Below are positions 1 through 64,000 of a stretch of DNA of 64,000 nt, one piece after another; the first letter of the stretch is position 1; each line of letters begins with the position of its first letter. The notes under the pieces are model-generated. The model worked only from the letters and a program-made list of their open reading frames with translations. It made no database searches and was not told the DNA's origin. Made by a program: the position numbers and the translations under genes. The DNA is from Pseudomonas poae (GTDB lineage Bacteria; Pseudomonadota; Gammaproteobacteria; Pseudomonadales; Pseudomonadaceae): contig CP034537.1 of the NCBI GenBank assembly GCA_004000515.1, positions 4,602,001-4,666,000 on the forward strand, read 5' to 3'.

Positions 1-2775
1 CACACCGACATCGCTCGCGAGTTGACCCGGTTGTTCAAGACCCGCTTCTACCTGGCGCGCAAGCTCACCGCCGACGACCTGGAAGACAAGCAGCAACGCC
101 TGGAACAAGCGATCCTCACCGCCCTGGACGACGTTCAGGTGCTCAACGAAGACCGCATCCTGCGTCGCTACCTGGACCTGATCAAGGCCACCCTGCGTAC
201 CAACTTCTACCAGACCGACGCCAACGGCCAGAACAAGTCCTACTTCAGCTTCAAGTTCGACCCGCGCGCCATTCCTGAACTGCCTAAGCCAGTGCCGAAG
301 TTTGAAATCTTCGTGTACTCGCCGCGGGTTGAAGGTGTGCACCTGCGCTTTGGCAACGTGGCCCGTGGCGGCTTGCGCTGGTCCGACCGTGAAGAAGACT
401 TCCGTACTGAAGTGCTCGGCCTGGTAAAAGCCCAGCAAGTGAAGAACTCGGTCATCGTGCCAGTCGGTGCGAAGGGCGGCTTCCTGCCGCGTCGCCTGCC
501 TCTGGGCGGCAGCCGTGACGAAATCGCGGCCGAGGGCATCGCCTGCTACCGCATCTTCATTTCCGGCCTGTTGGACATCACCGACAACCTGAAAGACGGT
601 GCCCTGGTGCCACCGGCCAACGTCGTGCGTCATGACGACGATGACCCGTACCTGGTGGTGGCGGCGGACAAGGGCACTGCGACCTTCTCCGACATCGCCA
701 ACGGCATCGCCATCGACTACGGCTTCTGGCTGGGTGATGCGTTCGCCTCCGGTGGTTCCGCCGGTTACGACCACAAGAAAATGGGCATCACCGCCAAAGG
801 CGCGTGGGTCGGCGTGCAGCGTCACTTCCGTGAGCGCGGCATCAATGTGCAGGAAGACAGCATCACCGTGGTGGGCGTCGGCGATATGGCCGGTGACGTG
901 TTCGGTAACGGCCTGTTGATGTCTGACAAGCTGCAACTGGTCGCAGCGTTCAACCACCTGCATATCTTCATCGACCCGAACCCGAACCCGGCCACCAGCT
1001 TCGTCGAGCGCCAGCGCATGTTCGAGCTGCCGCGTTCGGCCTGGACCGACTACGACACCAGCATCATGTCCGAAGGCGGCGGTATCTTCTCGCGCAGCGC
1101 GAAGAGCATTGCTATCTCGCCACAGATGAAAGAACGTTTCGACATCTCGGCCGACAAGCTGACCCCGACCGAACTGCTGAATGCCTTGCTCAAGGCGCCG
1201 GTAGACCTGTTGTGGAACGGCGGTATCGGTACTTACGTCAAGGCCAGCACTGAAAGCCACGCCGACGTGGGCGACAAGGCCAACGACGCATTGCGCGTCA
1301 ACGGCAACGAGTTGCGCTGCAAGGTGGTGGGCGAGGGCGGTAACCTCGGCATGACCCAACTGGGTCGTGTGGAATTCGGCCTCAATGGCGGCGGCTCCAA
1401 CACCGACTTCATTGATAACGCCGGTGGCGTGGACTGCTCCGACCACGAAGTGAACATCAAGATCCTGCTCAACGAAGTGGTGCAGGCCGGTGACATGACC
1501 GACAAGCAACGCAACCAGTTGCTGGCGAGCATGACCGACGAAGTCGGCAACCTGGTGTTGGGCAACAACTACAAGCAAACCCAGGCCCTGTCCCTGGCGG
1601 CGCGTCGTGCCTACGAGCGTGCTGCCGAGTACAAGCGCCTGATGAGCGACCTGGAAGGCCGTGGCAAGCTGGACCGCGCCATCGAGTACCTGCCGACCGA
1701 GGAGCAGCTCGTCGAGCGCGCCGCGACGGGCAAGGGCCTGACCCGTCCAGAGCTGTCGGTACTGATCTCGTACAGCAAGATCGACCTCAAGGAAGCGCTG
1801 CTCAAGTCCCTGGTGCCGGATGACGACTACCTGACCCGTGACATGGAGACCGCGTTCCCACCGAGCCTGGTCGCCAAGTTCGGCGAGGCCATGCGCCGTC
1901 ACCGCCTGAAGCGCGAGATCGTCAGCACCCAGATCGCCAACGACCTGGTCAACCACATGGGTATCACCTTCGTTCAACGACTCAAAGAGTCGACCGGCAT
2001 GAGCCCGGCGAACGTGGCGGGCGCTTATGTGATCGTGCGTGACATCTTCCATCTCCCGCACTGGTTCCGCCAGATCGAAGCCCTGGACCACCAGGTTTCC
2101 GCTGACGTGCAACTGGAGCTGATGGACGAGCTGATGCGCCTGGGCCGCCGTGCTACACGCTGGTTCCTGCGCAGCCGTCGCAACGAGCAGGATGCTGGTC
2201 GCGACACTGCGCACTTCGGTCCGCACCTGGCAGCGCTGGGCCTCAAGCTCGACGAACTGCTGGAAGGCCCGACCCGCGAAGGCTGGCAGAACCGCTACGG
2301 CAAATACACCGAAGCCGGTGTGCCTGAGCTGTTGGCCCGCATGGTTGCCGGTACCACTCACCTGTACACCTTGCTGCCGATCATCGAAGCCGCCGACGTC
2401 ACCGGGCACGACGCCGCCGAAGTGGCCAAGGCCTACTTCGCCGTCGGTAGCGCCCTGGACTTGCCGTGGTACCTGCAGCAGATCAGCGATCTGCCAGTGG
2501 CCAACAACTGGCAGGCCCAGGCCCGCGAAGCGTTCCGCGACGATGTGGACTGGCAGCAACGTGCGATCACCATCTCGGTACTGCAAATGGCCGACGCGCC
2601 ACAAGACATGGAAGCCCGCGTGGCCCTGTGGCTTGAGCAGCACAAGGACATGGCCGATCGTTGGGTGGCGATGATGGTGGAAATTCGTGCTGCGGTCGGC
2701 ACGGACTACGCCATGTACGCGGTGGCCAACCGTGAGTTGCTGGACCTGGCGTTGAGCGGTCAGTCGGTGGTGTAA
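1..2775 (+). CDS. gdhB: NAD-specific glutamate dehydrogenase, C-terminal part (5' end outside window)
   Basis: This is the catalytic C-terminal part of the large bacterial NAD-dependent glutamate dehydrogenase, which deaminates glutamate to 2-oxoglutarate and ammonium in the cytoplasm. The frame is open to base 1 (it begins HTDIARE before a TTG that is not a real start), so about 924 residues are present of a protein that in Pseudomonas is normally around 1,600 long. Visible signatures are PVGAKGGF with the substrate-binding lysine, the glycine-rich nucleotide-binding stretch VVGVGDMAGDVFGNG and the following FIDPNPNP segment. The frame is intact to its TAA, and a strong terminator follows. 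No neighbour on the same strand follows it. I am confident of the family; regulation cannot be judged without the 5' end. Confidence 0.95.
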   Translation, partial: HTDIARELTRLFKTRFYLARKLTADDLEDKQQRLEQAILTALDDVQVLNEDRILRRYLDLIKATLRTNFYQTDANGQNKSYFSFKFDPRAIPELPKPVPKFEIFVYSPRVEGVHLRFGNVARGGLRWSDREEDFRTEVLGLVKAQQVKNSVIVPVGAKGGFLPRRLPLGGSRDEIAAEGIACYRIFISGLLDITDNLKDGALVPPANVVRHDDDDPYLVVAADKGTATFSDIANGIAIDYGFWLGDAFASGGSAGYDHKKMGITAKGAWVGVQRHFRERGINVQEDSITVVGVGDMAGDVFGNGLLMSDKLQLVAAFNHLHIFIDPNPNPATSFVERQRMFELPRSAWTDYDTSIMSEGGGIFSRSAKSIAISPQMKERFDISADKLTPTELLNALLKAPVDLLWNGGIGTYVKASTESHADVGDKANDALRVNGNELRCKVVGEGGNLGMTQLGRVEFGLNGGGSNTDFIDNAGGVDCSDHEVNIKILLNEVVQAGDMTDKQRNQLLASMTDEVGNLVLGNNYKQTQALSLAARRAYERAAEYKRLMSDLEGRGKLDRAIEYLPTEEQLVERAATGKGLTRPELSVLISYSKIDLKEALLKSLVPDDDYLTRDMETAFPPSLVAKFGEAMRRHRLKREIVSTQIANDLVNHMGITFVQRLKESTGMSPANVAGAYVIVRDIFHLPHWFRQIEALDHQVSADVQLELMDELMRLGRRATRWFLRSRRNEQDAGRDTAHFGPHLAALGLKLDELLEGPTREGWQNRYGKYTEAGVPELLARMVAGTTHLYTLLPIIEAADVTGHDAAEVAKAYFAVGSALDLPWYLQQISDLPVANNWQAQAREAFRDDVDWQQRAITISVLQMADAPQDMEARVALWLEQHKDMADRWVAMMVEIRAAVGTDYAMYAVANRELLDLALSGQSVV

Positions 2776-2800
2776 CCGGCTTGATCAAACGCTGAAAACC

Positions 2801-2832
2801 AAAAGCCCCGTATCGCGAGATACGGGGCTTTT
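2801..2832 (+). terminator. Rho-independent terminator of gdhB
   Basis: Perfect 14-bp inverted repeat (AAAAGCCCCGTATC and its complement) around a 4-base GCGA loop, ending in a T run, 25 bases after the gdhB stop. The A-rich left arm means it could also end transcription coming from the minus-strand peptidase gene. Confidence 0.92.
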
Positions 2833-2851
2833 TACATCCTGTGACGTTACA

Positions 2852-5424
2852 TCAAGGGCCAGTTACGTTGAGCGGTAAATTGGATATCCAGCCGGATCGG
2901 ACGCCATCGATATGCTGGTAGCCAGTCATGTTGAACTTCGGCGGGCTAAGGGGCAGCGGCCTCTCTAAGGTGACTGACCATTTGCCATGCCCGTCGACAA
3001 TGGTTGACGCAAGTGTCACGTAAGGTTTGTTCTGTTCAAGCAATACTATGACGGCCCCAGCCACTCCTGTTCCGGAAACTATGGGGTGGCGGTTCGTGTC
3101 GGCGTTGGCTAGTGGCGATTCAATCACTGGCGGATCGGGGGTCACGACGACGGTGATTACTCTATTCTCCAACCAGTACGAGCGCTTCCCCTCAATGGTT
3201 TGGTAACCCGTCAGAGTAAAGTTGGGTGGGCTGATTGGGAGCGGTGTATCTATCTGTGTCGTCCAGTGCCCATACCCATCGACACTTGCAGTTGCCAGCG
3301 TATTATAGGGATCGTAGGCCTTAAGCAGTGTGACCGTCGCCCCGGCGATACCTTTGCCTGACACAATAGGTTTGCGTCCGGTTTTTACGTTTTGGGCAGG
3401 GGTCTCGATAATGGCCGGGCTCGGTATGTCTACAACATTGATGCGTCTGTTCGCCAGCCAGTACGACCGTTTGCCCTCAAGAGTTTGATATCCCGTCATG
3501 GTAAATACTGGCGGACTTACCGGCAGCGGCCTTGTTAGTGGTACCGTCCAGTGGCCATGTCCATCGACAACTGTACTTGCCAGTGCATTATAGGGGTCGC
3601 CGGCTTTAAGCAAGGTGACGGTTGCACCGGCGATCCCCTTACCGGATACAACGGGGTAACGCCCGGTGCTGATGTTTTCGGCAGGCGTTTCGATGATGGC
3701 CGGATCGGGCTGGTCCACAATATTGATTTGTCTGTTCGCCAACCAATATGACTTTTTCCCATCAAGCGTCTGATACCCGGTCATGTTGAACACAGGCGGG
3801 CTTATGGGAAGCGGTTGCTCTACCTGCACTGCCCATTGCCCAAACCCATCAACCCTTGTCGTCGCAAGTGCGTTGTAGGGGTCATAGGCTTTAAGCAAAA
3901 CAACTGTGGCTCCAGGGATCCCCATACCGGATACGATTGGCCGACGCCCCGTACGGATGTTTTCCGCGGGCGACTCGATAACCGCCGGAAGCACTTCCAT
4001 GTCAGCAACTTGAAAGCTGCGTACGTTAGACGCAGTGGAGTGCCGAGGCCCAAAATATTGCGTTGCCGTATAGGCATAGTTACCCAATTCGTGCACGGAA
4101 AGCATGTACACCGACCACCTACCATTACCGTCTGCTACCGTTGAACCCAACGCTTGACCGGGATTGTCGGGGCTTGAAATGACTATGCGAGCGCCGGGCC
4201 AACTTGTTCCGGCAAAAACGGGTTGTTTGCCAGTTTTCGCTCCCTCGATCGGCGCTTGAATGATGGGAGGCGGGACTGTTGTAGAACAGTAAGGAAACGC
4301 GGCGCCATTAAGTGCAACGGCAATGATTGCTTCCTGATCGCTTGTTGAGCAGACGCGAACTTTTACCTTGCCAGAATCATCTTCGAACGTATGGCCTGCC
4401 TGCAAGGTGGGGTCTGTCGTGATTGCCGTTTGTGGTGTGGCGTCTATTTGTCGATTTAAGACGTTTCCGCTGTCGGTGGAATAACGCATCCACACACCGT
4501 TTACCCGGTTATCTCCTTCAGGAAAATTATCGAACGCGGTAGGTTTTCTGTACTCCAGTGTCAGCAGTGGCAGGCTCCCGGCAGTTGATGTGTAGTCAGG
4601 TATCTTGATCAGATAGAGCTGTGGACCCTCTCTTCCTAACACTCCCAGGCTATACAGCCCCGTTCGATTAATGGTGACCGCCTGCCCCTCATCCAACCAG
4701 CCGGAATGCAACCTGTTGATCGCAGGATAGAGTGTGCCCCACCTGATACAGAGTCACCCGTGTCTCCGTATTCCACTAAGGAGCATCCGCCCGGGGCAGT
4801 TACGGTATTTCCGTCTGAAGGGCACCCGATATACGTTGAACCATGGGAGTACCCTAGATTATGACCGAACTCATGTTTGTAGACGTGCGGCCCGCCGGCC
4901 TTGCCATAGACTCCAGTAATCCTGCCAGGCGCATGAGCTGATGCGCCACCGCCGGGGCAATTGATGACATTTATCAAGTAGTCGAAGTCATCTGGATTAA
5001 GTCCGTTTGCATTGGCGGTTTTGAGCCCCTCATCGATAGAAGTGGACATTCCGCAGCTTTCAGGTCGAGGGCCTGATTCCGCCTCGACTACTCGACCTTG
5101 CAGGTTCAACTTCCCACCTGATGCGGCCATGATGTAGGAGCGTAGCGAGTCGGGGTCATTGGAAATTGTGTGTTTTTCAACTTCGGCCTTGTTGAGTACT
5201 TTCTCCCCTTGCCAGTGGGTGACTGTAACCAGCATTGTCTTGGTTCCTGTCACTGGATTTGAGCGTGTTGCGGCGAATGTTGAATTTTCATTCATCTGAA
5301 TAATCTCATCATTCAGAAGCGTTGGATCTGTGTTCTCAGTTTCCTTGGGAATTGGACCAAGGGTCGCGCAAGAAGCCACAATCATGAACAGCAAACATAG
5401 CAAACCGATCATCAGCCGTTTCAT
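2852..5424 (-). CDS. Lipoprotein metzincin (M11/gametolysin-like) with C-terminal Ig-like repeats; frame-disrupted
   Basis: Predicted exported zinc protease. From ATG 5424 (GTG 5433 is the alternative) the protein starts with a lipoprotein signal (MKRLMIGLLCLLFMIVASC, lipobox cysteine near residue 19). A metzincin zinc motif HEFGHNLGYSH follows, then EYGDTGDSV, typical of gametolysin-like M11 enzymes. One frame break lies at the C run 4737-4740: adding one base joins the halves as GDSVSGGGTLYPAINRLHSGWL and gives 857 residues. The C-terminal part holds four clear tandem repeats of about 96 residues (each with PxIxxP, G.GxxGA, VDGxGxW, SPPxF, TGYQ) and one degenerate copy, probably Ig-like stalk domains. 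Base composition is visibly less GC-rich than the neighbours, suggesting acquisition. Substrate is unknown. Confidence 0.75.
2860..4280 (-). repeat. Tandem ~288-bp coding repeats (Ig-like modules)
   Basis: Four units of about 96 codons, roughly 2860-3140, 3140-3425, 3425-3710 and 3710-4000, plus a diverged fifth at about 4000-4280, within the metzincin gene. Each unit encodes the same order of short motifs, ending in a TGYQ..G..SYWL element. Units 1-3 are the most alike, so repeat number could vary between strains by recombination. Confidence 0.8.
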
Positions 5425-5563
5425 CTCAGCCACCCTTGGAATTTATTAAGAGGTGGGTCTGACCATACGGTTAAAAAGAAGCGCCGGCCTACTGTCAGAA
5501 GTAACAGGTACCCGCTGTTTGACGTCGATACCGCTACTTTTTGTTTAACTGGAATCCGATCAG

Positions 5564-5591
5564 TGTGGGAGCAGGCAAGCCAGCTCCCACA
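5564..5591. repeat. Short REP-type palindrome
   Basis: TGTGGGAGC and its complement GCTCCCACA surround a 10-base centre. This is the same outer sequence as the other REP elements in this window, reduced to a single hairpin, between the peptidase and the TonB receptor gene. Confidence 0.7.
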
Positions 5592-5617
5592 TGGGTTCTT
5601 CTATGTCTGGAGGGGGG

Positions 5618-8026
5618 TTACCAGTCGTAGGTCAGGGTAGCGGTCACATTGCGGCGTGGGCCGTAGTAACACGCGGTGTTGTTGGTGCAGGCCGTGACGT
5701 AATCCTTGTCAAACAGGTTGCTGGCATTAACGGCCACCCGCGTGCCCTGCAACTCGCTCGACAGCTTGCCCAAGTCGTAATGCACCGCCGCATCGAACAC
5801 CGTCACATTGCCGCTTTCGATACGGCTGCGCGCCGCCGTGGTCGATACCGCAGAGCTGCCCCACAACACACCGGTGTACCGTGCGCCCGCGCCCAGGCCG
5901 AGGCCCGCGAGTGGGCCATCGTCCAGGGTGTAATCCAACCACGCCGAAGCTTGGTGACGCGGTGTAAACGGCAACTCGTAACCTTTATCGGTATACGCCG
6001 AGGTTACATAGCCGCTCTGGGTGATTTCGCTGTCGGTGTAGGTGTACGACGCGAGCAACGAGAGGTTGTGGCTCAACACGGCCTTGCCTTCCAGCTCAAA
6101 CCCACGGCTGCGCGCTTCGCCGATTTGCACTGTGTTGCGGATGTCGACGGGGTCGACGGTGGTGAGGTTTTTCTGGGTCAGGGTGTAGACCGAGGCGGTG
6201 ATGAAGCTGTCCTGGCCTGGCGGCTGGTATTTCACGCCGGCTTCGTATTGCTCGCCTTCGGTGGGTTTGAAGATCGGTGTGGTCGAGCTGACGCTGGTGT
6301 TGAGCGTCGGGTCGAAGGATTGGGAGTAGCTGACGTAGGGCATCACGCCGTTGTCGAACAGGTAGCCGAGGCCCGCCCGCCAGGTACCTTTTTTCGTCGT
6401 TTTGCTTGATCACTCGATCACGTGGCGTAGCGCGGTCCGGGCGGAAGTCGCTGGTGGCTTTGGCCCAGTCGTAACGGCCGCCCAAGGTCAGGATCCAGCG
6501 GTCGAGCTTGATCTGGTCCTGCAAGTAGATGCCGGTTTGCTTCTGGGTCTGGTACATGTCGCGGCCGACGTACTGGTTGCTTACGCTGCTGTTGTAGGTC
6601 GGGCTGTAGGGGTTGATCGAGGTGAACGTGCCGTTGACCACATCGTTGTCCAGCGCGTTGCGACGAAAATCCACGCCCATCAATAAAGTGTGTTCCAGCG
6701 CGCCGGTATTGAAACGGGCTTGGGCCTGGTTGTCGACGTTGAAGATCTGGATGTTGCGTTTGATGTCCGACGCCAGGCGCAGCAACATTGGACTGGTGGC
6801 GCTGGCATAGCCGTTGTTGAACGCCGAGCGGTTCTGGATGTTGACCTTGCTCCAGCGCAGGTTCTGACGCAGGGTCCAGGTGTCGTTCAGGTGATGCTCG
6901 AACAGGTAGCCGAGTTGGTAGCTTTCGCGGCGCAACTGGTCGTAGTTCGGATCGCCGAGCAATGTATCACTGCCGATGTGACCCCAGGGCGAGCCTTGTT
7001 GCGAACCTTTTGCGGGTAGTACTGCTCGGTGGTACCACCCCAGTCGCGCTGGTATTGGGCCAGCAGGGTCAGGGTGGTGTCATCGTTGGGGCGCCAGGTC
7101 AGCGCCGGGGCGATGAAGTTGCGGTTGTTGTCGACGTGATCAACCTGGGTGCCGCTGTCCTTGACCAGGCCGGTCAGGCGGTAACTCCATTCGCCCTGGT
7201 CGTCCAGCGGGCCGCCGAAGTCGAAGCCCAGTTGCTTGAGGTCGTGACTGCCGCCTTGTACCTGGATCTGGTGGATCGGCGTGGCCGTGGGCAATTTGCT
7301 GGTGAGGTTGATCAGGCCGCCCGGGCGGCTCTGGCCGTACAGCATGGAGCTTGGGCCCCGCAGCACTTCGACACTTTGCAGGCCGTAGGGCTCGGACATG
7401 CTGCCCTGGCCACTTTCACCGTAGGGCAGCATCAGGCCGTCCTGGAACACATACGGTGAGAAGCCCCGTACGCGGAACTGTTCGCGGCTGTTGTTGCTGC
7501 CGGTGTATTCGCCGTAGATGCCTGGTGTGTAGCGCACCGCCTGGCTCACATCCTGTACCGCCTGGTCATCCATCTGCTTGCGCGAGACGACGGAGATCGA
7601 TTGTGGGACCTCAACCAACGGGGTGTCGGTCTTGGTCCCGCCACGGCTGCGCTTGACCACGTAGCTGGTGTCGCCGATTTCCTCTGCGTTGCCCGCGCGG
7701 GCGTTGATGCTGGTTTCGTCCAGGTTGACTGTGCCGGAGGGCAGTGGCTTGAGCGTCAACACGCCGCCTTCTGTGGTGTCCAGGCCCAGGCCGGAGCCCG
7801 TCAGCGCACGGCTCAATGCCTGCTCGGTGCTCATGTCACCGCGCACGGCGGGGGCTTGAAGGCCGGAAACCAGGCTCGGCTCATAGACGATTTCCCGCGC
7901 GCTTTGCTGGGCAATGCGGCCCAGGGTGGTCGCGAGGCCGGCGGGCGGCAGGTCGAACGTCGCAGCGTGGGCCATGGGCGCCATCAGCAATGCTAGCGGG
8001 AAAAGGGTACGGGTGCAGCGGGACAT
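5618..8026 (-). CDS. TonB-dependent siderophore receptor with N-terminal signalling (STN) domain; frame-disrupted
   Basis: Outer-membrane ferric-siderophore receptor and signal transducer. Start ATG 8026 follows GGAG at good spacing and opens a signal peptide ending AHA; ATG 8068 is an alternative. Next comes an STN domain (FDLPPAGLATTLGRIAQQS...), a plug domain (VPQSISVVSRKQM, FRVRGFSPYVFQDG, VLRGPSSMLYGQSRPGG) and a 22-strand-type barrel ending in ATLTYDW. Two frame breaks, near 6988-6996 and in the T6 run 6389-6394, leave 802 residues when corrected. It lies directly after fecI- and fecR-like genes on the same strand. The STN domain plus that context indicates FecA/FpvA-type cell-surface signalling. 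Ligand not identifiable; a hydroxamate siderophore is plausible. Confidence 0.88.
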
Positions 8027-8121
8027 AACGAGGGCTCCATTGGCGGTCCGCATTCGTGGGCGGTTCATGGGGTATGTCCAACGAGAGTGAAAAAAGCGAT
8101 ATAGGCGCGCGCAAAAATAAT

Positions 8122-9051
8122 TCAGGCGAGGTCGACGCTGATCCACCAATCGCTGTAGCGCTGGATGCGCAGCGGCATGGTTTGCGCCAGTGCTGCCAGG
8201 GCGCGGTCGCTGTGGTCGAGGGAGAACACGCCGGAGACCCGCAGACGGGCGGCGTTCGGGCTGACGCGCAAGATGCCTCGGCGGTATGGCTGCAATGCGC
8301 TGATCACGTCGCCCAGCGACCAGTCCTGCACGTTGAGCCAGCCGTCCTGCCAAGTGCTTTCGCCGCTGCGGTTGGCGGCCAGCCGTTCGATGCGGTCGTT
8401 GAAGCGTGCGCCCTGGTCCGGTTGCAATGCCAGCTGCGCGTTGCTGCGGGTGCTGATGCGCACGCCTGGACCCAAGGCCCACACGTGGGTGAATGATTCA
8501 TAGGCCGCCACCATCAGCCGAGTGCCATTGGCCTGGACGCTGCCAAAAGTGGTGAGGATATTGAAGGGGCGTGGGTCGTGGATGACGTCGAGGATGATCC
8601 TGCCGGTGCGCAGTGACAGTCGACGCACATCCGTGCCCATTTCGATATCCACGGCGCTTTGGGCATCGAGTACCAGGCGGCTGCCATCGGCCAATCGGGT
8701 GTTCAGGCGCTCCCCAGTGCCGGTGCGCAGGTCGGCGCTCAACTCTGCCAATGGCATGCCCGGCTGGCGCAGTACCTGAGTGACTACGCTCATCCCGGCA
8801 ATGGCCAAGGCGCCACGCAGCAGATGGCGACGGCTCGGGCGCGGGGCTTGCAGCACGCGTCGGGCATGGGTTTCGCCAGCCGGCATCAATACGCGTTGCA
8901 CTTGGCCTTGCACGGCATTCCAGGCCTGGGCATTCAATGGGTCGGCGTCGAGCCAGCGCTCGAACGCATGGCGCTCGCTGGGCAGCAACGACTCATCCCG
9001 CAGGCAGGCGCTCCACTCAATGGCTTGTTCGATAGCGGCACGCGAACTCAT
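8122..9051 (-). CDS. FecR-family anti-sigma factor/regulator
   Basis: Inner-membrane regulator that relays the receptor's signal to the ECF sigma factor. The 309-residue protein has the N-terminal cytoplasmic DUF4880-type region (AIEWSACLRDESLL..RHAFERWLDADPLNAQAWN). Then come a twin-Arg-containing hydrophobic segment (RRHLLRGALAIAGMSVVTQVL, about residues 73-93) and the FecR domain (TGTGERLNTRLADGSRLVLDAQSAVDI). A C-terminal STN-contacting domain ends it. Its ATG overlaps the sigma-factor stop by 4 bases (ATGA), implying translational coupling. The receptor gene begins 95 bases downstream. Length and domain order are normal. Confidence 0.93.
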   Translation of the reverse strand: MSSRAAIEQAIEWSACLRDESLLPSERHAFERWLDADPLNAQAWNAVQGQVQRVLMPAGETHARRVLQAPRPSRRHLLRGALAIAGMSVVTQVLRQPGMPLAELSADLRTGTGERLNTRLADGSRLVLDAQSAVDIEMGTDVRRLSLRTGRIILDVIHDPRPFNILTTFGSVQANGTRLMVAAYESFTHVWALGPGVRISTRSNAQLALQPDQGARFNDRIERLAANRSGESTWQDGWLNVQDWSLGDVISALQPYRRGILRVSPNAARLRVSGVFSLDHSDRALAALAQTMPLRIQRYSDWWISVDLA

Positions 9052-9584
9052 GGTTCAAGCAACTCACGGCAGCACAGGCGCAGCCCCTTGGCGACGTATT
9101 GGCGCACGCGAATGGTTGATACACCGAGCATGGCGCCGATGTCGGCGTACTTCATGCCATCCAGCTGGCTGCACAGGAACGCAGTACGGGCCCGTGGCGA
9201 AAGCCCGTCGAGCAGGGCGTCCACGGCCATCAGGCTTTCCATGGTCAGTGCGCGTTCTTCGAGGGAAGGTTCGACCGCTTCGGGCTGGGCGGCCAGCACT
9301 TGCAGGTAGGCCCGTTCCAGGTCGCGGCGACGCCAGGTGTCGTAGATCAGCCGTTTGGCGATGGTGGTCAGCAGGGCACGGGGTTCGCGGATGGTCTGCG
9401 GCGCGGGCAGTGCAACGACCTGAACGAAGGTTTCGGCGGCCATGTCGGCAGCATCGTGACGGCAACCGAGGCGAGCGCGCAGACGGTCGAGCAACCAGCC
9501 GTGATGATCGCCGAACAACTGCCTCAGAATCTGTTCGCGCAGGGCTGAGGCGTCGGGGCGGGCGAGGGCGGTGGCTGGCGGCAT
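9048..9584 (-). CDS. ECF sigma factor, FecI family
   Basis: RNA polymerase sigma factor of the extracytoplasmic-function type, 178 residues, expected to transcribe the downstream receptor gene when its ligand is bound. Region 2 is seen as RLGCRHDAADMAAETFVQV and ALLTTIAKRLIYDTWRRRDLE. Region 4 is the helix-turn-helix GLSPRARTAFLCSQLDGMKYADIGAMLGVSTIRVRQYVAKGL. It is first in the sigma/anti-sigma/receptor unit, and a Fur-box-like sequence sits just upstream, fitting iron-starvation control. Confidence 0.93.
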   Translation of the reverse strand: MPPATALARPDASALREQILRQLFGDHHGWLLDRLRARLGCRHDAADMAAETFVQVVALPAPQTIREPRALLTTIAKRLIYDTWRRRDLERAYLQVLAAQPEAVEPSLEERALTMESLMAVDALLDGLSPRARTAFLCSQLDGMKYADIGAMLGVSTIRVRQYVAKGLRLCCRELLEP

Positions 9585-9604
9585 AGTGCAACTGTCTGTG
9601 CGGG

Positions 9605-9627
9605 AATGAGAGCGATTATCAATTATT
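9605..9627 (-). promoter_or_regulatory. Candidate Fur box upstream of the ECF sigma gene
   Basis: On the minus strand the stretch contains AATAAT, GATAAT and a trailing TCATT, resembling the hexamer array of Fur sites, 20-45 bases before the sigma-factor ATG. It is a match by eye only. Confidence 0.45.
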
Positions 9628-9656
9628 CCCCCGCAGGTGACAACCGGGTGCCGCGA

Positions 9657-10344
9657 TCAGTTGAGTTTCAGCAGCTTGGATTCCAAGTGATCCAGGTGTT
9701 GAGTCATCAGCGCGACGGCCATCGTGGCATCCCGCTGCTCCACCGCATCGATAATCGCCCCGTGCTCCTGCCACGCGCAGTAGGTGCAGGCTTTTGCCTC
9801 GAATTGGGCGATGGCTAGAGAGGTCAGCGGCACCAGGCTGTTGAGAAATTGCGCCAACGGTGCGTTCCGCGCCATGGCTGCCAATTGCAGATGGAACTCC
9901 CCGGAAAGGCGAATCGCGGGTCCACGTTGATCCTTTTCGATGCATTCACGTTCGCGGGCAATCAACTCGCGTAGCTGGCGCACCTGAGTGGGCGTGGCAT
10001 GCACGCAGGCGAGTTGCACCACCGTGATTTCAGTCAGGCGTCGGGCTTCGAGGATCTGCCGGGTTTGCTGCGCATCCGGCGCTGCGACCTGGGCGCGTTG
10101 ATTGGGGCGCAGGATGACCACCTGTTGGTGGGACAGTTTGGCCAGCACCCGGCGGATCACGCTGCGGCTCACACCAAAGGTATCGCCCAGGCTCTCTTCG
10201 GTAAAACGACTGGCGGGGGCAATGCGTTGTTCCAGAATGGCGTCGAACAGGCGCGGGTAGATGTCATCCACCGACGGCTTTTTTACCGGCGATCAAGCGC
10301 AGGGCAGGGAAGATAGGGTCGCGTTGCAACGCGTAAGCAGTCAT
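9657..10344 (-). CDS. GntR-family (FadR/FCD) regulator; frame-disrupted near the start
   Basis: Transcription factor with an N-terminal winged helix (RFTEESLGDTFGVSRSVIRRVLAKLSHQQVVILRPNQ) and a C-terminal FCD ligand domain (ILEARRLTEITVVQLAC, EFHLQLAAMARNAPLAQFL). The frame seen from GTG 10271 lacks the N-terminus. Removing one base from the T6 run 10279-10284 joins it to ATG 10344, which has GGAG 8 bases upstream, giving 228 residues beginning MTAYALQRDPIFPALRL. It lies 17 bases after another FCD-type regulator on the same strand, an unusual tandem. The metal and effector residues cannot be assigned by eye. Confidence 0.85.
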
Positions 10345-10361
10345 GGCCGGTCTCCGATAAA

Positions 10362-11063
10362 TCAGCTGCCCAGATGGTCATCCGGGATGTTCAAGCGAAT
10401 GCCCATGCGCAGGCCTTCCTGGAGGATGTGCCGACGCATTTCGGCGCTGGCCAGGGCGCTGTTTTTGTTGCGGATGGCGCGCACCACGGCCTCGTTTTCC
10501 TGCAGACGTTCGGCCAGGTGTTCCGGCGAATTGCGCAGCACCTGGGCGCTCTGCTTGAGGGCGTTGCTGGTTTGTTGCACCACGTTCTGGAAGATCGGGT
10601 TGGACGTCAGGGCAAAGAGTTCTTCGTGGAAGTCGATGTAGGCGTTCATGCCGGCTTCGGCATCTTCAGCATCGAGGGCTTCGCGCATGTCCATCAGGGT
10701 CAGGCGCAGTTGGCCGACTTCCTTGCTGCTGATGGACTGCGCCACCAGGCCGACAATGAACGGTTCGAGGGTGTAGCGCAGTTGTAGGATGTCTTCCAGG
10801 CTGGCGTCGGCAACGGCATCGGCGGATTGTGGTTCGCTGATGCTGGTTTCCAGCACGACTACACCTTTGCCGGGCATCGAACGTACCAGGCCGAGGGTTT
10901 CCAGCACGATGACCGCTTCGCGCAGGCTCGGGCGGCTGATGCCCATTTGTTCGGCCAGTTCACGTTGGCCGGGGAGCATTTCGCCTCGGCGCCATTGGCC
11001 ACGCGCCAAGGCGGCGCGTAGTTTTTCTACCACTGAATTGACGACGGTTGAGGTGCTGATCAC
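10362..11063 (-). CDS. GntR-family (FadR/FCD) transcriptional regulator
   Basis: A 233-residue regulator with the winged helix at residues ~5-70 (GEMLPGQRELAEQMGISRPSLREAVIVLETLGLV..PGKGVVV) and an FCD domain from ~95 (LEDILQLRYTLEPFIVGLVAQ; IDFHEELFALTSNPIFQNVVQ). Such regulators usually respond to small organic acids. Its neighbours are dctA on one side (divided by a REP pair) and a second GntR gene on the other, in one transcription direction. Control of dicarboxylate or lactate-type metabolism is a reasonable inference, not shown. Confidence 0.9.
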   Translation of the reverse strand: MISTSTVVNSVVEKLRAALARGQWRRGEMLPGQRELAEQMGISRPSLREAVIVLETLGLVRSMPGKGVVVLETSISEPQSADAVADASLEDILQLRYTLEPFIVGLVAQSISSKEVGQLRLTLMDMREALDAEDAEAGMNAYIDFHEELFALTSNPIFQNVVQQTSNALKQSAQVLRNSPEHLAERLQENEAVVRAIRNKNSALASAEMRRHILQEGLRMGIRLNIPDDHLGS

Positions 11064-11117
11064 GTCTACGCCTCCTTGTAAGTTGCAAACACAATAGTTA
11101 ATCCAGCGACAATTCCC

Positions 11118-11206
11118 TGTGGGAGCTGGCTTGCCTGCGATGGCGGACTGTCAGCCAACATCTTCATTGCTGATCCACCGCTATCGCAGGCAAGCCAGCT
11201 CCCACA
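11118..11206. repeat. REP pair (inverted)
   Basis: Two REP sequences facing each other: TGTGGGAGCTGGCTTGCCTG on the left and its complement on the right, separated by about 45 bases, between the GntR gene and dctA. It sits downstream of dctA and upstream of the regulator. Confidence 0.88.
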
Positions 11207-11233
11207 TTGATAAGTGTTGTGCTCAGGAACGCA

Positions 11234-12544
11234 TCAGAACTCCTGATGCGCCGGCAACACCGGCTTCTTGGCCTGGAAGGCATAGCCTTGCTGACCGTCC
11301 AGCACCTTGTTGGCGCGCTGGATATCAATGTCTTTTTCCCAACGTGCAATCGCCACAGTGGCCACGCAGTTGCCGATCAGGTTAGTCAGCGCACGACCGA
11401 TGCCCATGAACCAATCCACCGCCAGCACCAGCACCAGACCTACCACCGGAATCGCCGGGATCGCAGTGAGTGTCGCCGCCAGGATCACCAGTGCCGACCC
11501 CGGAATCCCGTGGGCGCCCTTGGAGGTAATCAGCGAGACCAGCAGGATGGTCAGCAAGTCGGTCATCGACAGCGGAGTGCCGGTGGCGTTGGCGATAAAC
11601 ACAATGGCGAGGGTCAGGTAGATGGAAAAACCGTCGAGGTTGAACGAATACCCCGTCGGAATCACCAGGCCCACGGTGGAGCTGCCGATGCCCAGGTGTT
11701 CGAGTTTACGCATGATCTGTGGCAGCACGGCGTCGGAGGAGGCAGTGCCCATCACGATCAGCAGTTCTTCACGCAGGTACTTGAGCAGCGGCAACATGCG
11801 CAGGCCGGACAGGCGCATCACCAGGCCAAGGATGATCCCGACAAACGCAAAGCAGGTCAGGTAGAACAAGCCCACCAGGCTGCCCAGGTGTTGCAACGAA
11901 TCCAGGCCGTAGGTGCTGGTGGTGAAGGCGATTGCACCAAACACGCCGATAGGCGCCAAGCGCACGATCATGCCCATGATGCGGAAGATCACATGGCTCA
12001 GCTCGTTGATCAGTCGCGAGATCCCGGACGCTGCTTCGCCGACCAGGTTCAGCGCGCTGCCGAACAGTACCGAAAACAGCAACACTTGCAGCACGTTGTT
12101 GTCGGCAAACGCGCCGATCACCGAATTGGGGATCAGGTCCATCAGGAACTGGCTCGTGCCGCGGATGTGCTGGCCCTTGTCGGCCAATTCATTGAGGCCG
12201 GCGGACGACAGTTGTTCCAGGTGGATGTTGGCGCCTTGGCCGATACCCGTGCTGAAGGCCATGATCAGGCCGATCACCAGGGCGACGGTGGTGAGTACTT
12301 CAAAGTAGATCACCGACTTGAGCCCGATGCGCCCGACCTTTTTCAGGTCGCCGGCGCCAGAGATACCGCTGACCACCACGCAGAATACGATCAGGCCAAT
12401 CAGCATTTTGATCAGCTTGATGAAGCCGTCACCCAGGGGTTTGAGTTGCGAGGAGAATTCGGGAAGGGCCAGGCCGCAGATGATGCCGAGCATCAGACCA
12501 ATCACGACTTGCAGGAAAATCGAACGCGAGCACCATCTGAGCAT
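11234..12544 (-). CDS. dctA: C4-dicarboxylate/proton symporter DctA
   Basis: Inner-membrane importer of succinate, fumarate and malate of the DAACS family. The 436 residues show the family's membrane segments from residue 8 on. They also show the serine-rich hairpin (GTASSDAVLPQIMRKLEHLG), the PTGYSFNLDGFSIY substrate motif and the late SKGAHGIPGSALVILAATL segment. The start is the ATG after GAGATCCCTCCC. Upstream lie two short palindromes near 12671-12697 that could be operators. Frame intact and length normal. Confidence 0.93.
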   Translation of the reverse strand: MLRWCSRSIFLQVVIGLMLGIICGLALPEFSSQLKPLGDGFIKLIKMLIGLIVFCVVVSGISGAGDLKKVGRIGLKSVIYFEVLTTVALVIGLIMAFSTGIGQGANIHLEQLSSAGLNELADKGQHIRGTSQFLMDLIPNSVIGAFADNNVLQVLLFSVLFGSALNLVGEAASGISRLINELSHVIFRIMGMIVRLAPIGVFGAIAFTTSTYGLDSLQHLGSLVGLFYLTCFAFVGIILGLVMRLSGLRMLPLLKYLREELLIVMGTASSDAVLPQIMRKLEHLGIGSSTVGLVIPTGYSFNLDGFSIYLTLAIVFIANATGTPLSMTDLLTILLVSLITSKGAHGIPGSALVILAATLTAIPAIPVVGLVLVLAVDWFMGIGRALTNLIGNCVATVAIARWEKDIDIQRANKVLDGQQGYAFQAKKPVLPAHQEF

Positions 12545-12670
12545 GGGAGGGATCTCTATTCGGTGCCCTGGTGGTTCCAGGGCTTAATTGTTGTGGTCAT
12601 ACCGGTAAGTCCAGTGCGGGGCCAGTCTACGCCGGGTTTTTTTGAAATCACAAGTAAAAATTCAAGGGTT

Positions 12671-12697
12671 GACCGGTCCCGGTCTGACCAGTTGGTC
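12671..12697. promoter_or_regulatory. Two adjacent palindromes upstream of dctA
   Basis: GACCGG-TC-CCGGTC (12671-12684) is followed one base later by GACCA-GT-TGGTC (12686-12697). Both are perfect palindromes with 2-base centres, 127-153 bases before dctA and about 80-100 bases before tag. The TGGTC/GACCA half-sites resemble operators of FadR-type GntR proteins, two of which are encoded nearby. Confidence 0.45.
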
Positions 12698-12775
12698 GGC
12701 AAGGGCGGAGCTTGAGCGGTTGGGGGCTTGAAAATATTTGGCTTATCATCCGCCGCTCGGCATATGAGGTGAAGG

Positions 12776-13408
12776 ATGGACAAACCAGGGCTGACCAGCG
12801 ACGCATCAGGGCTCACACACTGCACCTGGCGTACCGCCGCGCCGGAGTACCCGCGTTACCACGACCATGAATGGGGCGTGCCGGTGGCGGATGACATCCA
12901 GCTGTACGAGAAGATCTGCCTGGAAGGCTTTCAGGCGGGCATGGCGTGGATCACCATCCTGCGCAAGCGCGAGCAGTTCCGGGTGGCGTTCGAGGGCTTT
13001 GATTTTCGGCGGGTCGCGCAGTACGGCGAGGTGGATATCGAGCGGTTGATGCAAGACCCCGGCATCGTGCGCAATCGGGCGAAAATCGTCTCCGCTATCA
13101 ACAATGCGCGCAGAGCGTGTGAGTTGGTGGACGAAACCGGCTCGCTGGCGCGCTGGTTGTGGGCGTTTGAGCCAGCCGACGAAGAACGCCCGGCGATGGT
13201 GGACATGGCTTATTGGACGGGCAATCCCACGTCGCCGGCGTCGATGCGGTTGTCGAAAGCCTTGAAGAAACGCGGCTGGACGTACGTGGGCCCGACCACG
13301 ATGTACGCGTTGATGCAGGCGATGGGGATGGTCAATGATCACCTGGAAGGGTGTGTTTGCCGGCCGCAGATTGAGCGTCTACGCAGCCAGTTCAAACGTC
13401 CCGAATGA
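12776..13408 (+). CDS. tag: DNA-3-methyladenine glycosylase I
   Basis: Base-excision repair enzyme that removes 3-methyladenine from DNA. The 210 residues contain the family opening CTWR..PEYPRYHDHEWGVP, the helix-hairpin-helix-region sequence YEKICLEGFQAGMAWITILRKR, and late zinc-site residues (H in NDHLEGCVC, with cysteines). The start ATG follows AGGTGAAGG. It is a single gene divergent from dctA, and the frame is intact. Confidence 0.95.
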   Translation: MDKPGLTSDASGLTHCTWRTAAPEYPRYHDHEWGVPVADDIQLYEKICLEGFQAGMAWITILRKREQFRVAFEGFDFRRVAQYGEVDIERLMQDPGIVRNRAKIVSAINNARRACELVDETGSLARWLWAFEPADEERPAMVDMAYWTGNPTSPASMRLSKALKKRGWTYVGPTTMYALMQAMGMVNDHLEGCVCRPQIERLRSQFKRPE

Positions 13409-13431
13409 ATACGTTTGAAATTGTGGGAGCT

Positions 13432-13631
13432 GGTTTGAGCATCTACACCATTCTGTAGTGAGCGGGCTTGCCCCGCGCTGGGTGGGGAAGCCGCCCAAAC
13501 CATGGCACCTCGCTGTATCTGAGGCTTGATCAGGGCCGCTTCGCAGCCCAGCGCGGGGCAAGCCCGCTCACTACAGTTGCGCTAGATATTTCAGCTGACC
13601 CAGCGCTATCGCAGGCAAGCCAGCTCCCACA
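13432..13631. repeat. Nested REP elements
   Basis: An outer pair of diverged TGTGGGAGCTGG-type REP arms (13432 and 13631 ends) encloses a second, different palindromic pair. The inner arms, 13453-13482 and 13547-13576, are perfect 30-base complements of the TGTAGTGAGCGGGCTTGCCC type. It lies between the convergent tag and cupin genes and may act as a bidirectional transcript stabiliser. Confidence 0.85.
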
Positions 13632-13652
13632 TTTGTCCCGCTGTGTAGCGGG

Positions 13653-14054
13653 TTACTTTGGCAGGGGTGTGAGCACCTCGGCCTTGTCATCCAGCACCAT
13701 CACCACCAGCAATTTGGCCGGTTTTGTCTGGCTGGCATTGCTCGATTCGAAGTGTCGCGACCCTGCGGGTTCGTAGAAGGTCTCGCCGACTTTGTAGGTT
13801 TTGGCCTGCTCATCATTCACCCGCGAGGTGATCGAACCTTCCAGCACATACGCCACGGCAGTCCCCGTGTGGCTATGGGGAACAGTGGCCTGACCGGGTG
13901 CGTAGTCCACGGTCAGCATGATGGTTTTCTTGCCGGGTACATTGGTCAGCGCATGTTCTTGCAGCACCTTGATCGATTCCTGGTTGTAGACAGGTTCGTG
14001 GGCAAAGGCGCTGAGGGAGGCGAGCATCAGGGAGGCGGCGAGCAAACGTTTCAT
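13653..14054 (-). CDS. Exported small cupin-domain protein
   Basis: A 133-residue protein with a signal peptide (MKRLLAASLMLASLSAFA, cleavage after AFA) and a single cupin barrel. The cupin core PHSHTGTAVAYVLEGSI gives two histidines and the usual glutamate-position glycine-rich strand, and the second motif is GETFYEPAGSRHFESSN. Such periplasmic cupins usually bind a metal; the substrate is unknown. It stands alone between the nested REP and a convergent-to-divergent boundary. Confidence 0.85.
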   Translation of the reverse strand: MKRLLAASLMLASLSAFAHEPVYNQESIKVLQEHALTNVPGKKTIMLTVDYAPGQATVPHSHTGTAVAYVLEGSITSRVNDEQAKTYKVGETFYEPAGSRHFESSNASQTKPAKLLVVMVLDDKAEVLTPLPK

Positions 14055-14138
14055 GGCGTAGTTTCCGAGTAGTTCGAGACCTCATTACCCTACGCCCGAG
14101 GCGGCAGGTGACCAATGACCAATCCGCCGGAAAACCGC

Positions 14139-15572
14139 CTAGCCAATCTGCTGGAGAATGTCGCGCACTTTGTCGAGGGCCGGGTCGATGTCCAGGGTTT
14201 CGATCGCACCGAAGCCGATGATCAAGCCTGGCCGGACCGGCGCGTCATGGAAGAACACATTCAGCGGGTACAAACCCACCTCCACCTGGCGCGCCAGCTC
14301 CATCAGCAACGGGATATTCACCGCCACCTTGCACAGCGCAGCCATGTGGAACCCGGCCACGGTGGGCACCGCTTCGAACCACGGCGACAGGTCGCCGGCC
14401 AGCCGCTGCAGGATGCGCTCGCGGCGTCCGGCGTACACCGTGTGACAGCGGCGGATGTGCTTGAGCAGGTAGCCCTCGCTGATGAACTTGGCCAGTGCCC
14501 ATTGCGGCAGGGTGGAGCTGTGCTGGTCGGTGAGTTGCTTGGCCTTGAGCACCGCGCCATGGATCGCCGGTGGCAGCACCGCGTAGCCCAGGCGCAGCTC
14601 GGGTAGCAGGGTTTTGGAGAAGGTGCCGACGTAGGTCACCACGCCGCGAGTGTCCATGCTTTGCAGGGAATCGGTGGGGCGGCCTTCGTAGCGGAATTCA
14701 CTGTCGTAGTCGTCTTCAATGACGATCGCCCCCAGTTCGAACGCGCGGGCCAACAGGGCTTCACGGCGTGGCAGGCTCATCGGCATGCCCAGCGGGAACT
14801 GGTGCGACGGCGTCACGTAGATCAACCGCGTGCCCTCGGGGATCTGGTCGACCTGAATGCCGTGTTCATCCACCGGTACGCTGGCGACCCGCGCGCCCAT
14901 CGCCACGAACAATTGGCGTGCGGGGCTGTAGCCGGGGTCTTCCATGGCCACAATGCTGCCCGGTTCCAGCACCACGCGGGCGATCAGGTCCAGGGCTTGC
15001 TGCGCGCCGTTGGTGACCACGATGTCGCTGTCTCGGCATTTGACCCCGCGTGAGAAAGCGATATGCCCGGCGATGGCACTGCGCAGCGTCGGCAACCCTT
15101 CGGGCTGGCTGTAGAAACCGCTGTCCTGAGCGATGCGCCGCAACGCGTCCTGGGTGCAGCGCCGCCATTCATCCGCAGGGAATTGGTTGCGGCTGGTGGC
15201 GCCGCCGATAAATTCGTAGCGCAGGGTGCTGTCGCGGGTGGGATGGCGCATCGGTGAGGGCAGCGACGCCCACTGTGCCAGGTTGGCGGCGCAGGCCAGG
15301 TCGGTGGCGGTTTGCAGGCGTTCGGACTGCGCTGTGCGGGCGTTGACGAAGGTGCCCCGGCCGGTCTTGCCCACCAACAAGCCTTCATAGGTGAGGGTGG
15401 CGTAGGTGTCGGACACCGTCTTGCGCGACACGCCCAGTTGCTCCGCCAGCAAACGGCTGGGTGGCAGTTGCGCGCCGGCGGCCAGCCGCCCGCTGCTGAT
15501 GGCTTCACGCAGTTGCTGATACAACTGTTCGGCCAGGTCCTTGCGGCCGTTGATCACAACGTGCAGTTCCAT
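14139..15572 (-). CDS. MocR-type regulator (GntR helix-turn-helix fused to aminotransferase-like domain)
   Basis: PLP-binding transcription factor of the MocR/PdxR group. Start ATG 15572 (MELHVVINGRKD) is preferred over the upstream in-frame start at 15629. The winged helix is at residues ~15-75 (LPPSRLLAEQLGVSRKTVSDTYATLTYEGLL) and a class I aminotransferase-like domain follows. That domain carries the pyridoxal-phosphate lysine in TYVGTFSKTLLPELRLGY, the NGAQQALDLI segment and IEDDYDSEFRYEGRP. The start lies 154 bases from the divergent CMD-family gene, its likely target. Length is normal. Confidence 0.9.
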   Translation of the reverse strand: MELHVVINGRKDLAEQLYQQLREAISSGRLAAGAQLPPSRLLAEQLGVSRKTVSDTYATLTYEGLLVGKTGRGTFVNARTAQSERLQTATDLACAANLAQWASLPSPMRHPTRDSTLRYEFIGGATSRNQFPADEWRRCTQDALRRIAQDSGFYSQPEGLPTLRSAIAGHIAFSRGVKCRDSDIVVTNGAQQALDLIARVVLEPGSIVAMEDPGYSPARQLFVAMGARVASVPVDEHGIQVDQIPEGTRLIYVTPSHQFPLGMPMSLPRREALLARAFELGAIVIEDDYDSEFRYEGRPTDSLQSMDTRGVVTYVGTFSKTLLPELRLGYAVLPPAIHGAVLKAKQLTDQHSSTLPQWALAKFISEGYLLKHIRRCHTVYAGRRERILQRLAGDLSPWFEAVPTVAGFHMAALCKVAVNIPLLMELARQVEVGLYPLNVFFHDAPVRPGLIIGFGAIETLDIDPALDKVRDILQQIG

Positions 15573-15725
15573 GTGTATTCCCAATGCTTGGATCTGCGCC
15601 AAGACTACTCGCTCGCGCGGTGCGCTCAAAATGGTCTGCGCATAAACCGGCGAATTGGCTATAGGGCTTATGCCCTGCGGGTTCTAGGCTAGGGAGTGAT
15701 TGCCTTTGTCGCCCGAGAGTTGCCC

Positions 15726-16168
15726 ATGGAACCCCGTCTGGATTACTACACCGCTTCGCCGCTAGCGCTCAAGGGCATGTTGATGCTGGAGGCGACGCTG
15801 TTTGAGCTGTCTATCGAAAAGCCGCTGTTGGAACTGGTGAAGATTCGCGTCTCCCAACTCAACCACTGTGGGTTTTGCACCGACATGCATTCGATGGCTG
15901 CGCGGCAGCGGGTGAGACCGAGCGACGGTTATTTGCGTTGTGTGTATGGCGCGATTCGCCCTTTTTCAGTGCCAGGGAGAAGGCTGCTTTGGCGTGGAGC
16001 GAGTCGGTGGCGACGTTGCCGACTTCAAGCATTTCAGATGAGCTCTTCACGGCGGTGCGCGTGGAGTTCAGCGAGCAGGAACTGGTGGACCTGACCATGG
16101 CGGTGTCCAGCATCAGTGGCTGGAACCGCCTGGCGGTCAGTTTTCGGCAGCAACCGCCGAATGCCTGA
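15726..16168 (+). CDS. Carboxymuconolactone decarboxylase/AhpD-like protein; frame-disrupted
   Basis: Small AhpD-fold protein, 147 residues after correction. The redox/active-site motif is NHCGFCTDMHS (CxxC plus histidine), typical of the alkylhydroperoxidase-like branch of the CMD family. The frame breaks in the G run 15910-15912; adding one G joins HSMAARQR to GETERRLFALCVWRDSPFFS. It is transcribed away from a MocR regulator gene, a common arrangement. A peroxidase-like or unrelated redox role is possible; no substrate can be given. Confidence 0.85.
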
Positions 16169-16936
16169 TCAGGACAGGAAACCGCCGTCCACATTCAGCG
16201 AGATGCCCGTGGTGTAGCTTGACGCATCGCTGGCCAGGTAGAGCACCGCGCCGGCCATTTCGCTCGGGGCGGCGACGCGCTTGAGCGGGATCTGCGCCAG
16301 GGCCATTTTCAGGATCGAATCGTTTTTCACCAGCGCCGAGGCGAACTTGGTGTCGGTCAGGCCTGGCAGCAGGGCGTTGCAACGAATACCAAAGGCAGCG
16401 CACTCCTTGGCGAACACCTTGGTCATGTTGATCACGGCGGCCTTGGTCACCGAGTAGATGCCCTGGAACACACCAGGAGAAATGCCGTTGATCGACGCCA
16501 CGTTGATGATGCTGCCACCACCGTTTTCGCGCATCAGCTTGCCGGCTTCCACCGACATGAAGAAGTAGCCACGAATGTTCACGTCAACGGTCTTCTGGAA
16601 CGCCCCGAGGTCGGTGTCCAGCACGTTGCAGAACTGTGGGTTGGTGGCGGCATTGTTGACCAGGATATCCAGGCGACCGAACTGCTCGCGAATCCCGGCG
16701 AACACTTGGGTGATCTGCTCCATTTCACCGATGTGGCAGGCAACGGCCGTGGCCTTGCCGCCGTCGGCGATGATCGCATCGGCCACGTGCTGGCAACCCT
16801 CAAGCTTGCGGCTGGAGACGATTACATGGGCGCCTTGCTGAGCCAGCAACTTGGCGATGGCTTCGCCGATGCCACGGCTGGCACCTGAAACAAAGGCAAT
16901 CTTGCCGTCGAGGTCGAACAGGTTGGTCTTGGACAT
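16169..16936 (-). CDS. Short-chain dehydrogenase/reductase (SDR)
   Basis: NAD(P)-dependent oxidoreductase, 255 residues, classical SDR. It shows the cofactor motif SGASRGIGEA (about residues 17-26), NNAA, the catalytic serine region INVASINGISPG and the YSVTK tyrosine-lysine pair, ending NVDGGFLS. It starts 22 bases after the phosphotransferase-like gene, so the two form an operon. That pairing is common in acyl-CoA or fatty-acid-type catabolic loci, but the substrate is not shown. It meets the CMD gene end to end. Confidence 0.9.
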   Translation of the reverse strand: MSKTNLFDLDGKIAFVSGASRGIGEAIAKLLAQQGAHVIVSSRKLEGCQHVADAIIADGGKATAVACHIGEMEQITQVFAGIREQFGRLDILVNNAATNPQFCNVLDTDLGAFQKTVDVNIRGYFFMSVEAGKLMRENGGGSIINVASINGISPGVFQGIYSVTKAAVINMTKVFAKECAAFGIRCNALLPGLTDTKFASALVKNDSILKMALAQIPLKRVAAPSEMAGAVLYLASDASSYTTGISLNVDGGFLS

Positions 16937-16958
16937 GAGGGTTCCTTGTTGTTGTCGA

Positions 16959-18026
16959 TCAGAGCGCGGACTTGCCGATGACTTGCAGGCTCATCTGCTC
17001 CAGCAGCTTGTTCATGTGGATGAACTGCGCAAAGCGTTTGTCCTGGGTCTGGCCATGGAAGAAACGGTAGTAGATCTGCTGCACGATGCCGGCCAGGCGG
17101 AACAGGCCGTAGGTGTAGTAGAAGTCGAAGTTGTCGATCTGGATGCCTGAGCGCTCGGCGTAGTAGTCGACGAACTGACGGCGAGTGAGCATGCCAGGGG
17201 CGTTGCTCGGCTGGCGACGCATCAGTTGCACCGGTGCTGGGTCCGCTGCTTCGATCCAATAGGCGAGGGTGTTGCCCAGGTCCATCAACGGGTCGCCGAG
17301 GGTGGTCAGCTCCCAGTCCAGCACGCCGATGATCTGCATCGGGTTGTGGGGGTCGAGGATCACGTTATCGAAGCGGTAGTCGTTGTGCACGATGCTCGAC
17401 GTTGGGTGGTCGGCGGGCATCTTGTCGTTGAGCCAGGCGCGTACCGTTTCCCAGCTTGGGGCGTCGGGGGTCAGGGCTTTTTCGTAGCGGTCGCTCCAGC
17501 CACGGATCTGGCGCTCCACATAACCTTCAGGCTTGCCCAGATCCGCCAGGCCGCACGCGGTGTAGTCCACTTGGTGCAGCTCGACGAACTTGTCGATAAA
17601 ACTCCTGCACAGCGCTTCGGTCTTGGCAGCGTTCAGCCCCAGTTCGGCTGGCAGGTCAGAGCGCAGGATGATGCCGTTGACGCGCTCCATCACATAGAAC
17701 TCGGCGCCGATCACCGACTCGTCGGTGCAGTGCACGTACGCCTTGGGGCAGTACGGGAAGCCGTCTTTAAGCTTGTTGAGAATGCGGTATTCGCGGCCCA
17801 TGTCATGGGCGGACTTGGCCTTGTGCCCAAACGGTGGGCGGCGCAGGACGAACTCTTGGCCGGGGTATTCCAGCAGGTAGGTCAGGTTCGACGCGCCGCC
17901 GGGGAACTGGCTGATGGTGGGCGTGCCGCTCAGGCCCGGGATATGGGCCTTGAGGTAGGGATCGATCAGGCTGGCATCAAGTTCTTCACCTGGGCGAATC
18001 TGGGTCGATTGGTCATTCAGCGCCAT
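16959..18026 (-). CDS. Phosphotransferase-family protein (ACAD10/11 kinase-like)
   Basis: APH-type kinase fold protein, 355 residues. It shows the N-lobe SQFPGGASNLTYLLEYPGQ and VLRRPP, the catalytic loop SIVHNDYRFDNVILD (Asp and Asn) and the metal-binding VLDWELTTLGDPLMDLG. This is the pattern of the proteins related to the kinase domain of ACAD10/ACAD11, which act on hydroxyacyl-CoA catabolism. It is the first gene of a two-gene operon with an SDR. Frame intact. Confidence 0.88.
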   Translation of the reverse strand: MALNDQSTQIRPGEELDASLIDPYLKAHIPGLSGTPTISQFPGGASNLTYLLEYPGQEFVLRRPPFGHKAKSAHDMGREYRILNKLKDGFPYCPKAYVHCTDESVIGAEFYVMERVNGIILRSDLPAELGLNAAKTEALCRSFIDKFVELHQVDYTACGLADLGKPEGYVERQIRGWSDRYEKALTPDAPSWETVRAWLNDKMPADHPTSSIVHNDYRFDNVILDPHNPMQIIGVLDWELTTLGDPLMDLGNTLAYWIEAADPAPVQLMRRQPSNAPGMLTRRQFVDYYAERSGIQIDNFDFYYTYGLFRLAGIVQQIYYRFFHGQTQDKRFAQFIHMNKLLEQMSLQVIGKSAL

Positions 18027-18155
18027 GCTTATCCCTTCTGCTTATTTTAAAGGCCTTGGACTATTTCCTAATCTAATGCGCACAACCGCCCAGCGACAAG
18101 GTCGGGGCGGCTTAATAGGTTAGCGTGTTGGATGATGATCAGCGTGCCTGATCGG

Positions 18156-19109
18156 TCATTTTGCGGGCGGGGGCAGGGCAACCGGTGTGAGTACTGGGCG
18201 ACCGGCAAAATACTCCACCAGGTTGTCGGCCACACGTTGCACGGTGTCGTGGGCGGCTTCCGGTGACAGGCCTGCCACGTGGGAGGTCAGCACCGTGTTG
18301 CTCAAGCGCTTGAGCGCGTCGGGAACCTTGGGTTCATCGTCGAATACGTCCAGTGCCGCGCCGCCGATACGGCGCTGTTCAAGGGCGGCTACCAGGTCGT
18401 CGGTCACCACCACGCTGCCACGACCGATGTTGACCAAGAAGCCATTGGGCCCCAGTGCATCAAGGGCGTGGCGGTCGATCAGGTGGCGGGTGCTGGCGCC
18501 GCCGGGCGTAGCCAGGATCAGGAAATCCGAGTTGCGCGCCAACTCCACAGCCGTGGCGCAGTAGGTGTAGTCCACATCATCGCGCGGCTGGCGGTTGTGA
18601 TAACTCACCTCCATGCCAAACCCCAGGGCGGCGCGCTTGGCAATCTCCAGACCCACGGCACCAAGGCCAAGGATGCCCAATTGCTTGCCGCCCAGGGACG
18701 GGCGCATGACTTTCGGCCACTCGCTGCGGCGCACGGCGGCGTCGGTTTGTGGAATGCCGCGCACCAACGACAGCAACAAGGCCATGGCGTGATCGGCCAC
18801 CGACGGCGCGTTGACCCCCGCACCATTGGTGACCACGATCCCACGGTTGCTGGCGGCCTGCAGATCCACATGTTCATAGCCCGCGCCGATCACACAGATG
18901 ATCTCCAGTAACGGCAGCGCAGCGATTTCCTCAGCGTACAAACCCAGCGGGCCACGGGTCAGCACCGCCTTGATCTGCCCGCCGTGGGCCTTGATGGCCT
19001 GGGCACGTTCGGCAGGCGTCGGCGCCAGAATCACGTGAAAGTCATTGCTCTCGATGATTTGCAGGTATTCGTTGATGGTTTCAACCAGGACCAGAACAGT
19101 GGTGGACAT
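18156..19109 (-). CDS. D-isomer-specific 2-hydroxyacid dehydrogenase
   Basis: NAD(P)-dependent reductase or dehydrogenase of 2-keto/2-hydroxy acids (glyoxylate/hydroxypyruvate reductase group), 317 residues. The nucleotide motif is GILGLGAVGLEIAKR. The catalytic triad is visible as Arg in NIGRGSVV, Glu in DVFDDEP and His in LTSHVAGLSPEA. It is a single gene upstream of the SDR operon on the same strand, with a 129-base gap. The exact substrate cannot be fixed from sequence alone. Confidence 0.9.
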   Translation of the reverse strand: MSTTVLVLVETINEYLQIIESNDFHVILAPTPAERAQAIKAHGGQIKAVLTRGPLGLYAEEIAALPLLEIICVIGAGYEHVDLQAASNRGIVVTNGAGVNAPSVADHAMALLLSLVRGIPQTDAAVRRSEWPKVMRPSLGGKQLGILGLGAVGLEIAKRAALGFGMEVSYHNRQPRDDVDYTYCATAVELARNSDFLILATPGGASTRHLIDRHALDALGPNGFLVNIGRGSVVVTDDLVAALEQRRIGGAALDVFDDEPKVPDALKRLSNTVLTSHVAGLSPEAAHDTVQRVADNLVEYFAGRPVLTPVALPPPAK

Positions 19110-19201
19110 CGGAAGGCTCTTCCTGAGGGGTTTGAGACGATCAGTATGCGCGATTTGTCATACGGATCGTCTGCTTCAAGCATGAAATTTGTGCGTCGAG
19201 A

Positions 19202-19728
19202 TCACAGGAAATCGACCTGTTCGGCGCGAACCCGCTTCACAAATGCGCCCGCCAACGTCGCGTTATGGTGCTCAATGATCGCCTTGGCCGGCAATGCCGG
19301 GGTATCCATGCAGGTATGGCCGTCTTCTGGCAGCACCACCGAAAACCCCCGTTCCACGGCTACCCGGCAAGTGGTGTCGATGCAGAATTGGTTTTCATCC
19401 CCACGATGACCAATTCATTGACCTGTGCGGCGTTCAGTTGCTGCTCAAGGTCGGTGCCCAGGAAGCAACTCGGGCGGGTCTTGTTGAACAGGTGATCGCG
19501 GGATTCGTCCACATCCAACGCAGGCCACAGCTGCCATAAAGGGCTGCCTTGCGCAATTGGCGAGCCTGCCGGGCCGGTATGGCGGGCGACGAAGATCGGG
19601 GCGTTGGCGCTGCGAGCGCGCTGAATAAGCTGATTGATAGTGTCCAACAAACGCTCGCGCGCGTAGGGCTTTTCCGGGCCATCGAACAGGCCAGCTTGCA
19701 TGTCGATGATCAGCAGGGCGTCAGCCAT
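19202..19728 (-). CDS. Isochorismatase-family cysteine hydrolase; frame-disrupted
   Basis: Cysteine hydrolase of the isochorismatase/nicotinamidase fold, 175 residues after correction. The start ATG 19728 follows AAGGAGCAACACC. The catalytic aspartate is in ALLIIDMQAGLF, and the catalytic cysteine is expected in the corrected sequence MKTQFCIDTTCR. A base is missing near 19390-19391, after which the raw frame ends at once; the remaining protein (VAVERGFSVVLPEDGHTCM) is read in the next frame to the stop at 19202. A terminator lies between it and the upstream TetR gene. The substrate is unknown. Confidence 0.85.
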
Positions 19729-19764
19729 GGTGTTGCTCCTTGTGATTGCCAGGTGGCGGAGCAA

Positions 19765-19798
19765 TAAAAAAGGCCCCGTCCATTGCTGGCGGGGCCTT
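19765..19798 (-). terminator. Rho-independent terminator downstream of the TetR/mini-ORF unit
   Basis: Read on the minus strand, AAGGCCCCG and its complement form a 9-bp stem around an 11-base loop and are followed by six T. It lies 20 bases after the mini-ORF stop and 37 bases before the cysteine hydrolase ATG, so it either ends the TetR transcript or acts as an attenuator. Confidence 0.85.
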
Positions 19799-19818
19799 GG
19801 GTTGAATCTGTCAGGTGT

Positions 19819-19905
19819 TTAGCTCAAGCACCCACAGCCACCGCGCGACCCGCCGGAAGCGGTCGTGGTGGTGGTACGGGTGAGGTGCATCTGAATAAGG
19901 TTCAT
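19819..19905 (-). CDS. Possible 28-residue Thr-rich mini-ORF (leader-peptide-like)
   Basis: A short open frame, seven bases after the TetR stop. It begins MNLIQMHLTR, continues with five threonines in a row (six of seven consecutive codons are Thr), then Gly/Ser-rich residues, and ends GGCGCLS. A terminator hairpin follows 20 bases after the stop. The Thr codons can pair with a GGTGG later in the ORF, and a GGCGGG within it can pair with the terminator's CCCGCC arm, which is the layout of an amino-acid attenuator. The ribosome-binding site is weak (CAGG). It could equally be a non-coding stretch or a small peptide gene. Confidence 0.3.
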   Translation of the reverse strand: MNLIQMHLTRTTTTTASGGSRGGCGCLS

Positions 19906-19912
19906 GGCCTGA

Positions 19913-20506
19913 TCATGCTGGGACAGGCGCGGGGCTGTCAACGGGGACCAGGGTATTTCGTACCGCTTCTAGGAATTCGTCTGACAAGGCATTGCCTCTT
20001 GTCGCACGTGCAAGGGTAACGGCGCCGACCATCATCGCGTACTTGGCCAGCATGGCCTGGCGGTCGTCATCCTGAAGCTGGGCAAACACCGCCAGCGACG
20101 CCTCGACGCCATCAATAAAGGCCTGTTGCAGCGCCGTATCGGCGGGTTCGTGGCACATGTCCGGGGCAAAGGCCGACACCGGGCAACCATCACCGGGGTT
20201 GTCACGATGCGCGGCGGACAAGTAGGGGCCCAACACGGCCTGGCGGGCGGCGGGTTGATCGTCGCTGCGGCTGATTTTCTCCTGCCAGCCCTGGTTCGCG
20301 TGCTCGAATGCCTGCTGGCAAGCCTCGGTCGCCAGCGCTTCCTTGGACGCGAAGTGGCCGTAGAACCCGCCGTGAGTCAGGCCGGCAGCCGCCATGACGT
20401 CGGACAGGCTGATGCCATGCAGGCCGCGCTCACGAAACAAATGGGTGGCGGCCTCGACGATGATTTCGCGGTTGAGTTCGGCTTGTTTGCGGGAGACGCG
20501 GGGCAT
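19913..20506 (-). CDS. TetR-family transcriptional regulator
   Basis: DNA-binding repressor of about 197 residues. Start chosen at ATG 20506 (MPRVSRKQAELNREIIVEAA); a GTG at 20536 is in frame. The helix-turn-helix is GLHGISLSDVMAAAGLTHGGFYGHFASKEALATEAC. The C-terminal domain has cysteines (GDGCPVSAFAPDMCHE) typical of the TetR_C_33-like/NemR-like proteins that face oxidative or electrophile signals. Its target is likely local. It reads toward the mini-ORF and cysteine hydrolase and away from the MFS operon's end. Confidence 0.9.
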   Translation of the reverse strand: MPRVSRKQAELNREIIVEAATHLFRERGLHGISLSDVMAAAGLTHGGFYGHFASKEALATEACQQAFEHANQGWQEKISRSDDQPAARQAVLGPYLSAAHRDNPGDGCPVSAFAPDMCHEPADTALQQAFIDGVEASLAVFAQLQDDDRQAMLAKYAMMVGAVTLARATRGNALSDEFLEAVRNTLVPVDSPAPVPA

Positions 20507-20651
20507 GACGGGGCACTCTGGGTTAACGGCGGGCACGGTTTGAAAACTACAGGATCAGTCGCGATCCTGAAATAGATTTTTAGGGGAATGTATTGCCGTG
20601 CCTGCCGCGATGGATCAAAGCGCCTAGTTCAAAAACACTGTGGATGAACCA

Positions 20652-21955
20652 TCATGCCTGCTGGGTGATGTGTGCTGAGGTATCGATGTGTTTCTCGGTT
20701 GCAGGCCGTGACACCAGCGCGGCGATGGCTGCCACCAACGCCAACCCACCGACAAAGTAGCCGACGGGCATCCATGCGGTACCGTCGCCCAGCAATAGGT
20801 AGCAGACGCTGGGGGAAAAACCGGCAACCATAAAGCTCAGTTGCGTGGCCAACCCCACGCCTGTGTAGCGCACTCGAATGCTGAACATTTCTGCATAGAA
20901 GGAAGGCCACAAGGCATTGGGCGCGCTGTAGACGACGCCTTTGAGCAACACGGTACTGAGCACGATCAGCCATATCTGGCCGGTGGTAATCGACCACAAG
21001 AACAGGAATACCCCTGCGCAACAGGCCAGCGCGCCGGTCGCGAAGATGCGCTGTTTACCAATTTTATCCGCGAGCAGGCCAAACAGCGGCTGGCAAATCA
21101 GTGCAACGACCTGGCTGGCGGCTATCGCCGACAGCATGGATGCGCGGTCAACCTGTTGATTGTTAGTGGCCCAGGACAATCCAAAGATAATTACGAGTGA
21201 CGAAACCGAGCAAATCAACGCGCAGCAGAATACCGCGATAAAGGCGCGCCACTCTTTGCTGAACATCTCGACGACGGGAATGTGCGTTGCTGCTTGCTTC
21301 TTGGCCAGGAACTCTGGGCTTTCATCGACGCCCCTGCGAATGATCCAGGTGATCGCGACCATCACCGCGCTGAGCAGGAAGGGAATACGCCACCCCACGA
21401 CAATAGTTGCTCTTCGGACAGCATCGACAAAGGGATAAACACCGAAGTGGCGAGGATCGAACCCATCGAGGCGCCGTTAATCAGCCAGCTGGTGTAGAAA
21501 GCCTTATTTTTCCCGGGAGCGTGTTCCATGGTCAGCAGGCTCGCGCCAACTTGTTCTCCACCGGCTGAAAGCCCTTGAAGAAGTCGGCATACAACCAACA
21601 ACGCCGGCGCCCAGGCACCGATGCTGGCATGCGTGGGTAACAGGCCGATGGTAAACGTCGCCAGGCCCATGAGCAGAAGCGTCATCATCAGCACTTGTTT
21701 GCGCCCTATGCGATCGCCCAAATGCCCGAACAGCAATGCGCCTATAGGCCGGGCGATGTAGCCGACGCCGAACGTGGCCAATGCTGCCAGCGTCCCGGCC
21801 ATGGGATCGTCTGACGGGAAAAATAATTTATTGAAGACAAGTGCGGCGGCTGAGCCGTAGATGAAAAAGTCGTAGTACTCGACGACGCTGCCGAGAAAAC
21901 TACCCAATGCGGCTTTGCGGGCCATGCGCCGGTTGTCGGGTTGATGCGTGTTCAT
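20652..21955 (-). CDS. MHS-family MFS transporter (shikimate/organic-acid type); frame-disrupted
   Basis: Inner-membrane proton symporter of the metabolite:H+ symporter family, 434 residues after correction, 12 predicted membrane segments. The family opening is RKAALGSFLGSVVEYYDFFIYG, then GVGYIARPIGALLFGHLGDRIGRK and RLLQGLSAGGEQVGAS. The frame breaks at the C run 21393-21396 (minus-strand G run); adding one base restores LSWGWRIPFLLS. Start ATG 21955 follows AAAAGG. It is last in an operon with an SDR and a sugar-isomerase-like gene, so it probably imports their substrate. Confidence 0.88.
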
Positions 21956-22000
21956 AGGCAACCTTTTATTGTGATTGTGATGGTTGAACAGGTGATACGG

Positions 22001-22780
22001 TCAGCGATTTCCGAAGGGCGCCAATTGGCTACCGCCGCAGACATGGATGACTTCTGCGGTGATAAAGGCGGCATCGGTGGACGCCAGGAAGGACGTCGTG
22101 TTGGCGATGTCTTCAGGCGTGGTCAGGCGTTTTAGGGGGGTCACGCTGATCGACGTTTCAGCCATGAGTTCGAAGCTGGCCGCGTCGCGACCGTCCAGAG
22201 TGAAGGCCGAGGGCAGCAGACCTGGGGCGATTGCATTGACCGTTACGTTATGAGGCGCAAGTTCTCTGGCCATGGAGCGTGTCAGACCTACCAAGCCAGC
22301 CTTGCAAGCGACGTAGGCGGGCGGGCCTCCGGCGACCCAGCACCGCGACACCATATTGATGACCCTGCCACAGGACTGTGCCTTCCAATAAGGGGCAACC
22401 TTTTGGCATAACAATGCGGGGCCCCGCAGGTTGACGGCCATCATGTGATCCCAATGTTCGGCGTCGAAGTCGTAAATCGAACCTCGGTGATTGACGGCGG
22501 CATTGTTGACCACCACATCGATACGTCCGAAGGCATTCCCGGCTTCATTCACCATGGCAACGATGGAGCCTTCATCGCCGAGATCAGCCTGAATCGCGAT
22601 TGCGCGTTGATCCGGCTCGAGCTCCAGGGTTTGCACCAGGGCGAGCGCTGCTTGTCTATTCAGGTCGACGGCGACGATGTCCAGGCCGTCCTTGCACAAG
22701 CGTTTGCAGATGGCGCGACCTAACTCGCCGGCCGCTCCGGTAACCAGCGCAACCCGGCGGTTGGAGTGAGTGGCATTCAT
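22001..22780 (-). CDS. Short-chain dehydrogenase/reductase
   Basis: NAD(P)-dependent SDR of about 259 residues: cofactor motif TGAAGELGRAI, NNAA, Ser in INMVSR and Tyr/Lys in YVACK. The start ATG 22780 overlaps the stop of the upstream isomerase-like gene (ATGA), confirming start and coupling. The C-terminus has VIHVCGGSQLAPFG instead of the usual VDGG. It sits in the isomerase-SDR-MFS operon and likely acts on the same imported polyol or hydroxy acid; the substrate is unknown. Confidence 0.9.
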   Translation of the reverse strand: MNATHSNRRVALVTGAAGELGRAICKRLCKDGLDIVAVDLNRQAALALVQTLELEPDQRAIAIQADLGDEGSIVAMVNEAGNAFGRIDVVVNNAAVNHRGSIYDFDAEHWDHMMAVNLRGPALLCQKVAPYWKAQSCGRVINMVSRCWVAGGPPAYVACKAGLVGLTRSMARELAPHNVTVNAIAPGLLPSAFTLDGRDAASFELMAETSISVTPLKRLTTPEDIANTTSFLASTDAAFITAEVIHVCGGSQLAPFGNR

Positions 22781-23670
22781 TTGTATTGAGCCTCTTTTGT
22801 ACAAGAAAGGTCTCGCTCTATGTCGAGACCCATGTAGCGCCGAACGAGGGCGCGGTTGCGGGAAAGTTTTTGCAGATCGCTATAAGCGCTAGAGAAGTCC
22901 TCGATCGACACCCAGTCAGTGAAGCCACTGGCGCGTAGCGTCGACAGCATCGATTGCAGGGGCAGTACGCCTTCGTCCGGTGGGCACCACTCCCACTTCC
23001 AGCCTTGTCCCGGGCCCAACGCGCTATAGGCGACATTCTTGACCTGGACGTGAGCCAGATGCGCGCCCATCAGGTCCAGTGACATTTGCACGTCTTCGCG
23101 ACCTTCGATGGCGAGGTTGCCCATGTCATAAATGATGCCGAGCCATTCATGGGGATAGTGCTCGGCAACGCGCATTGCCAACGCCGGGCTGGAGCAAATG
23201 GTGCGCTGATGCACCTCCAGTGCCAGCTGAACCCCCTGCGCTTGGGCACGAGGGATAGCCTCATCGAGGAACCGACGCATCCGCGCATAGGCTTGGGGGT
23301 AGCGTTCATTCTCGTAGCTGGGTGCCCATAGTCTCAGGCGTGCGTTATTGGCGAGGACTGCCAGGTCTATCAGGCGATAGGTTTGCTCCAGGTCGCCAAC
23401 GGCGAGGTAGGGGCTGAGACCGAACACCTCCAACCCCAGTGACTGGCAATGCTGCTGAATTCGCGTAATGGCTGCAGCAGTTGGTGCGATGGTGCAGCGA
23501 TTGTTGCTGCGGGCGTTCCACGGATGCGTCGGATCGAGCTCTCTGGTTTCAGCGACCCGCCATTCAACCCCTTGGTAACCCAAACGGGCCAATTCATCGG
23601 CGAGCGCCTCCGGGCTGAGGCTGGGCAACGATGCGCTGGAGGCACCAAGTCGTGGCGTGGGGTGGGTCAT
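22777..23670 (-). CDS. Sugar phosphate isomerase/epimerase-like TIM-barrel protein
   Basis: AP-endonuclease-2-type TIM barrel, 297 residues. It contains a metal-site pattern of acids and histidines: LEVHQRTIC (Glu, His), IIYDMGNLAIEG (Asp), LAHVQVKNVAYS (His, Lys) and WVSIEDFS (Glu). The family includes inosose dehydratase, hydroxypyruvate isomerase and 3-dehydroshikimate dehydratase; I cannot choose among them. It is the first gene of the operon and is divergent from the LysR gene 130 bases away. Confidence 0.82.
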   Translation of the reverse strand: MTHPTPRLGASSASLPSLSPEALADELARLGYQGVEWRVAETRELDPTHPWNARSNNRCTIAPTAAAITRIQQHCQSLGLEVFGLSPYLAVGDLEQTYRLIDLAVLANNARLRLWAPSYENERYPQAYARMRRFLDEAIPRAQAQGVQLALEVHQRTICSSPALAMRVAEHYPHEWLGIIYDMGNLAIEGREDVQMSLDLMGAHLAHVQVKNVAYSALGPGQGWKWEWCPPDEGVLPLQSMLSTLRASGFTDWVSIEDFSSAYSDLQKLSRNRALVRRYMGLDIERDLSCTKEAQYK

Positions 23671-23718
23671 GAGGCGTGTACTCGACTTATTGGTTTTGTG
23701 TGTCGAGGTTCATGCTAG

Positions 23719-23736
23719 ATCAAACTTTTAGTTGAT
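23719..23736. promoter_or_regulatory. Candidate LysR-type operator
   Basis: ATCAAAC-N4-AGTTGAT is an interrupted near-palindrome in the AT-rich divergent region between the isomerase-like gene and the LysR gene. Position and symmetry fit an autoregulatory LysR box. Confidence 0.4.
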
Positions 23737-23800
23737 TAAATTGATAAATAATCCGCTGTTTATTAACCTGTGGGTTGACTAAGAAAGGTGAAAATTACGC

Positions 23801-24702
23801 GTGAGCCAAACTCCGATCAATCTCCGTCACCTGCGTGTATTCACCGCTGTGGTCAGCTCTGGCAGCTTGGTCACGGCGTCAAAGCTGCTGCACATCACGC
23901 TGTCCGCCGTGTCCAAAAGTCTCAAGGAGTTGGAGCTTGAACTGGATGTGCAGCTCTTGATTCGCGGACGTAAAGGCACGCGTCTGACCCAGGCAGGCGA
24001 AGCGTTTCACAAGCATGCGGCGCAGACGCTCGCAAGCTTCAACCAGGCGATGGATCCGACTCAAACAGCCACTCAAACGCCGCAGTTACTCCGGGTGGGC
24101 GCGTTGCCCACAGCTGCCGGTTTTATGCTTGCACCGGTGGTTGCGCAGATGCGCGAGCGCCATCCCCAGGTACGCGTTCAGGTTCTGTCGGGCGTCTACG
24201 ATTTTCTGGTGGGCAAATTGCGTACCCGCGACATTGATTTGATCGTGGGTCGCTTGATCGGAAGGGACATGCTTGGGGTGGCATTTGAAGCCCTCTACGA
24301 AGAGGATCTGTTGCTGGTGGTACGTGCGGATCACCCTTTGGCGCGGCGTGAACATTTGATGCTGGACGATTTATTACCCTATGTGCTTCTGGCCTCTCCA
24401 CAAGGCACGCTGGTGCGCATCAGTGTGGACAATTTTTGCTTTCCAATGGCGCCGCTGCCGGGTTCCAGATACTGGAATCGTTGAGCGAGACATTCTCCCG
24501 TGTCTATGTGCATGACCATGACGCTGTCTGGTTTGTACAGCGGGGTGTTGTTGATCTGGACTTGCGTCTGGGTATCGTGCGGGCGCTCCCTTTCGCCAGT
24601 CCGTTGTTGCGCGCGCCTGTCGGGCTGACGACCCCAACGGATCGTCAGCTCTCGGAAGCGGCTGAACACTTCATCCAGTTGCTGCGTGAATGGCGTGCGT
24701 GA
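23801..24702 (+). CDS. LysR-family transcriptional regulator; frame-disrupted
   Basis: 300-residue regulator after correction. The N-terminal helix-turn-helix is LRVFTAVVSSGSLVTASKLLHITLSAVSKSLKELE, followed by the effector domain with LRVGALPTAAGFMLAPVVAQ. A T is missing from the run 24433-24437; restoring it reads VDNFLLSNGAAAGFQILES and continues to REWRA. It starts with GTG. It is divergent from the isomerase/SDR/MFS operon, its likely target, and convergent with the dioxygenase gene, ending 12 bases from it. Confidence 0.88.
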
Positions 24703-24714
24703 CGTGTCCTGGGC

Positions 24715-25883
24715 CTATCGCTGCAAACGCTGACGCTCCAACACCAAAATACGCGACAACAGCTCATCCCTATCCACATAGCAGCCCTGCAGATGCCGCA
24801 CGCCTGAAGTCGGGTCGAAAGCATCGCGGGCGTGCAGGCTGCGGCGGTTGTCGAAGCACCACAGCTCGCCTTCATTCAAGCGCCGGCGAAACTGAAAGCG
24901 CGGTTCGCGGCTCAGTTCGATAAAGCGTCGATAGGCATGGTAGAGCGCGGGCATCAACTGTGGTGCGGTGGTGAATGGGCCGCGTAGAAAGTTCGCCATA
25001 CGGACTTCGGCTATTTCCCCGCGTGCGTCCAGCGCAATGATCGGTGCCAGGCAGCGGTAGTCGCTGTTGCGGTCCTTGTTGCGAAATTCCACCGGGATTT
25101 CGCACAGGTGGCGGAACGCTGCCGGGTCTTCTTCCTGCAGTGCCCTGGCCACGCTGAAACCATCGACAAACAAGCTGTCGCCGCCGCTGGCCTGGTTGAT
25201 CAGGCAGTGCAGAAATTGCAGCCCGGGCTGTAACTCACGGGTTGGCAGGTCGGTGTGCAAGGGCAGGTTGAACGGGGTGTAGGCGTTGCTGTCGGCATCC
25301 GCCTTGGGCTTGACGTTGAACAACACGCCAAAATTGCTTTCGCGGATAAACGAAATACGTTTGGCCAGCGCAATCAGCGACTCGGGGTCGGTGGGCACGT
25401 TACGTACCTGGGTCAGGCCGATGTCGCGAAGGGCCAGCAACCATTGCAGCAATATCTCGGGCTCCTCCATCACGGCCTGGTAGTCGAACACCGGCAGGTC
25501 GAGGTCATGGTGCCAATAGTGTTTTTGCCCACGGCGCTCGAGCTGTTCCTGGCGCGACGCATCGTCATAGGCGTGGGCGCGCAGCCAGCCGGGTTCAAAA
25601 CGGCTGCGGTGGCCGTCTTCCCAGTTGATCAGCAGCAGGCCCTCGGGGTCGATTTCGGCGCTGTGGGGCGCAGGTTTTCCGGTACGTCGGCAATTTCGAA
25701 GACTTGCTCTCGAGTCACGCCATACACGCACTCCGAGCACGGGCAGTTGTCCCGCAGCCACAGGTAGTGAAAGGGGCTCAGGCGCTGGTCCGCCCATTTG
25801 ACCTGCACCCGGTCTTCCAGGCACTCAACCGTCTCCAGCGAGCTGATCAGGGGGTACACGCGATAATCGGCAATCGAACTCAT
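24715..25883 (-). CDS. Gamma-butyrobetaine dioxygenase; frame-disrupted
   Basis: Iron/2-oxoglutarate oxygenase that hydroxylates gamma-butyrobetaine to L-carnitine. Start ATG 25883 follows GAGGAGATAGCC. The N-terminal GBBH domain (DUF971 type) has the zinc cluster DNCPCSEC; the TauD-type core has the iron site HTD (NLPLHTDLPTRE) and the distal His/Arg RSLHARDAFDPTSGVRHLQG. A C missing from the run 25665-25668 (minus sense) joins ENLRP to HSAEIDPEG, giving 389 residues, close to the Pseudomonas AK-1 enzyme. It lies 52 bases after a betaine/carnitine-type binding protein gene. Trimethyllysine dioxygenase is the nearest alternative. Confidence 0.85.
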
Positions 25884-25935
25884 GGCTATCTCCTCAACAA
25901 TGAAGTGCGGTGCAGCGGGGCGTTCGATTGAGGTC

Positions 25936-26853
25936 TCAGGGCGTGTAGGGTTCGCCGTTGTAGGTGGTGACACCGGCCGTCCAGCGCTGGTGATCGTCGG
26001 GGTGGTTTTTCAGCCACTCGCGGGCCATGTCCTGGGGCTTTTGCCCTGCCAGGATCGACACCATCATTGCGCTTTCGCTGGCGGTGGTGAAGGTCAGTTG
26101 ATCCAGCAAGCGCTGGACGTTGGGGCAGCGCGGGCCGAACGCCGGCGTGGTGACGGTCCACACCTGGGCCGCGCCTTCCTGTGGGCCGAGGGTGTCGTTG
26201 CTGCCGGTGAGGTATTGAATGTCGAAGTTCACATTCATCGGGTGCGGCGCCCAGCCGAAGAACACGATTGGGGTCTTGCGGTTCACCGCGCGTTGCAACT
26301 CGGCAAGCATGCCGGCCTCGCTGGATTCAACGATGCGAAAGCCCTTCAAACCGAATTGATCGGTGTCGATCAAGGCCTGCAATTGCTGGTTGGTCGCCGA
26401 GCCGGCCTCGATACCGTAGATCTTGCCGCCCAGGGCATCCTTGAAGCGGGCGATGTCGGCGAACGTTTTCAGGCCCTGGTCAAACAGATATTGCGGTACG
26501 GCCAGGGTGGCGTTTGCATGGGTCAGGTTGGGCGCGGCGGAGACGGTGATCTGCTGGTTGTCTTTCAGGGATTGGATTTCGGCGTTCATCAACGGGTCCC
26601 AATAGCCAAGGAACACGTCGAGTTTCTTGTCCTTGAGACCGGTGAGGATGATGCTTTCCGAGGCGAAGGTTTGCTTCACGTCGTAGCCCATTTTGCTCAG
26701 CAATTGCTTGGCGATGGCACTGGTGGCCATCACATCCGTCCAGTTGGCAACGCCCATTCTGATCTGTTTGCAGGCGCTGTCCGGCGCTGCAAGCAGTGAG
26801 CCGGAACACAACATCAAGGTAAACACACTCAGGTAGCGGGGCACGGTGCGCAT
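25936..26853 (-). CDS. Betaine/carnitine-type ABC substrate-binding protein (OpuAC family), orphan
   Basis: Periplasmic binding protein, 305 residues, with signal peptide (MRTVPRYLSVFTLMLCSGSLLAA) and the OpuAC fold: MGVANWTDVMATSAIAKQLLSKMGY, FLGYWDPLM, FFGWAPHPMN. The tryptophans in these motifs are the usual quaternary-ammonium cage. The start follows GGAGGAATGAACA. No permease or ATPase gene adjoins it. In P. aeruginosa, orphan binding proteins (CaiX for carnitine, BetX for betaine) work with a shared CbcWV core; that is the likely mode here. It is co-transcribed with the gamma-butyrobetaine dioxygenase and divergent from the Rieske oxygenase. Confidence 0.87.
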   Translation of the reverse strand: MRTVPRYLSVFTLMLCSGSLLAAPDSACKQIRMGVANWTDVMATSAIAKQLLSKMGYDVKQTFASESIILTGLKDKKLDVFLGYWDPLMNAEIQSLKDNQQITVSAAPNLTHANATLAVPQYLFDQGLKTFADIARFKDALGGKIYGIEAGSATNQQLQALIDTDQFGLKGFRIVESSEAGMLAELQRAVNRKTPIVFFGWAPHPMNVNFDIQYLTGSNDTLGPQEGAAQVWTVTTPAFGPRCPNVQRLLDQLTFTTASESAMMVSILAGQKPQDMAREWLKNHPDDHQRWTAGVTTYNGEPYTP

Positions 26854-26985
26854 TGTTCATTCCTCCAGGCTTGATTGGGCAGATGCTTGTTAACGGTTAT
26901 CCGGAGCTTTGTTTTTATTGTCAGCAACACGTAATAGGGCAAGACACTGCGCATAGCTGCGAGTTGAGGCGAACATAATCCCTAC

Positions 26986-26999
26986 TGAAATAGATTTCA
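26986..26999. promoter_or_regulatory. Operator-like palindrome, copy 1
   Basis: Perfect palindrome TGAAAT-AG-ATTTCA in the divergent region between the binding-protein and Rieske genes. The same form recurs at 27010 and, degenerate, twice before the aldehyde dehydrogenase gene. It is probably the site of a regulator encoded in this island. Confidence 0.6.
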
Positions 27000-27009
27000 A
27001 TAACGCTAG

Positions 27010-27023
27010 TGAAATAATTTTCA
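27010..27023. promoter_or_regulatory. Operator-like palindrome, copy 2
   Basis: TGAAAT-AA-TTTTCA, one mismatch from a perfect palindrome, centred 24 bases (about two helical turns) from copy 1, so two dimers would sit on nearly the same DNA face. An outer repeat (CCTACTGAAA .. TTTTCAGTAGG) ties the two copies into a larger inverted repeat. Confidence 0.58.
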
Positions 27024-27075
27024 GTAGGTGCGTGGATCCCAGCCATTGCTTTTCTCGCAGGTTTCCGAGATTATT

Positions 27076-27114
27076 TTGTTAACCAAAGGTTTATCGTAAA
27101 CCAACAGTTAACAA
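27076..27114. promoter_or_regulatory. 39-bp interrupted palindrome just upstream of the Rieske gene
   Basis: Two nested inverted repeats share the exact centre at 27095: TTGTTAAC/GTTAACAA (outer, 8 bp) and GGTTTA/TAAACC (inner, 6 bp, 3-base centre). It ends 24 bases before the GTG start of the oxygenase, so it is either an operator at or downstream of the promoter or a hairpin in the 5' leader. Confidence 0.55.
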
Positions 27115-27138
27115 TAATAACCCAAGAGACCGCCGATC

Positions 27139-28260
27139 GTGAACACCTTCCTGAAATTGCCTGCCGATTTTTGTGCCGATGTCGAACGCGCTCACACGCT
27201 GCCGGCTGCGTATTACACGCAACCACAGGTGTTTGAGCAGGAGAAAGAGGCGATCTTCGCCAAGAGCTGGATCTGTATCGGTCATCGCAGCGAGGTGGCC
27301 GAGAGCAACGCCTACATCACCCGGGAAATTGTCGGCGAAAGCATCATTGTCGTGCGCGGCCGCGACGCAGTGCTGCGGGCCTTCTATAACGTGTGCCCAC
27401 ACCGTGGCCATCAGTTGTTGACCGGCAGCGGCAAGGCGAAAAATGTCATCACCTGCCCGTACCACGCCTGGGCGTTCAAGCTCGACGGCGAACTGGCCCA
27501 CGCGCGCAATTGCGAAAGCGTCGCCGACTTCGACAAAGACAACTCCAGCCTGGTGCAACTGCGGGTCGAGGAGTACGCGGGGTTCATCTTCATCAATATG
27601 GACAACGCCGCCGGTACCGTCGAAGCGCAACTGCCGGGACTGGAAACCAGCATGCGCGAGGCCTGCCCGGTGATTGACGACCTGCACCTGGCGGCGCGGT
27701 TTGTGAGTGAAACGGCGGCAAACTGGAAGTCCATCGTTGACAACTACCAGGAGTGCTACCACTGCGCGCCGGCGCATCCGGGGTTCTCCGATTCGGTGGA
27801 TGTCAGCCAATACACCCACACGCTGTTCCAGAATTGGTCGTTGCAGTTTGGCCGGGCGAAGTCCTCCGAGCGCTCGTTCCAGTTCGATGACACGGGCGAT
27901 GCGGCGAAGTATTCCGGCTATTGGATCTGGCCCTGCAGCATGTTCAACATGCCACCGGGCGGCAACTTCATGACGGTGATCTACGAGTTCCCGGTGGACG
28001 CCAACACCACCCTGCAGCATTACGACGTGTACTTCCTGAACAAAGACATCACCCCCGAGCAGCAAGCGCTGATCGAGTGGTACCGCGACGTGTTCCGCCC
28101 CGAAGACCTGCGGCTGGTGGAGAGCGTGCAGCGCGGCCTGAAGTCCCGTGGTTATCGCGGCCAGGGCCGGATCATGACCGACAAGGCCCGCAGCGGCCTG
28201 AGCGAGCATGGCATCGCGCACTTTCACAACATCATCGCCCGTACCCAGCACAGCGACTGA
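27139..28260 (+). CDS. cntA: Carnitine monooxygenase oxygenase subunit-like Rieske protein (CntA/YeaW type)
   Basis: Rieske non-haem iron oxygenase predicted to cleave carnitine into trimethylamine and malic semialdehyde. The 373 residues equal the CntA/YeaW length. The Rieske ligands are C86, H88 (CPHRGH) and C106, H109 (CPYHAW). The mononuclear site ECYHCAPAH gives H208 and H213, with D323 in RPEDLRLVE. The bridging residue is Glu205, the unusual glutamate reported for CntA in place of aspartate; all these numbers agree with CntA as I remember it. It starts with GTG. The reductase gene follows 30 bases later. Glycine betaine or stachydrine oxygenases are related, so substrate is inferred with help from the neighbouring gamma-butyrobetaine dioxygenase. 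Confidence 0.82.
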   Translation: MNTFLKLPADFCADVERAHTLPAAYYTQPQVFEQEKEAIFAKSWICIGHRSEVAESNAYITREIVGESIIVVRGRDAVLRAFYNVCPHRGHQLLTGSGKAKNVITCPYHAWAFKLDGELAHARNCESVADFDKDNSSLVQLRVEEYAGFIFINMDNAAGTVEAQLPGLETSMREACPVIDDLHLAARFVSETAANWKSIVDNYQECYHCAPAHPGFSDSVDVSQYTHTLFQNWSLQFGRAKSSERSFQFDDTGDAAKYSGYWIWPCSMFNMPPGGNFMTVIYEFPVDANTTLQHYDVYFLNKDITPEQQALIEWYRDVFRPEDLRLVESVQRGLKSRGYRGQGRIMTDKARSGLSEHGIAHFHNIIARTQHSD

Positions 28261-28290
28261 GCAACGGTAACCCTGCAAGTGAGGTGAGTG

Positions 28291-29265
28291 ATGGCTGACA
28301 AATACCAATGGTTCAAGGTGAAGGTGCTCGGGGTTGAGCAACAGACGCCGCTGATCAAGCGTTTTACCCTGGCCCGTGAAGACGGCCAGGCGCTGCCGGC
28401 GTTTACAGGCGGCAGCCACGTGATTGTGCAAATGCAGGAGGCTGACGGGCGTCAGCACAGCAATGCCTATTCGCTGCTGAGCGACCCGGCGGACACCCGC
28501 CATTACCAGATTGCCGTGCGCCTTGAAGACCCGTCCAAGGGCGGTTCGGCGTTTATGCATCGCCAGGTCGAGGTCGGCACGGTGCTGACCCTTTCCAGCC
28601 CCAACAACCTGTTTGCCATTGACCCAGGCGCGGCGCGGCATGTGTTGATCGCCGGCGGGATTGGCATCACCCCGTTCCTGGCGCAGCTCCCCGAATTGCG
28701 TGCGAGCGGGGCGGATTACCAACTGCACTACGCGTTCCGCAGCCCCGAACACGGTGCATTTCACCCTGAGTTGATGGCCGGTCCCCACGCCGAACGCACG
28801 CGGCTGTACATCGACAGCCAAGGCCAAACGCTGGACATCCACGCGTTGATCGCCGGGCTGGACGACGCTGCGCACGTGTATGTGTGCGGCCCCCGGCCGT
28901 TGATCGATGCGGTCATCGACACCGCCCGGCAGTTGGGTGTAGCGGAAAGCCGCGTGCATTGGGAGCAGTTTGCTGCGGCGACGCCTGCAAACAGCGGTGC
29001 GTTCAGCGTAACCCTGGCGCGCTCCGGTCGCGAGTTGTGGGTGGAGGAGGGCATGAGCATCTTGCAGGCCATTGAAAACGCCAAGGCCGCGACCGTGGAA
29101 TGCCTGTGTCGGGAGGGTGTGTGCGGCACCTGTGAAACGCAGATTCTGCAGGGTGAAGCGCAGCATCTGGACCAATACTTGAGTGATGAGGAAAAAGCCG
29201 CGCAAAAAACCCTGATGATCTGTGTGTCCCGTGCACGAGGCGCATCGCTGGTGTTGGACCTGTAG
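28291..29265 (+). CDS. cntB: Carnitine monooxygenase reductase-like protein (CntB/YeaX type)
   Basis: Electron-transfer partner of the Rieske oxygenase, 324 residues from ATG 28291 (GAGGTGAGTG upstream). An FAD/FMN-binding domain (SNAYSLLSDPADTRHYQIAVR) is followed by the NAD domain (VLIAGGIGITPFL, YVCGPRPLIDAV) and a C-terminal plant-type 2Fe-2S ferredoxin (ECLCREGVCGTCE, then C in MICVSRA). This VanB/phthalate-dioxygenase-reductase order matches CntB/YeaX. Transcription ends at a terminator directly downstream, making cntAB its own unit. Confidence 0.85.
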   Translation: MADKYQWFKVKVLGVEQQTPLIKRFTLAREDGQALPAFTGGSHVIVQMQEADGRQHSNAYSLLSDPADTRHYQIAVRLEDPSKGGSAFMHRQVEVGTVLTLSSPNNLFAIDPGAARHVLIAGGIGITPFLAQLPELRASGADYQLHYAFRSPEHGAFHPELMAGPHAERTRLYIDSQGQTLDIHALIAGLDDAAHVYVCGPRPLIDAVIDTARQLGVAESRVHWEQFAAATPANSGAFSVTLARSGRELWVEEGMSILQAIENAKAATVECLCREGVCGTCETQILQGEAQHLDQYLSDEEKAAQKTLMICVSRARGASLVLDL

Positions 29266-29283
29266 CTGCAACGGTGTTGATCG

Positions 29284-29306
29284 AGCCCGCGAAAGCGGGC
29301 TTTTTA
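29284..29306 (+). terminator. Rho-independent terminator of the oxygenase/reductase operon
   Basis: AGCCCGC-GAAA-GCGGGCT stem-loop with a GNRA-type loop and T run, 18 bases after the reductase stop. Confidence 0.92.
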
Positions 29307-29307
29307 T

Positions 29308-29321
29308 TGAATTTAATTTCA
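29308..29321. promoter_or_regulatory. Operator-like palindrome, copy 3
   Basis: TGAATT-TA-ATTTCA, matching the TGAAAT-N2-ATTTCA form at 11 of 12 arm positions, immediately after the terminator and before the aldehyde dehydrogenase gene. Confidence 0.5.
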
Positions 29322-29340
29322 ATAGAGGCTTGTTTGTTAT

Positions 29341-29354
29341 TGAATGGAATTTCA
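29341..29354. promoter_or_regulatory. Operator-like palindrome, copy 4
   Basis: TGAATG-GA-ATTTCA, 33 bases centre-to-centre from copy 3 and 50 bases before the aldehyde dehydrogenase start. The ATTTCA half is conserved in three of the four copies. Confidence 0.5.
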
Positions 29355-29404
29355 GTATGGCCTAGGATTGCCACAGCCTGACAAGAACAAGATGAGGTGT
29401 TGCA

Positions 29405-30901
29405 GTGCCAGTTTTGAAAGACACAACCTATTGGCTCCAGAAAGCCAAAGACCTGCGCCTCGAAGGCCGGGCGTTTATTGATGGGGTCTACGCGCACGCC
29501 GATGACGGGGCGACCTTTGGCTCCTACAGCCCGATTGACGGTGAGCCGCTGGTGCAGGTTGCGCTGTGTGCCAGCGCCGATGTCGACAAAGCCGTAGCGG
29601 CGGCAAGGCGCAGTTTTGAGGCCGGGGTCTGGTCGGCCCTGGCGGCGCGTGATCGCAAAGCCGTGCTGCTGAAATGGGCGAACTTGCTGGAAACCCATAG
29701 CGACGAGTTGGCCTTGCTTGAGTCTCTGGACAGCGGCAAGCCCATCGCCGACACCACCGGTGGTGACCTCCCAGGAACGATTTATTGCCTGCGCTGGTTT
29801 GCTGAACTGATCGACAAGCTGCACGGCGAGGTGCCCGCCACTGAACCGGGCTTTTTTGGCACCGTGACCCGTCAACCGCTCGGCGTGGTAGCGGCGGTAG
29901 TGCCGTGGAATTACCCCCTGCTGATGGCCGCCTGGAAGTTCGCCCCGGCATTGGCTGCGGGTAACAGCGTGGTGCTCAAACCGTCGGAAAAGACCCCGCT
30001 CAGCGCGCTGCGTATCGCCGGGTTGGCCCTGGAGGCGGGGCTGCCTGCAGGCGTATTCAATGTGTTGGGTGGCGACGGCGCGACAGGCCGGGCGCTGAGC
30101 CTGCATGGCGATGTCGACTGCATCGCGTTCACCGGTTCCGGGGCGGTCGGTCGAGATATCGCGAAGAACGCGGCCGCCTCCAACCTCAAGCGTGTCTGGC
30201 TGGAGCTGGGCGGCAAGTCGGCGAATATCGTCATGGCCGACTGTGCGGACATCGGCCAGGCCGCACGTTCTGCCGCCGCCGCGATTTTCGCCAACATGGG
30301 CCAAGTGTGCAGCGCGGGTTCGCGGCTGCTGGTTCAACGCTCGATAGCCGACCGGTTTATCCCGTTGCTACTCGATGCCACCGATGCCTATCAGCCTGGC
30401 CATCCGTTGGACCCCGACAGCGTGACCGGCGCCATTATCGACCGCGCGCAGTTCGAGCGGGTCTGCCAGTTCATCGTGCTGGGCCGGCAGGAAGCGCAGT
30501 TGCTCAAGGGCGGCAACCCGTTGTCGGTGGTCGGGGAGGGCGCTTACCTGGAACCGACGATCTTTCTCGCCCAAGACCCATCGGCACGTATCGCCACTGA
30601 AGAGATCTTCGGCCCAGTGCTGGTGGTGATGCTGTTCGACACCCTCGAAGAGGCGATCGCGATCGCCAACAGCACCGAATACGGCCTGGCGGCGGCCATT
30701 TGGTCGTCCGACCTGAAGACTATTCATGCCGCCACCCGCCAACTCAAGGCCGGCACGGTGTGGGTCAACTGTTATGACGAACTGGTGGATATGAACTTCC
30801 CGTTTGGCGGGTTCAAGGAGTCCGGCAATGGTCGGGATAACTCCGCTCACGCGCTGGGCAAGTACACCGAGTTGAAATCAACCATCACGCGTTGCGGTTA
30901 A
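29405..30901 (+). CDS. NAD(P)-dependent aldehyde dehydrogenase
   Basis: Soluble aldehyde dehydrogenase, 498 residues, starting with GTG after GATGAGGTG. Key residues are the Asn of VPWNYPLLMAAWKFAPALAAGN, the general-base Glu in LELGGKSANI, the nucleophile Cys in GQVCSAGSR and the late EEIFGPVLVV and FPFGGFKESGNG motifs. The sequence is of the betaine-aldehyde/GABA-aldehyde class. In this setting it would oxidise malic semialdehyde, the product of the CntA reaction, to malate (inference). It heads a second transcript with the Fe-dehydrogenase and permease, behind two operator-like palindromes. Confidence 0.92.
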   Translation: MPVLKDTTYWLQKAKDLRLEGRAFIDGVYAHADDGATFGSYSPIDGEPLVQVALCASADVDKAVAAARRSFEAGVWSALAARDRKAVLLKWANLLETHSDELALLESLDSGKPIADTTGGDLPGTIYCLRWFAELIDKLHGEVPATEPGFFGTVTRQPLGVVAAVVPWNYPLLMAAWKFAPALAAGNSVVLKPSEKTPLSALRIAGLALEAGLPAGVFNVLGGDGATGRALSLHGDVDCIAFTGSGAVGRDIAKNAAASNLKRVWLELGGKSANIVMADCADIGQAARSAAAAIFANMGQVCSAGSRLLVQRSIADRFIPLLLDATDAYQPGHPLDPDSVTGAIIDRAQFERVCQFIVLGRQEAQLLKGGNPLSVVGEGAYLEPTIFLAQDPSARIATEEIFGPVLVVMLFDTLEEAIAIANSTEYGLAAAIWSSDLKTIHAATRQLKAGTVWVNCYDELVDMNFPFGGFKESGNGRDNSAHALGKYTELKSTITRCG

Positions 30902-30911
30902 GGTGAGTCCC

Positions 30912-32095
30912 GTGCAAAACACTCTTTCAGCGTTGAACCCACAGAAGTGGACCGTCCCCCTGCCAATCGAGTATGGCCCTGGCGCCCGTCGGCAACTGGT
31001 CGAGCTTTGCCGCGAATTCAACATTTCCCGGCCGATTATCATCACCGACCAAGGCTCGTTGAACCTGCCCTTTGTCGGTGAGATGCAGCAGCCTGACCGC
31101 CGCCGGCCTGGCATGCGGCCTGTACGGTGGCATCGAGCCCAACCCCACGGACACCTCGGTTATCGCCGGTGCCGCTGCGTTCCGCGAGTGGCGCGCCGAC
31201 GGCGTTATTGCGTTGGGTGGCGGCAGCGGCCTGGACGGTGGCAAGGCCGTGGCGTTGATTGCCCAGCAGCAGCGTTGTGACCTGTGGGCATTCGATTTCG
31301 ACCAGCCCGTGCCCAGCGGTTTTGGCAGCGCCGATTTCCCGCCGGTGATCACCATTCCGACCACCGCCGGCACTGGCGCGGAAACCGAAAGCACCGCGAT
31401 GCTCACCGACACCGCTCGTGGCATCAAGGGCTGTGTCTGGCACCCTCGGGCGCGGCCTTCGGCGGTGATCCTCGACCCGGAACTGACCCAAAGCCTGCCC
31501 GCCAACCTGACAGCGTGGACCGGCTGCGATGCAATCATCCATGCCCTGGAAGCCTACTTTGTTCCCAGCTTCAACCCCCCTCAGCGACGGCGCGGCGCTG
31601 CAAGCCCTGAGCCTGCTCTGGACCTCGATCGACACCGCAGTCGCCCAGGGGCAGGACCTCGAAGCTCGCGGCAAGATGCTGATCGGTTCATGCCTGGCCG
31701 GCGTGGGCTTTCTCAAGGGGCTGGGGTTGGTGCATGCCCTCAGCCATATGGTCGGCGCGACCTACAACACCCATCATGGCTTGACCAACGCGATCATCCT
31801 GCCGGTGGTGCTGCGGTTCAACCAGGCTGACATCAGCCCGCGCCTGACCCCCGTGGCCCAGGCCCTCAGTCTGCCGGACGCCGGTTTCGAAACGTTCTAC
31901 ACCGCCATCTGCGCCAAGCTCGACCACCTCAATATCCCCAAATCCCTCTCGGCCCTGGGTGTGCAGCACGCCGACATCGGCGTGATCGCTCGCAAGTCCA
32001 TGGGCGATCCCGCGCGCTTGACCAACCCCCGCGACAGCTCCGTTGAGCAACTTGAGCAACTGCTGGCCCAGGCGATCGACAAGGCCCGCGACTGA
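30912..32095 (+). CDS. Iron-containing alcohol dehydrogenase (group III); frame-disrupted
   Basis: Fe-dependent NAD(P) alcohol dehydrogenase, 393 residues after two corrections. It has the nucleotide motif GVIALGGGSGLDGGKAVAL, IPTTAGTGAETE, and the metal histidines in GLVHALSHMVGATYNTHHGLTNAI, with Asp in WTGCDAIIHALEAY. Breaks lie near 31083-31092 and in the C6 run 31575-31580 (one C too many: FNP then LSDGAALQAL). Start GTG 30912 after AAGGTGAG is preferred to 30903. It follows the aldehyde dehydrogenase by 10 bases. Its role in a carnitine route is unclear; it may handle a hydroxy- or semialdehyde intermediate. Confidence 0.85.
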
Positions 32096-32152
32096 TTGAC
32101 CCGCTGTACCGCTTTGCCGTGCAACCAAACCAATAAAAAAGGTGCAACTCAC

Positions 32153-33598
32153 ATGTCTGCCTCTCCCCAAGTCGCGTCCAAGGGACGCCTGAACCTGGAA
32201 ACCCGCTCCATCGATTACGTGCCGCTTGCCGAGCGCCATGGCAAGGCCTGGCACTTGTGGCCGATCTGGTTCTGCGGCGAAGCCCACCTCACCACGCTGG
32301 CTGTCGGCATCATCGGTGTTGGCATGGGTGCCAACCTGTTCTGGTCGGCGGTGGCGATTTTCCTCGGGTGTGCGTTCGGCACGCTGTTCATGGCTGGGCA
32401 CTCCACTCAAGGCCCGCAGATGGGCCTGCCGCAACTGATCCAGTCGCGCCCGCAATTCGGTTATTTCGGCGCGCTGTTGGTGTACGCGGCGGCCATCGCT
32501 ACGTATGTGGGCTACAACGCGTTCAACCAATTGCTGGTGGGGCAAACCCTGCACGAACTGTTCGACGCGCCGGAACATGGCTCGGCCATCGCCTTTTCGT
32601 TGCTGGCGATTGTCATGGCAATTGCCGGCTACAACACCTTCCACAAGGTGCAGCGGGTGCTCGCGTTTGTATTGATTGGCGTGATGCTGGTGTTCACCGT
32701 CGGCCTGGTGTTCCTGGTCAAATTGCCGGCTGAGCAGTTGAGCGTTTCCGGGTTCAAGGCCACGCCGTTCCTGGCGCAGTTTTTTGTCGCGGCTGCCTAT
32801 CAACTGAGCTGGGCGATTTATGTCTCTGACTATTCGCGCTACCTGCCGGCGAATGTCAGCGTGAAATCCTCGTTCTGGTGGACCTACCTGGGCGCCATGA
32901 TTGGCGGCGTGTGGATGATGTTGATCGGCGCCCTGGCCGCAGCATTGAGCCCGGGGCAGAACCTGGCCAAAGGCCTGGTGATGCTCGGCAACCTGCTGTT
33001 CAGCGGCTTTGGCGAGTTTCTGTTGATCCTCGCCGTGCTCAGCCTGGTCACCAGTGCCGCACAGAACTTCTACGGCGCATCCATCACCCTGCTGAGCATT
33101 GCCGACACGATCAAAAGCCAGACCTCAACCCTGTTCAAACGCATCGTTTCGATGCTGCTGGTGGGCGGCACCGCGATTGCCATCGCGATGACGGCATCGG
33201 ATAACTTCGTGAAGGAATTCGGCGACTTCCTCGCGATCCTGCTGTACCTGTTCACGCCCTGGACCGCGATTAACCTGGTGGATTTCTACAAGGTGCGCCA
33301 CGGCAAATTCTCGATTACCGAGATCTTCAAGCCCAACGGCATCTATGGCCGCTGGAACTGGCGCGGAATTGGCGCCTATGTGGCGGGGTTCGTGGCGATG
33401 CTGCCGTTCTCCAGCACCGGCTTGTACACCGGCTACGTCACCACGCTGCTCGGCGGTGCGGACATCAGCATGTTGGTAGGCCTGGTGGTGTCGGCGCTGG
33501 TCTACGGTTGGCTGTGCCGCTCGCAGAATATCGCTCAGGAACTGTCGCGCATCGAGGTGCTGGACAAGGACCTGGAAAGCGGCCTGCAAGCCGGCTGA
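32153..33598 (+). CDS. NCS1-family permease (cytosine/purine/hydantoin type)
   Basis: Inner-membrane secondary transporter, 481 residues, 12 predicted helices. It shows the NCS1 pattern: IDYVPLAERHGKAWHLWPIWFCGE near the N-terminus, GHSTQGPQMGLPQLIQSRPQFG, YVSDYSRYLP and a late FTPWTAINLVDFYKVRHGKF. The start is ATG 32153 after AAAAAGG. It is third in the aldehyde-dehydrogenase transcript. NCS1 proteins normally carry nucleobases or related heterocycles, so its presence in a quaternary-amine island, where a BCCT carrier is usual, is notable. Confidence 0.88.
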   Translation: MSASPQVASKGRLNLETRSIDYVPLAERHGKAWHLWPIWFCGEAHLTTLAVGIIGVGMGANLFWSAVAIFLGCAFGTLFMAGHSTQGPQMGLPQLIQSRPQFGYFGALLVYAAAIATYVGYNAFNQLLVGQTLHELFDAPEHGSAIAFSLLAIVMAIAGYNTFHKVQRVLAFVLIGVMLVFTVGLVFLVKLPAEQLSVSGFKATPFLAQFFVAAAYQLSWAIYVSDYSRYLPANVSVKSSFWWTYLGAMIGGVWMMLIGALAAALSPGQNLAKGLVMLGNLLFSGFGEFLLILAVLSLVTSAAQNFYGASITLLSIADTIKSQTSTLFKRIVSMLLVGGTAIAIAMTASDNFVKEFGDFLAILLYLFTPWTAINLVDFYKVRHGKFSITEIFKPNGIYGRWNWRGIGAYVAGFVAMLPFSSTGLYTGYVTTLLGGADISMLVGLVVSALVYGWLCRSQNIAQELSRIEVLDKDLESGLQAG

Positions 33599-33613
33599 AG
33601 CACCGTCTTACGC

Positions 33614-33637
33614 CTCACCGCCTGCAATGGGCGGTGA
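33614..33637 (+). other. Hairpin after the NCS1 permease gene
   Basis: CTCACCGCC and its perfect complement GGCGGTGAG enclose a 6-base loop 16 bases after the permease stop. There is no T run, so it may be a weak terminator or an mRNA 3'-end stabiliser. Confidence 0.4.
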
Positions 33638-33778
33638 GTGCGTCCCTGCAAACCCGTCTCCCGCTGATTTCCTGCCACTCATCGCGCAAAAAGTTGCTAA
33701 ATTGACGCCTCGTTTAAAGCCCTGGCCTTGATCCTCGTCGTTGATGGACGCCAAGGAATGGATTTTTAGGATGGCTCG

Positions 33779-34752
33779 ATGAGTGAAGACAGTTTCGCGT
33801 TTCGCCTCAAGGAGCTTCTGGAACACAAGAAGTTGACGCTGCAAGCCGTCGCGGGAGCGCTCTGCGTGTCGCGCACGGCTGTCCATAAGTGGACCCGTGG
33901 GGGGAAATCGACTACGACAACCTGCGCAAATTGTCCGGGCTGTTGGACGTCAACTGGATCTGGCTGCGCTATGGCGCACAGGCCCAGCAAGACGTGCAAC
34001 ACAGCCCGCCGCAAGCGCTGCCCATGACCGAGATGCGCCGCAAGCACACCGCCCAGATCATGGAGAGCGAGGCGCGCATGAAGCTCGCCCAGGAAAACGC
34101 ACGCATCGTGACCTGGGAGTGGAACCTGCTGACCGACGAGGTCACCTATTCAAGCAACGTGCAGGCCGTCTACGGCTGGCCCGTCAAGCACAACGAAGAC
34201 TTCTGGAGCCATATTCCACCCGACGAAGTGCCGGCCTTGCAGGCGGTGTTCGAGCGCTCCATCAGCAGCGGGCAACCCTGTGACACCGACTTTCGCATGC
34301 TGACCCCAGAAGGCGAGGTGCGCTGGATCTCATCGCGGGCCACGCCGTTGCTGGACGACGCCGGTCGCGCCCTTAAAATGATCGGCATCAGCATGGACAC
34401 CACGGCTCGCAAGGTCGCCGAAGACGCTGTGCGCCACAGTGAAGACCGGCTGCGCATGGTGTTTGAGCTGGCGGACGAAGCCATGGCGTTTATCGATGTT
34501 GATGGACGTTGGCTGACGGTGAACCCGGCGTTCACGCAGTTGAGCGGGTACGCGATTGACGACCTGATCGGGTCCAACGTGAGCACACTGCTGCAACCTG
34601 GCGCGCCGCTATTGGCGTCTATCGTGGCATCGCCGTTGAAGGTGCACGAGCAAGTGGGCCAGTTGCGTCACAAAACCGCTGCGCCCGTGCCGGTCCGCCT
34701 CAAGGCCCGGCTGCACCTTGAGCAGATTGTCATGGTTCTTGCCGCCGTTTGA
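33779..34752 (+). CDS. XRE helix-turn-helix protein fused to PAS domains; frame-disrupted
   Basis: One-component regulator, 324 residues after correction. The N-terminal XRE domain (FAFRLKELLEHKKLTLQAVAGALCVSRTAVHKWTRGG) is joined to two PAS domains. The first (MKLAQENARIVTWEWNLLTDEVTYSSNV; TDFRMLTPEGEVRWISSRA; PAC tail ISMDTTARKVAED) is complete. The second (RLRMVFELADEAMAFIDVDGRWLTVNPAF) is short. No kinase, GGDEF or EAL domain follows. The frame breaks in the G6 run 33899-33904; one more G restores RGGEIDYDNL. The start follows TTTTTAGGATG. It probably senses a small molecule and controls this island; ligand unknown. Confidence 0.82.
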
Positions 34753-34786
34753 TGGCGATTAATGTTGCGTAAACACAGGTTGATGT

Positions 34787-35434
34787 ATGAGCACTGAGTC
34801 AGAAGGGATTGCCGTCAAGAAACGCCGCACCCGTATCGAGCCCGAAATGCGCCGCAAGGCGATCATCGAGGCGACGATGCAATGCATCACCCGCTACGGC
34901 CACAGCGGCAGCACCCTGGAGCGGATCTGCGCGCAGGCTGGAGTGTCCATCGGCCTGATCGGGCATCACTTTTCCAGCAAGGAAGAGTTGATGCTGTCGA
35001 CCTACCAGGAGTTGACCGACCAACTGCGCGAAGAAACCCGCAAATACCTGGAAGCCCAGGGTGGCACCCCAGAAGACCGTTTACTGGCGATCATTCGTTC
35101 GTCGTTTCGCGGGCAGATTTTCAACGAGTTCATCCTCACCACGTGGTTGGGCTTCTGGGGCGCAGCGGTGTCCTCCGAGCAGCTTCGTGCACTGAACAAA
35201 AAGCTCTACGCCGATTACCGCAAGGAGCTGGAGTCGGTGTTCAAGGCCATCGCCCAGCAAAACCGCACGCAAATCGACGCCAAGGCCGCCGCCCTGACCA
35301 TTACCGCGTTGATCGATGGTTTCTGGTTGGAATGGGCCCTGGACCATAAGGCCTTCAGTCCGAAAAAGGCCGAGAAGTGCTGTATCACCACGGCCCAGAT
35401 GTTCGTGAAGAGTGCAGAGCCGCTTCAATCCTGA
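34787..35434 (+). CDS. TetR-family regulator (BetI-like)
   Basis: 215-residue DNA-binding repressor. The helix-turn-helix RRKAIIEATMQCITRYGHSGSTLERICAQAGVSIGLIGHHFSSKEEL resembles BetI, the choline-responsive repressor, and the C-terminal half follows the same pattern (FNEFILTTWLGFWGAAVSSEQLR, ALIDGFWLEWALD). Placed at the end of the carnitine-type island, it is the best candidate to bind the repeated TGAAAT-N2-ATTTCA palindromes. That link is inference. Confidence 0.88.
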   Translation: MSTESEGIAVKKRRTRIEPEMRRKAIIEATMQCITRYGHSGSTLERICAQAGVSIGLIGHHFSSKEELMLSTYQELTDQLREETRKYLEAQGGTPEDRLLAIIRSSFRGQIFNEFILTTWLGFWGAAVSSEQLRALNKKLYADYRKELESVFKAIAQQNRTQIDAKAAALTITALIDGFWLEWALDHKAFSPKKAEKCCITTAQMFVKSAEPLQS

Positions 35435-35642
35435 CGGCCGGCACGGCCTGCAATCGCGCGAAATCAATAGGATTTCGCCGCCTCGGGGCCTGCCAAGACA
35501 ACTGTTCCGATAAACCGTTCCTCAGCTAAGTCTTTGCTTATTCACAAGAATCCCGGACAATCGCGCCCCTTCTATGGCTGGGGCGCTGCCTGTCAGGTTT
35601 TTCTGACTCGTCCCGGCCGTGTAAATGCGGAGATCCGACCGG

Positions 35643-36920
35643 ATGAATGATCAGGCCAATAGCGTCGACGAACGCTATGCAACGACACCTGCAACTCTCA
35701 CAAGCTGGAGCCGCCAGGACACCACCTGGATGCTTGGCCTGTTTGGCACCGCTATCGGCGCCGGTACCTTGTTCCTGCCGATCAACGCAGGCTTGGGTGG
35801 CTTTTGGCCGCTGCTGATCCTGGCAGTACTGGCCTTCCCGATGACGTTCTTCGCTCACCGCGGCCTGACCCGCTTCGTCCTTTCCGGTCGTGAAGGCTCC
35901 GACATCACCGACGTGGTCGAAGAGCACTTCGGCATCAAGGCTGGCGCGCTGATCACCTTGCTGTACTTCTTCGCGATCTTCCCGATCCTGCTGATCTACA
36001 GCGTGGCCCTGACCAACACGGTCAGCAGCTTCATGGAACACCAACTGCACACCATGCCGCCGCCACGGGCGATCCTGGCGTTTGTGCTGATCCTCGGCCT
36101 GCTGGCCGTGGTGCGTTGCGGTGAGCAGGTGATCGTCAAGGCCATGAGCCTGATGGTGTACCCGTTTATCGTCGCGTTGCTGTTCCTGGCCGTGTACCTG
36201 ATCCCGCATTGGAACGGCGGCATCCTCAGCACCGCCAGCGTGGTCCCTGAGCCGTCCGCGTTGCTCAGCACCTTGTGGCTGGCAATTCCGGTGATGGTGT
36301 TCTCGTTCAACCATTCGCCGATCATCTCGGCCTTTGCCGTTGACCAAAAGCGCCAGTACGGCGCGCACGCCGATGAGCGCAGCTCGCAGATCCTGTCGCG
36401 CGCGCACCTGCTGATGGTGGTGATGGTGCTGTTCTTCGTGTTCAGCTGTGTGCTGACCCTGTCGCCGGCACAACTGGCCGAAGCGAAGGCGCAGAACCTG
36501 TCGATCCTGTCGTACCTGGCCAACCATTTCGATAATCCAACCATCGCGTTTGCCGCGCCGTTGATTGCGTTTGTGGCGATTGCCAAGTCGTTCCTCGGCC
36601 ATTACATCGGTGCCAGCGAAGGCCTCAAGGGCCTGGTGGTCAAGACGGGTCGCCGCCCGGCGCCGAAGACCCTGGACCGCATGACTGCTGCGTTCATGCT
36701 GGTGGTGTGCTGGATCGTTGCCACGCTGAATCCGAGCATCCTCGGCATGATTGAGACCCTGGGTGGTCCGGTGATCGCGTCGATTCTGTTCCTGATGCCG
36801 ATGTACGCGATCCGTAAGGTTCCGGCTATGGCCAAGTATCGGGGGCAGGCGTCTAATGTGTTTGTAACGGCGGTGGGGCTGGTGGCGATTACTGCGTTGA
36901 TTTATTCGCTGTTGTCCTGA
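35643..36920 (+). CDS. Serine/threonine-type amino acid transporter (SdaC/HAAAP family)
   Basis: Inner-membrane proton or sodium symporter for hydroxy or aromatic amino acids, 425 residues. Start ATG 35643 follows GGAG; an in-frame ATG at 35625 has no ribosome-binding site. It begins the membrane domain with TTWMLGLFGTAIGAGTLFLPINAGLGGFWPLLIL, the SdaC-like first helix, and has FNHSPIISAFAV, AFVAIAKSFLGHYIGASEG and the usual 11 helices. It is a single gene with its own terminator. Serine is the likeliest substrate. Confidence 0.88.
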   Translation: MNDQANSVDERYATTPATLTSWSRQDTTWMLGLFGTAIGAGTLFLPINAGLGGFWPLLILAVLAFPMTFFAHRGLTRFVLSGREGSDITDVVEEHFGIKAGALITLLYFFAIFPILLIYSVALTNTVSSFMEHQLHTMPPPRAILAFVLILGLLAVVRCGEQVIVKAMSLMVYPFIVALLFLAVYLIPHWNGGILSTASVVPEPSALLSTLWLAIPVMVFSFNHSPIISAFAVDQKRQYGAHADERSSQILSRAHLLMVVMVLFFVFSCVLTLSPAQLAEAKAQNLSILSYLANHFDNPTIAFAAPLIAFVAIAKSFLGHYIGASEGLKGLVVKTGRRPAPKTLDRMTAAFMLVVCWIVATLNPSILGMIETLGGPVIASILFLMPMYAIRKVPAMAKYRGQASNVFVTAVGLVAITALIYSLLS

Positions 36921-36940
36921 TAACGGGCGGTAACGATGGA

Positions 36941-36972
36941 GGCCGATTCGCGTACAGCGAGTCGGCCTTTTT
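36941..36972 (+). terminator. Rho-independent terminator of the SdaC-like gene
   Basis: GGCCGATTCGC-GTACA-GCGAGTCGGCC (one G-T pair) followed by five T, 20 bases after the stop. Confidence 0.9.
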
Positions 36973-37012
36973 GTGGGAGCTGGCTTGCCTGCGATAGCGG
37001 CCTGTCGGTGTA
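36972..37012. repeat. Single REP arm
   Basis: TGTGGGAGCTGGCTTGCCTG begins in the terminator's T run. No inverted partner follows within the next 200 bases, so it is a solo REP. Confidence 0.75.
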
Positions 37013-37118
37013 CATATCCGTTGCTGCGGTTACGGCTACATAGGGTTCCGCTCTTACAGCGGGTCACTTTTGGAAAAGAGCCCGGAATTACGGCCAGCGT
37101 GTTTAACGGGGCGCCTCA

Positions 37119-37150
37119 GATCAAGATCAAGATCAAAAGCCAAAGCCAAA
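37119..37150. repeat. Hexamer tandem repeats
   Basis: Three GATCAA units are followed by two and a half AAGCCA units. They lie in the 346-base stretch between the SdaC-like gene and the next ORF, which otherwise holds only the terminator, the solo REP and an AT-richer upstream region for the SulP transcript. Confidence 0.65.
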
Positions 37151-37266
37151 GCGGCAGAGCAGCCGTCTCCTGATTCGTTAGGCTTTGTTGGGGCTAGAAC
37201 TGTAGTTACCTGTGCTGTAATGAGGGCTAAGCTTGTCGGCTGACTGCTGCTCTTTTGGAGGTATCT

Positions 37267-37410
37267 ATGGCTCGGCCCCGTCCGCAGCTGGTGACTGGCA
37301 AGCTGGAAAAACTGCACCCCACTCAACTGACGGTCGGCATGGCAATGACCCTGGCACGCAGTCAGGACGCGCGTTATTTACCGGGATGGGTTGGGCCGAA
37401 TGAAAACTGA
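37267..37410 (+). CDS. Short ORF resembling the N-terminus of a ParB-like nuclease-family (ParBc_2) protein
   Basis: A 47-residue frame with an ideal ribosome-binding site (TGGAGG, 7 bases before ATG). The segment KLEKLHPTQLTVGMAM resembles the opening of ParBc_2-type proteins (LRPTQ.TVG), which are usually about 200 residues. It overlaps the SulP start by 11 bases, so it may now serve to couple translation into the SulP gene. It could be a remnant, a truncated gene or a leader peptide. Confidence 0.35.
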   Translation: MARPRPQLVTGKLEKLHPTQLTVGMAMTLARSQDARYLPGWVGPNEN

Positions 37411-39042
37411 ATCCATTCCCTCGGTCATTCCGCCACCCAACCGCACTCAGGACATACTCGCCGGGCTGTCGATTGCCGGTCTGCTGCTGCCGGAGGCGGT
37501 GGCGTATTCCAGCATTGCCGCGCTGCCGCCCCAGGCCGGGGTGATTGCCTTGTTTGCGGGGCTCGTGTGTTACGGCCTGTTCGGCACCAGCCGGTTTGCG
37601 ATTGTCTCGGCCACGTCGTCCTCGGCGGCGGTGTTGGCTGCGGCAACCGCGAGCCTGGCGGGGGATGACCCGTCGCTGAGGCTGTCGCTGGCATTCGGGC
37701 TGGTGCTGGTCACCGGTGTGTTTTTTCTGCTGGCCGGGTTGTTCAAGTTGGGTGGCGTTACCTCGTTTATTGCCAAGCCGGTGTTGCGTGGGTTTGCCTT
37801 TGGCCTGGCGCTGACGATCATTCTCAAGCAACTCGCCAGCGTGGTGGGCGTGCACCTGACCGACAACAACCTGATCCGCTTCCTGCCGCAATTGCTCGAA
37901 CAGTTACCGCACTGGAACTGGCCCGCCGCGCTGGTGGCCGCTGCTGCGTTGGCGGTGTTGTGGCTGTGCGCGCGAATACCGCGTTTGCCAGGCGGGCTGC
38001 TGGTGGTGTTGTTGGGGATCGTTGGCGGGCAGTTCCTGAACCTGGAGGCCCATGGCGTGGCCTTGATCGGCATGATCGACCTGCGCCTGGAGCTTGGGCA
38101 TTTCCCGGTGCTGCCGTTTGCCGACTGGTTGCGCCTGGGAGAGCTGGCGTTTGCTCTGGTGATGATCCTGTACGCGGAGTCCTACGGCTCGATCAGCTCG
38201 TTCGCGCTCAAGCACGGCGACCGTGTGTCGTCTAATCGAGACCTGCTGGCATTGGGTGCGGCCAACCTTGTCTCGGGGCTGTTCCACGGCATGCCGGCCG
38301 GTGCCGGGTATTCGGCGACGTCGGCCAATGAGGCGGCCGGTGCGGGGTCACGGTTGGCCGGCATCGTGGCAGCACTGGTGGTGCTGGTGATCGTATTGAC
38401 GGTGTTGCCATACGTCGCACTGACCCCAGAGCCGGTTCTCGCGGCCATCGTTATCTATGCGCTGGGGCGCGGCCTGAGCCTGCAGCCCCTCGGGCGTTAC
38501 TTCCTGTGGCGGCGTGACCGCTTGCTGGTGATCTGCGCGGTAGCGGCAGTGTTGGTGTTGGGTGTGCTGGACGGTTTGTTGTTGTCGGTGGCCATCAGCG
38601 TGCTGTTAATGCTGCGTCAGATGTCTTCTGCGGATATCCAGGTGCTCGGCCGCTTGGGCGACAGCCATGACTTTGTTGATCGCCAGCATCATGCCGATAC
38701 GGTGGACGTGCCCGGTGTGCTGATCGTGCGGCCCAGCGAGGCACTGTTTTTTGCGAATGCCGAACGCATCCTCGGTGCGGCCTTGCGGCTGATGCGCCAG
38801 TCGCCGGTGGATGCGGTGGTGTTGAGCCTGGAAGAGTCTCCCGACCTGGATGGCACCAGCATCGAAGCGCTGGCAGCGTTTTTTGCGCAGGTGCGCGGGG
38901 AGGCAAGCGCCTGGTGCTGGCCCGTGTGCGGCATGCGGCCCTTGAGGTATTGCAGGCGTTGCCCGAGGCGCAGGCGCCGCAGGTGCTGCTCAGTGCCTTG
39001 AGCGTGGACGGCGCGGTGCAACTAGCCAAATCCCAGGCATAA
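37400..39042 (+). CDS. SulP-family anion transporter with STAS domain; frame-disrupted
   Basis: Inner-membrane transporter of sulfate, bicarbonate or dicarboxylates, 547 residues after correction. It shows the SulP opening DILAGLSIAGLLLPEAVAYSSIAALPPQAG, IVSATSSSAAVLAA, and the substrate region GLFHGMPAGAGYSATSANEAAGAGSRLAG. The C-terminal STAS domain (VLIVRPSEALFFANAERIL; DLDGTSIEALAAFFAQVRG) ends, once a G is restored to the run 38897-38900, in KRLVLARVRHAALEVLQAL and QLAKSQA. It starts at ATG 37400 inside the short ParB-like ORF. The ion carried is not deducible. Confidence 0.87.
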
Positions 39043-39046
39043 AAAA

Positions 39047-39075
39047 ACGCCGCGTACCTTGCGATACGCGGCGTT
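39047..39075. terminator. Bidirectional terminator between sulP and acnB
   Basis: ACGCCGCGTA and its complement TACGCGGCGT with a short loop. An A7 run stands on the left, which gives a T run on the minus strand for acnB. It serves the convergent SulP and acnB genes. Confidence 0.8.
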
Positions 39076-39090
39076 CGTTACATCAACACC

Positions 39091-41700
39091 TTAGGCTTGA
39101 ATCACCGGGATGTTGGCGCTTGCTGCGATTTTGCGGAACTCGGCGATCTGGTCGAAGTTCAGGTAGCGGTAGACGTCACTGGCCATGGTGTCCAGTTTCG
39201 CTGCGTAACCCATGTACTCTTCGACAGTCGGCAGGCGACCCAGGGTGGAAGCGACTGCCGCCAACTCGGCCGAGGCCAGGTAGACGTTCGCGCCGTCACC
39301 CAGACGGTTCGGGAAGTTACGGGTCGAAGTCGACACAACAGTCGAGTTCGGCTCTACACGTGCCTGGTTACCCATGCACAGCGAGCAGCCCGGCATTTCC
39401 ATGCGTGCGCCAGCCTTGCCGTAGATGCCGTAGTAGCCTTCTTCGGTCAGTTGGTGAGCGTCCATCTTGGTCGGTGGCGACAGCCACAGACGAGTTGGCA
39501 GCTGCCCCTTGACCTGTTCCAGCAGCTTACCGGCAGCGCGGAAGTGACCGATGTTGGTCATGCACGAACCGATGAACACTTCGTCGATCTTCTCGCCGGC
39601 AACGCTCGACAGCAGACGAGCGTCGTCTGGGTCGTTTGGTGCGCAGAGGATTGGCTCGTTGATTTCCGACAGGTCGATCTCGATGATTTCAGCGTATTCC
39701 GCGTCGGCATCGGCAACCATCAGTTCAGGGTTGGCAACCCAGGCTTCCATCGCTTGGGCGCGACGTTCCAGGGTACGCGCGTCGCCGTAGCCTTCACCGA
39801 TCATCCAGCGCAGCAGGGTGATGTTGGAGTTCAGGTACTCGGTAACGGACGCTTCCGACAGCTTGATGGTGCAACCGGCAGCCGAACGTTCAGCCGAGGC
39901 GTCGGACAGCTCGAAAGCTTGCTCCAGCGTCAGGTCGTTCAGGCCTTCGATTTCCAGGATGCGGCCGGAGAAGGCGTTCTTCTTGCCTTTCTTCTCTACG
40001 GTCAGCAGACCCGACTGGATCGCGTAGTAAGGAATGGCATGAACCAGGTCACGCAGGGTGATGCCAGGTTTCATCTTGCCTTTGAAGCGCACCAGGATCG
40101 ATTCCGGCATGTCCAGTGGCATTACGCCAGTGGCTGCGGCGAACGCGACCAGGCCAGAACCGGCCGGGAACGAGATGCCCATCGGGAAACGGGTGTGGGA
40201 GTCACCACCGGTACCCACGGTGTCCGGCAGCAGCATGCGGTTCAGCCAGCTGTGGATGATGCCGTCGCCTGGACGCAGCGATACACCGCCACGGGTCATG
40301 ATGAAGTCAGGCAGGGTGTGGTGGGTGGTCACGTCGATCGGCTTTGGATACGCCGCGGTGTGGCAGAAGGACTGCATCACCAGGTCGGTCGAGAAGCCAA
40401 GGCACGCCAGGTCTTTCAGTTCATCGCGGGTCATCGGACCGGTGGTGTCCTGGGAGCCCACGGTGGTCATCTTAGGCTCGCAGTAGGTGCCTGGACGAAC
40501 GCCTTTGCCTTCTGGCAGGCCGCACGCCTTGCCAACCATTTTCTGCGCCAGGGTGTAGCCCTTGCCGGTGTCGACAGGTGCTTCTGGCAGCTTGAACAGG
40601 TCGGTAGGGCCCAGGCCCAGTTCGGCACGGGCCTTGTCGGTCAGGCCGCGACCGATGATCAGCGGGATACGGCCGCCAGCACGAACTTCGTCCAACAGGA
40701 CCGGGGTCTTCATTTCGAAGGTGGTCAGGACTTCGTCGGTGCCGTGTTTGCAGACTTTGCCAGCATGCGGGTACAGGTCGATCACGTCGCCCATGTTCAT
40801 GTTGGTGACGTCGAATTCGATTGGCAGTGCGCCAGCATCTTCCATGGTGTTGTAGAAGATTGGAGCGATCTTGCTGCCGAAGCAGAAGCCGCCAGCGCGC
40901 TTGTTCGGCACGTATGGAACGTCGTCGCCGAAGAACCACAGTACGGAGTTGGTCGCCGACTTACGGGACGAACCGGTACCGACCACGTCACCCACGTAGG
41001 CGATCGGGAAGCCTTGGCCGCGCATCTCTTCGATCTGCTTCATCGGGCCGGTCTTGCCTTGCTCGTCCGGCACGATGCCTTCGCGAGCCATTTTCAGCAT
41101 GGCCAGGGCGTGCAGCGGGATGTCAGGGCGGGACCAGGCATCTGGTGCAGGGGAGAGGTCGTCGGTGTTGGTTTCGCCGGTGACCTTGAACACGCGCAGG
41201 CTGATCTTGTCGGCCAGGGTAGGGCGGTTCTTGAACCACTCGCCGTCGGCCCAGGACTGGATCACGGCTTTGGCGTGTTCGTTGCCGTTCTTGGCTTTTT
41301 CAGCCACGTCGTGGAACGCATCGAACATCAGCAGGGTGTGCTTGAGCTGAGCAGCGGCAACCGGTGCCAGCTCTGCGTCGTCCAGCAGCTCGACCAGGGT
41401 CACGATGTTGTAGCCGCCTTGCATGGTGCCGAGCAGTTCAACAGCGCGTTTTTTGTCGATCAGGGGGGAAGTGGCTTCGCCCTTGGCCAGGGCAGACAGG
41501 AAACCGGCCTTGACGTAGGCAGCTTCGTCAACGCCTGGTGGAATGCGGTTGGTGATCAGGTCAACGAGGAATTCTTCTTCGCCAGCCGGAGGATTTTTCA
41601 GCAGCTCGACCAGGCCTGCGGTTTGTTCGGCGTTAAGCGGCTGGGGAACGATACCCAGGGCTGCACGCTCTTCGATATGTTTGCGGTAGGCTTCAAGCAC
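39091..41700 (-). CDS. acnB: Aconitate hydratase B
   Basis: Bifunctional aconitase / 2-methylisocitrate-processing enzyme of the TCA cycle, 869 residues. Start GTG 41700 ([15 protein letters not shown]) has GAGGG 8 bases upstream; the frame itself runs further. It has the AcnB-specific N-terminal HEAT-like domain, then the swivel domain. The [4Fe-4S] cysteines lie in the core: one in SFCHTA and two in [10 protein letters not shown]. Other hallmarks are [15 protein letters not shown] and [13 protein letters not shown]. An 883-residue open frame on the opposite strand is a codon-bias shadow. Confidence 0.96.
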
Positions 41701-41811
41701 AGTTATTACCCTCATCAGTGGTCCCACGGGACGCTCATCCAGAAATGAACGGCACGCATGCGCTCGGGGGCTTTTTGGGCCGCAAAGCCAGCGCTGCCGG
41801 CATTCCTCACA

Positions 41812-41948
41812 GAAGCTGCTTTCAAAGTTTTACGCCTGCAGAACGGAGCTGATGAGGGTTGGCGAGGGTTTTGACCTACCGGGTCAACACCATCGCCAAC
41901 ACCGTTCTGAAGGAACGACTGTGCTCGTGACGCTTTGAAAACAGCTTC
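41812..41948. repeat. Large nested inverted repeat upstream of acnB
   Basis: The 396-base gap between acnB and the DUF1289 gene holds an imperfect palindrome centred at about 41880. Outer arms 41812-41827 and 41933-41948 match at 15 of 16 positions. Inner matches include CAGAACGG, GTTGGCGA and TTGACC with their complements; the left arm carries about 10 extra bases. It could form a long RNA hairpin in the acnB 5' leader, or be a degenerate mobile-element remnant. Nothing else is recognisable in the gap. Confidence 0.65.
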
Positions 41949-42096
41949 CAGCGGATTATTGGCGCCTTACAAGGCCGGATGATTCTACGGCAAAAAATTT
42001 CTAAAGGTAAGTTGCCTAACCAAGTTTGCAGGGTGATGAAGGTTAGACAAAGGGCTAACATGGCGCATTGTTTCGCTGATTTGCGTGTCGCTGCCC

Positions 42097-42568
42097 ATGT
42101 CCAACCAAACCATCAAGACCCCCTGCGTAGGCCTGTGCTCCACGGTTTACGGCGATCTCGTGTGCCGTGGCTGCAAGCGTTTCCACCACGAAGTGATCCA
42201 GTGGAACGGCTACAACGAAGAAGAAAAAACGTGCGGTCTGGCTGCGCCTGGAGCAGCTGTTGGTGCAGGTGATGGCCGGTAAAGTGGAGGTTTTCGACCC
42301 CAAGACCCTGCGCGGGCAGCTGGAGCAGCGCAAGATTCGCTTCGTGCCGCACCAGTCCGAGTACTGCTGGGCCTATCAGTTGATCGCGCGGGGCGCGCGA
42401 GTGATCTCTAATCTGGAAGCGTATGGCATGGTGCTGTTGCCGGAGTTTCGTGAGTGGGCGCTGCCGGATTTGCGTGATGCGATTGATCGGGAGTTCTTTA
42501 TCTTGTCCGAGGCGCATTACCAGCGCTACATCGCGCCGGGGTTTCTAAAGGATGCATTTGGTGCCTGA
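42097..42568 (+). CDS. DUF1289-domain protein; frame-disrupted
   Basis: Small protein of 156 residues after correction. The N-terminal DUF1289 motif is KTPCVGLCSTVYGDLVCRGCKRFHHEVIQWNGY, with four cysteines that may bind metal. One A too many in the run 42224-42229 breaks the frame; removing it reads EEEKRAVWLRLEQLLVQVM and continues to LKDAFGA. The function of this family is not known. The conserved position of this gene beside acnB is not something I can verify here. Start ATG 42097 is chosen; GTG 42085 is in frame. Confidence 0.82.
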
Positions 42569-42581
42569 CACCGCGCGGAGC

Positions 42582-42678
42582 AAATGTGGGAGCGGGCTTG
42601 CTCGCGAATGCGGTGTGTCAGTCTCCAGATACGTTGACTGAACCACCGCATTCGCGAGCAAGCCCGCTCCCACATTTT
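42582..42678. repeat. REP pair (inverted)
   Basis: Long arms of the TGTGGGAGCGGGCTTGCTCG type facing each other, near-perfect over more than 30 bases, with about 30 bases between. It sits between the convergent DUF1289 and universal stress protein genes. Confidence 0.88.
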
Positions 42679-42692
42679 GATCTCCATCACTT

Positions 42693-43555
42693 TCAGGGTT
42701 TGTTCGCCAGCTCTTCCAAGTGATCCATCAACGCCTGAGGCTTAAGCACCAACACATCACTCTCCACCGCATCCAGTACCACTTCCGCCGTATTGCCGAT
42801 CAACGCCCCGGAAATCCCGGTACGCGCGACCGTGCCGATAATGGTCACCGCCGCCTCCAGCTGGTGCACCGTATGCGGGATCAATACGTCCGCCGGGCCT
42901 TCCATGATGTGCAGGTGCGAGTCGTCCACATCGAATTCCGCCTGGAACGCCTGGCACTGCTCGCGATAACGCGCCTCGATGGTCTCCTTGAGCTGAAGGT
43001 CGGGTCCGCCGCCGACAGCATCGGCGACGGATGGGCGCTGATCACATGCAGTTGCGCCTTGGCCAGGCTGGCAATGTCAAAGCCATGGTCGATGATCGAG
43101 TTGTGCAGCGACCGGTGGTCACTGTCGCTGTTCCCCACGTCGATGGCGGCCAGGATCACTCGGCCGGCCCATGGGGTGGAGGTCTTGACCAGCAGCACCG
43201 CCGTCGGGCAGTAGCGCAACAGCTTCCAGTCCGCCGGGGTCAGCAGGGCTTTTTTCAGCGGGCTGTCGGGGAAATGCTGTTTGATCACCAGGCCACAGCC
43301 CTCGGCCTGCTGCACATCGATGATGGTTTCATGCAGGCTGTCACTCCAGGCCTGCTCGGTGGTCACGCTGTAGCCGTCCTCCTGCAAGCCTGCCTTGAGC
43401 AGGCTCAACAGCGCTGAGTGCTCATGTTTCTTGTCGCACACCAGCAAATGCAGGTGCGCGCCCGTGACCCCGGCGATCAGCTTGGCGCGCTTGAGGGCCA
43501 GGCTTTCTGAATGCTCGGGCTCGATGACCACCAGGATGCTGCGGATAGCTTGCAT
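42693..43555 (-). CDS. Universal stress protein with two Usp domains; frame-disrupted
   Basis: Tandem-Usp protein, 287 residues after correction (UspE-like). Domain 1 starts MQAIRSILVVIEPEHSESLALKRAKLIAG. Domain 2 starts near VILAAIDVGNSDSDHRSLHNSII and ends with GTVARTGISGALIGNTAEVVLDAVESDVLVLKP, the family's ATP-loop-like GxxG(9)G pattern. A base is missing near 42992-42998, joining DPTF to QLKETIEARYREQ. Start ATG 43555 follows GGAG. Role: stress survival, mechanism unknown. Confidence 0.87.
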
Positions 43556-43705
43556 AGTCGGGATCTCCAGGAAGTAGGGGCATTGAACAACTATAGTTGC
43601 TGCCCGCCAGACGGCATGTTGATGCACATCAAGGCCGGTGGCTGGTGGTCTGCGGCGCGGTCGGTATAATCGGCGCCCTTTTGTGATTCTTTGCCCGTGA
43701 GCCCG

Positions 43706-44308
43706 ATGAACCTGCCAGAAATCCACGAATTCCTCGGTTGCCGCACCCCTGACGCCTGGGTCCAGGCCGCGCTGGCCGATCAGGACACCCTGCTGATCGA
43801 CCACAAGAACTGTGAATTCAAAGCCGCCAGCACCGCCTTGAGCCTGATCGCCAAGTACTACAGCCACGTTGACCTGATCAATATGATGTCGCGCCTGGCC
43901 CGTGAAGAGCTGGTGCACCACGAACAAGTCATGCGCCTGATGAAAAAGCGCAAGGTTGAGCTGCGCCAACTGAACGCCGGGCGTTATGCCTCGGGTTTGC
44001 GCAAGGTGGTGCGCACCCATGAGCCGGTCAAGCTGGTGGATACGCTGGTAGTGGGCGCGTTTATCGAAGCGCGCAGTTGCGAGCGTTTCGAAGCGCTGGT
44101 GCCGCATTTGGACGAAGAACTCGGCAAGTTCTACTTTGGCCTGCTTAAAAGCGAGGCGCGGCACTATCAGGGGTACCTGAAGCTGGCCTACCAGTACGGT
44201 GACGCCAAAGACATCGCCCAAGTGATCGAGCGGGTGAGGGCGGCCGAGCAGGAACTGATCGAGTCACCCGACGTCGAGTTCCGCTTTCACAGTGGCGTGC
44301 CAGCCTGA
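43706..44308 (+). CDS. miaE: tRNA-(ms[2]io[6]A)-hydroxylase MiaE
   Basis: Non-haem di-iron monooxygenase that hydroxylates the isopentenyl group of ms2i6A at position 37 of tRNAs. About 200 residues, four-helix bundle, with iron ligands in KNCEFKAAS, AREELVHHEQV and FIEARSCERFEAL, and the second ExxH in KSEARHYQGYL. Start ATG 43706 is preferred to the in-frame TTG 43691. The 3' end overlaps the convergent MFS gene by 45 bases. Confidence 0.93.
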   Translation: MNLPEIHEFLGCRTPDAWVQAALADQDTLLIDHKNCEFKAASTALSLIAKYYSHVDLINMMSRLAREELVHHEQVMRLMKKRKVELRQLNAGRYASGLRKVVRTHEPVKLVDTLVVGAFIEARSCERFEALVPHLDEELGKFYFGLLKSEARHYQGYLKLAYQYGDAKDIAQVIERVRAAEQELIESPDVEFRFHSGVPA

Positions 44309-45463
44309 CGCCACGGCCACGCCGATCAACGCGGTGATCCCGGTCAGCAGCAGGATCACCGTTTGCGTGCCCAATGGCGCGGCCAGCACTGCAATCACCA
44401 AGCCTGCCAGCGGTTGCGGCAAGTTGTTGAGCAACGTGATCACGCCCACCGTCTTGCCGAAGTCCTGCACCGGGATCACCTTCTGACGCACGCTGCGCAT
44501 GTACACGCTGTACATCTTGTCGAAACCGATCACCAGCAGGAAACCCAGCGCGTAAACCCACAGGTTGGCGCTGATCGCCATGATCAGCGCGCCGACGGCA
44601 ATCAACCCATAAGATACGCCACCGAGCAGCTTCAACGGCAGGGTGGCACGGGACAGGTAAAACAGAATCACGATGGTCACCAGCGCGCCCGCCGCTTGCA
44701 GCAAGGCGTAGGCATCCTTGCCCGCGCTGAACTGGCCGATGACCAGGGCGGCGGAGGTCGCCAGGGTGACGCCGATGATCAGGTTCACGCCCACCGTCAG
44801 CGCAATCAAGCGTTTCAACCCGGCCAGGTTGCGAATGTGTCCGAACGCGACCCGCAACGGCTGCAGCCAGATATCCCGGTGTTGTTCAAACACCTCCAGG
44901 TTGACCGTGCAGGTGCGCTGCCATACCCGCATCGCCAGATCGGCCAGCACAAACAGCCCGGCCACCCCCACGACCACCCAATGCCACGGCCACACTTCCA
45001 GTATCAGTGCCGCCGCCAGCGGGCCCAGCACCAAGCCGCTCTGGTCGGCGATCTGCGAATAGGACAAGGTCTTGGCATAGCTGTATTGCTGAAAGACATG
45101 CGGCATCAGCACTTCGCGGGCCATGATGCCCTGGGTAGTCAAGACCCCGCACAGCGCCGAGAGCAGCACGATCCAGTAGACCCCGTCGAACACGCCGTAC
45201 AGCAACACCGCGATCACACAAGCCAGTGCACGGTAGACCTGGCTGATGTGCAGCACGCGCACCGCAGGGTACTTGTCGCACAATGCGCCGCACACCGGGA
45301 ATGCCAGGAAGCGTGGCAGCGACTCGACAAAAAAAGCCAAGCCGGCCCAGGAAACACTCTGGGTGGTCTGAAACACGATCAGCGGTACGATAAACAGCAG
45401 GATCTGATCCGCCAGCCGCGACAGGAACAGCGAAACGAAGAACGCCAGGTAATCCTTGCGCAT
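44264..45463 (-). CDS. MFS-type transporter (Bcr/EntS-like)
   Basis: Inner-membrane transporter, 399 residues with 12 predicted helices. It opens MRKDYLAFFVSLFLSRLADQILLFIVPLIVFQTTQSVSWAGLAFFVESLPR, resembling MFS exporters of the EntS/MFS_3 type, and has the loop GALCDKYPAVRVL. The start follows AGGGAG. It overlaps the end of miaE head-on. The substrate is unknown, and no operon partner is present. Confidence 0.83.
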   Translation of the reverse strand: MRKDYLAFFVSLFLSRLADQILLFIVPLIVFQTTQSVSWAGLAFFVESLPRFLAFPVCGALCDKYPAVRVLHISQVYRALACVIAVLLYGVFDGVYWIVLLSALCGVLTTQGIMAREVLMPHVFQQYSYAKTLSYSQIADQSGLVLGPLAAALILEVWPWHWVVVGVAGLFVLADLAMRVWQRTCTVNLEVFEQHRDIWLQPLRVAFGHIRNLAGLKRLIALTVGVNLIIGVTLATSAALVIGQFSAGKDAYALLQAAGALVTIVILFYLSRATLPLKLLGGVSYGLIAVGALIMAISANLWVYALGFLLVIGFDKMYSVYMRSVRQKVIPVQDFGKTVGVITLLNNLPQPLAGLVIAVLAAPLGTQTVILLLTGITALIGVAVASGWHATVKAELDVG

Positions 45464-45619
45464 ACAACTCCCTGTGAATGGCGTTAAAGATTGCAGGCTA
45501 ATTGTTAAAAACTCTTAAAAGCATGAAGCTTCGTCGTGCCGTATCGGCAGACCGCGTCTGCTATCAGCTTGCCACCTATAATGCCCACACTTCAATTCAT
45601 GCATCCACACTGAGAAATT

Positions 45620-46324
45620 ATGGAAAACCTGGGTCTGGGCAGGTCTTGCTCGTCGAGGACGACGAAAAGCTGGCAGGGCTGATCGCGCACTTTTGTCACA
45701 ACACGGTTTCGAGGTGAGGGTGGTGCACCGGGGCGACGAAGCCTTGGCCGCGTTTCTCGACTTCAAGCCAAAAATCGTCGTGCTCGACCTGATGTTGCCC
45801 GGTCAGAGCGGCCTGCATGTGTGCCGCGAAATTCGTAACGTATCCGACACCCCCATTGTGATTCTCACTGCCAAGGAAGATGACCTCGACCACATCCTGG
45901 GCCTGGAGTCGGGTGCCGACGACTATGTGATCAAACCCATCAAGCCGCCGGTACTGCTCGCACGTCTGCGCGCCTTGCAACGCCGCCAGGTGCCCGAGCC
46001 GACCGTGCGCGGCTCGCTGGAATTTGGCCGGTTGTCGATAGATCGCAGTTGCCGCGTGGTGAGCCTGGGCGGTGAAAAATCGACCTCACCACCATGGAGT
46101 TCGAACTGCTGTGGTTGCTGGCCAGCAGTTCGGGAAAAATCCTCTCCCGCGACGATATCCTCAATCGCATGCGCGGCATTGCGTTTGATGGCCTCAACCG
46201 CAGCGTCGACGTGTATATCAGCAAGCTGCGCGGCAAGCTCAACGACAATCCTCGTGAACCGGTGTGCATCAAGACCATCTGGGGCAAAGGCTACCTGTTT
46301 AATCCGTTTGCGTGGGAGGTCTAG
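45620..46324 (+). CDS. OmpR-family response regulator (RstA-like); frame-disrupted
   Basis: Two-component regulator, 235 residues after three corrections. The receiver domain has QVLLVEDDEKLAGLIAHF, the phospho-aspartate in VVLDLMLPGQSG and lysine in YVIKPIKP. The winged helix has LTTMEFELLWLLASSSGKILSRDDI and RSVDVYISKLRGKL..KTIWGKGYLF. Breaks: G run 45637-45639, T run 45691-45694 and A run 46075-46079, each short by one base. The stop abuts the kinase ATG directly (TAG-ATG). The pairing and sequence style resemble RstAB. Confidence 0.87.
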
Positions 46325-47603
46325 ATGCTGCGGTTATTTTTGCGCCTGTATGTGATCCTGGCGCTGGGTTTGGCGGGCGCGATCTGGCTGGTCAACTACA
46401 CCTTTGACGAACTGCTCCCCGAGGCCAACGAAGTCTATAACCGCGAAGCGGTGCGCAGCCCGGCCTATGGTCTGGTTGAGCAACTGCGCCCGTTGCAGGG
46501 GGGAGGCGCGCGCCGCACGCCTGGCCGAGTTGCAACCCCATTACGGCTTGCGCTTGCAGTTGGTACAGCGTGACGCACTGGCGTTGAGCCCGCGTGAGCA
46601 AAAACTCCTGGCAGACGGCCAACTGGTGGTGCGAGGCGACTTCATGGAGTTCCTGGCCACCATCGATGATGGCCCGCAACTGCTGGAAATCAAACTCCCG
46701 GAAGAACCCAAGTGGCTCTACTTGTGGGCCTACGGGTTTCTCGGTGTGAGCTTGGCTATCGTCCTGTATTTCTGGGTGCGCCCGCATTGGCGCGACCTGG
46801 AACATATCCGCCTGGCCGCGCAACGCTTTGGCGACAACGATCTCGGTTCACGCATCCTGTTGCCACGCCGCTCCACCGTGCGTGAACTGGCCGGGCACTT
46901 CAACCAGATGGCTGAGCGCATCGAAAGCCTGATCGCCAATCAGCGCGAATTGACCAACGCCGTCTCCCACGAACTGCGCACGCCGATTGCTCGCTTGTCG
47001 TTTGAGCTCGACCAGCTCAAGCAACAGGCTGACCCACGCCAAAGCCGCGAGCTGATTTCCGATATGTACGCCGACCTCGGCGAGCTGGAAGAAATGGTTT
47101 CCGAACTGCTGACTTACGCCAGCCTGGAGCGCGGCGCTACCCAGGTGACCCGGGAAAGTATCGAGGCCCACAGCTGGCTCGACAGCGTGATCGGCAGCGT
47201 GGCGCTGGAAGCCGAGGCCGCCGGCGTGCAGTTGTCGTTGCGCACTTGCGAGGTCGATTTTATCCAGATCGAACCCCGTTTCATGGCGCGCGCCGTCATC
47301 AACCTGCTGCGCAATGCCATCCGTTACGCCGAACGCCGTGTGGAAGTGTCGCTGGTCAAATTCGGCAGCGGCTACGAAGTGCGGGTCAATGATGATGGCC
47401 CTGGCGTACCGTTGGATGGCCGGGCAAAGATCTTCGAGCCCTTCATGCGCCTGGATGCCAGCCGTGATCGCCGCACAGGCGGTTTTGGCCTGGGCCTGGC
47501 GCTGGTGCAGCGCGTCAGTCAGTGGCATGGCGGGCAAGTGGAAGTGTTGGATTCGGAATGGGGCGGGGCGTCGTTTCGCATGACGTGGGCGTATGCCGAA
47601 TAA
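46325..47603 (+). CDS. Sensor histidine kinase (RstB-like); frame-disrupted
   Basis: Membrane sensor kinase, 425 residues after correction. TM1 is LRLYVILALGLAGAIWLV, followed by a short periplasmic domain; TM2 is LYLWAYGFLGVSLAIVLYFWV, then HAMP. The phospho-accepting His is in NAVSHELRTPIARL. ATPase boxes are NLLRNAIRYAE, NDDGPGVP and GGFGLGLALV. One G too many in the run 46498-46503 breaks the frame inside the periplasmic domain (LQGGEARAARLAELQ after correction). It is co-transcribed with the response regulator. Stimulus unknown. Confidence 0.88.
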
Positions 47604-47638
47604 AGAATCCGCGCCAATGGCGCGGGATCAATTAACGA

Positions 47639-48430
47639 TTAGAACGTGTACTCGACCATTCCCATAACCGACGTCTGCAACCGTCGCTCTACAATCGGGC
47701 TCTTGCCTGCTTCGTCCGCCAGGTACTGCACATCCAGCAAGGTCGAGAACTGGGTGTGTTCGCTGATCGGCAGGCTCCACACCAGGTTCATGCCATTGCT
47801 GATGTTGCCGGCACCGGCCTTGTATTCCTTGAAGCGGCTTTGCGCGGCCTGGCCGGTGGTAACGCCGTACCAGGTCTGCAGGTAGTTGCGGTCGCCAAAA
47901 TGGCTGGTGAGGCTGGCGTCGATGGACCCGTAGTTGCCTTCATACAGGTTAGTGCCCAGGCTGAGTTCGACGTGGGTAAACGCCTTGCCGTTTTCCTTAT
48001 GGTCATCGTCCTTGAGGGCGTGTTCCAGGGTTGCGCCGACAATCACCCCACCCAAGTTGTAACTGGCATTGACGCCTACCTGTCCGCGCGCCTTGATCTC
48101 ACCCATGCCCTTGAGGCGTTTTGAGCCGGCATGCATGCTTTCATTTTTATCCTTGCGTGAACCGCTTACGCCCACGTAGGTGCTGAAGCTCAGCGCGTCG
48201 CCTTCGTAGCCCCAGCCGAGTCCTTTGCTGGAGTCGAGGAAAATCCCCCAGGGGCTGACAATTTTGCCGCCCAGCAATGGCGCGGTCATGCGTTCGTCGC
48301 TACCGCTGTAGCGCGGTGCGTTGCCGACACCGGCCTTGAGGCTGTACTGCCAGTCTTCGGCCAGTGCGCGTTCGGCACTGGCCAGCAGGCACAGCGAGGT
48401 GAGCGACAGGCAAAGGTTTCTAGAGCGCAT
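47639..48430 (-). CDS. MipA/OmpV-family outer-membrane protein
   Basis: 263-residue beta-barrel protein. The start is ATG 48430 (MRSRNLCLSLTSLCLLASAERALA, signal peptide cut after ALA). It opens EDWQYSLKAGVGNAPRYSGSDERMTAPLLGGKI, the MipA/OmpV signature, and ends in an aromatic VEYTF typical of barrels. It overlaps the stop of the upstream serine-hydrolase-like gene by a few bases (48420-48430) and lies next to the two-component system, which may regulate it, as seen for other OmpV genes. Confidence 0.88.
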   Translation of the reverse strand: MRSRNLCLSLTSLCLLASAERALAEDWQYSLKAGVGNAPRYSGSDERMTAPLLGGKIVSPWGIFLDSSKGLGWGYEGDALSFSTYVGVSGSRKDKNESMHAGSKRLKGMGEIKARGQVGVNASYNLGGVIVGATLEHALKDDDHKENGKAFTHVELSLGTNLYEGNYGSIDASLTSHFGDRNYLQTWYGVTTGQAAQSRFKEYKAGAGNISNGMNLVWSLPISEHTQFSTLLDVQYLADEAGKSPIVERRLQTSVMGMVEYTF

Positions 48431-50269
48431 AAAGGTGTTCGTCCATTTTAAAAAAACAAAGGTTTGTGGGGGATTGCGTACGTTTGAAGGAATAGCCGGA
48501 GGCACTGAGCCCATTGACCTGCCGGCTCACGGTGTCGCCCAGGCCATAGCCGTTGCCGGCGAGCACCGCATGAGCGTTATCGATAGGCAGCAAGATGTAG
48601 TCGGTCAGCGGCTCATCGTGCAGTTGGCCGCGAATCATCAGGAAGCCGTCCTCCAGGCGCACACTGATGCCGCTCAGCGGCGCATCGGGTTCATGGGTGT
48701 TGAGCACTTGATAGGTGCCGATGGTGTCTGCCCAGGCCAGCGGCAGGGTCGGTGGTTCCACGCGTTCGCCAATGGCGATGCGCTGGCCATGGCTGCGGGC
48801 GGTGAGCATTTGTCGGCCGTGTACGGTGACCACGTCCAGTTGCACACGGCCCAGTTCGCCGAGGTCCTTGAGCCAGAAGCCGAAGACTTTTTTCTGCGCG
48901 CGCAGCCAGCCCTGATCGTCTCGCAGCAATTGGAATTGAAGGCCGGCCAACTCGCCGGATAACCGATCGTTTTCATCCTTGATGCGGAACACGCCCCACG
49001 CGGTGGCGTAAAAACCAGAGAGGCGCCGGCGGTCGATTGCAGCGGGCACATGGCGCAGCTTCAGGCCCAGGCTCGGCGCCTGGCAGTCGTCGGCGCACAC
49101 CTGCTCGCCGGTTTGTGCCTGGAGCATCAGGCGCAGGGCGTCGGTGGACAGCGAGACCACCAGGTCTTCGGCGTTGCTGTCGTTGGCCATGATGATCACG
49201 GCCAGTTGTTGGTCAGGCAGTACAGTCAGCTGCGCTGCAAAATCATCGCCACCGCCGCTGTGTTGGTAGGTGCGGATGCCGGGGCCGATCGGCTCGTCGC
49301 CACAGGGTGCCAGAAACCAGGCCAGGCCTATCTGGCAGTCGAAGTCCAGGGCGTTACCGGTGTTTTGCTGGGTGAACATGTCCTCGATCAACGGGTTACC
49401 CAGCACCCGATTGCCCTTGTAGACCCCGTGGGCGAAGAGCATCTGCACGTAGCGGCTGAGGTCTCTTGGGCTCGTCCACAAACCACTGGCGGCGAGGTCA
49501 CGCACCTGCGCGTCGGTACTGGCAGCGCCGTCTTCGTAGCCCGTGGCGCGGTAGCCCAGTTCGCTGCTTGTGCCAACAAAGCTCGATTGGGTCATTTCCA
49601 GTGGTTGCAGCAGGCTGCGTTGCATCTGGGCTTCGAAGTTTCTGCCGGTGGTGCGCTCAATCGCTGCGCCGACTAAGGCATAGCCCAGATTGGAGTAGGC
49701 CACCTGGCTGCCGGGCGCGGTGCTTAGCCAGACGCCCGATACACGCGTCGGCATCTGGCCCATGGCAAAGGTGCTGCGCAGGTCGCGCAGGTGTTCGCTG
49801 GGCAAGCCCGATTGATGGCTGAGCAGCCGGCGCAACGTGATATCGCGGTCGGCAGTCGCCTGGTCACTGTGGAAGCGCGAGCGCACGTAGAACTCGCGCA
49901 GCGTGTATTGGATCGGGGCATCCAGTGCCAGGTCGTGGTCTTCCACCAGTTGCAGCGCCGCCGTGGCGGTCAGCAGCTTGGTGATGCCGCCGGCGCGAAA
50001 CGCTGTGTTGGGCGTTACCGGCACGCCATGGGCCTTGTCGGCCAGACCGAAGCCTTGGGCCCAGATCAGTTCCTGGCCGTTGACCAAGGCAATGGAAAGC
50101 CCGGCGACATTTTGCCGTGCGATCTCCTGGGGAATACGCGCCTGCAGGTAACGGATGATCGCGCCGTAATCACCCTTGAAATCGGCGGCGGGGCAGACGG
50201 TTGAACATGGCAACCGATGCTGCCCAGCAGGCAACCCACTAGCGGAATACCGCGCAATGTACGAAACAT
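48420..50269 (-). CDS. Class C beta-lactamase-fold lipoprotein with Gly at the nucleophile position; frame-disrupted
   Basis: Serine-hydrolase-fold (PF00144 type) protein of 616 residues after correction, with a lipoprotein signal (MFRTLRGIPLVGCLLGSIGC). The usual SxxK motif is replaced: the sequence reads FRAGGITKLLTA, so Gly (codon GGC) stands where Ser (AGC) is expected. The YSN (AYSNLGYALVG) and HSGGG motifs are intact. A base is missing near 50182-50193. The C-terminal ~200 residues form an extra domain after CADDCQAPSLGLK. Unless the Gly is a base-calling error, this is a non-catalytic member. It precedes mipA on the same strand. Confidence 0.8.
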
Positions 50270-50363
50270 GAAGAGCACCCGGAAGGCGATTTGGATGCTC
50301 AAATGTTAGGGATGGGTGCCCTGGGGGTCTTTGACAGCTTTGTCGGGAAACTGTCAAAGACTG

Positions 50364-50852
50364 TTAACGGCTGAGGCCCAGCCGCGTATGCCACTGGGCG
50401 ATGGACTCTTCGGGGTATTCGTCGAACTGCAAATCGCCTTTGCGTACGCTGACCTCAACCCATGGCGCCTTGTAGCCGAGCATCAAGTGCGTGTGCTCCG
50501 GCGGCACCGGCAACGGCGTGTCAATGGCCGAGGCGAACGGGTGAATCAGCTCCGGCCACTCCGGGCTGAACAACCACAAGGCGCTGCCGCACTGGGCGCA
50601 GAAGTGTCGCTCGGCGGTGCTGGCGTGGGCTCGGCTGGCGCCGTCCGGCTTGAGCCGGGCGTGGTAGATCGAAATCTGTTTGCGCCCACGCACCTTCAAG
50701 CTGGCAGTGTCGCCGGCCAGGTTGATCGCATAACCACCCCCGCCCTGAGTCTTGCGGCAGATGGAGCAGTAGCAGCGTTGGTAGGGATAGGGGTGGGCGC
50801 TGGTCAGGCTGAACGTGACGGCGCCGCAGTGGCAGGATCCTTCTAAGTGCAT
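50364..50852 (-). CDS. GFA/CENP-V-fold zinc protein
   Basis: Protein of 162 residues of the glutathione-dependent formaldehyde-activating-enzyme-like family. The zinc ligands are seen in GSCHCGAVTF, RCYCSICRKTQGGGGYAINL and HFCAQCGSALWL. Start ATG 50852 (MHLEGSCHC) follows GAGGAG; the upstream in-frame start is rejected. Most members have no proven activity. It stands alone between two beta-lactamase-fold genes. Confidence 0.88.
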   Translation of the reverse strand: MHLEGSCHCGAVTFSLTSAHPYPYQRCYCSICRKTQGGGGYAINLAGDTASLKVRGRKQISIYHARLKPDGASRAHASTAERHFCAQCGSALWLFSPEWPELIHPFASAIDTPLPVPPEHTHLMLGYKAPWVEVSVRKGDLQFDEYPEESIAQWHTRLGLSR

Positions 50853-50954
50853 GGCAGTCTCCTCTGGCAAGGTGACTGTTGAGCTTAGGCGCTATCGGGC
50901 ATCAAGGTGGTCATCAAAGCGGGGCGTTTCACCACCCCGCGGCTCGACGTTCGC

Positions 50955-52096
50955 TCACTGGCCCAGCGCTTCCAGAATCTTATGGGCGATCTTCACCCGC
51001 TCCGCATTCGGGTAATTTTTGTTCGCCAGAATCACCACCCCATGTCCTTGCTTGGCACATACGCCACGTAGGCGCCAAAACCACGGGTTGAGCCGGTCTT
51101 GTTGTACAGCACGTTGGCCGGTTGCGGTTGTGCCGGCGTGAGCCATTGCACCTTGTGCGGTTCCATCGCCATCGGCGTGGAGTTGCCGTCGATCAACGCT
51201 TGCAGCTTGATCGGGTAGGGGTAGTACTCCCAGCCCAGGCCTTGGGTCATGCCGTTCACGCGGTAGTAACCGGTGTGCGTGGTAGCGATGGCTTGTTGCA
51301 GGGGGCTCTCCAGGGTTTGCGGGTGCAGGTTGAGCATCACGTAGCGCGCCAGGTCCTGGGGGCTGGTCTTGATACCGTAGGCCTCGCTGTCCAGCGCACC
51401 GGGGCCGACGCGAACAGGGTTCTGGTCTTTGTCATAGCCTTGGGCGTAGCGGTTGGCCTGGTCGGCGGGCACGTTCAGGTACGTACTCTTCAAGCCCAGT
51501 TTGGGCAGTAGGGTTTGTTCCATCGCCACATTGAATGGCTGGCCCAGGCTTTGTGCGCTGAGGTAGCCAAACAGGCCGATGCTCGGGTTGGAATAAACGC
51601 GTTGTGCACCGGGTGCGTAGGCGGGTTTCCAGTGCTGGAAGTAGTCGAGCATGGTCGCGGCGCTGTCGGCGGCGTCAGGAAATTGCAGCGGCAAGCCCCC
51701 CGGTGTGTAGGTGGCCAATTGCAGCAGGCTGATACGGTCAAAGGCGCTGCCCTTGAGCGCTGAAAGGTGCTCACTGGCGATGTCCGACAGCTTGAGCTTG
51801 CCGCTCGCCTGGGCGTAGCCACCGAGCGTGGCCGTGTAGGTTTTACTCACCGAGCCGATCTCGAACAGCGTGTCCTGCGTGACGGGCTGCTGGTTGGCCT
51901 TGTCGGCGACGCCGTAGTTAAAGTATTGCACCTTGCCCTTGTTTACCACCGCCACCGACAGGCCGGCGATGCCCTGTTGCTGCATCAGCGGTTTGACGTT
52001 GGCGTCTACGACCTGGCGCAGGTCGGTGGCAGCCAGGCAGGTTCCGGAGCTTAAGAACAAGGCACAAAACAGGAATTTTCTTACATTGGAGTTCAT
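50955..52096 (-). CDS. ampC: Class C beta-lactamase AmpC; frame-disrupted
   Basis: Chromosomal cephalosporinase exported to the periplasm, 380 residues after correction. The signal peptide is in MNSNVRKFLFCALFLSSGTCLA. The catalytic motifs are present: SVSK in FEIGSVSKTYTA (nucleophile Ser), YSN in RVYSNPSIGLFG, and KTG in LYNKTGSTRGFGAYVA. One base is missing at the C run 51038-51041 (minus-sense G run); with it the end reads PSKDMGVVILANKNYPNAERV. It is divergent from ampR, the standard inducible arrangement. As it stands, the frame loses the last ~30 residues. Confidence 0.94.
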
Positions 52097-52154
52097 GGTT
52101 GTTCGCATCCATGTTGATAAGGAACTGACGATTGGGGCCTGCGCTGGCGTCGCA

Positions 52155-52183
52155 AATCTAGGTGGATTTTGCCCTTTGGACAA
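52155..52183 (-). promoter_or_regulatory. Candidate ampC promoter
   Basis: On the minus strand TTGTCC and TAGATT are spaced by 17 bases, about 60 bases before the ampC ATG. This fits a sigma-70 promoter in the 132-base ampC-ampR divergent region, where AmpR is expected to bind. Confidence 0.4.
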
Positions 52184-52228
52184 ACGATCATATCTCGCAC
52201 CAGCCATTAGAAAAATTTGGGTACAAGC

Positions 52229-53106
52229 ATGCTGCGCTCACATTTGCCCTTGAATGCCTTGCGCGCCTTCGAGGCCTCGGCGCGCCACTTGAGCTTTACT
52301 CGGGCGGCCATCGAGTTGTGCGTCACCCAGGCGGCGGTGAGCCATCAGGTAAAGAGCCTCGAGGCGCAACTGAATGTCACCTTATTCAAGCGCCTGCCCC
52401 GTGGCCTGATGTTGACCCGCGAGGGCGAAACGCTGCTGCCGGTGCTGCGCGAGTCCTTCGACCGCATCGCCCATACCTTGGGCCAGTTCGAGGGTGGGCA
52501 TTACCGCGAAGTGCTTTCAGTGGGGCGGTGGGTACCTTTGCAGTGGGTTGGCTGTTGCCACGCCTGGCGGATTTTCAAGGCCGCTACCCGTTCATAGACC
52601 TGCGTCTGTCCACCCATAACAACCGCGTGGACGTGGCCGCCGAAGGCCTGGACTACGCGATTCGCTTCGGCAGCGGTGCCTGGCACGGCACTGACGCCTG
52701 TCAATTGCTAGAGGCTCCGCTCACCGTGCTGTGTGTGCCGCCAATCGCCGAGCAACTGCGCGTACCTGCCGACCTGTTAAAGCACACCTTGCTGCGCTCC
52801 TACCGCGCCGATGAATGGAACCTGTGGTTGCAGGCTGCAGGCTTGCCCGCCGATACCCTGGTGCCCCGCAGCATCGTGTTTGATTCGTCATTGGCGATGA
52901 TGGAAGCGGCGCTGCAGGGCACTGGCGTGGCCTTGGCGCCCGCGATGATGTTCTCGCGACAGTTGGAAGGGGACGTGATACGTCAGCCGTTCGACATCGG
53001 TATAACCACGGGTAGCTACTGGTTGACCCGCCTGCAATCGAGGGCCGAGACGTCGGCGATGCTGGCGTTCAAGGGCTGGCTGAAAGAAGCGGCAGGGCAG
53101 GGCTGA
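52229..53106 (+). CDS. ampR: LysR-type regulator AmpR; frame-disrupted
   Basis: Activator/repressor of ampC that senses muropeptides, 292 residues after correction. The DNA-binding domain LPLNALRAFEASARHLSFTRAAIELCVTQAAVSHQVKSLE and the rest (LSTHNNRVDVAAEGLDYAIRFGSGAWHGT; LTRLQSRAETSAMLAFKGWL) match AmpR of other pseudomonads closely. A G is missing from the run 52522-52525; restoring it gives SVGAVGTFAVGWLLPRL. Start ATG 52229. It is transcribed away from ampC. Confidence 0.94.
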
Positions 53107-53127
53107 CATTTTTATTCTTGAAACAAA

Positions 53128-54366
53128 ATGAAACATTCGCTGCGGGCTACCCTCTACCGTATCTCCCATCCGAGTGCATTCATGAAAAGCCCGCGCCCCT
53201 CCGCTCGTATTCCCCACCTCACGCAATTGCGCAACTTGAAAATGGCACGTTCGGCCCACGCCTACGTGCGTGGCAGCACTGTGCAGTTCTACGAATGGCT
53301 GCACAGCCTGCCGGGTCGCCGTTTGCCCCATGGCCCGGCGATCTGGATCTGTGGCGACTGCCACGCGGGCAACCTGGGCCCGACGGGTGATAGCAAGGGG
53401 CGTATCGACATGCATATCCGCGACCTGGACCAGACGGTAATCGGCAACCCGGCCCACGACTTGGTGCGCCTGGCATTGTCCCTGGCCACTGCCGCACGCG
53501 GCTCGGATCTGCCTGGGGTGACCACCGCGCGCATGCTTGAAGAAATGATGGTGGGTTACGAGCAGGCCTTTAAAGACAAGCCCGATGCCGCGCCGCCGCG
53601 TCCGTCCCAGGTCAAGGCCGGCATGCGCAGCGCGGTGGAGCGCACCTGGAAAAACCTGGCCCGCGAGCGTATCGAGAGCGCGCGCCCGACGATTCCGCTG
53701 GGCAAGCATTTCTGGTCGTTGTCGCGGTCGGAAAAAAACGCGTTGGAAACCGTGTGTGCATCGGATGAACTCCATCAGTTGGTCACCTCCCTCAAAGGCC
53801 GCCCCAAGGACGCCAAGGTCGAACTGCTGGACTCGGCCTATTGGGTCAAGGGCTGTAGCTCGCTGGGGCTGTTGCGCTATGCCGCCTTGCTGGGCGTGGG
53901 CGACAAGGACGATCAGGAGTATTGCTTGATCGATATCAAAGAGGCGGTAGGCGCGGCCGCACCTCGCGCGGCACGGGCGAAGATGCCGAGGGATAACGGC
54001 CGTCGGGTGGTGGAAGGCGCACGGCAGCTGTCACCGGGACTGGGCGAGCGCATGGTAGCGACGCGGTTTTTGGATCATGGTTTCTTCATCCGTGAACTGT
54101 TGCCCCAGGACATGAAACTGGAACTCGACGAACTGAGTGAGATCGATGCGATGCACGCCGCCGGTTACCTGGCCCGCGTGGTCGGCATTGCCCATGCCCG
54201 GCAGATGGACCGGGATACGCGCAAGGACTGGATGGCGGTGCTGCAGGAGAATCGCTCCAAGCAACTGGATGCGCCGTCCTGGTTATGGACGAGTGTGGTG
54301 CAGTTGGTGGGTAGCCATGAGCAGGGTTACCTCAACCATTGCCGGCGGTATGCGCTGGAGCACTGA
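53128..54366 (+). CDS. DUF2252-family protein
   Basis: 412-residue protein of the kinase-fold-like DUF2252 family. It shows RNLKMARSAHAYVRGSTVQFYEWL, ICGDCHAGNLGPTGDSKGRIDMHIRDLDQTVIGNPAHDLVRLALSLA, YCLIDIKEA and a late ARVVGIAHARQMD. The GDCHxxN..D pattern resembles the catalytic loop of APH-like kinases, but no activity is established. The start is uncertain (53128 or 53182); neither has a good ribosome-binding site. Single gene, intact frame. Confidence 0.85.
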   Translation: MKHSLRATLYRISHPSAFMKSPRPSARIPHLTQLRNLKMARSAHAYVRGSTVQFYEWLHSLPGRRLPHGPAIWICGDCHAGNLGPTGDSKGRIDMHIRDLDQTVIGNPAHDLVRLALSLATAARGSDLPGVTTARMLEEMMVGYEQAFKDKPDAAPPRPSQVKAGMRSAVERTWKNLARERIESARPTIPLGKHFWSLSRSEKNALETVCASDELHQLVTSLKGRPKDAKVELLDSAYWVKGCSSLGLLRYAALLGVGDKDDQEYCLIDIKEAVGAAAPRAARAKMPRDNGRRVVEGARQLSPGLGERMVATRFLDHGFFIRELLPQDMKLELDELSEIDAMHAAGYLARVVGIAHARQMDRDTRKDWMAVLQENRSKQLDAPSWLWTSVVQLVGSHEQGYLNHCRRYALEH

Positions 54367-54388
54367 CCTCAACGCAATGAAGATCAAC

Positions 54389-54475
54389 TGTGGGAGCGGG
54401 CTTGCTCGCGAATACGGAGTGTCAGACCCGAATGAATTGGCTGACACACCGCTTTCGCGAGCAAGCCCGCTCCCA
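54389..54475. repeat. REP pair (inverted)
   Basis: Facing TGTGGGAGCGGGCTTGCTCG-type arms between the convergent DUF2252 and dienelactone-hydrolase-like genes. The right arm lacks the last CA, so it is slightly truncated. Confidence 0.85.
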
Positions 54476-54501
54476 ATAAGCTGCCCCCCGTTTGACCGGG
54501 G

Positions 54502-55386
54502 CTAGGCAAGGTATTTGCGAAACCACCCCAACGTACGCTCCCACGCCAGATTCGCCGCCGCCTCGTCATACCTCGGCGTCGAATCATTATGGAAACCATG
54601 GTTGGCGCCCTTGTAGATATACGCCTCGTAGGTCGTGCCGGCAGCCTTCAACGCCTGTTCATACGCCGGCCAGCCTTCATTGATCCGCGTGTCCAGCTCG
54701 CCGTAATGCAGCATGATCGGCGCCTTGATCCGTGGCACATCCTTGGCCTCTGGCTGGCGACCGTAGAACGACACCGCCGCGCCCAGTTCCGGGTAGGCCA
54801 CGGCCGCCGCATTGGTCACGCCGCCGCCGTAGCAGAAGCCGGTGATGCCAACCTTGCCGGTACTGTTGTCATGGTGCATCAGCCATTCGATGGCGGCAAA
54901 AAGTCGTTCATCAGCTTGGTCGGGTCGACTTTCTGTTGCAGTTCCACGCCTTTTCATCGTTGCCGGGGTAGCCGCCGACGGAGGTCAGGCCGTCTGGCGC
55001 CAAGGCGATGAACCCGGCCTTGGCCAGGCGTCGGGCAACGTCTTCGATGTAGGGGTTGAGGCCACGGTTTTCATGCACCACGACCACCGCCGGCAGTTTG
55101 CCGCTGGCCTTGGCCGGGCGTACCAGGTAGCCGCGTACGGTGCCGTTGCCTCTGGGCGAGGGGTAGGTGATGTAGTCGGCGACGATGTCCGGGTCAGTGA
55201 ATTTCACTTGTTCGGCCAGCGCGTAATTGGGGCTCAGGGCCGCCAGCAGGGCCGAGGCAGTGAGGCCGCCGAAGGTGAACAGTGCGGCGCGGTCGAGAAA
55301 TTCACGGCGGTTGATCTTGCCGTGGGCATAGCCGTCATACAGTTCCAGCAATTCGGGGCAAAGTCTTTCGCAGTGAGACGAGTCAT
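54502..55386 (-). CDS. Dienelactone hydrolase-family protein with Tat-like signal; frame-disrupted
   Basis: Alpha/beta hydrolase, 295 residues after three corrections. Start ATG 55386 follows GAGGA. The N-terminus has a twin-arginine-like signal (NRREFLDRAALFTFGGLTASALLAA, cut near ALA). The core has VVVVHENRGLNPYIEDVARRLAKAGF, the nucleophile cysteine in GITGFCYGGG, Asp in YGELDTRIN and His in GANHGFHND. Breaks: minus-sense C run 55355-55358, 54949-54950 and T run 54898-54902. After correction they read KDFAPELLELYDG, NDEKGVELQQ and MNDFFAAIEWL. The substrate is unknown. Confidence 0.87.
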
Positions 55387-55430
55387 CGGTGCAATCCTCG
55401 ATTAGCGGTGGCAGACAATGTAGACCAGGT

Positions 55431-55924
55431 TCAACCCTCGCGACCATGGGCGGCGGCGGCCAATTGGCCCGTGTCGACGCGTACGAACAGCGAGTCGCCG
55501 ATGGCCGTCAGCACGTCGTCGGCGTATACCTCGCAGACCACGCGGCTTTTGCGCCCCACCTCGCCTTCGACGCGGGCGCGCAGGGTCAGGGTGACACCCA
55601 TGGGGGTCGGTTTGATGAACTTGATGCTCAGGTTACCTGTGACGCAGTCGATACGCGGCAGGCTGCCGGGCTCACGCTGTTCGGCGCGGTAGTGGTAGGC
55701 CATGGCGGTCCAGTTGGAGTGGCAGTCCACCAACATGGCGATCAGGCCGCCGTAGACCAGGTCGGGCCAGCCGCTGTATTGGGCCTCAGGCAGGTGTTCG
55801 GCGACCAGGTGCACACCGTCAGCGTCCCAACGGCTCTTGATGTGCAGGCCGTGGGGTTGCTGGCGCCGCAGCCGTAGCAAATGCCTTCCGGCGCGGTGGT
55901 GTCCTGCAGAGAAGGGGTGTACAT
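55431..55924 (-). CDS. PaaI-type hotdog-fold thioesterase; frame-disrupted
   Basis: 164-residue acyl-CoA thioesterase-like protein. Start ATG 55924 follows AAGGA. It opens MYTPSLQDTTAPEGICYGCGASNP. One C missing at 55853-55856 (minus sense) joins it to HGLHIKSRWDADGVHLVAE, and the hotdog helix YSGWPDLVYGGLIAMLVDCHSNWTAM follows. The CYGC-GxxNPxGL opening is typical of a PaaI-like subgroup. It is divergent from the YceI gene. Substrate unknown. Confidence 0.84.
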
Positions 55925-56016
55925 GCAAAGTCCTTGTTGTTCTTGGGCGACTACCCTGTGTAACAGGACATGGGCAAGATGGGAATAATGTGTCCTTACT
56001 TCTTGTGGAGCGCTGC

Positions 56017-56583
56017 ATGAACTGTCGAACGTTTCCTCTCGTGCTGCTGGCACTTGTCCTCGGTTTTTTCATCCGGCGCACGGGCCGTCGAGTACAAAGA
56101 CGTCAACCGTGCCGCCAGCCAGATCAGCTTCACCTTCCAACAGTTCGGGCAGCGGGTGTATGGCACCTTCAGCGACTTTGAAGGCACCCTGAGTTTCGAC
56201 ACGCAAAGGCCCGAGGCGGCCCATGCGTTGCTCAAGATCCAACTCGCCAGCATCGATGCCGGCAGTGAGGACGCCAATACCCAATTGCAGTTGCCGGCCT
56301 GGTTCGATACGCAGGCCTACCCGGTGGTGTGTATGAATCCAGCGGTGCCACCTCGCTGGGCGGCAACCGCTACAAGATCGCCGGCAACCTGACGATCAAG
56401 GGCATTACGCGGCCGGTGGATATCGACGTGCTGCTCAAGGAGCAGGGCGGCATTGGCGTGTTCGACGGTGAGTTTGTGCTAAAGCGCGGCGACTTCAAGA
56501 TTGGCGATGGCGAGTGGGCGGGCAACAGCGTGGTGTCGGACGACATCCACATTAAATTCAAGATGGTGGCGCCCCAACGCTAG
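56017..56583 (+). CDS. YceI-family periplasmic lipid-binding-like protein; frame-disrupted
   Basis: 188-residue exported protein with a signal peptide (MNCRTFPLVLLALVLGF...). The YceI lipocalin-like barrel shows VEYKDVNRAASQISFTFQQFGQRVYGTFSDFEGTLSFD, IDAGSEDANTQLQLPAWFDTQAYP and GNLTIKGITRPVDIDV. Breaks lie in the T6 run 56064-56069 (one too many) and near 56326-56332 (one missing). The start follows GGAG. Members bind polyisoprenoids; the role here is unknown. Its end overlaps the convergent EamA gene by 4 bases. Confidence 0.87.
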
Positions 56584-57469
56584 CGCGCAAATTTCTTCGC
56601 CCCCGCCACGCAGCCGATGACAGCGACGGTCACCAGCACCATGCCCAGGCTGACCTGCTCATGCAGCAGCCCCGCCGCCAGCGCCAAGCCAAAGAATGGC
56701 TGCAGCAACTGCAACTGGCCAACAGCGGCAATGCCGCCTTGGGCCAGGCCGCGATACCAGAATACAAAGCCGATCAGCATGCTGAACAGCGCTACATAGC
56801 CCAGGCTCAGCCAGGCGGGCAGGCTGATGCCGCTGAAAGACGCCGGTGCGAGGGCCACGCTCAGCGGCACCACCAGCGGCATCGACACCACCAGTGCCCA
56901 GCAGATCACCTGCCAGCCACCCAGGCTGCGCGAGAGTTTGGCGCCTTCGGCATAACCGAGGCCGCACACCAGCACCGCCAGCAGCATCAACAAGTCTCCG
57001 GCGGGGGCGGCGCTCAGGCCTTGGGCAAGCGCGTAACCCATCACCAGTGCACTGCCCAGCATCGAAAACAGCCAGAACACCGGGCGCGGCCGTTCGCCCC
57101 GCGCAGCACGCCAAATAGCGCCGTGGCCAGCGGCAATAAACCGATAAACACGATGGAATGGGCGGAGGTCACGTATTGCAACGCCAGTGCGGTGAGCAGC
57201 GGAAAGCCGATCACCACGCCGAGGGACACAATCGCCAGAGGCACCCACTGGTTGCGGGCGGGGCGTTTTTCCTTGAACCACCACAACAACGACAGCCCTA
57301 CAGCAGCGGCGATGGCGGCGCGGATCATGGTGAGGAACACCGGGTCGAACTCCATCACCGCCAGGCGCGTGGCAGGCAATGAACCGCTGAAAATCACCAC
57401 GCCGATAAAGCCGTTGATCCAGCCTTGGGTGCTGTTGTCTAGGGTGTTGAATCGCGAAGTCCGTTCCAT
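56580..57469 (-). CDS. EamA/DMT-superfamily transporter; frame-disrupted
   Basis: Inner-membrane permease with 10 predicted helices in two EamA repeats, 296 residues after correction. Repeat 1 is GWINGFIGVVIFSGSLPATRLAVMEFDPVFLTMIRAAIAA; repeat 2 is APAGDLLMLLAVLVCGLGYAEGAKLSRSLGGWQVICW, and it ends LLHEQVSLGMVLVTVAVIGCVAGAKKF. A base is missing in the C run 57097-57100 (minus-sense G). It is divergent from a MocR regulator 73 bases away, a pairing typical of regulated amino acid or metabolite exporters. Confidence 0.87.
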
Positions 57470-57542
57470 GAGGAATGCCCGAAAAGAAAGATTGCGTGCC
57501 GGTCATCCTAGGGCTGAAGATTAAGACAATCAAAAAATTGTC

Positions 57543-58882
57543 ATGGATACATCCACTATGCCGCGCGCTCGTTATAAGTCGCTGGTCGACACCTTTGCCG
57601 AAGCCATCCGCAGCGGCAAAATGCCGCCGGGTACACGCCTGCCGACCCATCGGCAACTGGCCGCCGAGCATGGCCTGGCGCTGGTCACCGCGAGCCGGGT
57701 GTATGGCGAACTGGAAGCCATGGGCCTGGTCAGCGGAGAAACCGGGCGCGGCACCTTTGTGCGGAAATTTCATTGCCGCCGGGGCAGGGCAGTGGGCAGA
57801 TGACGTTGGCGACGGGCATGCTCGACCTCAACTTCAACTACCCCTCATTGCCGGGGCAGGCGGAGTTATTGCGCACGGCGTTGCGCCAGTTGGCCCTGTC
57901 CGGCGACCTGGAGGCATTGTTGCGCTACCAGCCCCATGCCGGGCGCCTGCATGAGCGTACCGTGGTGGCGCGCCACCTGTTGAGCCGGGGGCTGACGGTA
58001 GCGGGCGAGCAAGTGCTGGTGGTCAGCGGTGCCCAGCACGGGTTGGCGATCACCATGATGGCGTTGCTCAAGCCCGGGGATGTGATTGCAGTGGATGCGC
58101 TGACGTACTCGGGGTTCAAGGTGCTGGCCGAGACCCTGCATCTGGAAATCGTCGCCATCCCGGCCACCGCCGACGGGCCGGACCTGGATTATCTGCACAG
58201 TCTGTGTCGCAAGCGCCCCGTGCGGGCGGTCTATAGCATGCCGACCTTGCACAACCCGTTGGGTTGGGTGATGAGCCTTACGCAGCGCGAGCAGTTGGTC
58301 AGCATCGCCCGCCAGCACAACCTGATGATCATCGAGGACGCGGCCTACGCGTTTTTGGTGGAAAACGCACCGCCGCCCGTGGCCACCCTCGCGCCGGAGC
58401 GCACGGTGTATGTGGGCGGGTTGTCGAAAAGCGTCGCCACCGGCCTGCGCGTAGGTTTTGTCGCAGCGCCTGCAGCGTGGATGGGCCAGTTGGAGCGCAC
58501 CATCATGGCCACCACCTGGAACGTCCCCGGGGTGATGAGTGCGATTGCCGTGGCATGGATCGAGGACGGCACGGTGGCGCGGCTCGAAGCACAAAAGCGC
58601 GAGGATGCCCAGGCGCGCCAGGTGTTGGCCGCGCAGGTATTGAGCGGGGTGGACTACATCAGTCACCCCTCGTCGTATTTTTTATGGCTGCCCCTGGCCG
58701 AGGACGTGCGCGCCGATCAGGTGGCGATGACCTTGCAGCGTGACCACGTCTGGGTTTCCACTGCCGAGCCGTTCGCTGTCTCGACGCATGTGCCCCACGC
58801 GTTGCGACTGGCGTTGGGCTCGGTGGATACCACGGCACTGCGCGAAGCCTTGGGCAAGGTCCGCCAGGTAGTGTCGTGGTAA
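57543..58882 (+). CDS. MocR-type PLP-dependent regulator; frame-disrupted
   Basis: 446-residue GntR/aminotransferase fusion after correction. The winged helix is RSGKMPPGTRLPTHRQLAAEHGLALVTASRVYGELEAMGL. The aminotransferase-like part has VVSGAQHGLAITMMALLKPGDVIAVDALTYSG, YSMPTLHNPLG, IIEDAAYAF and the PLP lysine in YVGGLSKSVATGLRVGF. A G is missing at 57763-57764 (TFVREISLPPGQG when restored). Start 57543 or ATG 57558. Its likely target is the divergent EamA transporter gene. Confidence 0.89.
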
Positions 58883-58889
58883 ACCGGCT

Positions 58890-59321
58890 TCAGTACTTGT
58901 AAGCCTGACGCCCGATCAACAGCCACTTGCCTTTCTGTTTCTGCCAGACCTGGAAGTTGTCGATATCGGTAGGCACTTCGACGCCGCTGTTCACCGCCAA
59001 CGCGTGGAAATGGTTGCGCACCAGGGCAGTGTCACCGTTGAGGGTGATGGTCTGGTTTTGCATTTCCAAAGTCTTGAACGCGCTGGTGTGGGTTTCCAGG
59101 TCGGCAATGAATTGCGCCTTGTCTTGCACCTTGCCGCTGGAGTGGCCGTAGGTCAGCTTGTCGGAGGTCAGGGCATGCAGTTGTTTGAGATCCAGGTGCA
59201 GCATGGCTTGGGTCAGTTGGTCGACTGCTTGGGCCACGTCCTTTTCGGCAGGAGCCGGCGCGGCTGCGACGTAGCCGGAGAACAGGCACAGAAAACCGAT
59301 CAACACTTTGACGTTGGGCAT
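58890..59321 (-). CDS. Exported NTF2/SnoaL-like (DUF4440) protein
   Basis: 143-residue protein with a signal peptide (MPNVKVLIGFLCLFSGYVAAAPA). The cone-shaped NTF2-like fold is suggested by VDQLTQAMLHLDLKQLHALTSDKLTYGHSSGKVQDKAQFIADL and the ending FQVWQKQKGKWLLIGRQAYKY. Start ATG 59321 follows AAGGA. Such proteins may be small enzymes or binding proteins; no catalytic set is evident. It is convergent with the MocR gene. Confidence 0.85.
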   Translation of the reverse strand: MPNVKVLIGFLCLFSGYVAAAPAPAEKDVAQAVDQLTQAMLHLDLKQLHALTSDKLTYGHSSGKVQDKAQFIADLETHTSAFKTLEMQNQTITLNGDTALVRNHFHALAVNSGVEVPTDIDNFQVWQKQKGKWLLIGRQAYKY

Positions 59322-59565
59322 AGGTGTTTCCTTATTGTTGTTGGGTATGTACGACGGCGTTAGTCGTCGTACAACCATGCAATATTTTAAGGTGTCTAGG
59401 AAAGTGAAATTTGAAATATCTTGAAAAGATTAGGCGTCTAGTCGTTTTAAAGGCCTATTTTTCTTGTATGACGTCCCAACACATCAAGAGTAAATCCCGA
59501 TTCTTCCTGCTTAGGTGGCATATCGCTATGCTAGTGCCCAAACAACAAGATGCTTGAGGAACACA

Positions 59566-59793
59566 ATGGTTTTTGATTGGCACAGCGACCTCATCACCCG
59601 TAGTACTCCCGTCACGCCAGGCTATAAAAACACCCAGAACGTGCGCCGTTTCATGCTTGAACACTGCGGCCCAGGGTTCAGGTTCGACCGCCCGTTCATG
59701 GCCTGGATTCGCAACGGCTTGCCCAAGACGCTGGGTGATGTGGTGGATGAATGGCAGCGCCGCAACCCAGACAGCCAGGCGAGCGGACGATGA
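59566..59793 (+). CDS. DUF6434-domain small protein
   Basis: 75-residue protein, start ATG 59566 after GAGGA. The sequence FDWHSDLITRSTPVTPGYKNTQNVRRFM and GFRFDRPFMAWIRNG..KTLGDVVDEW fits the DUF6434 family, which is often a DNA-binding-like module of unknown function. It ends in an ATGA overlap with the CPBP protease gene, so the two are translated together. Confidence 0.8.
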   Translation: MVFDWHSDLITRSTPVTPGYKNTQNVRRFMLEHCGPGFRFDRPFMAWIRNGLPKTLGDVVDEWQRRNPDSQASGR

Positions 59794-60527
59794 TCATCGA
59801 AGGCGTGCGGATGCTGGCCAACTACGCCACTCACCTGGCACCCGGTTTATTGCTGTTCGGCCTCTGGTTTGCGCTCACGCCCAGGGCGCTGACCGTGATG
59901 CGCATCGTGCTGCTGTTGATGGCATTTGTGTTGATGCGCGATGTGATGACACCGCTCGGCCTGTGGGCGCTGGGCAGCGAGGTGCAGATTGCATTCAGTG
60001 AGAACGCCTTTGTGCTGGCAGCACTGGGCGGCTTATCGGTGCTGACGATAATGTTGCTTGCACGCGTCGCACCGGACCTTTGGTCGCTGATTCGCTGGTT
60101 CATCGGCAACCCTGGGGTTGGCTTGCTGGTCGGGCTGGGCGTGGGGTGCCTGATCGGCGTGCCGTTGCGGGTGTACCAAGGGATCGATGCGTCGCAGATT
60201 CACGGCTATTGGGTGTGGCTGCCGGGTATGGTGGTGTTGGCTTATGGCGCCAATGCGTTGGAAGAAGTGTTGTTTCGCGGGTTTTTGCAGGGGTATCTGG
60301 AACAGCACGCAGTGCCGTTGCGTGCAGCATTGATCAGCGGGGTGGCGTTTGCCGCCTGCCATACCTTCCTGGCGTTGAGCGTGACCCAGCTAGGCTGGTC
60401 TGTGTTGGTGTTTACTCTGATCGAAGGGTTGGCGTGTGCGCTGGTGCGCATGCGTTATGGCGTGCTGCCGGCGACGATTGCGCATGGCACGGCCATTGTG
60501 CTGATTGCGCTGCCCCTTATCGCTTGA
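59790..60527 (+). CDS. CPBP-family intramembrane metalloprotease (CAAX/bacteriocin-processing type)
   Basis: 245-residue membrane protease with about seven helices. Motifs are EEVLFRGFLQG (motif 1, EExxxR), FAACHTF (motif 2, His) and ATIAHGTA (motif 3, His). Start ATG 59790 overlaps the stop of the DUF6434 gene. Bacterial CPBP proteins cleave membrane substrates or confer bacteriocin immunity; no bacteriocin gene is visible beside it. Frame intact. Confidence 0.89.
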   Translation: MIIEGVRMLANYATHLAPGLLLFGLWFALTPRALTVMRIVLLLMAFVLMRDVMTPLGLWALGSEVQIAFSENAFVLAALGGLSVLTIMLLARVAPDLWSLIRWFIGNPGVGLLVGLGVGCLIGVPLRVYQGIDASQIHGYWVWLPGMVVLAYGANALEEVLFRGFLQGYLEQHAVPLRAALISGVAFAACHTFLALSVTQLGWSVLVFTLIEGLACALVRMRYGVLPATIAHGTAIVLIALPLIA

Positions 60528-60546
60528 TCTGAAATGCTCGAAAAAA

Positions 60547-60635
60547 TGTGGGAGCTGGCTTGCCTGCGATAACGGTGAATCAGTCAGCACATCTGTCGCT
60601 GAAAGGTCGCTATCTCAGGCAAGCCGGCTCCCACA
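60547..60635. repeat. REP pair (inverted)
   Basis: Facing TGTGGGAGCTGGCTTGCCTG-type arms, the right one slightly diverged (CAGGCAAGCCGGCTCCCACA), between the convergent CPBP and amidase genes. Confidence 0.87.
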
Positions 60636-60647
60636 GGGGGGCGGCGT

Positions 60648-62353
60648 TTATTCAGTGGGCAATGGCGGCGTTCGCGGCGGTACCTGGCGCTTGTTGCCGG
60701 TGGCCTCAAAGGCTGCAGCAAACGTCAGCAGCGCCGAATCATCATAGGCACGCCCGGCAAACGTCAGCCCCACCGGCATGCCGATATCCGCCATCACGCC
60801 CATCGGTACGGTAACGGTCGGTACGCCCAAATGGCGAATCGCAAGGTTGCCGTTGGCCACCCATACACCGTTACTCCACGCGATATCAGCCGAGGCTTCA
60901 TTCACATCGGCATCCGCCGGGCCTACATCGGCTACGGTAGGGAACAGCACGGCGTCGAGGCCCAGCGTGTCCATCCAGTCTTCCAGGTCGATGCGCCGGG
61001 TGTGCTCCAGGCCACGCAGGCCATCGGGCACGGTGCTGATTTCATTCCACGGCGTGATGCCGCGCTGGGCCATGCGCACGTATTCGTCCATGCCGGCGGC
61101 CAGGTCGTCCTCGCGGTTGGGCAGAGTGCCAGGGTCGTGGGGAAGATCTTCGGCCCGTCCACGTCGGCCAGGCGGTTGAGGTTCGGGTCGTCGTTGGCAC
61201 GCAGGAAGTCATCGAAGGCCCACGCCGACAGTTCCCATAACTCATCGTGCAGGAATTCCTTGGACACAAGCCCTCGGGTAAACACGGTCGGCGCGCCGGG
61301 GCGGTCGCCTTCGCAGTTGGACACCAGTGGAAAATCCACCTCGATCACTTCGGCGCCGTAGGCTTCCAGGGCCCGACGGGCGTCTTGCCACAGGTCGATC
61401 ACGCTGGCGCGGGTGTGGATCTTTGCCCGGTCGGGCCGCCGATGCCGGGTTTTTCACTGGTGCCAGCCTCGTCGTCGGCGTTGATGTACATGCGCGGTAC
61501 GCCAAAGCGCTTGCCCGCCAGGGATTCGGCGGTGACCGCCAATTGCGCATAGGAAACCGGGCGCACCGAGGCGACGCTAGGGATCGGCACCCAAGGCTGC
61601 AGGCGCCACAGGTCGCCACGGGTGTGCGGGTCTTCGGCGACCACCACATCGAGCACTTCCAGCAGGTCGGCCATGGTGCGGGCGTAGGGCACCACCACGT
61701 CCATGGTCGGCGTGAGCGGCCAGTTGCCGCGCACCGAGATCACCCCACGGGACGGGGTATAGGCGCACAGCCCATTGTTGGAGGCTGGGCCGCGACCGCT
61801 GGACCAGGTTTTCTTCCGCCAGGCCGAAGGCCGAAAAGCTCGCGGCGGTGGCAGTGCCCGCGCCATTGGACGAGCCGGAGGCAAACGGGGCGGTCAGGTA
61901 GTCGGCGTTGTACGGGCTTTCGGCACGGCCATACACGCCACGCTGCATCCCGCCATTGGCCATCGGCGGCATATTGGTCTTGCCCAGGCAGATCGCACCG
62001 CCGGCGCGCAGGCGCTCGATGGTGAAGGCGTCACGCTGGGCGACCAGGTTCGCAAACGCCGGGCTGCCGGATGCGGCGGTCAGGCCCTTGACCAGGTAGC
62101 TGTCTTTGGCGGTGTAGGGAATGCCATCCAGTGGCCCCAAGGTCGCGCCCTTCGCCCGGCGCGCATCGCTGGCCTGGGCTTCCTTGAGGGCTTCGGGGTT
62201 GCGCACCACCACGGCGTTCAACGCAGTGGCAGTCCGCGGACCGTCGTAGGCATCAATGCGTGCCAGGTAAGCCTGGACCAGTTCAACGGCCGTGGTCTGG
62301 CCGGATTCAAGCGCCGCGCGCAATTGGGCAATGGAGACTTCGGTAACTTGCAT
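60648..62353 (-). CDS. Amidase signature-family hydrolase; frame-disrupted
   Basis: Cytoplasmic amidase, 568 residues after three corrections. The catalytic Ser-cisSer-Lys set appears as Lys in IPYTAKDSYLVKG and the glycine/serine loop FASGSSNGAGTATAA, with GVISVRGNWPLTPTMDVV later. Breaks: T run 61809-61812 (one too many), near 61425-61432 (one missing) and C run 61139-61142 in minus sense (one missing). After correction they read AEETWSSGRGPASNNG, AKIHTRASVIDLWQD and IFPHDPGTLPNRE. Start ATG 62353. It follows an XRE regulator by 56 bases on the same strand. Substrate unknown. Confidence 0.87.
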
Positions 62354-62409
62354 CACGTTTTTTCGCCGCCTTCAAGTGGGGGTATGGCGGCAGTCTACGT
62401 ACAGATATT

Positions 62410-63198
62410 TCACAAAACCAGCGCCGCATAATCGGCGTAGGCGCCGCGCATTACTTGCCACGTGTGCGCATCAGCAGGAATCAGATGTTCGATGCGCAGG
62501 GAGGCGAGGGTGATGTCCTGGGGCATGCCAAAGGTGGTGAAGGTGGACAGGAAATTCAGCTCGCCTCGCTTTGAGCGCAAACGGGTCATCACTAGCAAAG
62601 GCATTTCTACGGGCAGGTCGGTGCAGATGGGCACAGGCAGCCCTGCCAGCACTGTTGCCAATGCGGGGTTGCCCATTGCTTCGCGAGTCGCCCGTTGCCA
62701 CGCCAGGGTGCGGATCTCTTCGGCATTGACCAGGTGGTCGCCGAGACCGCCGGGTTGCAGCAGGGTGGCCAGCAAATTCACGCCGTTGGCGGCGTCAGGC
62801 TGGATGCCGAGCAAATCAAACAGCACACCGGTGCTGGCATTGGCCGCCAGCACGTGCCATTGGCTGTCCAGCAGAATCGCCGGCGCGGGGTTGTGGGCGT
62901 GCAGCACATGGTCGACCGCTTCACGAACGGCCTCCATGGCCGGTGCGGCCAGTGGGGTAGCGGCGTAGCGCGGGGCAAAACCGGCGGCAAGGAACACGCG
63001 GTTGCGCTGCTCCAGCGGGGCCTCCAGCGCACTCAGCAAATGATGCAAGGTGGCGGGACTCGGTTTGGCGCGCCCGGTTTCGAGGCAACTGAGGTGACGC
63101 TGCGAAACACCGGTGATCAGCGCCAGCTCGAGCTGGCTGAGTTTGGCGTCCCGGCGCAATTGGCGCAGGTGTTCGCCTGCAGTAGAAGGCGTGTCCAT
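62410..63198 (-). CDS. XRE-family regulator with MmyB-like ligand domain
   Basis: 262-residue regulator. The helix-turn-helix is at residues ~8-65 (LRQLRRDAKLSQLELALITGVSQRHLSCLETGRAKPSP). The C-terminal MmyB-like PAS-type domain has PAILLDSQWHVLAANASTGVLFDLL, RTLAWQRATREAMGNPAL and ELNFLSTFTTFGMPQDITLASLRIE. Members of this group may bind fatty acids or similar small molecules. It precedes the amidase on the same strand and may control it. Confidence 0.9.
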   Translation of the reverse strand: MDTPSTAGEHLRQLRRDAKLSQLELALITGVSQRHLSCLETGRAKPSPATLHHLLSALEAPLEQRNRVFLAAGFAPRYAATPLAAPAMEAVREAVDHVLHAHNPAPAILLDSQWHVLAANASTGVLFDLLGIQPDAANGVNLLATLLQPGGLGDHLVNAEEIRTLAWQRATREAMGNPALATVLAGLPVPICTDLPVEMPLLVMTRLRSKRGELNFLSTFTTFGMPQDITLASLRIEHLIPADAHTWQVMRGAYADYAALVL

Positions 63199-63281
63199 GA
63201 CGTGTTCATGACCTCCGAGGTCATTGCGAGGGGCAGAACCTTATCACTAACGTAGGCCTTCATCACGCCAAGGAAGCAAGC

Positions 63282-63587
63282 ATGCCAAAGCCCTATTTCG
63301 CCCTGATCGGATTGCTCGGATTTTCGTTGTACACCCTGTTCACGCTGCTGACGGCCGAGCAGTCGCTATGGGCATTTGGACGGGAATTGATGTCGCGTCC
63401 GGACACGGCGCAGGTGGTCATCGACTTGTATTTGATGGCGGCGCTGGCGTGCGTGTGGATGTACCGCGATACGCGGCGGCGCGGGCATTCGCTGGCTTCG
63501 CTGATGCCATATGTGGTGCTCACGGCCGTGTTCGTGTCGGTGGGGCCGTTGCTTTATCTCGTTGTGAAGGGATTTCGGGATGAATGA
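63282..63587 (+). CDS. DUF2834 small membrane protein
   Basis: 101 residues with three predicted helices (YFALIGLLGFSLYTLFTLL, VVIDLYLMAALACVWMY, LMPYVVLTAVFVSVGPLLYLVV). The DxYxxxxxxxxWMYRDxRRRG pattern is the DUF2834 signature. It starts after AAGGAAGC. It overlaps the MAPEG gene by 8 bases, so the two are co-transcribed. Function unknown. Confidence 0.85.
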   Translation: MPKPYFALIGLLGFSLYTLFTLLTAEQSLWAFGRELMSRPDTAQVVIDLYLMAALACVWMYRDTRRRGHSLASLMPYVVLTAVFVSVGPLLYLVVKGFRDE

Positions 63588-63999
63588 CCTTATGCCTGTC
63601 TATGTCGCGTGCGTACTGGTGCTGGGCCTGAAGATGTTTGCGATCTCCTGCTATCAAGGGTTCTTCCGAATCCGGGGCAGGGCGTTCACTAATCAAGAGG
63701 ATGCCGCTTACTTCAACCGTGCCAAGTGCCCGAAAGAATTGCCGCAGGTCGTGAGAGCGACCAAGGCGTGGAATAATGACCTGGAAAATATTCCACTGTT
63801 CTTTGTGTTGGGTGGGCTGTGTGTGGTGCTGGAGGGGTCCAGCGGAGTTATCGCGTGGTTGTTCTGCGCTTTTACCCTGGCGCGGGTGGCGCACACCGTT
63901 ACCTATTTGATGGGATGGCAGCCTTGGCGGACCGTTGCCTATGCCGTGGGCACGCTCTGCCTGTCAGGACTGGGCGCCACGCTCGCCTACCTTTTGTAG
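63580..63999 (+). CDS. MAPEG-family membrane protein
   Basis: 139 residues with four predicted helices, of the membrane-associated eicosanoid/glutathione-metabolism family. The first helix is VYVACVLVLGLKMFAISCYQG. The conserved core is RATKAWNNDLENIPLFFVLGGLCVV (Asn and Glu, as in mPGES-1-like members), followed by FTLARVAHTVTYLMG. Bacterial members may have glutathione transferase activity; not shown here. It is coupled to the DUF2834 gene. The stop lies just inside the window. Confidence 0.88.
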   Translation: MNDLMPVYVACVLVLGLKMFAISCYQGFFRIRGRAFTNQEDAAYFNRAKCPKELPQVVRATKAWNNDLENIPLFFVLGGLCVVLEGSSGVIAWLFCAFTLARVAHTVTYLMGWQPWRTVAYAVGTLCLSGLGATLAYLL

Positions 64000-64000
64000 T

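Follow-up and report, generated by a model that had tools for sequence, protein, structure and literature searches.

Known carnitine systems and the island

The described systems closest to this locus are the CntAB carnitine degradation operon of Acinetobacter baumannii and the CAR module of the Psychrobacter plasmid pP32BP2 (LysR, MDH, BCCT, CntA, MSA-DH and CntB). Excerpts of PMC11353897 give D-malate as the product of carnitine degradation in A. baumannii. In the 64,000-nucleotide stretch of Pseudomonas poae DNA analysed here (the window), an island at 24715–35434 has orthologues of CntA and CntB in common with these systems, and trimethylamine release is expected of it. Unlike them, it has no LysR, MDH, BCCT or GabD-type MSA-DH, and adds a dioxygenase, a binding protein, an NCS1 permease, an iron-containing alcohol dehydrogenase (Fe-ADH), a PuuC-like aldehyde dehydrogenase (ALDH), and BetI-like and XRE-PAS regulators. 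The Pseudomonas carnitine dehydrogenase (cdh) cluster consists of cdhR and caiX-cdhCAB, to which G321, a genome of another species, adds a linked dioxygenase. This dioxygenase is of the same family, the island copy being 70% identical to the resident copy of G321, and the cluster has a related binding protein (54%), whereas in the island a mobile block carries dioxygenase and binding protein together with cntAB. The cnt loci of Burkholderia and Paraburkholderia with a divergent NCS1 gene resemble the island in having NCS1 (55–59%) beside cntA, an XRE-PAS gene and no detected BCCT, but there a GabD-type MSA-DH separates cntA from cntB, and neither a dioxygenase nor an Fe-ADH or BetI-like gene was detected in the stretch. 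The BetIBA/GbsAB choline modules likewise combine an alcohol and an aldehyde dehydrogenase with a BetI-type repressor and a similar operator half-site; the island differs in an Fe-ADH far below the GbsB cut-off, an operator spacing of 6 rather than 2, and linkage to the dioxygenase and CntAB.

All genes named in the earlier note were found in the island, on the strands it gave. The minus strand carries the gamma-butyrobetaine dioxygenase (TIGR02409 class; 24715–25824) and a periplasmic quaternary-amine binding protein (25936–26853). On the plus strand lie cntA, for the oxygenase subunit of carnitine monooxygenase (27139–28260), cntB, for the CntA reductase with flavin, NAD and 2Fe-2S domains (28288–29265), the ALDH (29405–30901; nearest PuuC/KauB, omega-aminoaldehyde class), the Fe-ADH (30903–32095), the NCS1-family permease (32153–33598, its start probably the ATG at 32153), the XRE-PAS regulator (33779–34752) and the BetI-like TetR regulator (34787–35434).

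We lean towards reading this DNA, whose sequence itself gives enzyme families, gene order, mobility and shared operator-like sites, as a three-module mobile catabolic island for butyrobetaine uptake, carnitine formation, trimethylamine release and amine-alcohol oxidation, with one BetI-type regulon. Module 1 (binding protein and dioxygenase) would bring in gamma-butyrobetaine and hydroxylate it to L-carnitine. Module 2 (CntAB, with the XRE-PAS regulator) would convert carnitine, and also gamma-butyrobetaine, to trimethylamine and a C4 aldehyde acid, which chromosomal GabD-type dehydrogenases and a tartrate/D-malate-type dehydrogenase would finish. Module 3 (ALDH, Fe-ADH, NCS1 permease and BetI-like repressor) would take up and oxidize a related quaternary amine. 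A private twin operator would tie modules 1 and 3 into a single BetI-type regulon, with cntAB under separate control. The explanations weighed below are not fully exclusive, and their probabilities need not sum to one.

Three island genes have broken frames in this assembly: the first ~55 residues of the dioxygenase ORF are out of frame, with the matching N-terminus just upstream in another frame; pieces of the Fe-ADH occupy three different frames; and the XRE-PAS regulator has its XRE part, with an ATG at 33779, in a different frame from the rest. Such breaks would be expected of a decaying or artefactual island without present function, which we consider improbable. Among G321 proteins matched at >70% identity, similar shares are split over more than one frame outside the island (4 of 12 in the carnitine dehydrogenase region, 4 of 15 ORFs in the window flank), and elsewhere in the genome several aldehyde dehydrogenases likewise appear as split neighbouring pieces. 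Because frames are commonly broken outside the island too, the breaks are more probably assembly indels than the result of selective decay. By comparison with G321, CntA, CntB, ALDH and NCS1 each occupy a single frame, and the binding protein and BetI-like gene are full-length ORFs; in the G321 copy the dioxygenase and Fe-ADH are intact and the BetI-like gene has the broken frame.

An insertion with a sister copy

The island lies in a 14.9-kb insertion (20594–35513), at the site of which G321 has ~68 bp; in G017 the junction is uninterrupted. The mobile block within it (24728–35415) is 96.7% identical to a block in G321 that occupies a different chromosomal place, ~0.8 Mb from the matching backbone (79–95%), with transposase genes adjoining. 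The island is DNA that has moved into this Pseudomonas. A plasmid origin was rejected, the island having no near match among 72,556 plasmid records, and base composition was not informative as a sign of foreign DNA (GC 59.7% in the insertion versus 60.5% in the window). Scanning the window for Rfam families and tRNAs gave no matches, so no tRNA gene marks an integration site within it. When the ~200-bp ends of the insertion and island were compared for terminal repeats, they had no 9-mer in common in direct orientation, and what inverted matches there were proved short (one 12-mer, one 9-mer). The earlier note mentions neither mobility nor a sister copy nor the common operator.

Dioxygenase, binding protein and CntAB

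The identity of the gamma-butyrobetaine dioxygenase, first proposed from the window alone, is borne out by the intact G321 copy, which scores 436.9 bits against a TIGR02409 cut-off of 414.75; the window ORF, with its broken N-terminus, falls below at 375. Its HTD and LHARD motifs align with human HTD and LHGRR, and the Fe-binding His-x-Asp and distal His are kept, as is the C-terminal Tyr, all invariant in five aligned rows. The binding protein scores just above the TIGR03414 cut-off (379.7 versus 379.05) and is 54% identical to the cdh-linked protein of G321 and 66% to the protein that accompanies the dioxygenase in G201. As a CaiX orthologue it was rejected, since its identity there (54%) does not exceed that to another relative in this genome (57%). 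The orphan OpuAC protein remarked on earlier is present, but a lone binding protein is already known in CaiX, which excerpts of PMC5806209 describe as a binding protein that has no permease of its own and uses CbcWV.

The Rieske protein is, as had been proposed, a true CntA with its CntB: it scores 620.9 bits against the solved CntA 6y8j and 112.9 bits against the next Rieske family, and in the genus survey CntA is set apart by an identity gap (74% versus 38%). Its DNYQECYHC aligns to DNYMECYHC and retains the catalytic residues Y203, E205, C206 and C209 (A. baumannii numbers), whose roles are described in excerpts of PMC7948474 and PMC10952381. The island might chiefly serve another betaine, such as a valerobetaine or something stachydrine-like, and act on carnitine only as a side substrate; the specificities of the BetI-like protein, Fe-ADH and NCS1 are not fixed by sequence, and the nearest solved relative of the dioxygenase is the phosphonate enzyme TmpA. 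We hold this very unlikely, given that CntA scores 621 bits to carnitine monooxygenase versus 98 bits to 3vca, which we take to be a stachydrine demethylase entry, and that the butyrobetaine cut-off is the only one passed by the intact dioxygenase.

The earlier note had thought the linkage of dioxygenase to cntA unusual and had proposed a survey of cntA neighbourhoods in Pseudomonas. The linkage is indeed rare: across 398 Pseudomonas genomes, a dioxygenase stands at 3 of 34 cntA loci, and two of these three are the window and sister copies of this island. The XRE-PAS gene is not unusual beside cnt, being found in 21 of the 34 loci. A GabD-type malic semialdehyde dehydrogenase is present in 15/34 and a D-malate dehydrogenase in 27/34, and neither was found in the island. 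Of the proposed route from butyrobetaine through carnitine to malate and trimethylamine, CntAB and the dioxygenase are real, but the malate step is not island-borne; a 51% MDH relative and GabD-type genes lie elsewhere in the genome.

A contrast had also been drawn with P. aeruginosa, which uses carnitine dehydrogenase. The island CntAB stands, but this strain keeps a cdh cluster too, from which that cluster's own butyrobetaine dioxygenase is cleanly missing; no copy other than that of the island was found in the genome. This content would suit two parallel uses and no linear path, the dioxygenase standing in for the missing resident gene, so that carnitine goes on to glycine betaine through the resident dehydrogenase, and CntAB cleaving butyrobetaine directly. 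CntA acts on gamma-butyrobetaine itself (excerpts of PMC7948474 and PMC11353897), the A. baumannii enzyme being highly active on it (PMC11353897, same excerpts), so the dioxygenase is not strictly needed for trimethylamine, and the predicted operators differ between dioxygenase and cntA. We still regard parallel use as unlikely: the carnitine-forming and carnitine-cleaving genes form one 10.7-kb block in two species, and G321 has a resident dioxygenase and cdh cluster besides its island copy. Aerobic trimethylamine formation from gamma-butyrobetaine can, on the three-module reading, occupy one block common to Pseudomonas species, and the presence of cntA alone does not define the surrounding pathway.

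Predicted operators

Two predicted BetI-type operators precede the binding protein–dioxygenase pair (copy 1, 26983–27002; copy 2, 27007–27026) and two precede the ALDH–Fe-ADH–NCS1 genes (copy 1, 29305–29324; copy 2, 29338–29357). Twin sites of the same form, TANTGAA-N6-TTCANTA, lie before module 3 in L032, L177, L178 and L179 and before the Fe-ADH of G201 (L176); the binding protein gene of L032 has no twin site before it. The 7.5-Mb genome has no exact match beyond the four window sites (expected number in the window, 0.01), although the pattern was composed after viewing all sites, the window's included, so that the searches do not test it independently; with one mismatch allowed there are 5 genome sites, not above the reversed control (6). 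The half-sites are those of the palindrome between resident betI and betT (ATTGAA..TTCAAT), spaced by 6 bp rather than 2. The BetI-like protein, which would bind the twin sites, falls below TIGR03384, the BetI choline repressor family (140.5 versus 201.3), and passes NF001978 (141 versus 118).

Directly before cntA, a 35-bp palindromic site (27078–27112), with the same layout in L032, is a predicted operator of the XRE-PAS regulator. The palindrome proved only partly exclusive to XRE-bearing loci (29/32 versus 14/49, at a lax threshold). A terminator-like hairpin separates cntB from ALDH (29283–29302, plus strand), and a similar one occupies the same place in L032. The promoter scan (3 matches where chance gives 2.8, with one of them overlapping operator copy 1) and the terminator scan (14 versus 12.1) carry no weight alone.

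Module 3 and its substrates

The best family for the ALDH is PuuC (NF007352; 610.9, short of the cut-off of 850) and its nearest solved chain is 4lih (667 bits). The Fe-ADH comes closest, among curated families, to 4-hydroxybutyrate dehydrogenase (273.8, short of 500), and scores 217.5 against the GbsB-type choline dehydrogenase cut-off of 550. We infer the substrates of ALDH, Fe-ADH and NCS1, and the direction of flux; module 3 would most likely act on a compound from which gamma-butyrobetaine is formed, an alcohol or aldehyde of the kind of 4-trimethylammonio-butanol. A 4-trimethylamino-1-butanol dehydrogenase has reportedly been purified from Pseudomonas sp. 13CM (work cited in PMC4431990); we know of no gene for this activity, for which the island offers candidates. 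Genomes with the Fe-ADH are mostly cntA genomes (5/6, P = 2e-5, not corrected for descent). Two phylum-level Fe-ADH relatives (51–53%) had no carnitine gene recognized by eye among their neighbours. The one plasmid relative at E 1e-60 (40%) was in a record that is not annotated, and an Fe-ADH neighbour in G722 fell below the cut-off for choline sulfatase (211.7 versus 433.45).

ALDH and Fe-ADH could instead act after CntA, the ALDH substituting for the missing MSA-DH in oxidizing malic or succinic semialdehyde and the Fe-ADH interconverting 3,4-dihydroxybutyrate or 4-hydroxybutyrate, in keeping with its nearest curated family. CntA yields an aldehyde from butyrobetaine as well (excerpts of PMC11353897), which would be succinic semialdehyde; the cnt loci of the island, L032 and G289 have no GabD-type enzyme; and three loci whose cnt operons are without a GabD-type gene (L036, L040 and L122) have a 51% ALDH relative adjoining the LysR gene of cnt. 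This remains a doubtful if serious possibility, as the predicted operator of module 3 is common to the dioxygenase and not to cntA, and in G201 the Fe-ADH, BetI-like, binding protein and dioxygenase genes form a same-strand run without cntA. Moreover, apart from this genome and G321, module 3 occurs together with cntA in five genomes or loci, and because three of the five (G172, G226 and L051, not G289 or L032) have a GabD-type MSA-DH in the cnt locus, module 3 is not merely a stand-in for that enzyme.

The permease scores 141.7 for PF02133 (gathering cut-off 23.5) and 85.6 for the TIGR00800 subfamily, below its cut-off of 353.1. An NCS1 rather than a BCCT carrier, which the earlier note did not know as a described layout, is the rule in Burkholderia and Paraburkholderia cnt loci (13/13). 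Because it replaces BCCT in all 13, the island permease is probably a carnitine/butyrobetaine carrier, and context suggests that its substrate is not a nucleobase or related ring compound; a 55% relative adjoins carnitine 3-dehydrogenase in Novosphingobium. Against this, NCS1 relatives at 41–43% adjoin unrelated genes, a 60% relative in Rhodococcus adjoins acyl-CoA genes, and cnt loci of Achromobacter and Curvibacter (L052, L087) with the Burkholderia gene order retain BCCT. More tentatively, the three modules may together take 4-trimethylammonio-butanol aerobically all the way to trimethylamine, by way of gamma-butyrobetaine and then carnitine. They may do so under a private BetI-type repressor whose operator has the choline half-site in another spacing, and the NCS1 permease may transport carnitine or butyrobetaine. 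Carriage of either compound would, to our knowledge, be a substrate class new to the family, and the island predicts a quaternary-amine subfamily of NCS1 permeases.

A CntA-type oxygenase and a gamma-butyrobetaine dioxygenase in one island

The island at 24715–35434 holds ten genes. By Pfam and NCBIfam profiles, its minus strand encodes a TauD-type dioxygenase and an OpuAC-type binding protein, and its plus strand a Rieske oxygenase, a reductase, an aldehyde dehydrogenase (ALDH), pieces of an Fe-alcohol dehydrogenase (Fe-ADH), an NCS1 permease, a PAS protein and a BetI-type TetR regulator. The Rieske protein scores 620.9 bits against the solved A. baumannii CntA (next family, 112.9) and conserves Tyr203, Glu205, Cys206 and Cys209, residues whose roles in CntA are described in PMC7948474 and PMC10952381. 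Gamma-butyrobetaine is also given as a CntA substrate (PMC7948474, PMC11353897).

Frames are broken at the dioxygenase N terminus, in the Fe-ADH and at the start of the XRE-PAS gene. With proteins of G321, another Pseudomonas species carrying a sister block, as a yardstick (matches above 70%), 4 of 12 proteins in this genome's carnitine dehydrogenase (cdh) region likewise lie in more than one frame, as do 4 of 15 flank ORFs of the window, and several other aldehyde dehydrogenases of the genome occur as split neighbouring pieces. Because frames are similarly split outside the island, we read its breaks as probably for the most part assembly errors. The dioxygenase and Fe-ADH copies in G321 are intact; its BetI-like gene carries a break of its own. 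The intact dioxygenase scores 436.9 against a gamma-butyrobetaine dioxygenase cut-off of 414.75, and reaches neither the phosphonate-enzyme nor the trimethyllysine-enzyme cut-off.

Pseudomonas putida was reportedly the subject of a 1982 study that a review cites. That review (PMC2131755) describes stoichiometric trimethylamine from carnitine in Acinetobacter calcoaceticus, with gamma-butyrobetaine also usable, and mentions the hydroxylase of Pseudomonas AK1. Among the open-licence papers listed in literature searches, none described this gene set, which is weak evidence of absence.

Neighbourhoods of cntA across the genus and beyond

Among 398 Pseudomonas genomes, an even draw out of a larger group, 34 carry cntA at 74% identity or more, the next matches reaching at most 38%. 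The dioxygenase is matched (E 1e-80) in 168 of the 398, 161 of them above the cut-off, and is rarer among cntA genomes (6 of 34 versus 14.4 expected; lower-tail P 0.0015, a statistic that ignores descent). Scoring linkage within the fetched stretch, about 10 kb either side of cntA and shorter at contig ends, we found a dioxygenase linked to cntA at 3 of the 34 genus loci (the window's genome, G321 and G060) and at 1 of 80 named loci, bearing out the earlier note's view that this is an unusual layout. In G060 the linked gene is a 40% relative and at the named locus, in P. taeanensis, a 39% relative; each is separated from cntA by about 9 kb.

The genus loci, counted as fetched with identity thresholds applied and some ending at contig ends, hold a D-malate dehydrogenase in 27, a BCCT carrier in 27, an XRE-PAS regulator in 21, a GabD-type malic semialdehyde dehydrogenase in 15, and NCS1 and Fe-ADH in 2 each. 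The earlier note had also singled out an NCS1 rather than a BCCT carrier as unfamiliar; it is rare in the genus but regular in the cnt loci of Burkholderia and Paraburkholderia. Among the best 80 of 220 named loci, all 13 from these two genera have an NCS1 gene (55–59%) divergent from cntA, and no BCCT gene was detected in the fetched stretch of any of the 13. NCS1 and the oxygenase are also divergent on two Burkholderia multivorans replicons, neither of which has a listed BCCT; the cnt loci of Achromobacter and Curvibacter, of the same order, have BCCT. On a Novosphingobium plasmid, a 55% NCS1 relative adjoins a carnitine 3-dehydrogenase (698.9 versus a cut-off of 592), a cleavage protein and a GlxA-type regulator. 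Against a carnitine-type NCS1 stand relatives at 41–43% that adjoin unrelated genes and a Rhodococcus relative (60%) that adjoins acyl-CoA genes. In a tree of 27 NCS1 rows, in which long-branched rows are placed unsurely, the seven Pseudomonas rows from loci with the ALDH and Fe-ADH module described below form one clade (support 100/99) and the 14 Burkholderia/Paraburkholderia rows a separate one (99/96).

The CAR module of the Psychrobacter plasmid pP32BP2, as described in PMC6514802, is a cnt operon. At three loci whose cnt operon has no GabD-type dehydrogenase (L036, L040 and L122), an ALDH gene related to that of the island (51%) lies beyond the cnt LysR gene.

A recurring alcohol and aldehyde oxidation module

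ALDH, Fe-ADH, NCS1 and the BetI-like gene, here called module 3, are grouped apart from cntA in three genomes (G226, G289 and G172), adjoin a full canonical cnt operon at locus L051 and occur together with cntAB at locus L032. In G201, a genome without cntA, one strand carries Fe-ADH, the BetI-like gene, the binding protein (67%) and the dioxygenase (61%), in that order.

Upstream of the ALDH (of Fe-ADH in G201), twin copies of TANTGAA-N6-TTCANTA, 33–34 bp apart, occur in 5 of 5 outside loci showing that promoter (L032 and L176–L179), 9 of the 10 copies being exact. The island has the same pair before its ALDH, and two further copies with 24-bp spacing lie in the gap separating cntA from the binding-protein gene. 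This makes four sites in the window versus 0.01 expected, for a pattern drawn up after viewing these sites, so that the counts are no independent test. These four are the genome's only exact matches, with one further site at one mismatch (G000:C1:6801090-6801109); a reversed control pattern gave six genome matches at one mismatch or fewer, so exactness and clustering are enriched and the total is not. The 78 named cnt loci without module 3 (1.56 Mb) held 7 matches, 2 of them exact. Between the resident betI and betT lies a palindrome, TTGATTGAACGTTCAATCAA, with the half-site of the twin operator and a narrower spacing. The cntA gene is preceded by its own 35-bp palindrome, in a layout identical at L032. 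The pairing of each regulator with its predicted site is putative. Between cntB and ALDH there is a terminator-like hairpin, a type of hit that is near chance level overall.

Because the dioxygenase and module 3 share this predicted switch and recur together, the dehydrogenase pair most likely acts upstream, where it would yield gamma-butyrobetaine as substrate for the dioxygenase. The island ALDH is nearest to gamma-glutamyl-gamma-aminobutyraldehyde dehydrogenase, with KauB slightly farther; both enzymes act on N-substituted 4-aminobutanals. A 4-trimethylamino-1-butanol dehydrogenase has reportedly been obtained from Pseudomonas sp. 13CM, in work cited by PMC4431990.

Module 3 might instead process the aldehyde acid downstream of CntA, which we consider less likely.

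Fe-ADH orthologues occur in 5 of the 398 genomes (E 1e-130); with the window's genome, whose broken copy misses that threshold, added by hand, 5 of 6 also carry cntA (P 1.9e-5; 4 of 5, P 1.9e-4, without it; the statistic ignores descent). A GabD-type gene is present in the cnt locus in three of the five other loci with module 3 and cntA (G172, G226 and L051; absent in G289 and L032). Two more distant Fe-ADH relatives (51–53%) turned up in 378 genomes of the phylum, and inspection by eye recognised no carnitine genes near them. Beside the 53% relative, in another genus, lies a sulfatase-like gene (L197, 7619–9343) that scores under the choline-sulfatase cut-off.

Resident carnitine genes

The cdh cluster of G321 comprises a CdhR-like regulator, a CaiX-like protein, a cleavage enzyme, CdhA (NF005471, 663 versus a cut-off of 414), a CdhB-like thioesterase and then its own dioxygenase, some names being assigned by eye. 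The window's genome has the same cluster, several genes with broken frames, and a search of it found no dioxygenase: the gene is cleanly missing (L171 13075–13079, about 1.915 Mb), the alignments to G321 otherwise continuing. The island dioxygenase is the only copy found in the genome at E 1e-80, and carnitine formed in this strain could therefore enter either the betaine or the trimethylamine route.

Signs of mobility

Over 10.7 kb, the block at 24728–35415 matches G321 at about 4.41–4.43 Mb with 96.7% identity, and the window flanks align elsewhere in that genome, at 5.18–5.24 Mb (79–95% identity), where about 68 bp stand in place of window 20594–35513. The junction is uninterrupted in genome G017 (full 1,351-bp query, 89% identity); the search covered 38 genomes, 25 with any match, mostly to one side only. 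Next to the block in G321 are a transposase whose C-terminal domain is of the Mu type, remnants of an integrase and of an IS66 element, and weak matches to TniQ and an ATPase that fall short of their cut-offs. Plasmid records searched for the island gave no near match. On its left side the 14.9-kb insertion has a stretch (20652–24484) that is absent from the G321 block and encodes an MFS transporter (split), an SDR, a xylose-isomerase-like protein and a short LysR gene. Short repeats at about 54376–54476, 60543–60636, 11116–11209 and 13452–13577, which are probably REP-type elements, have many copies in related genomes.
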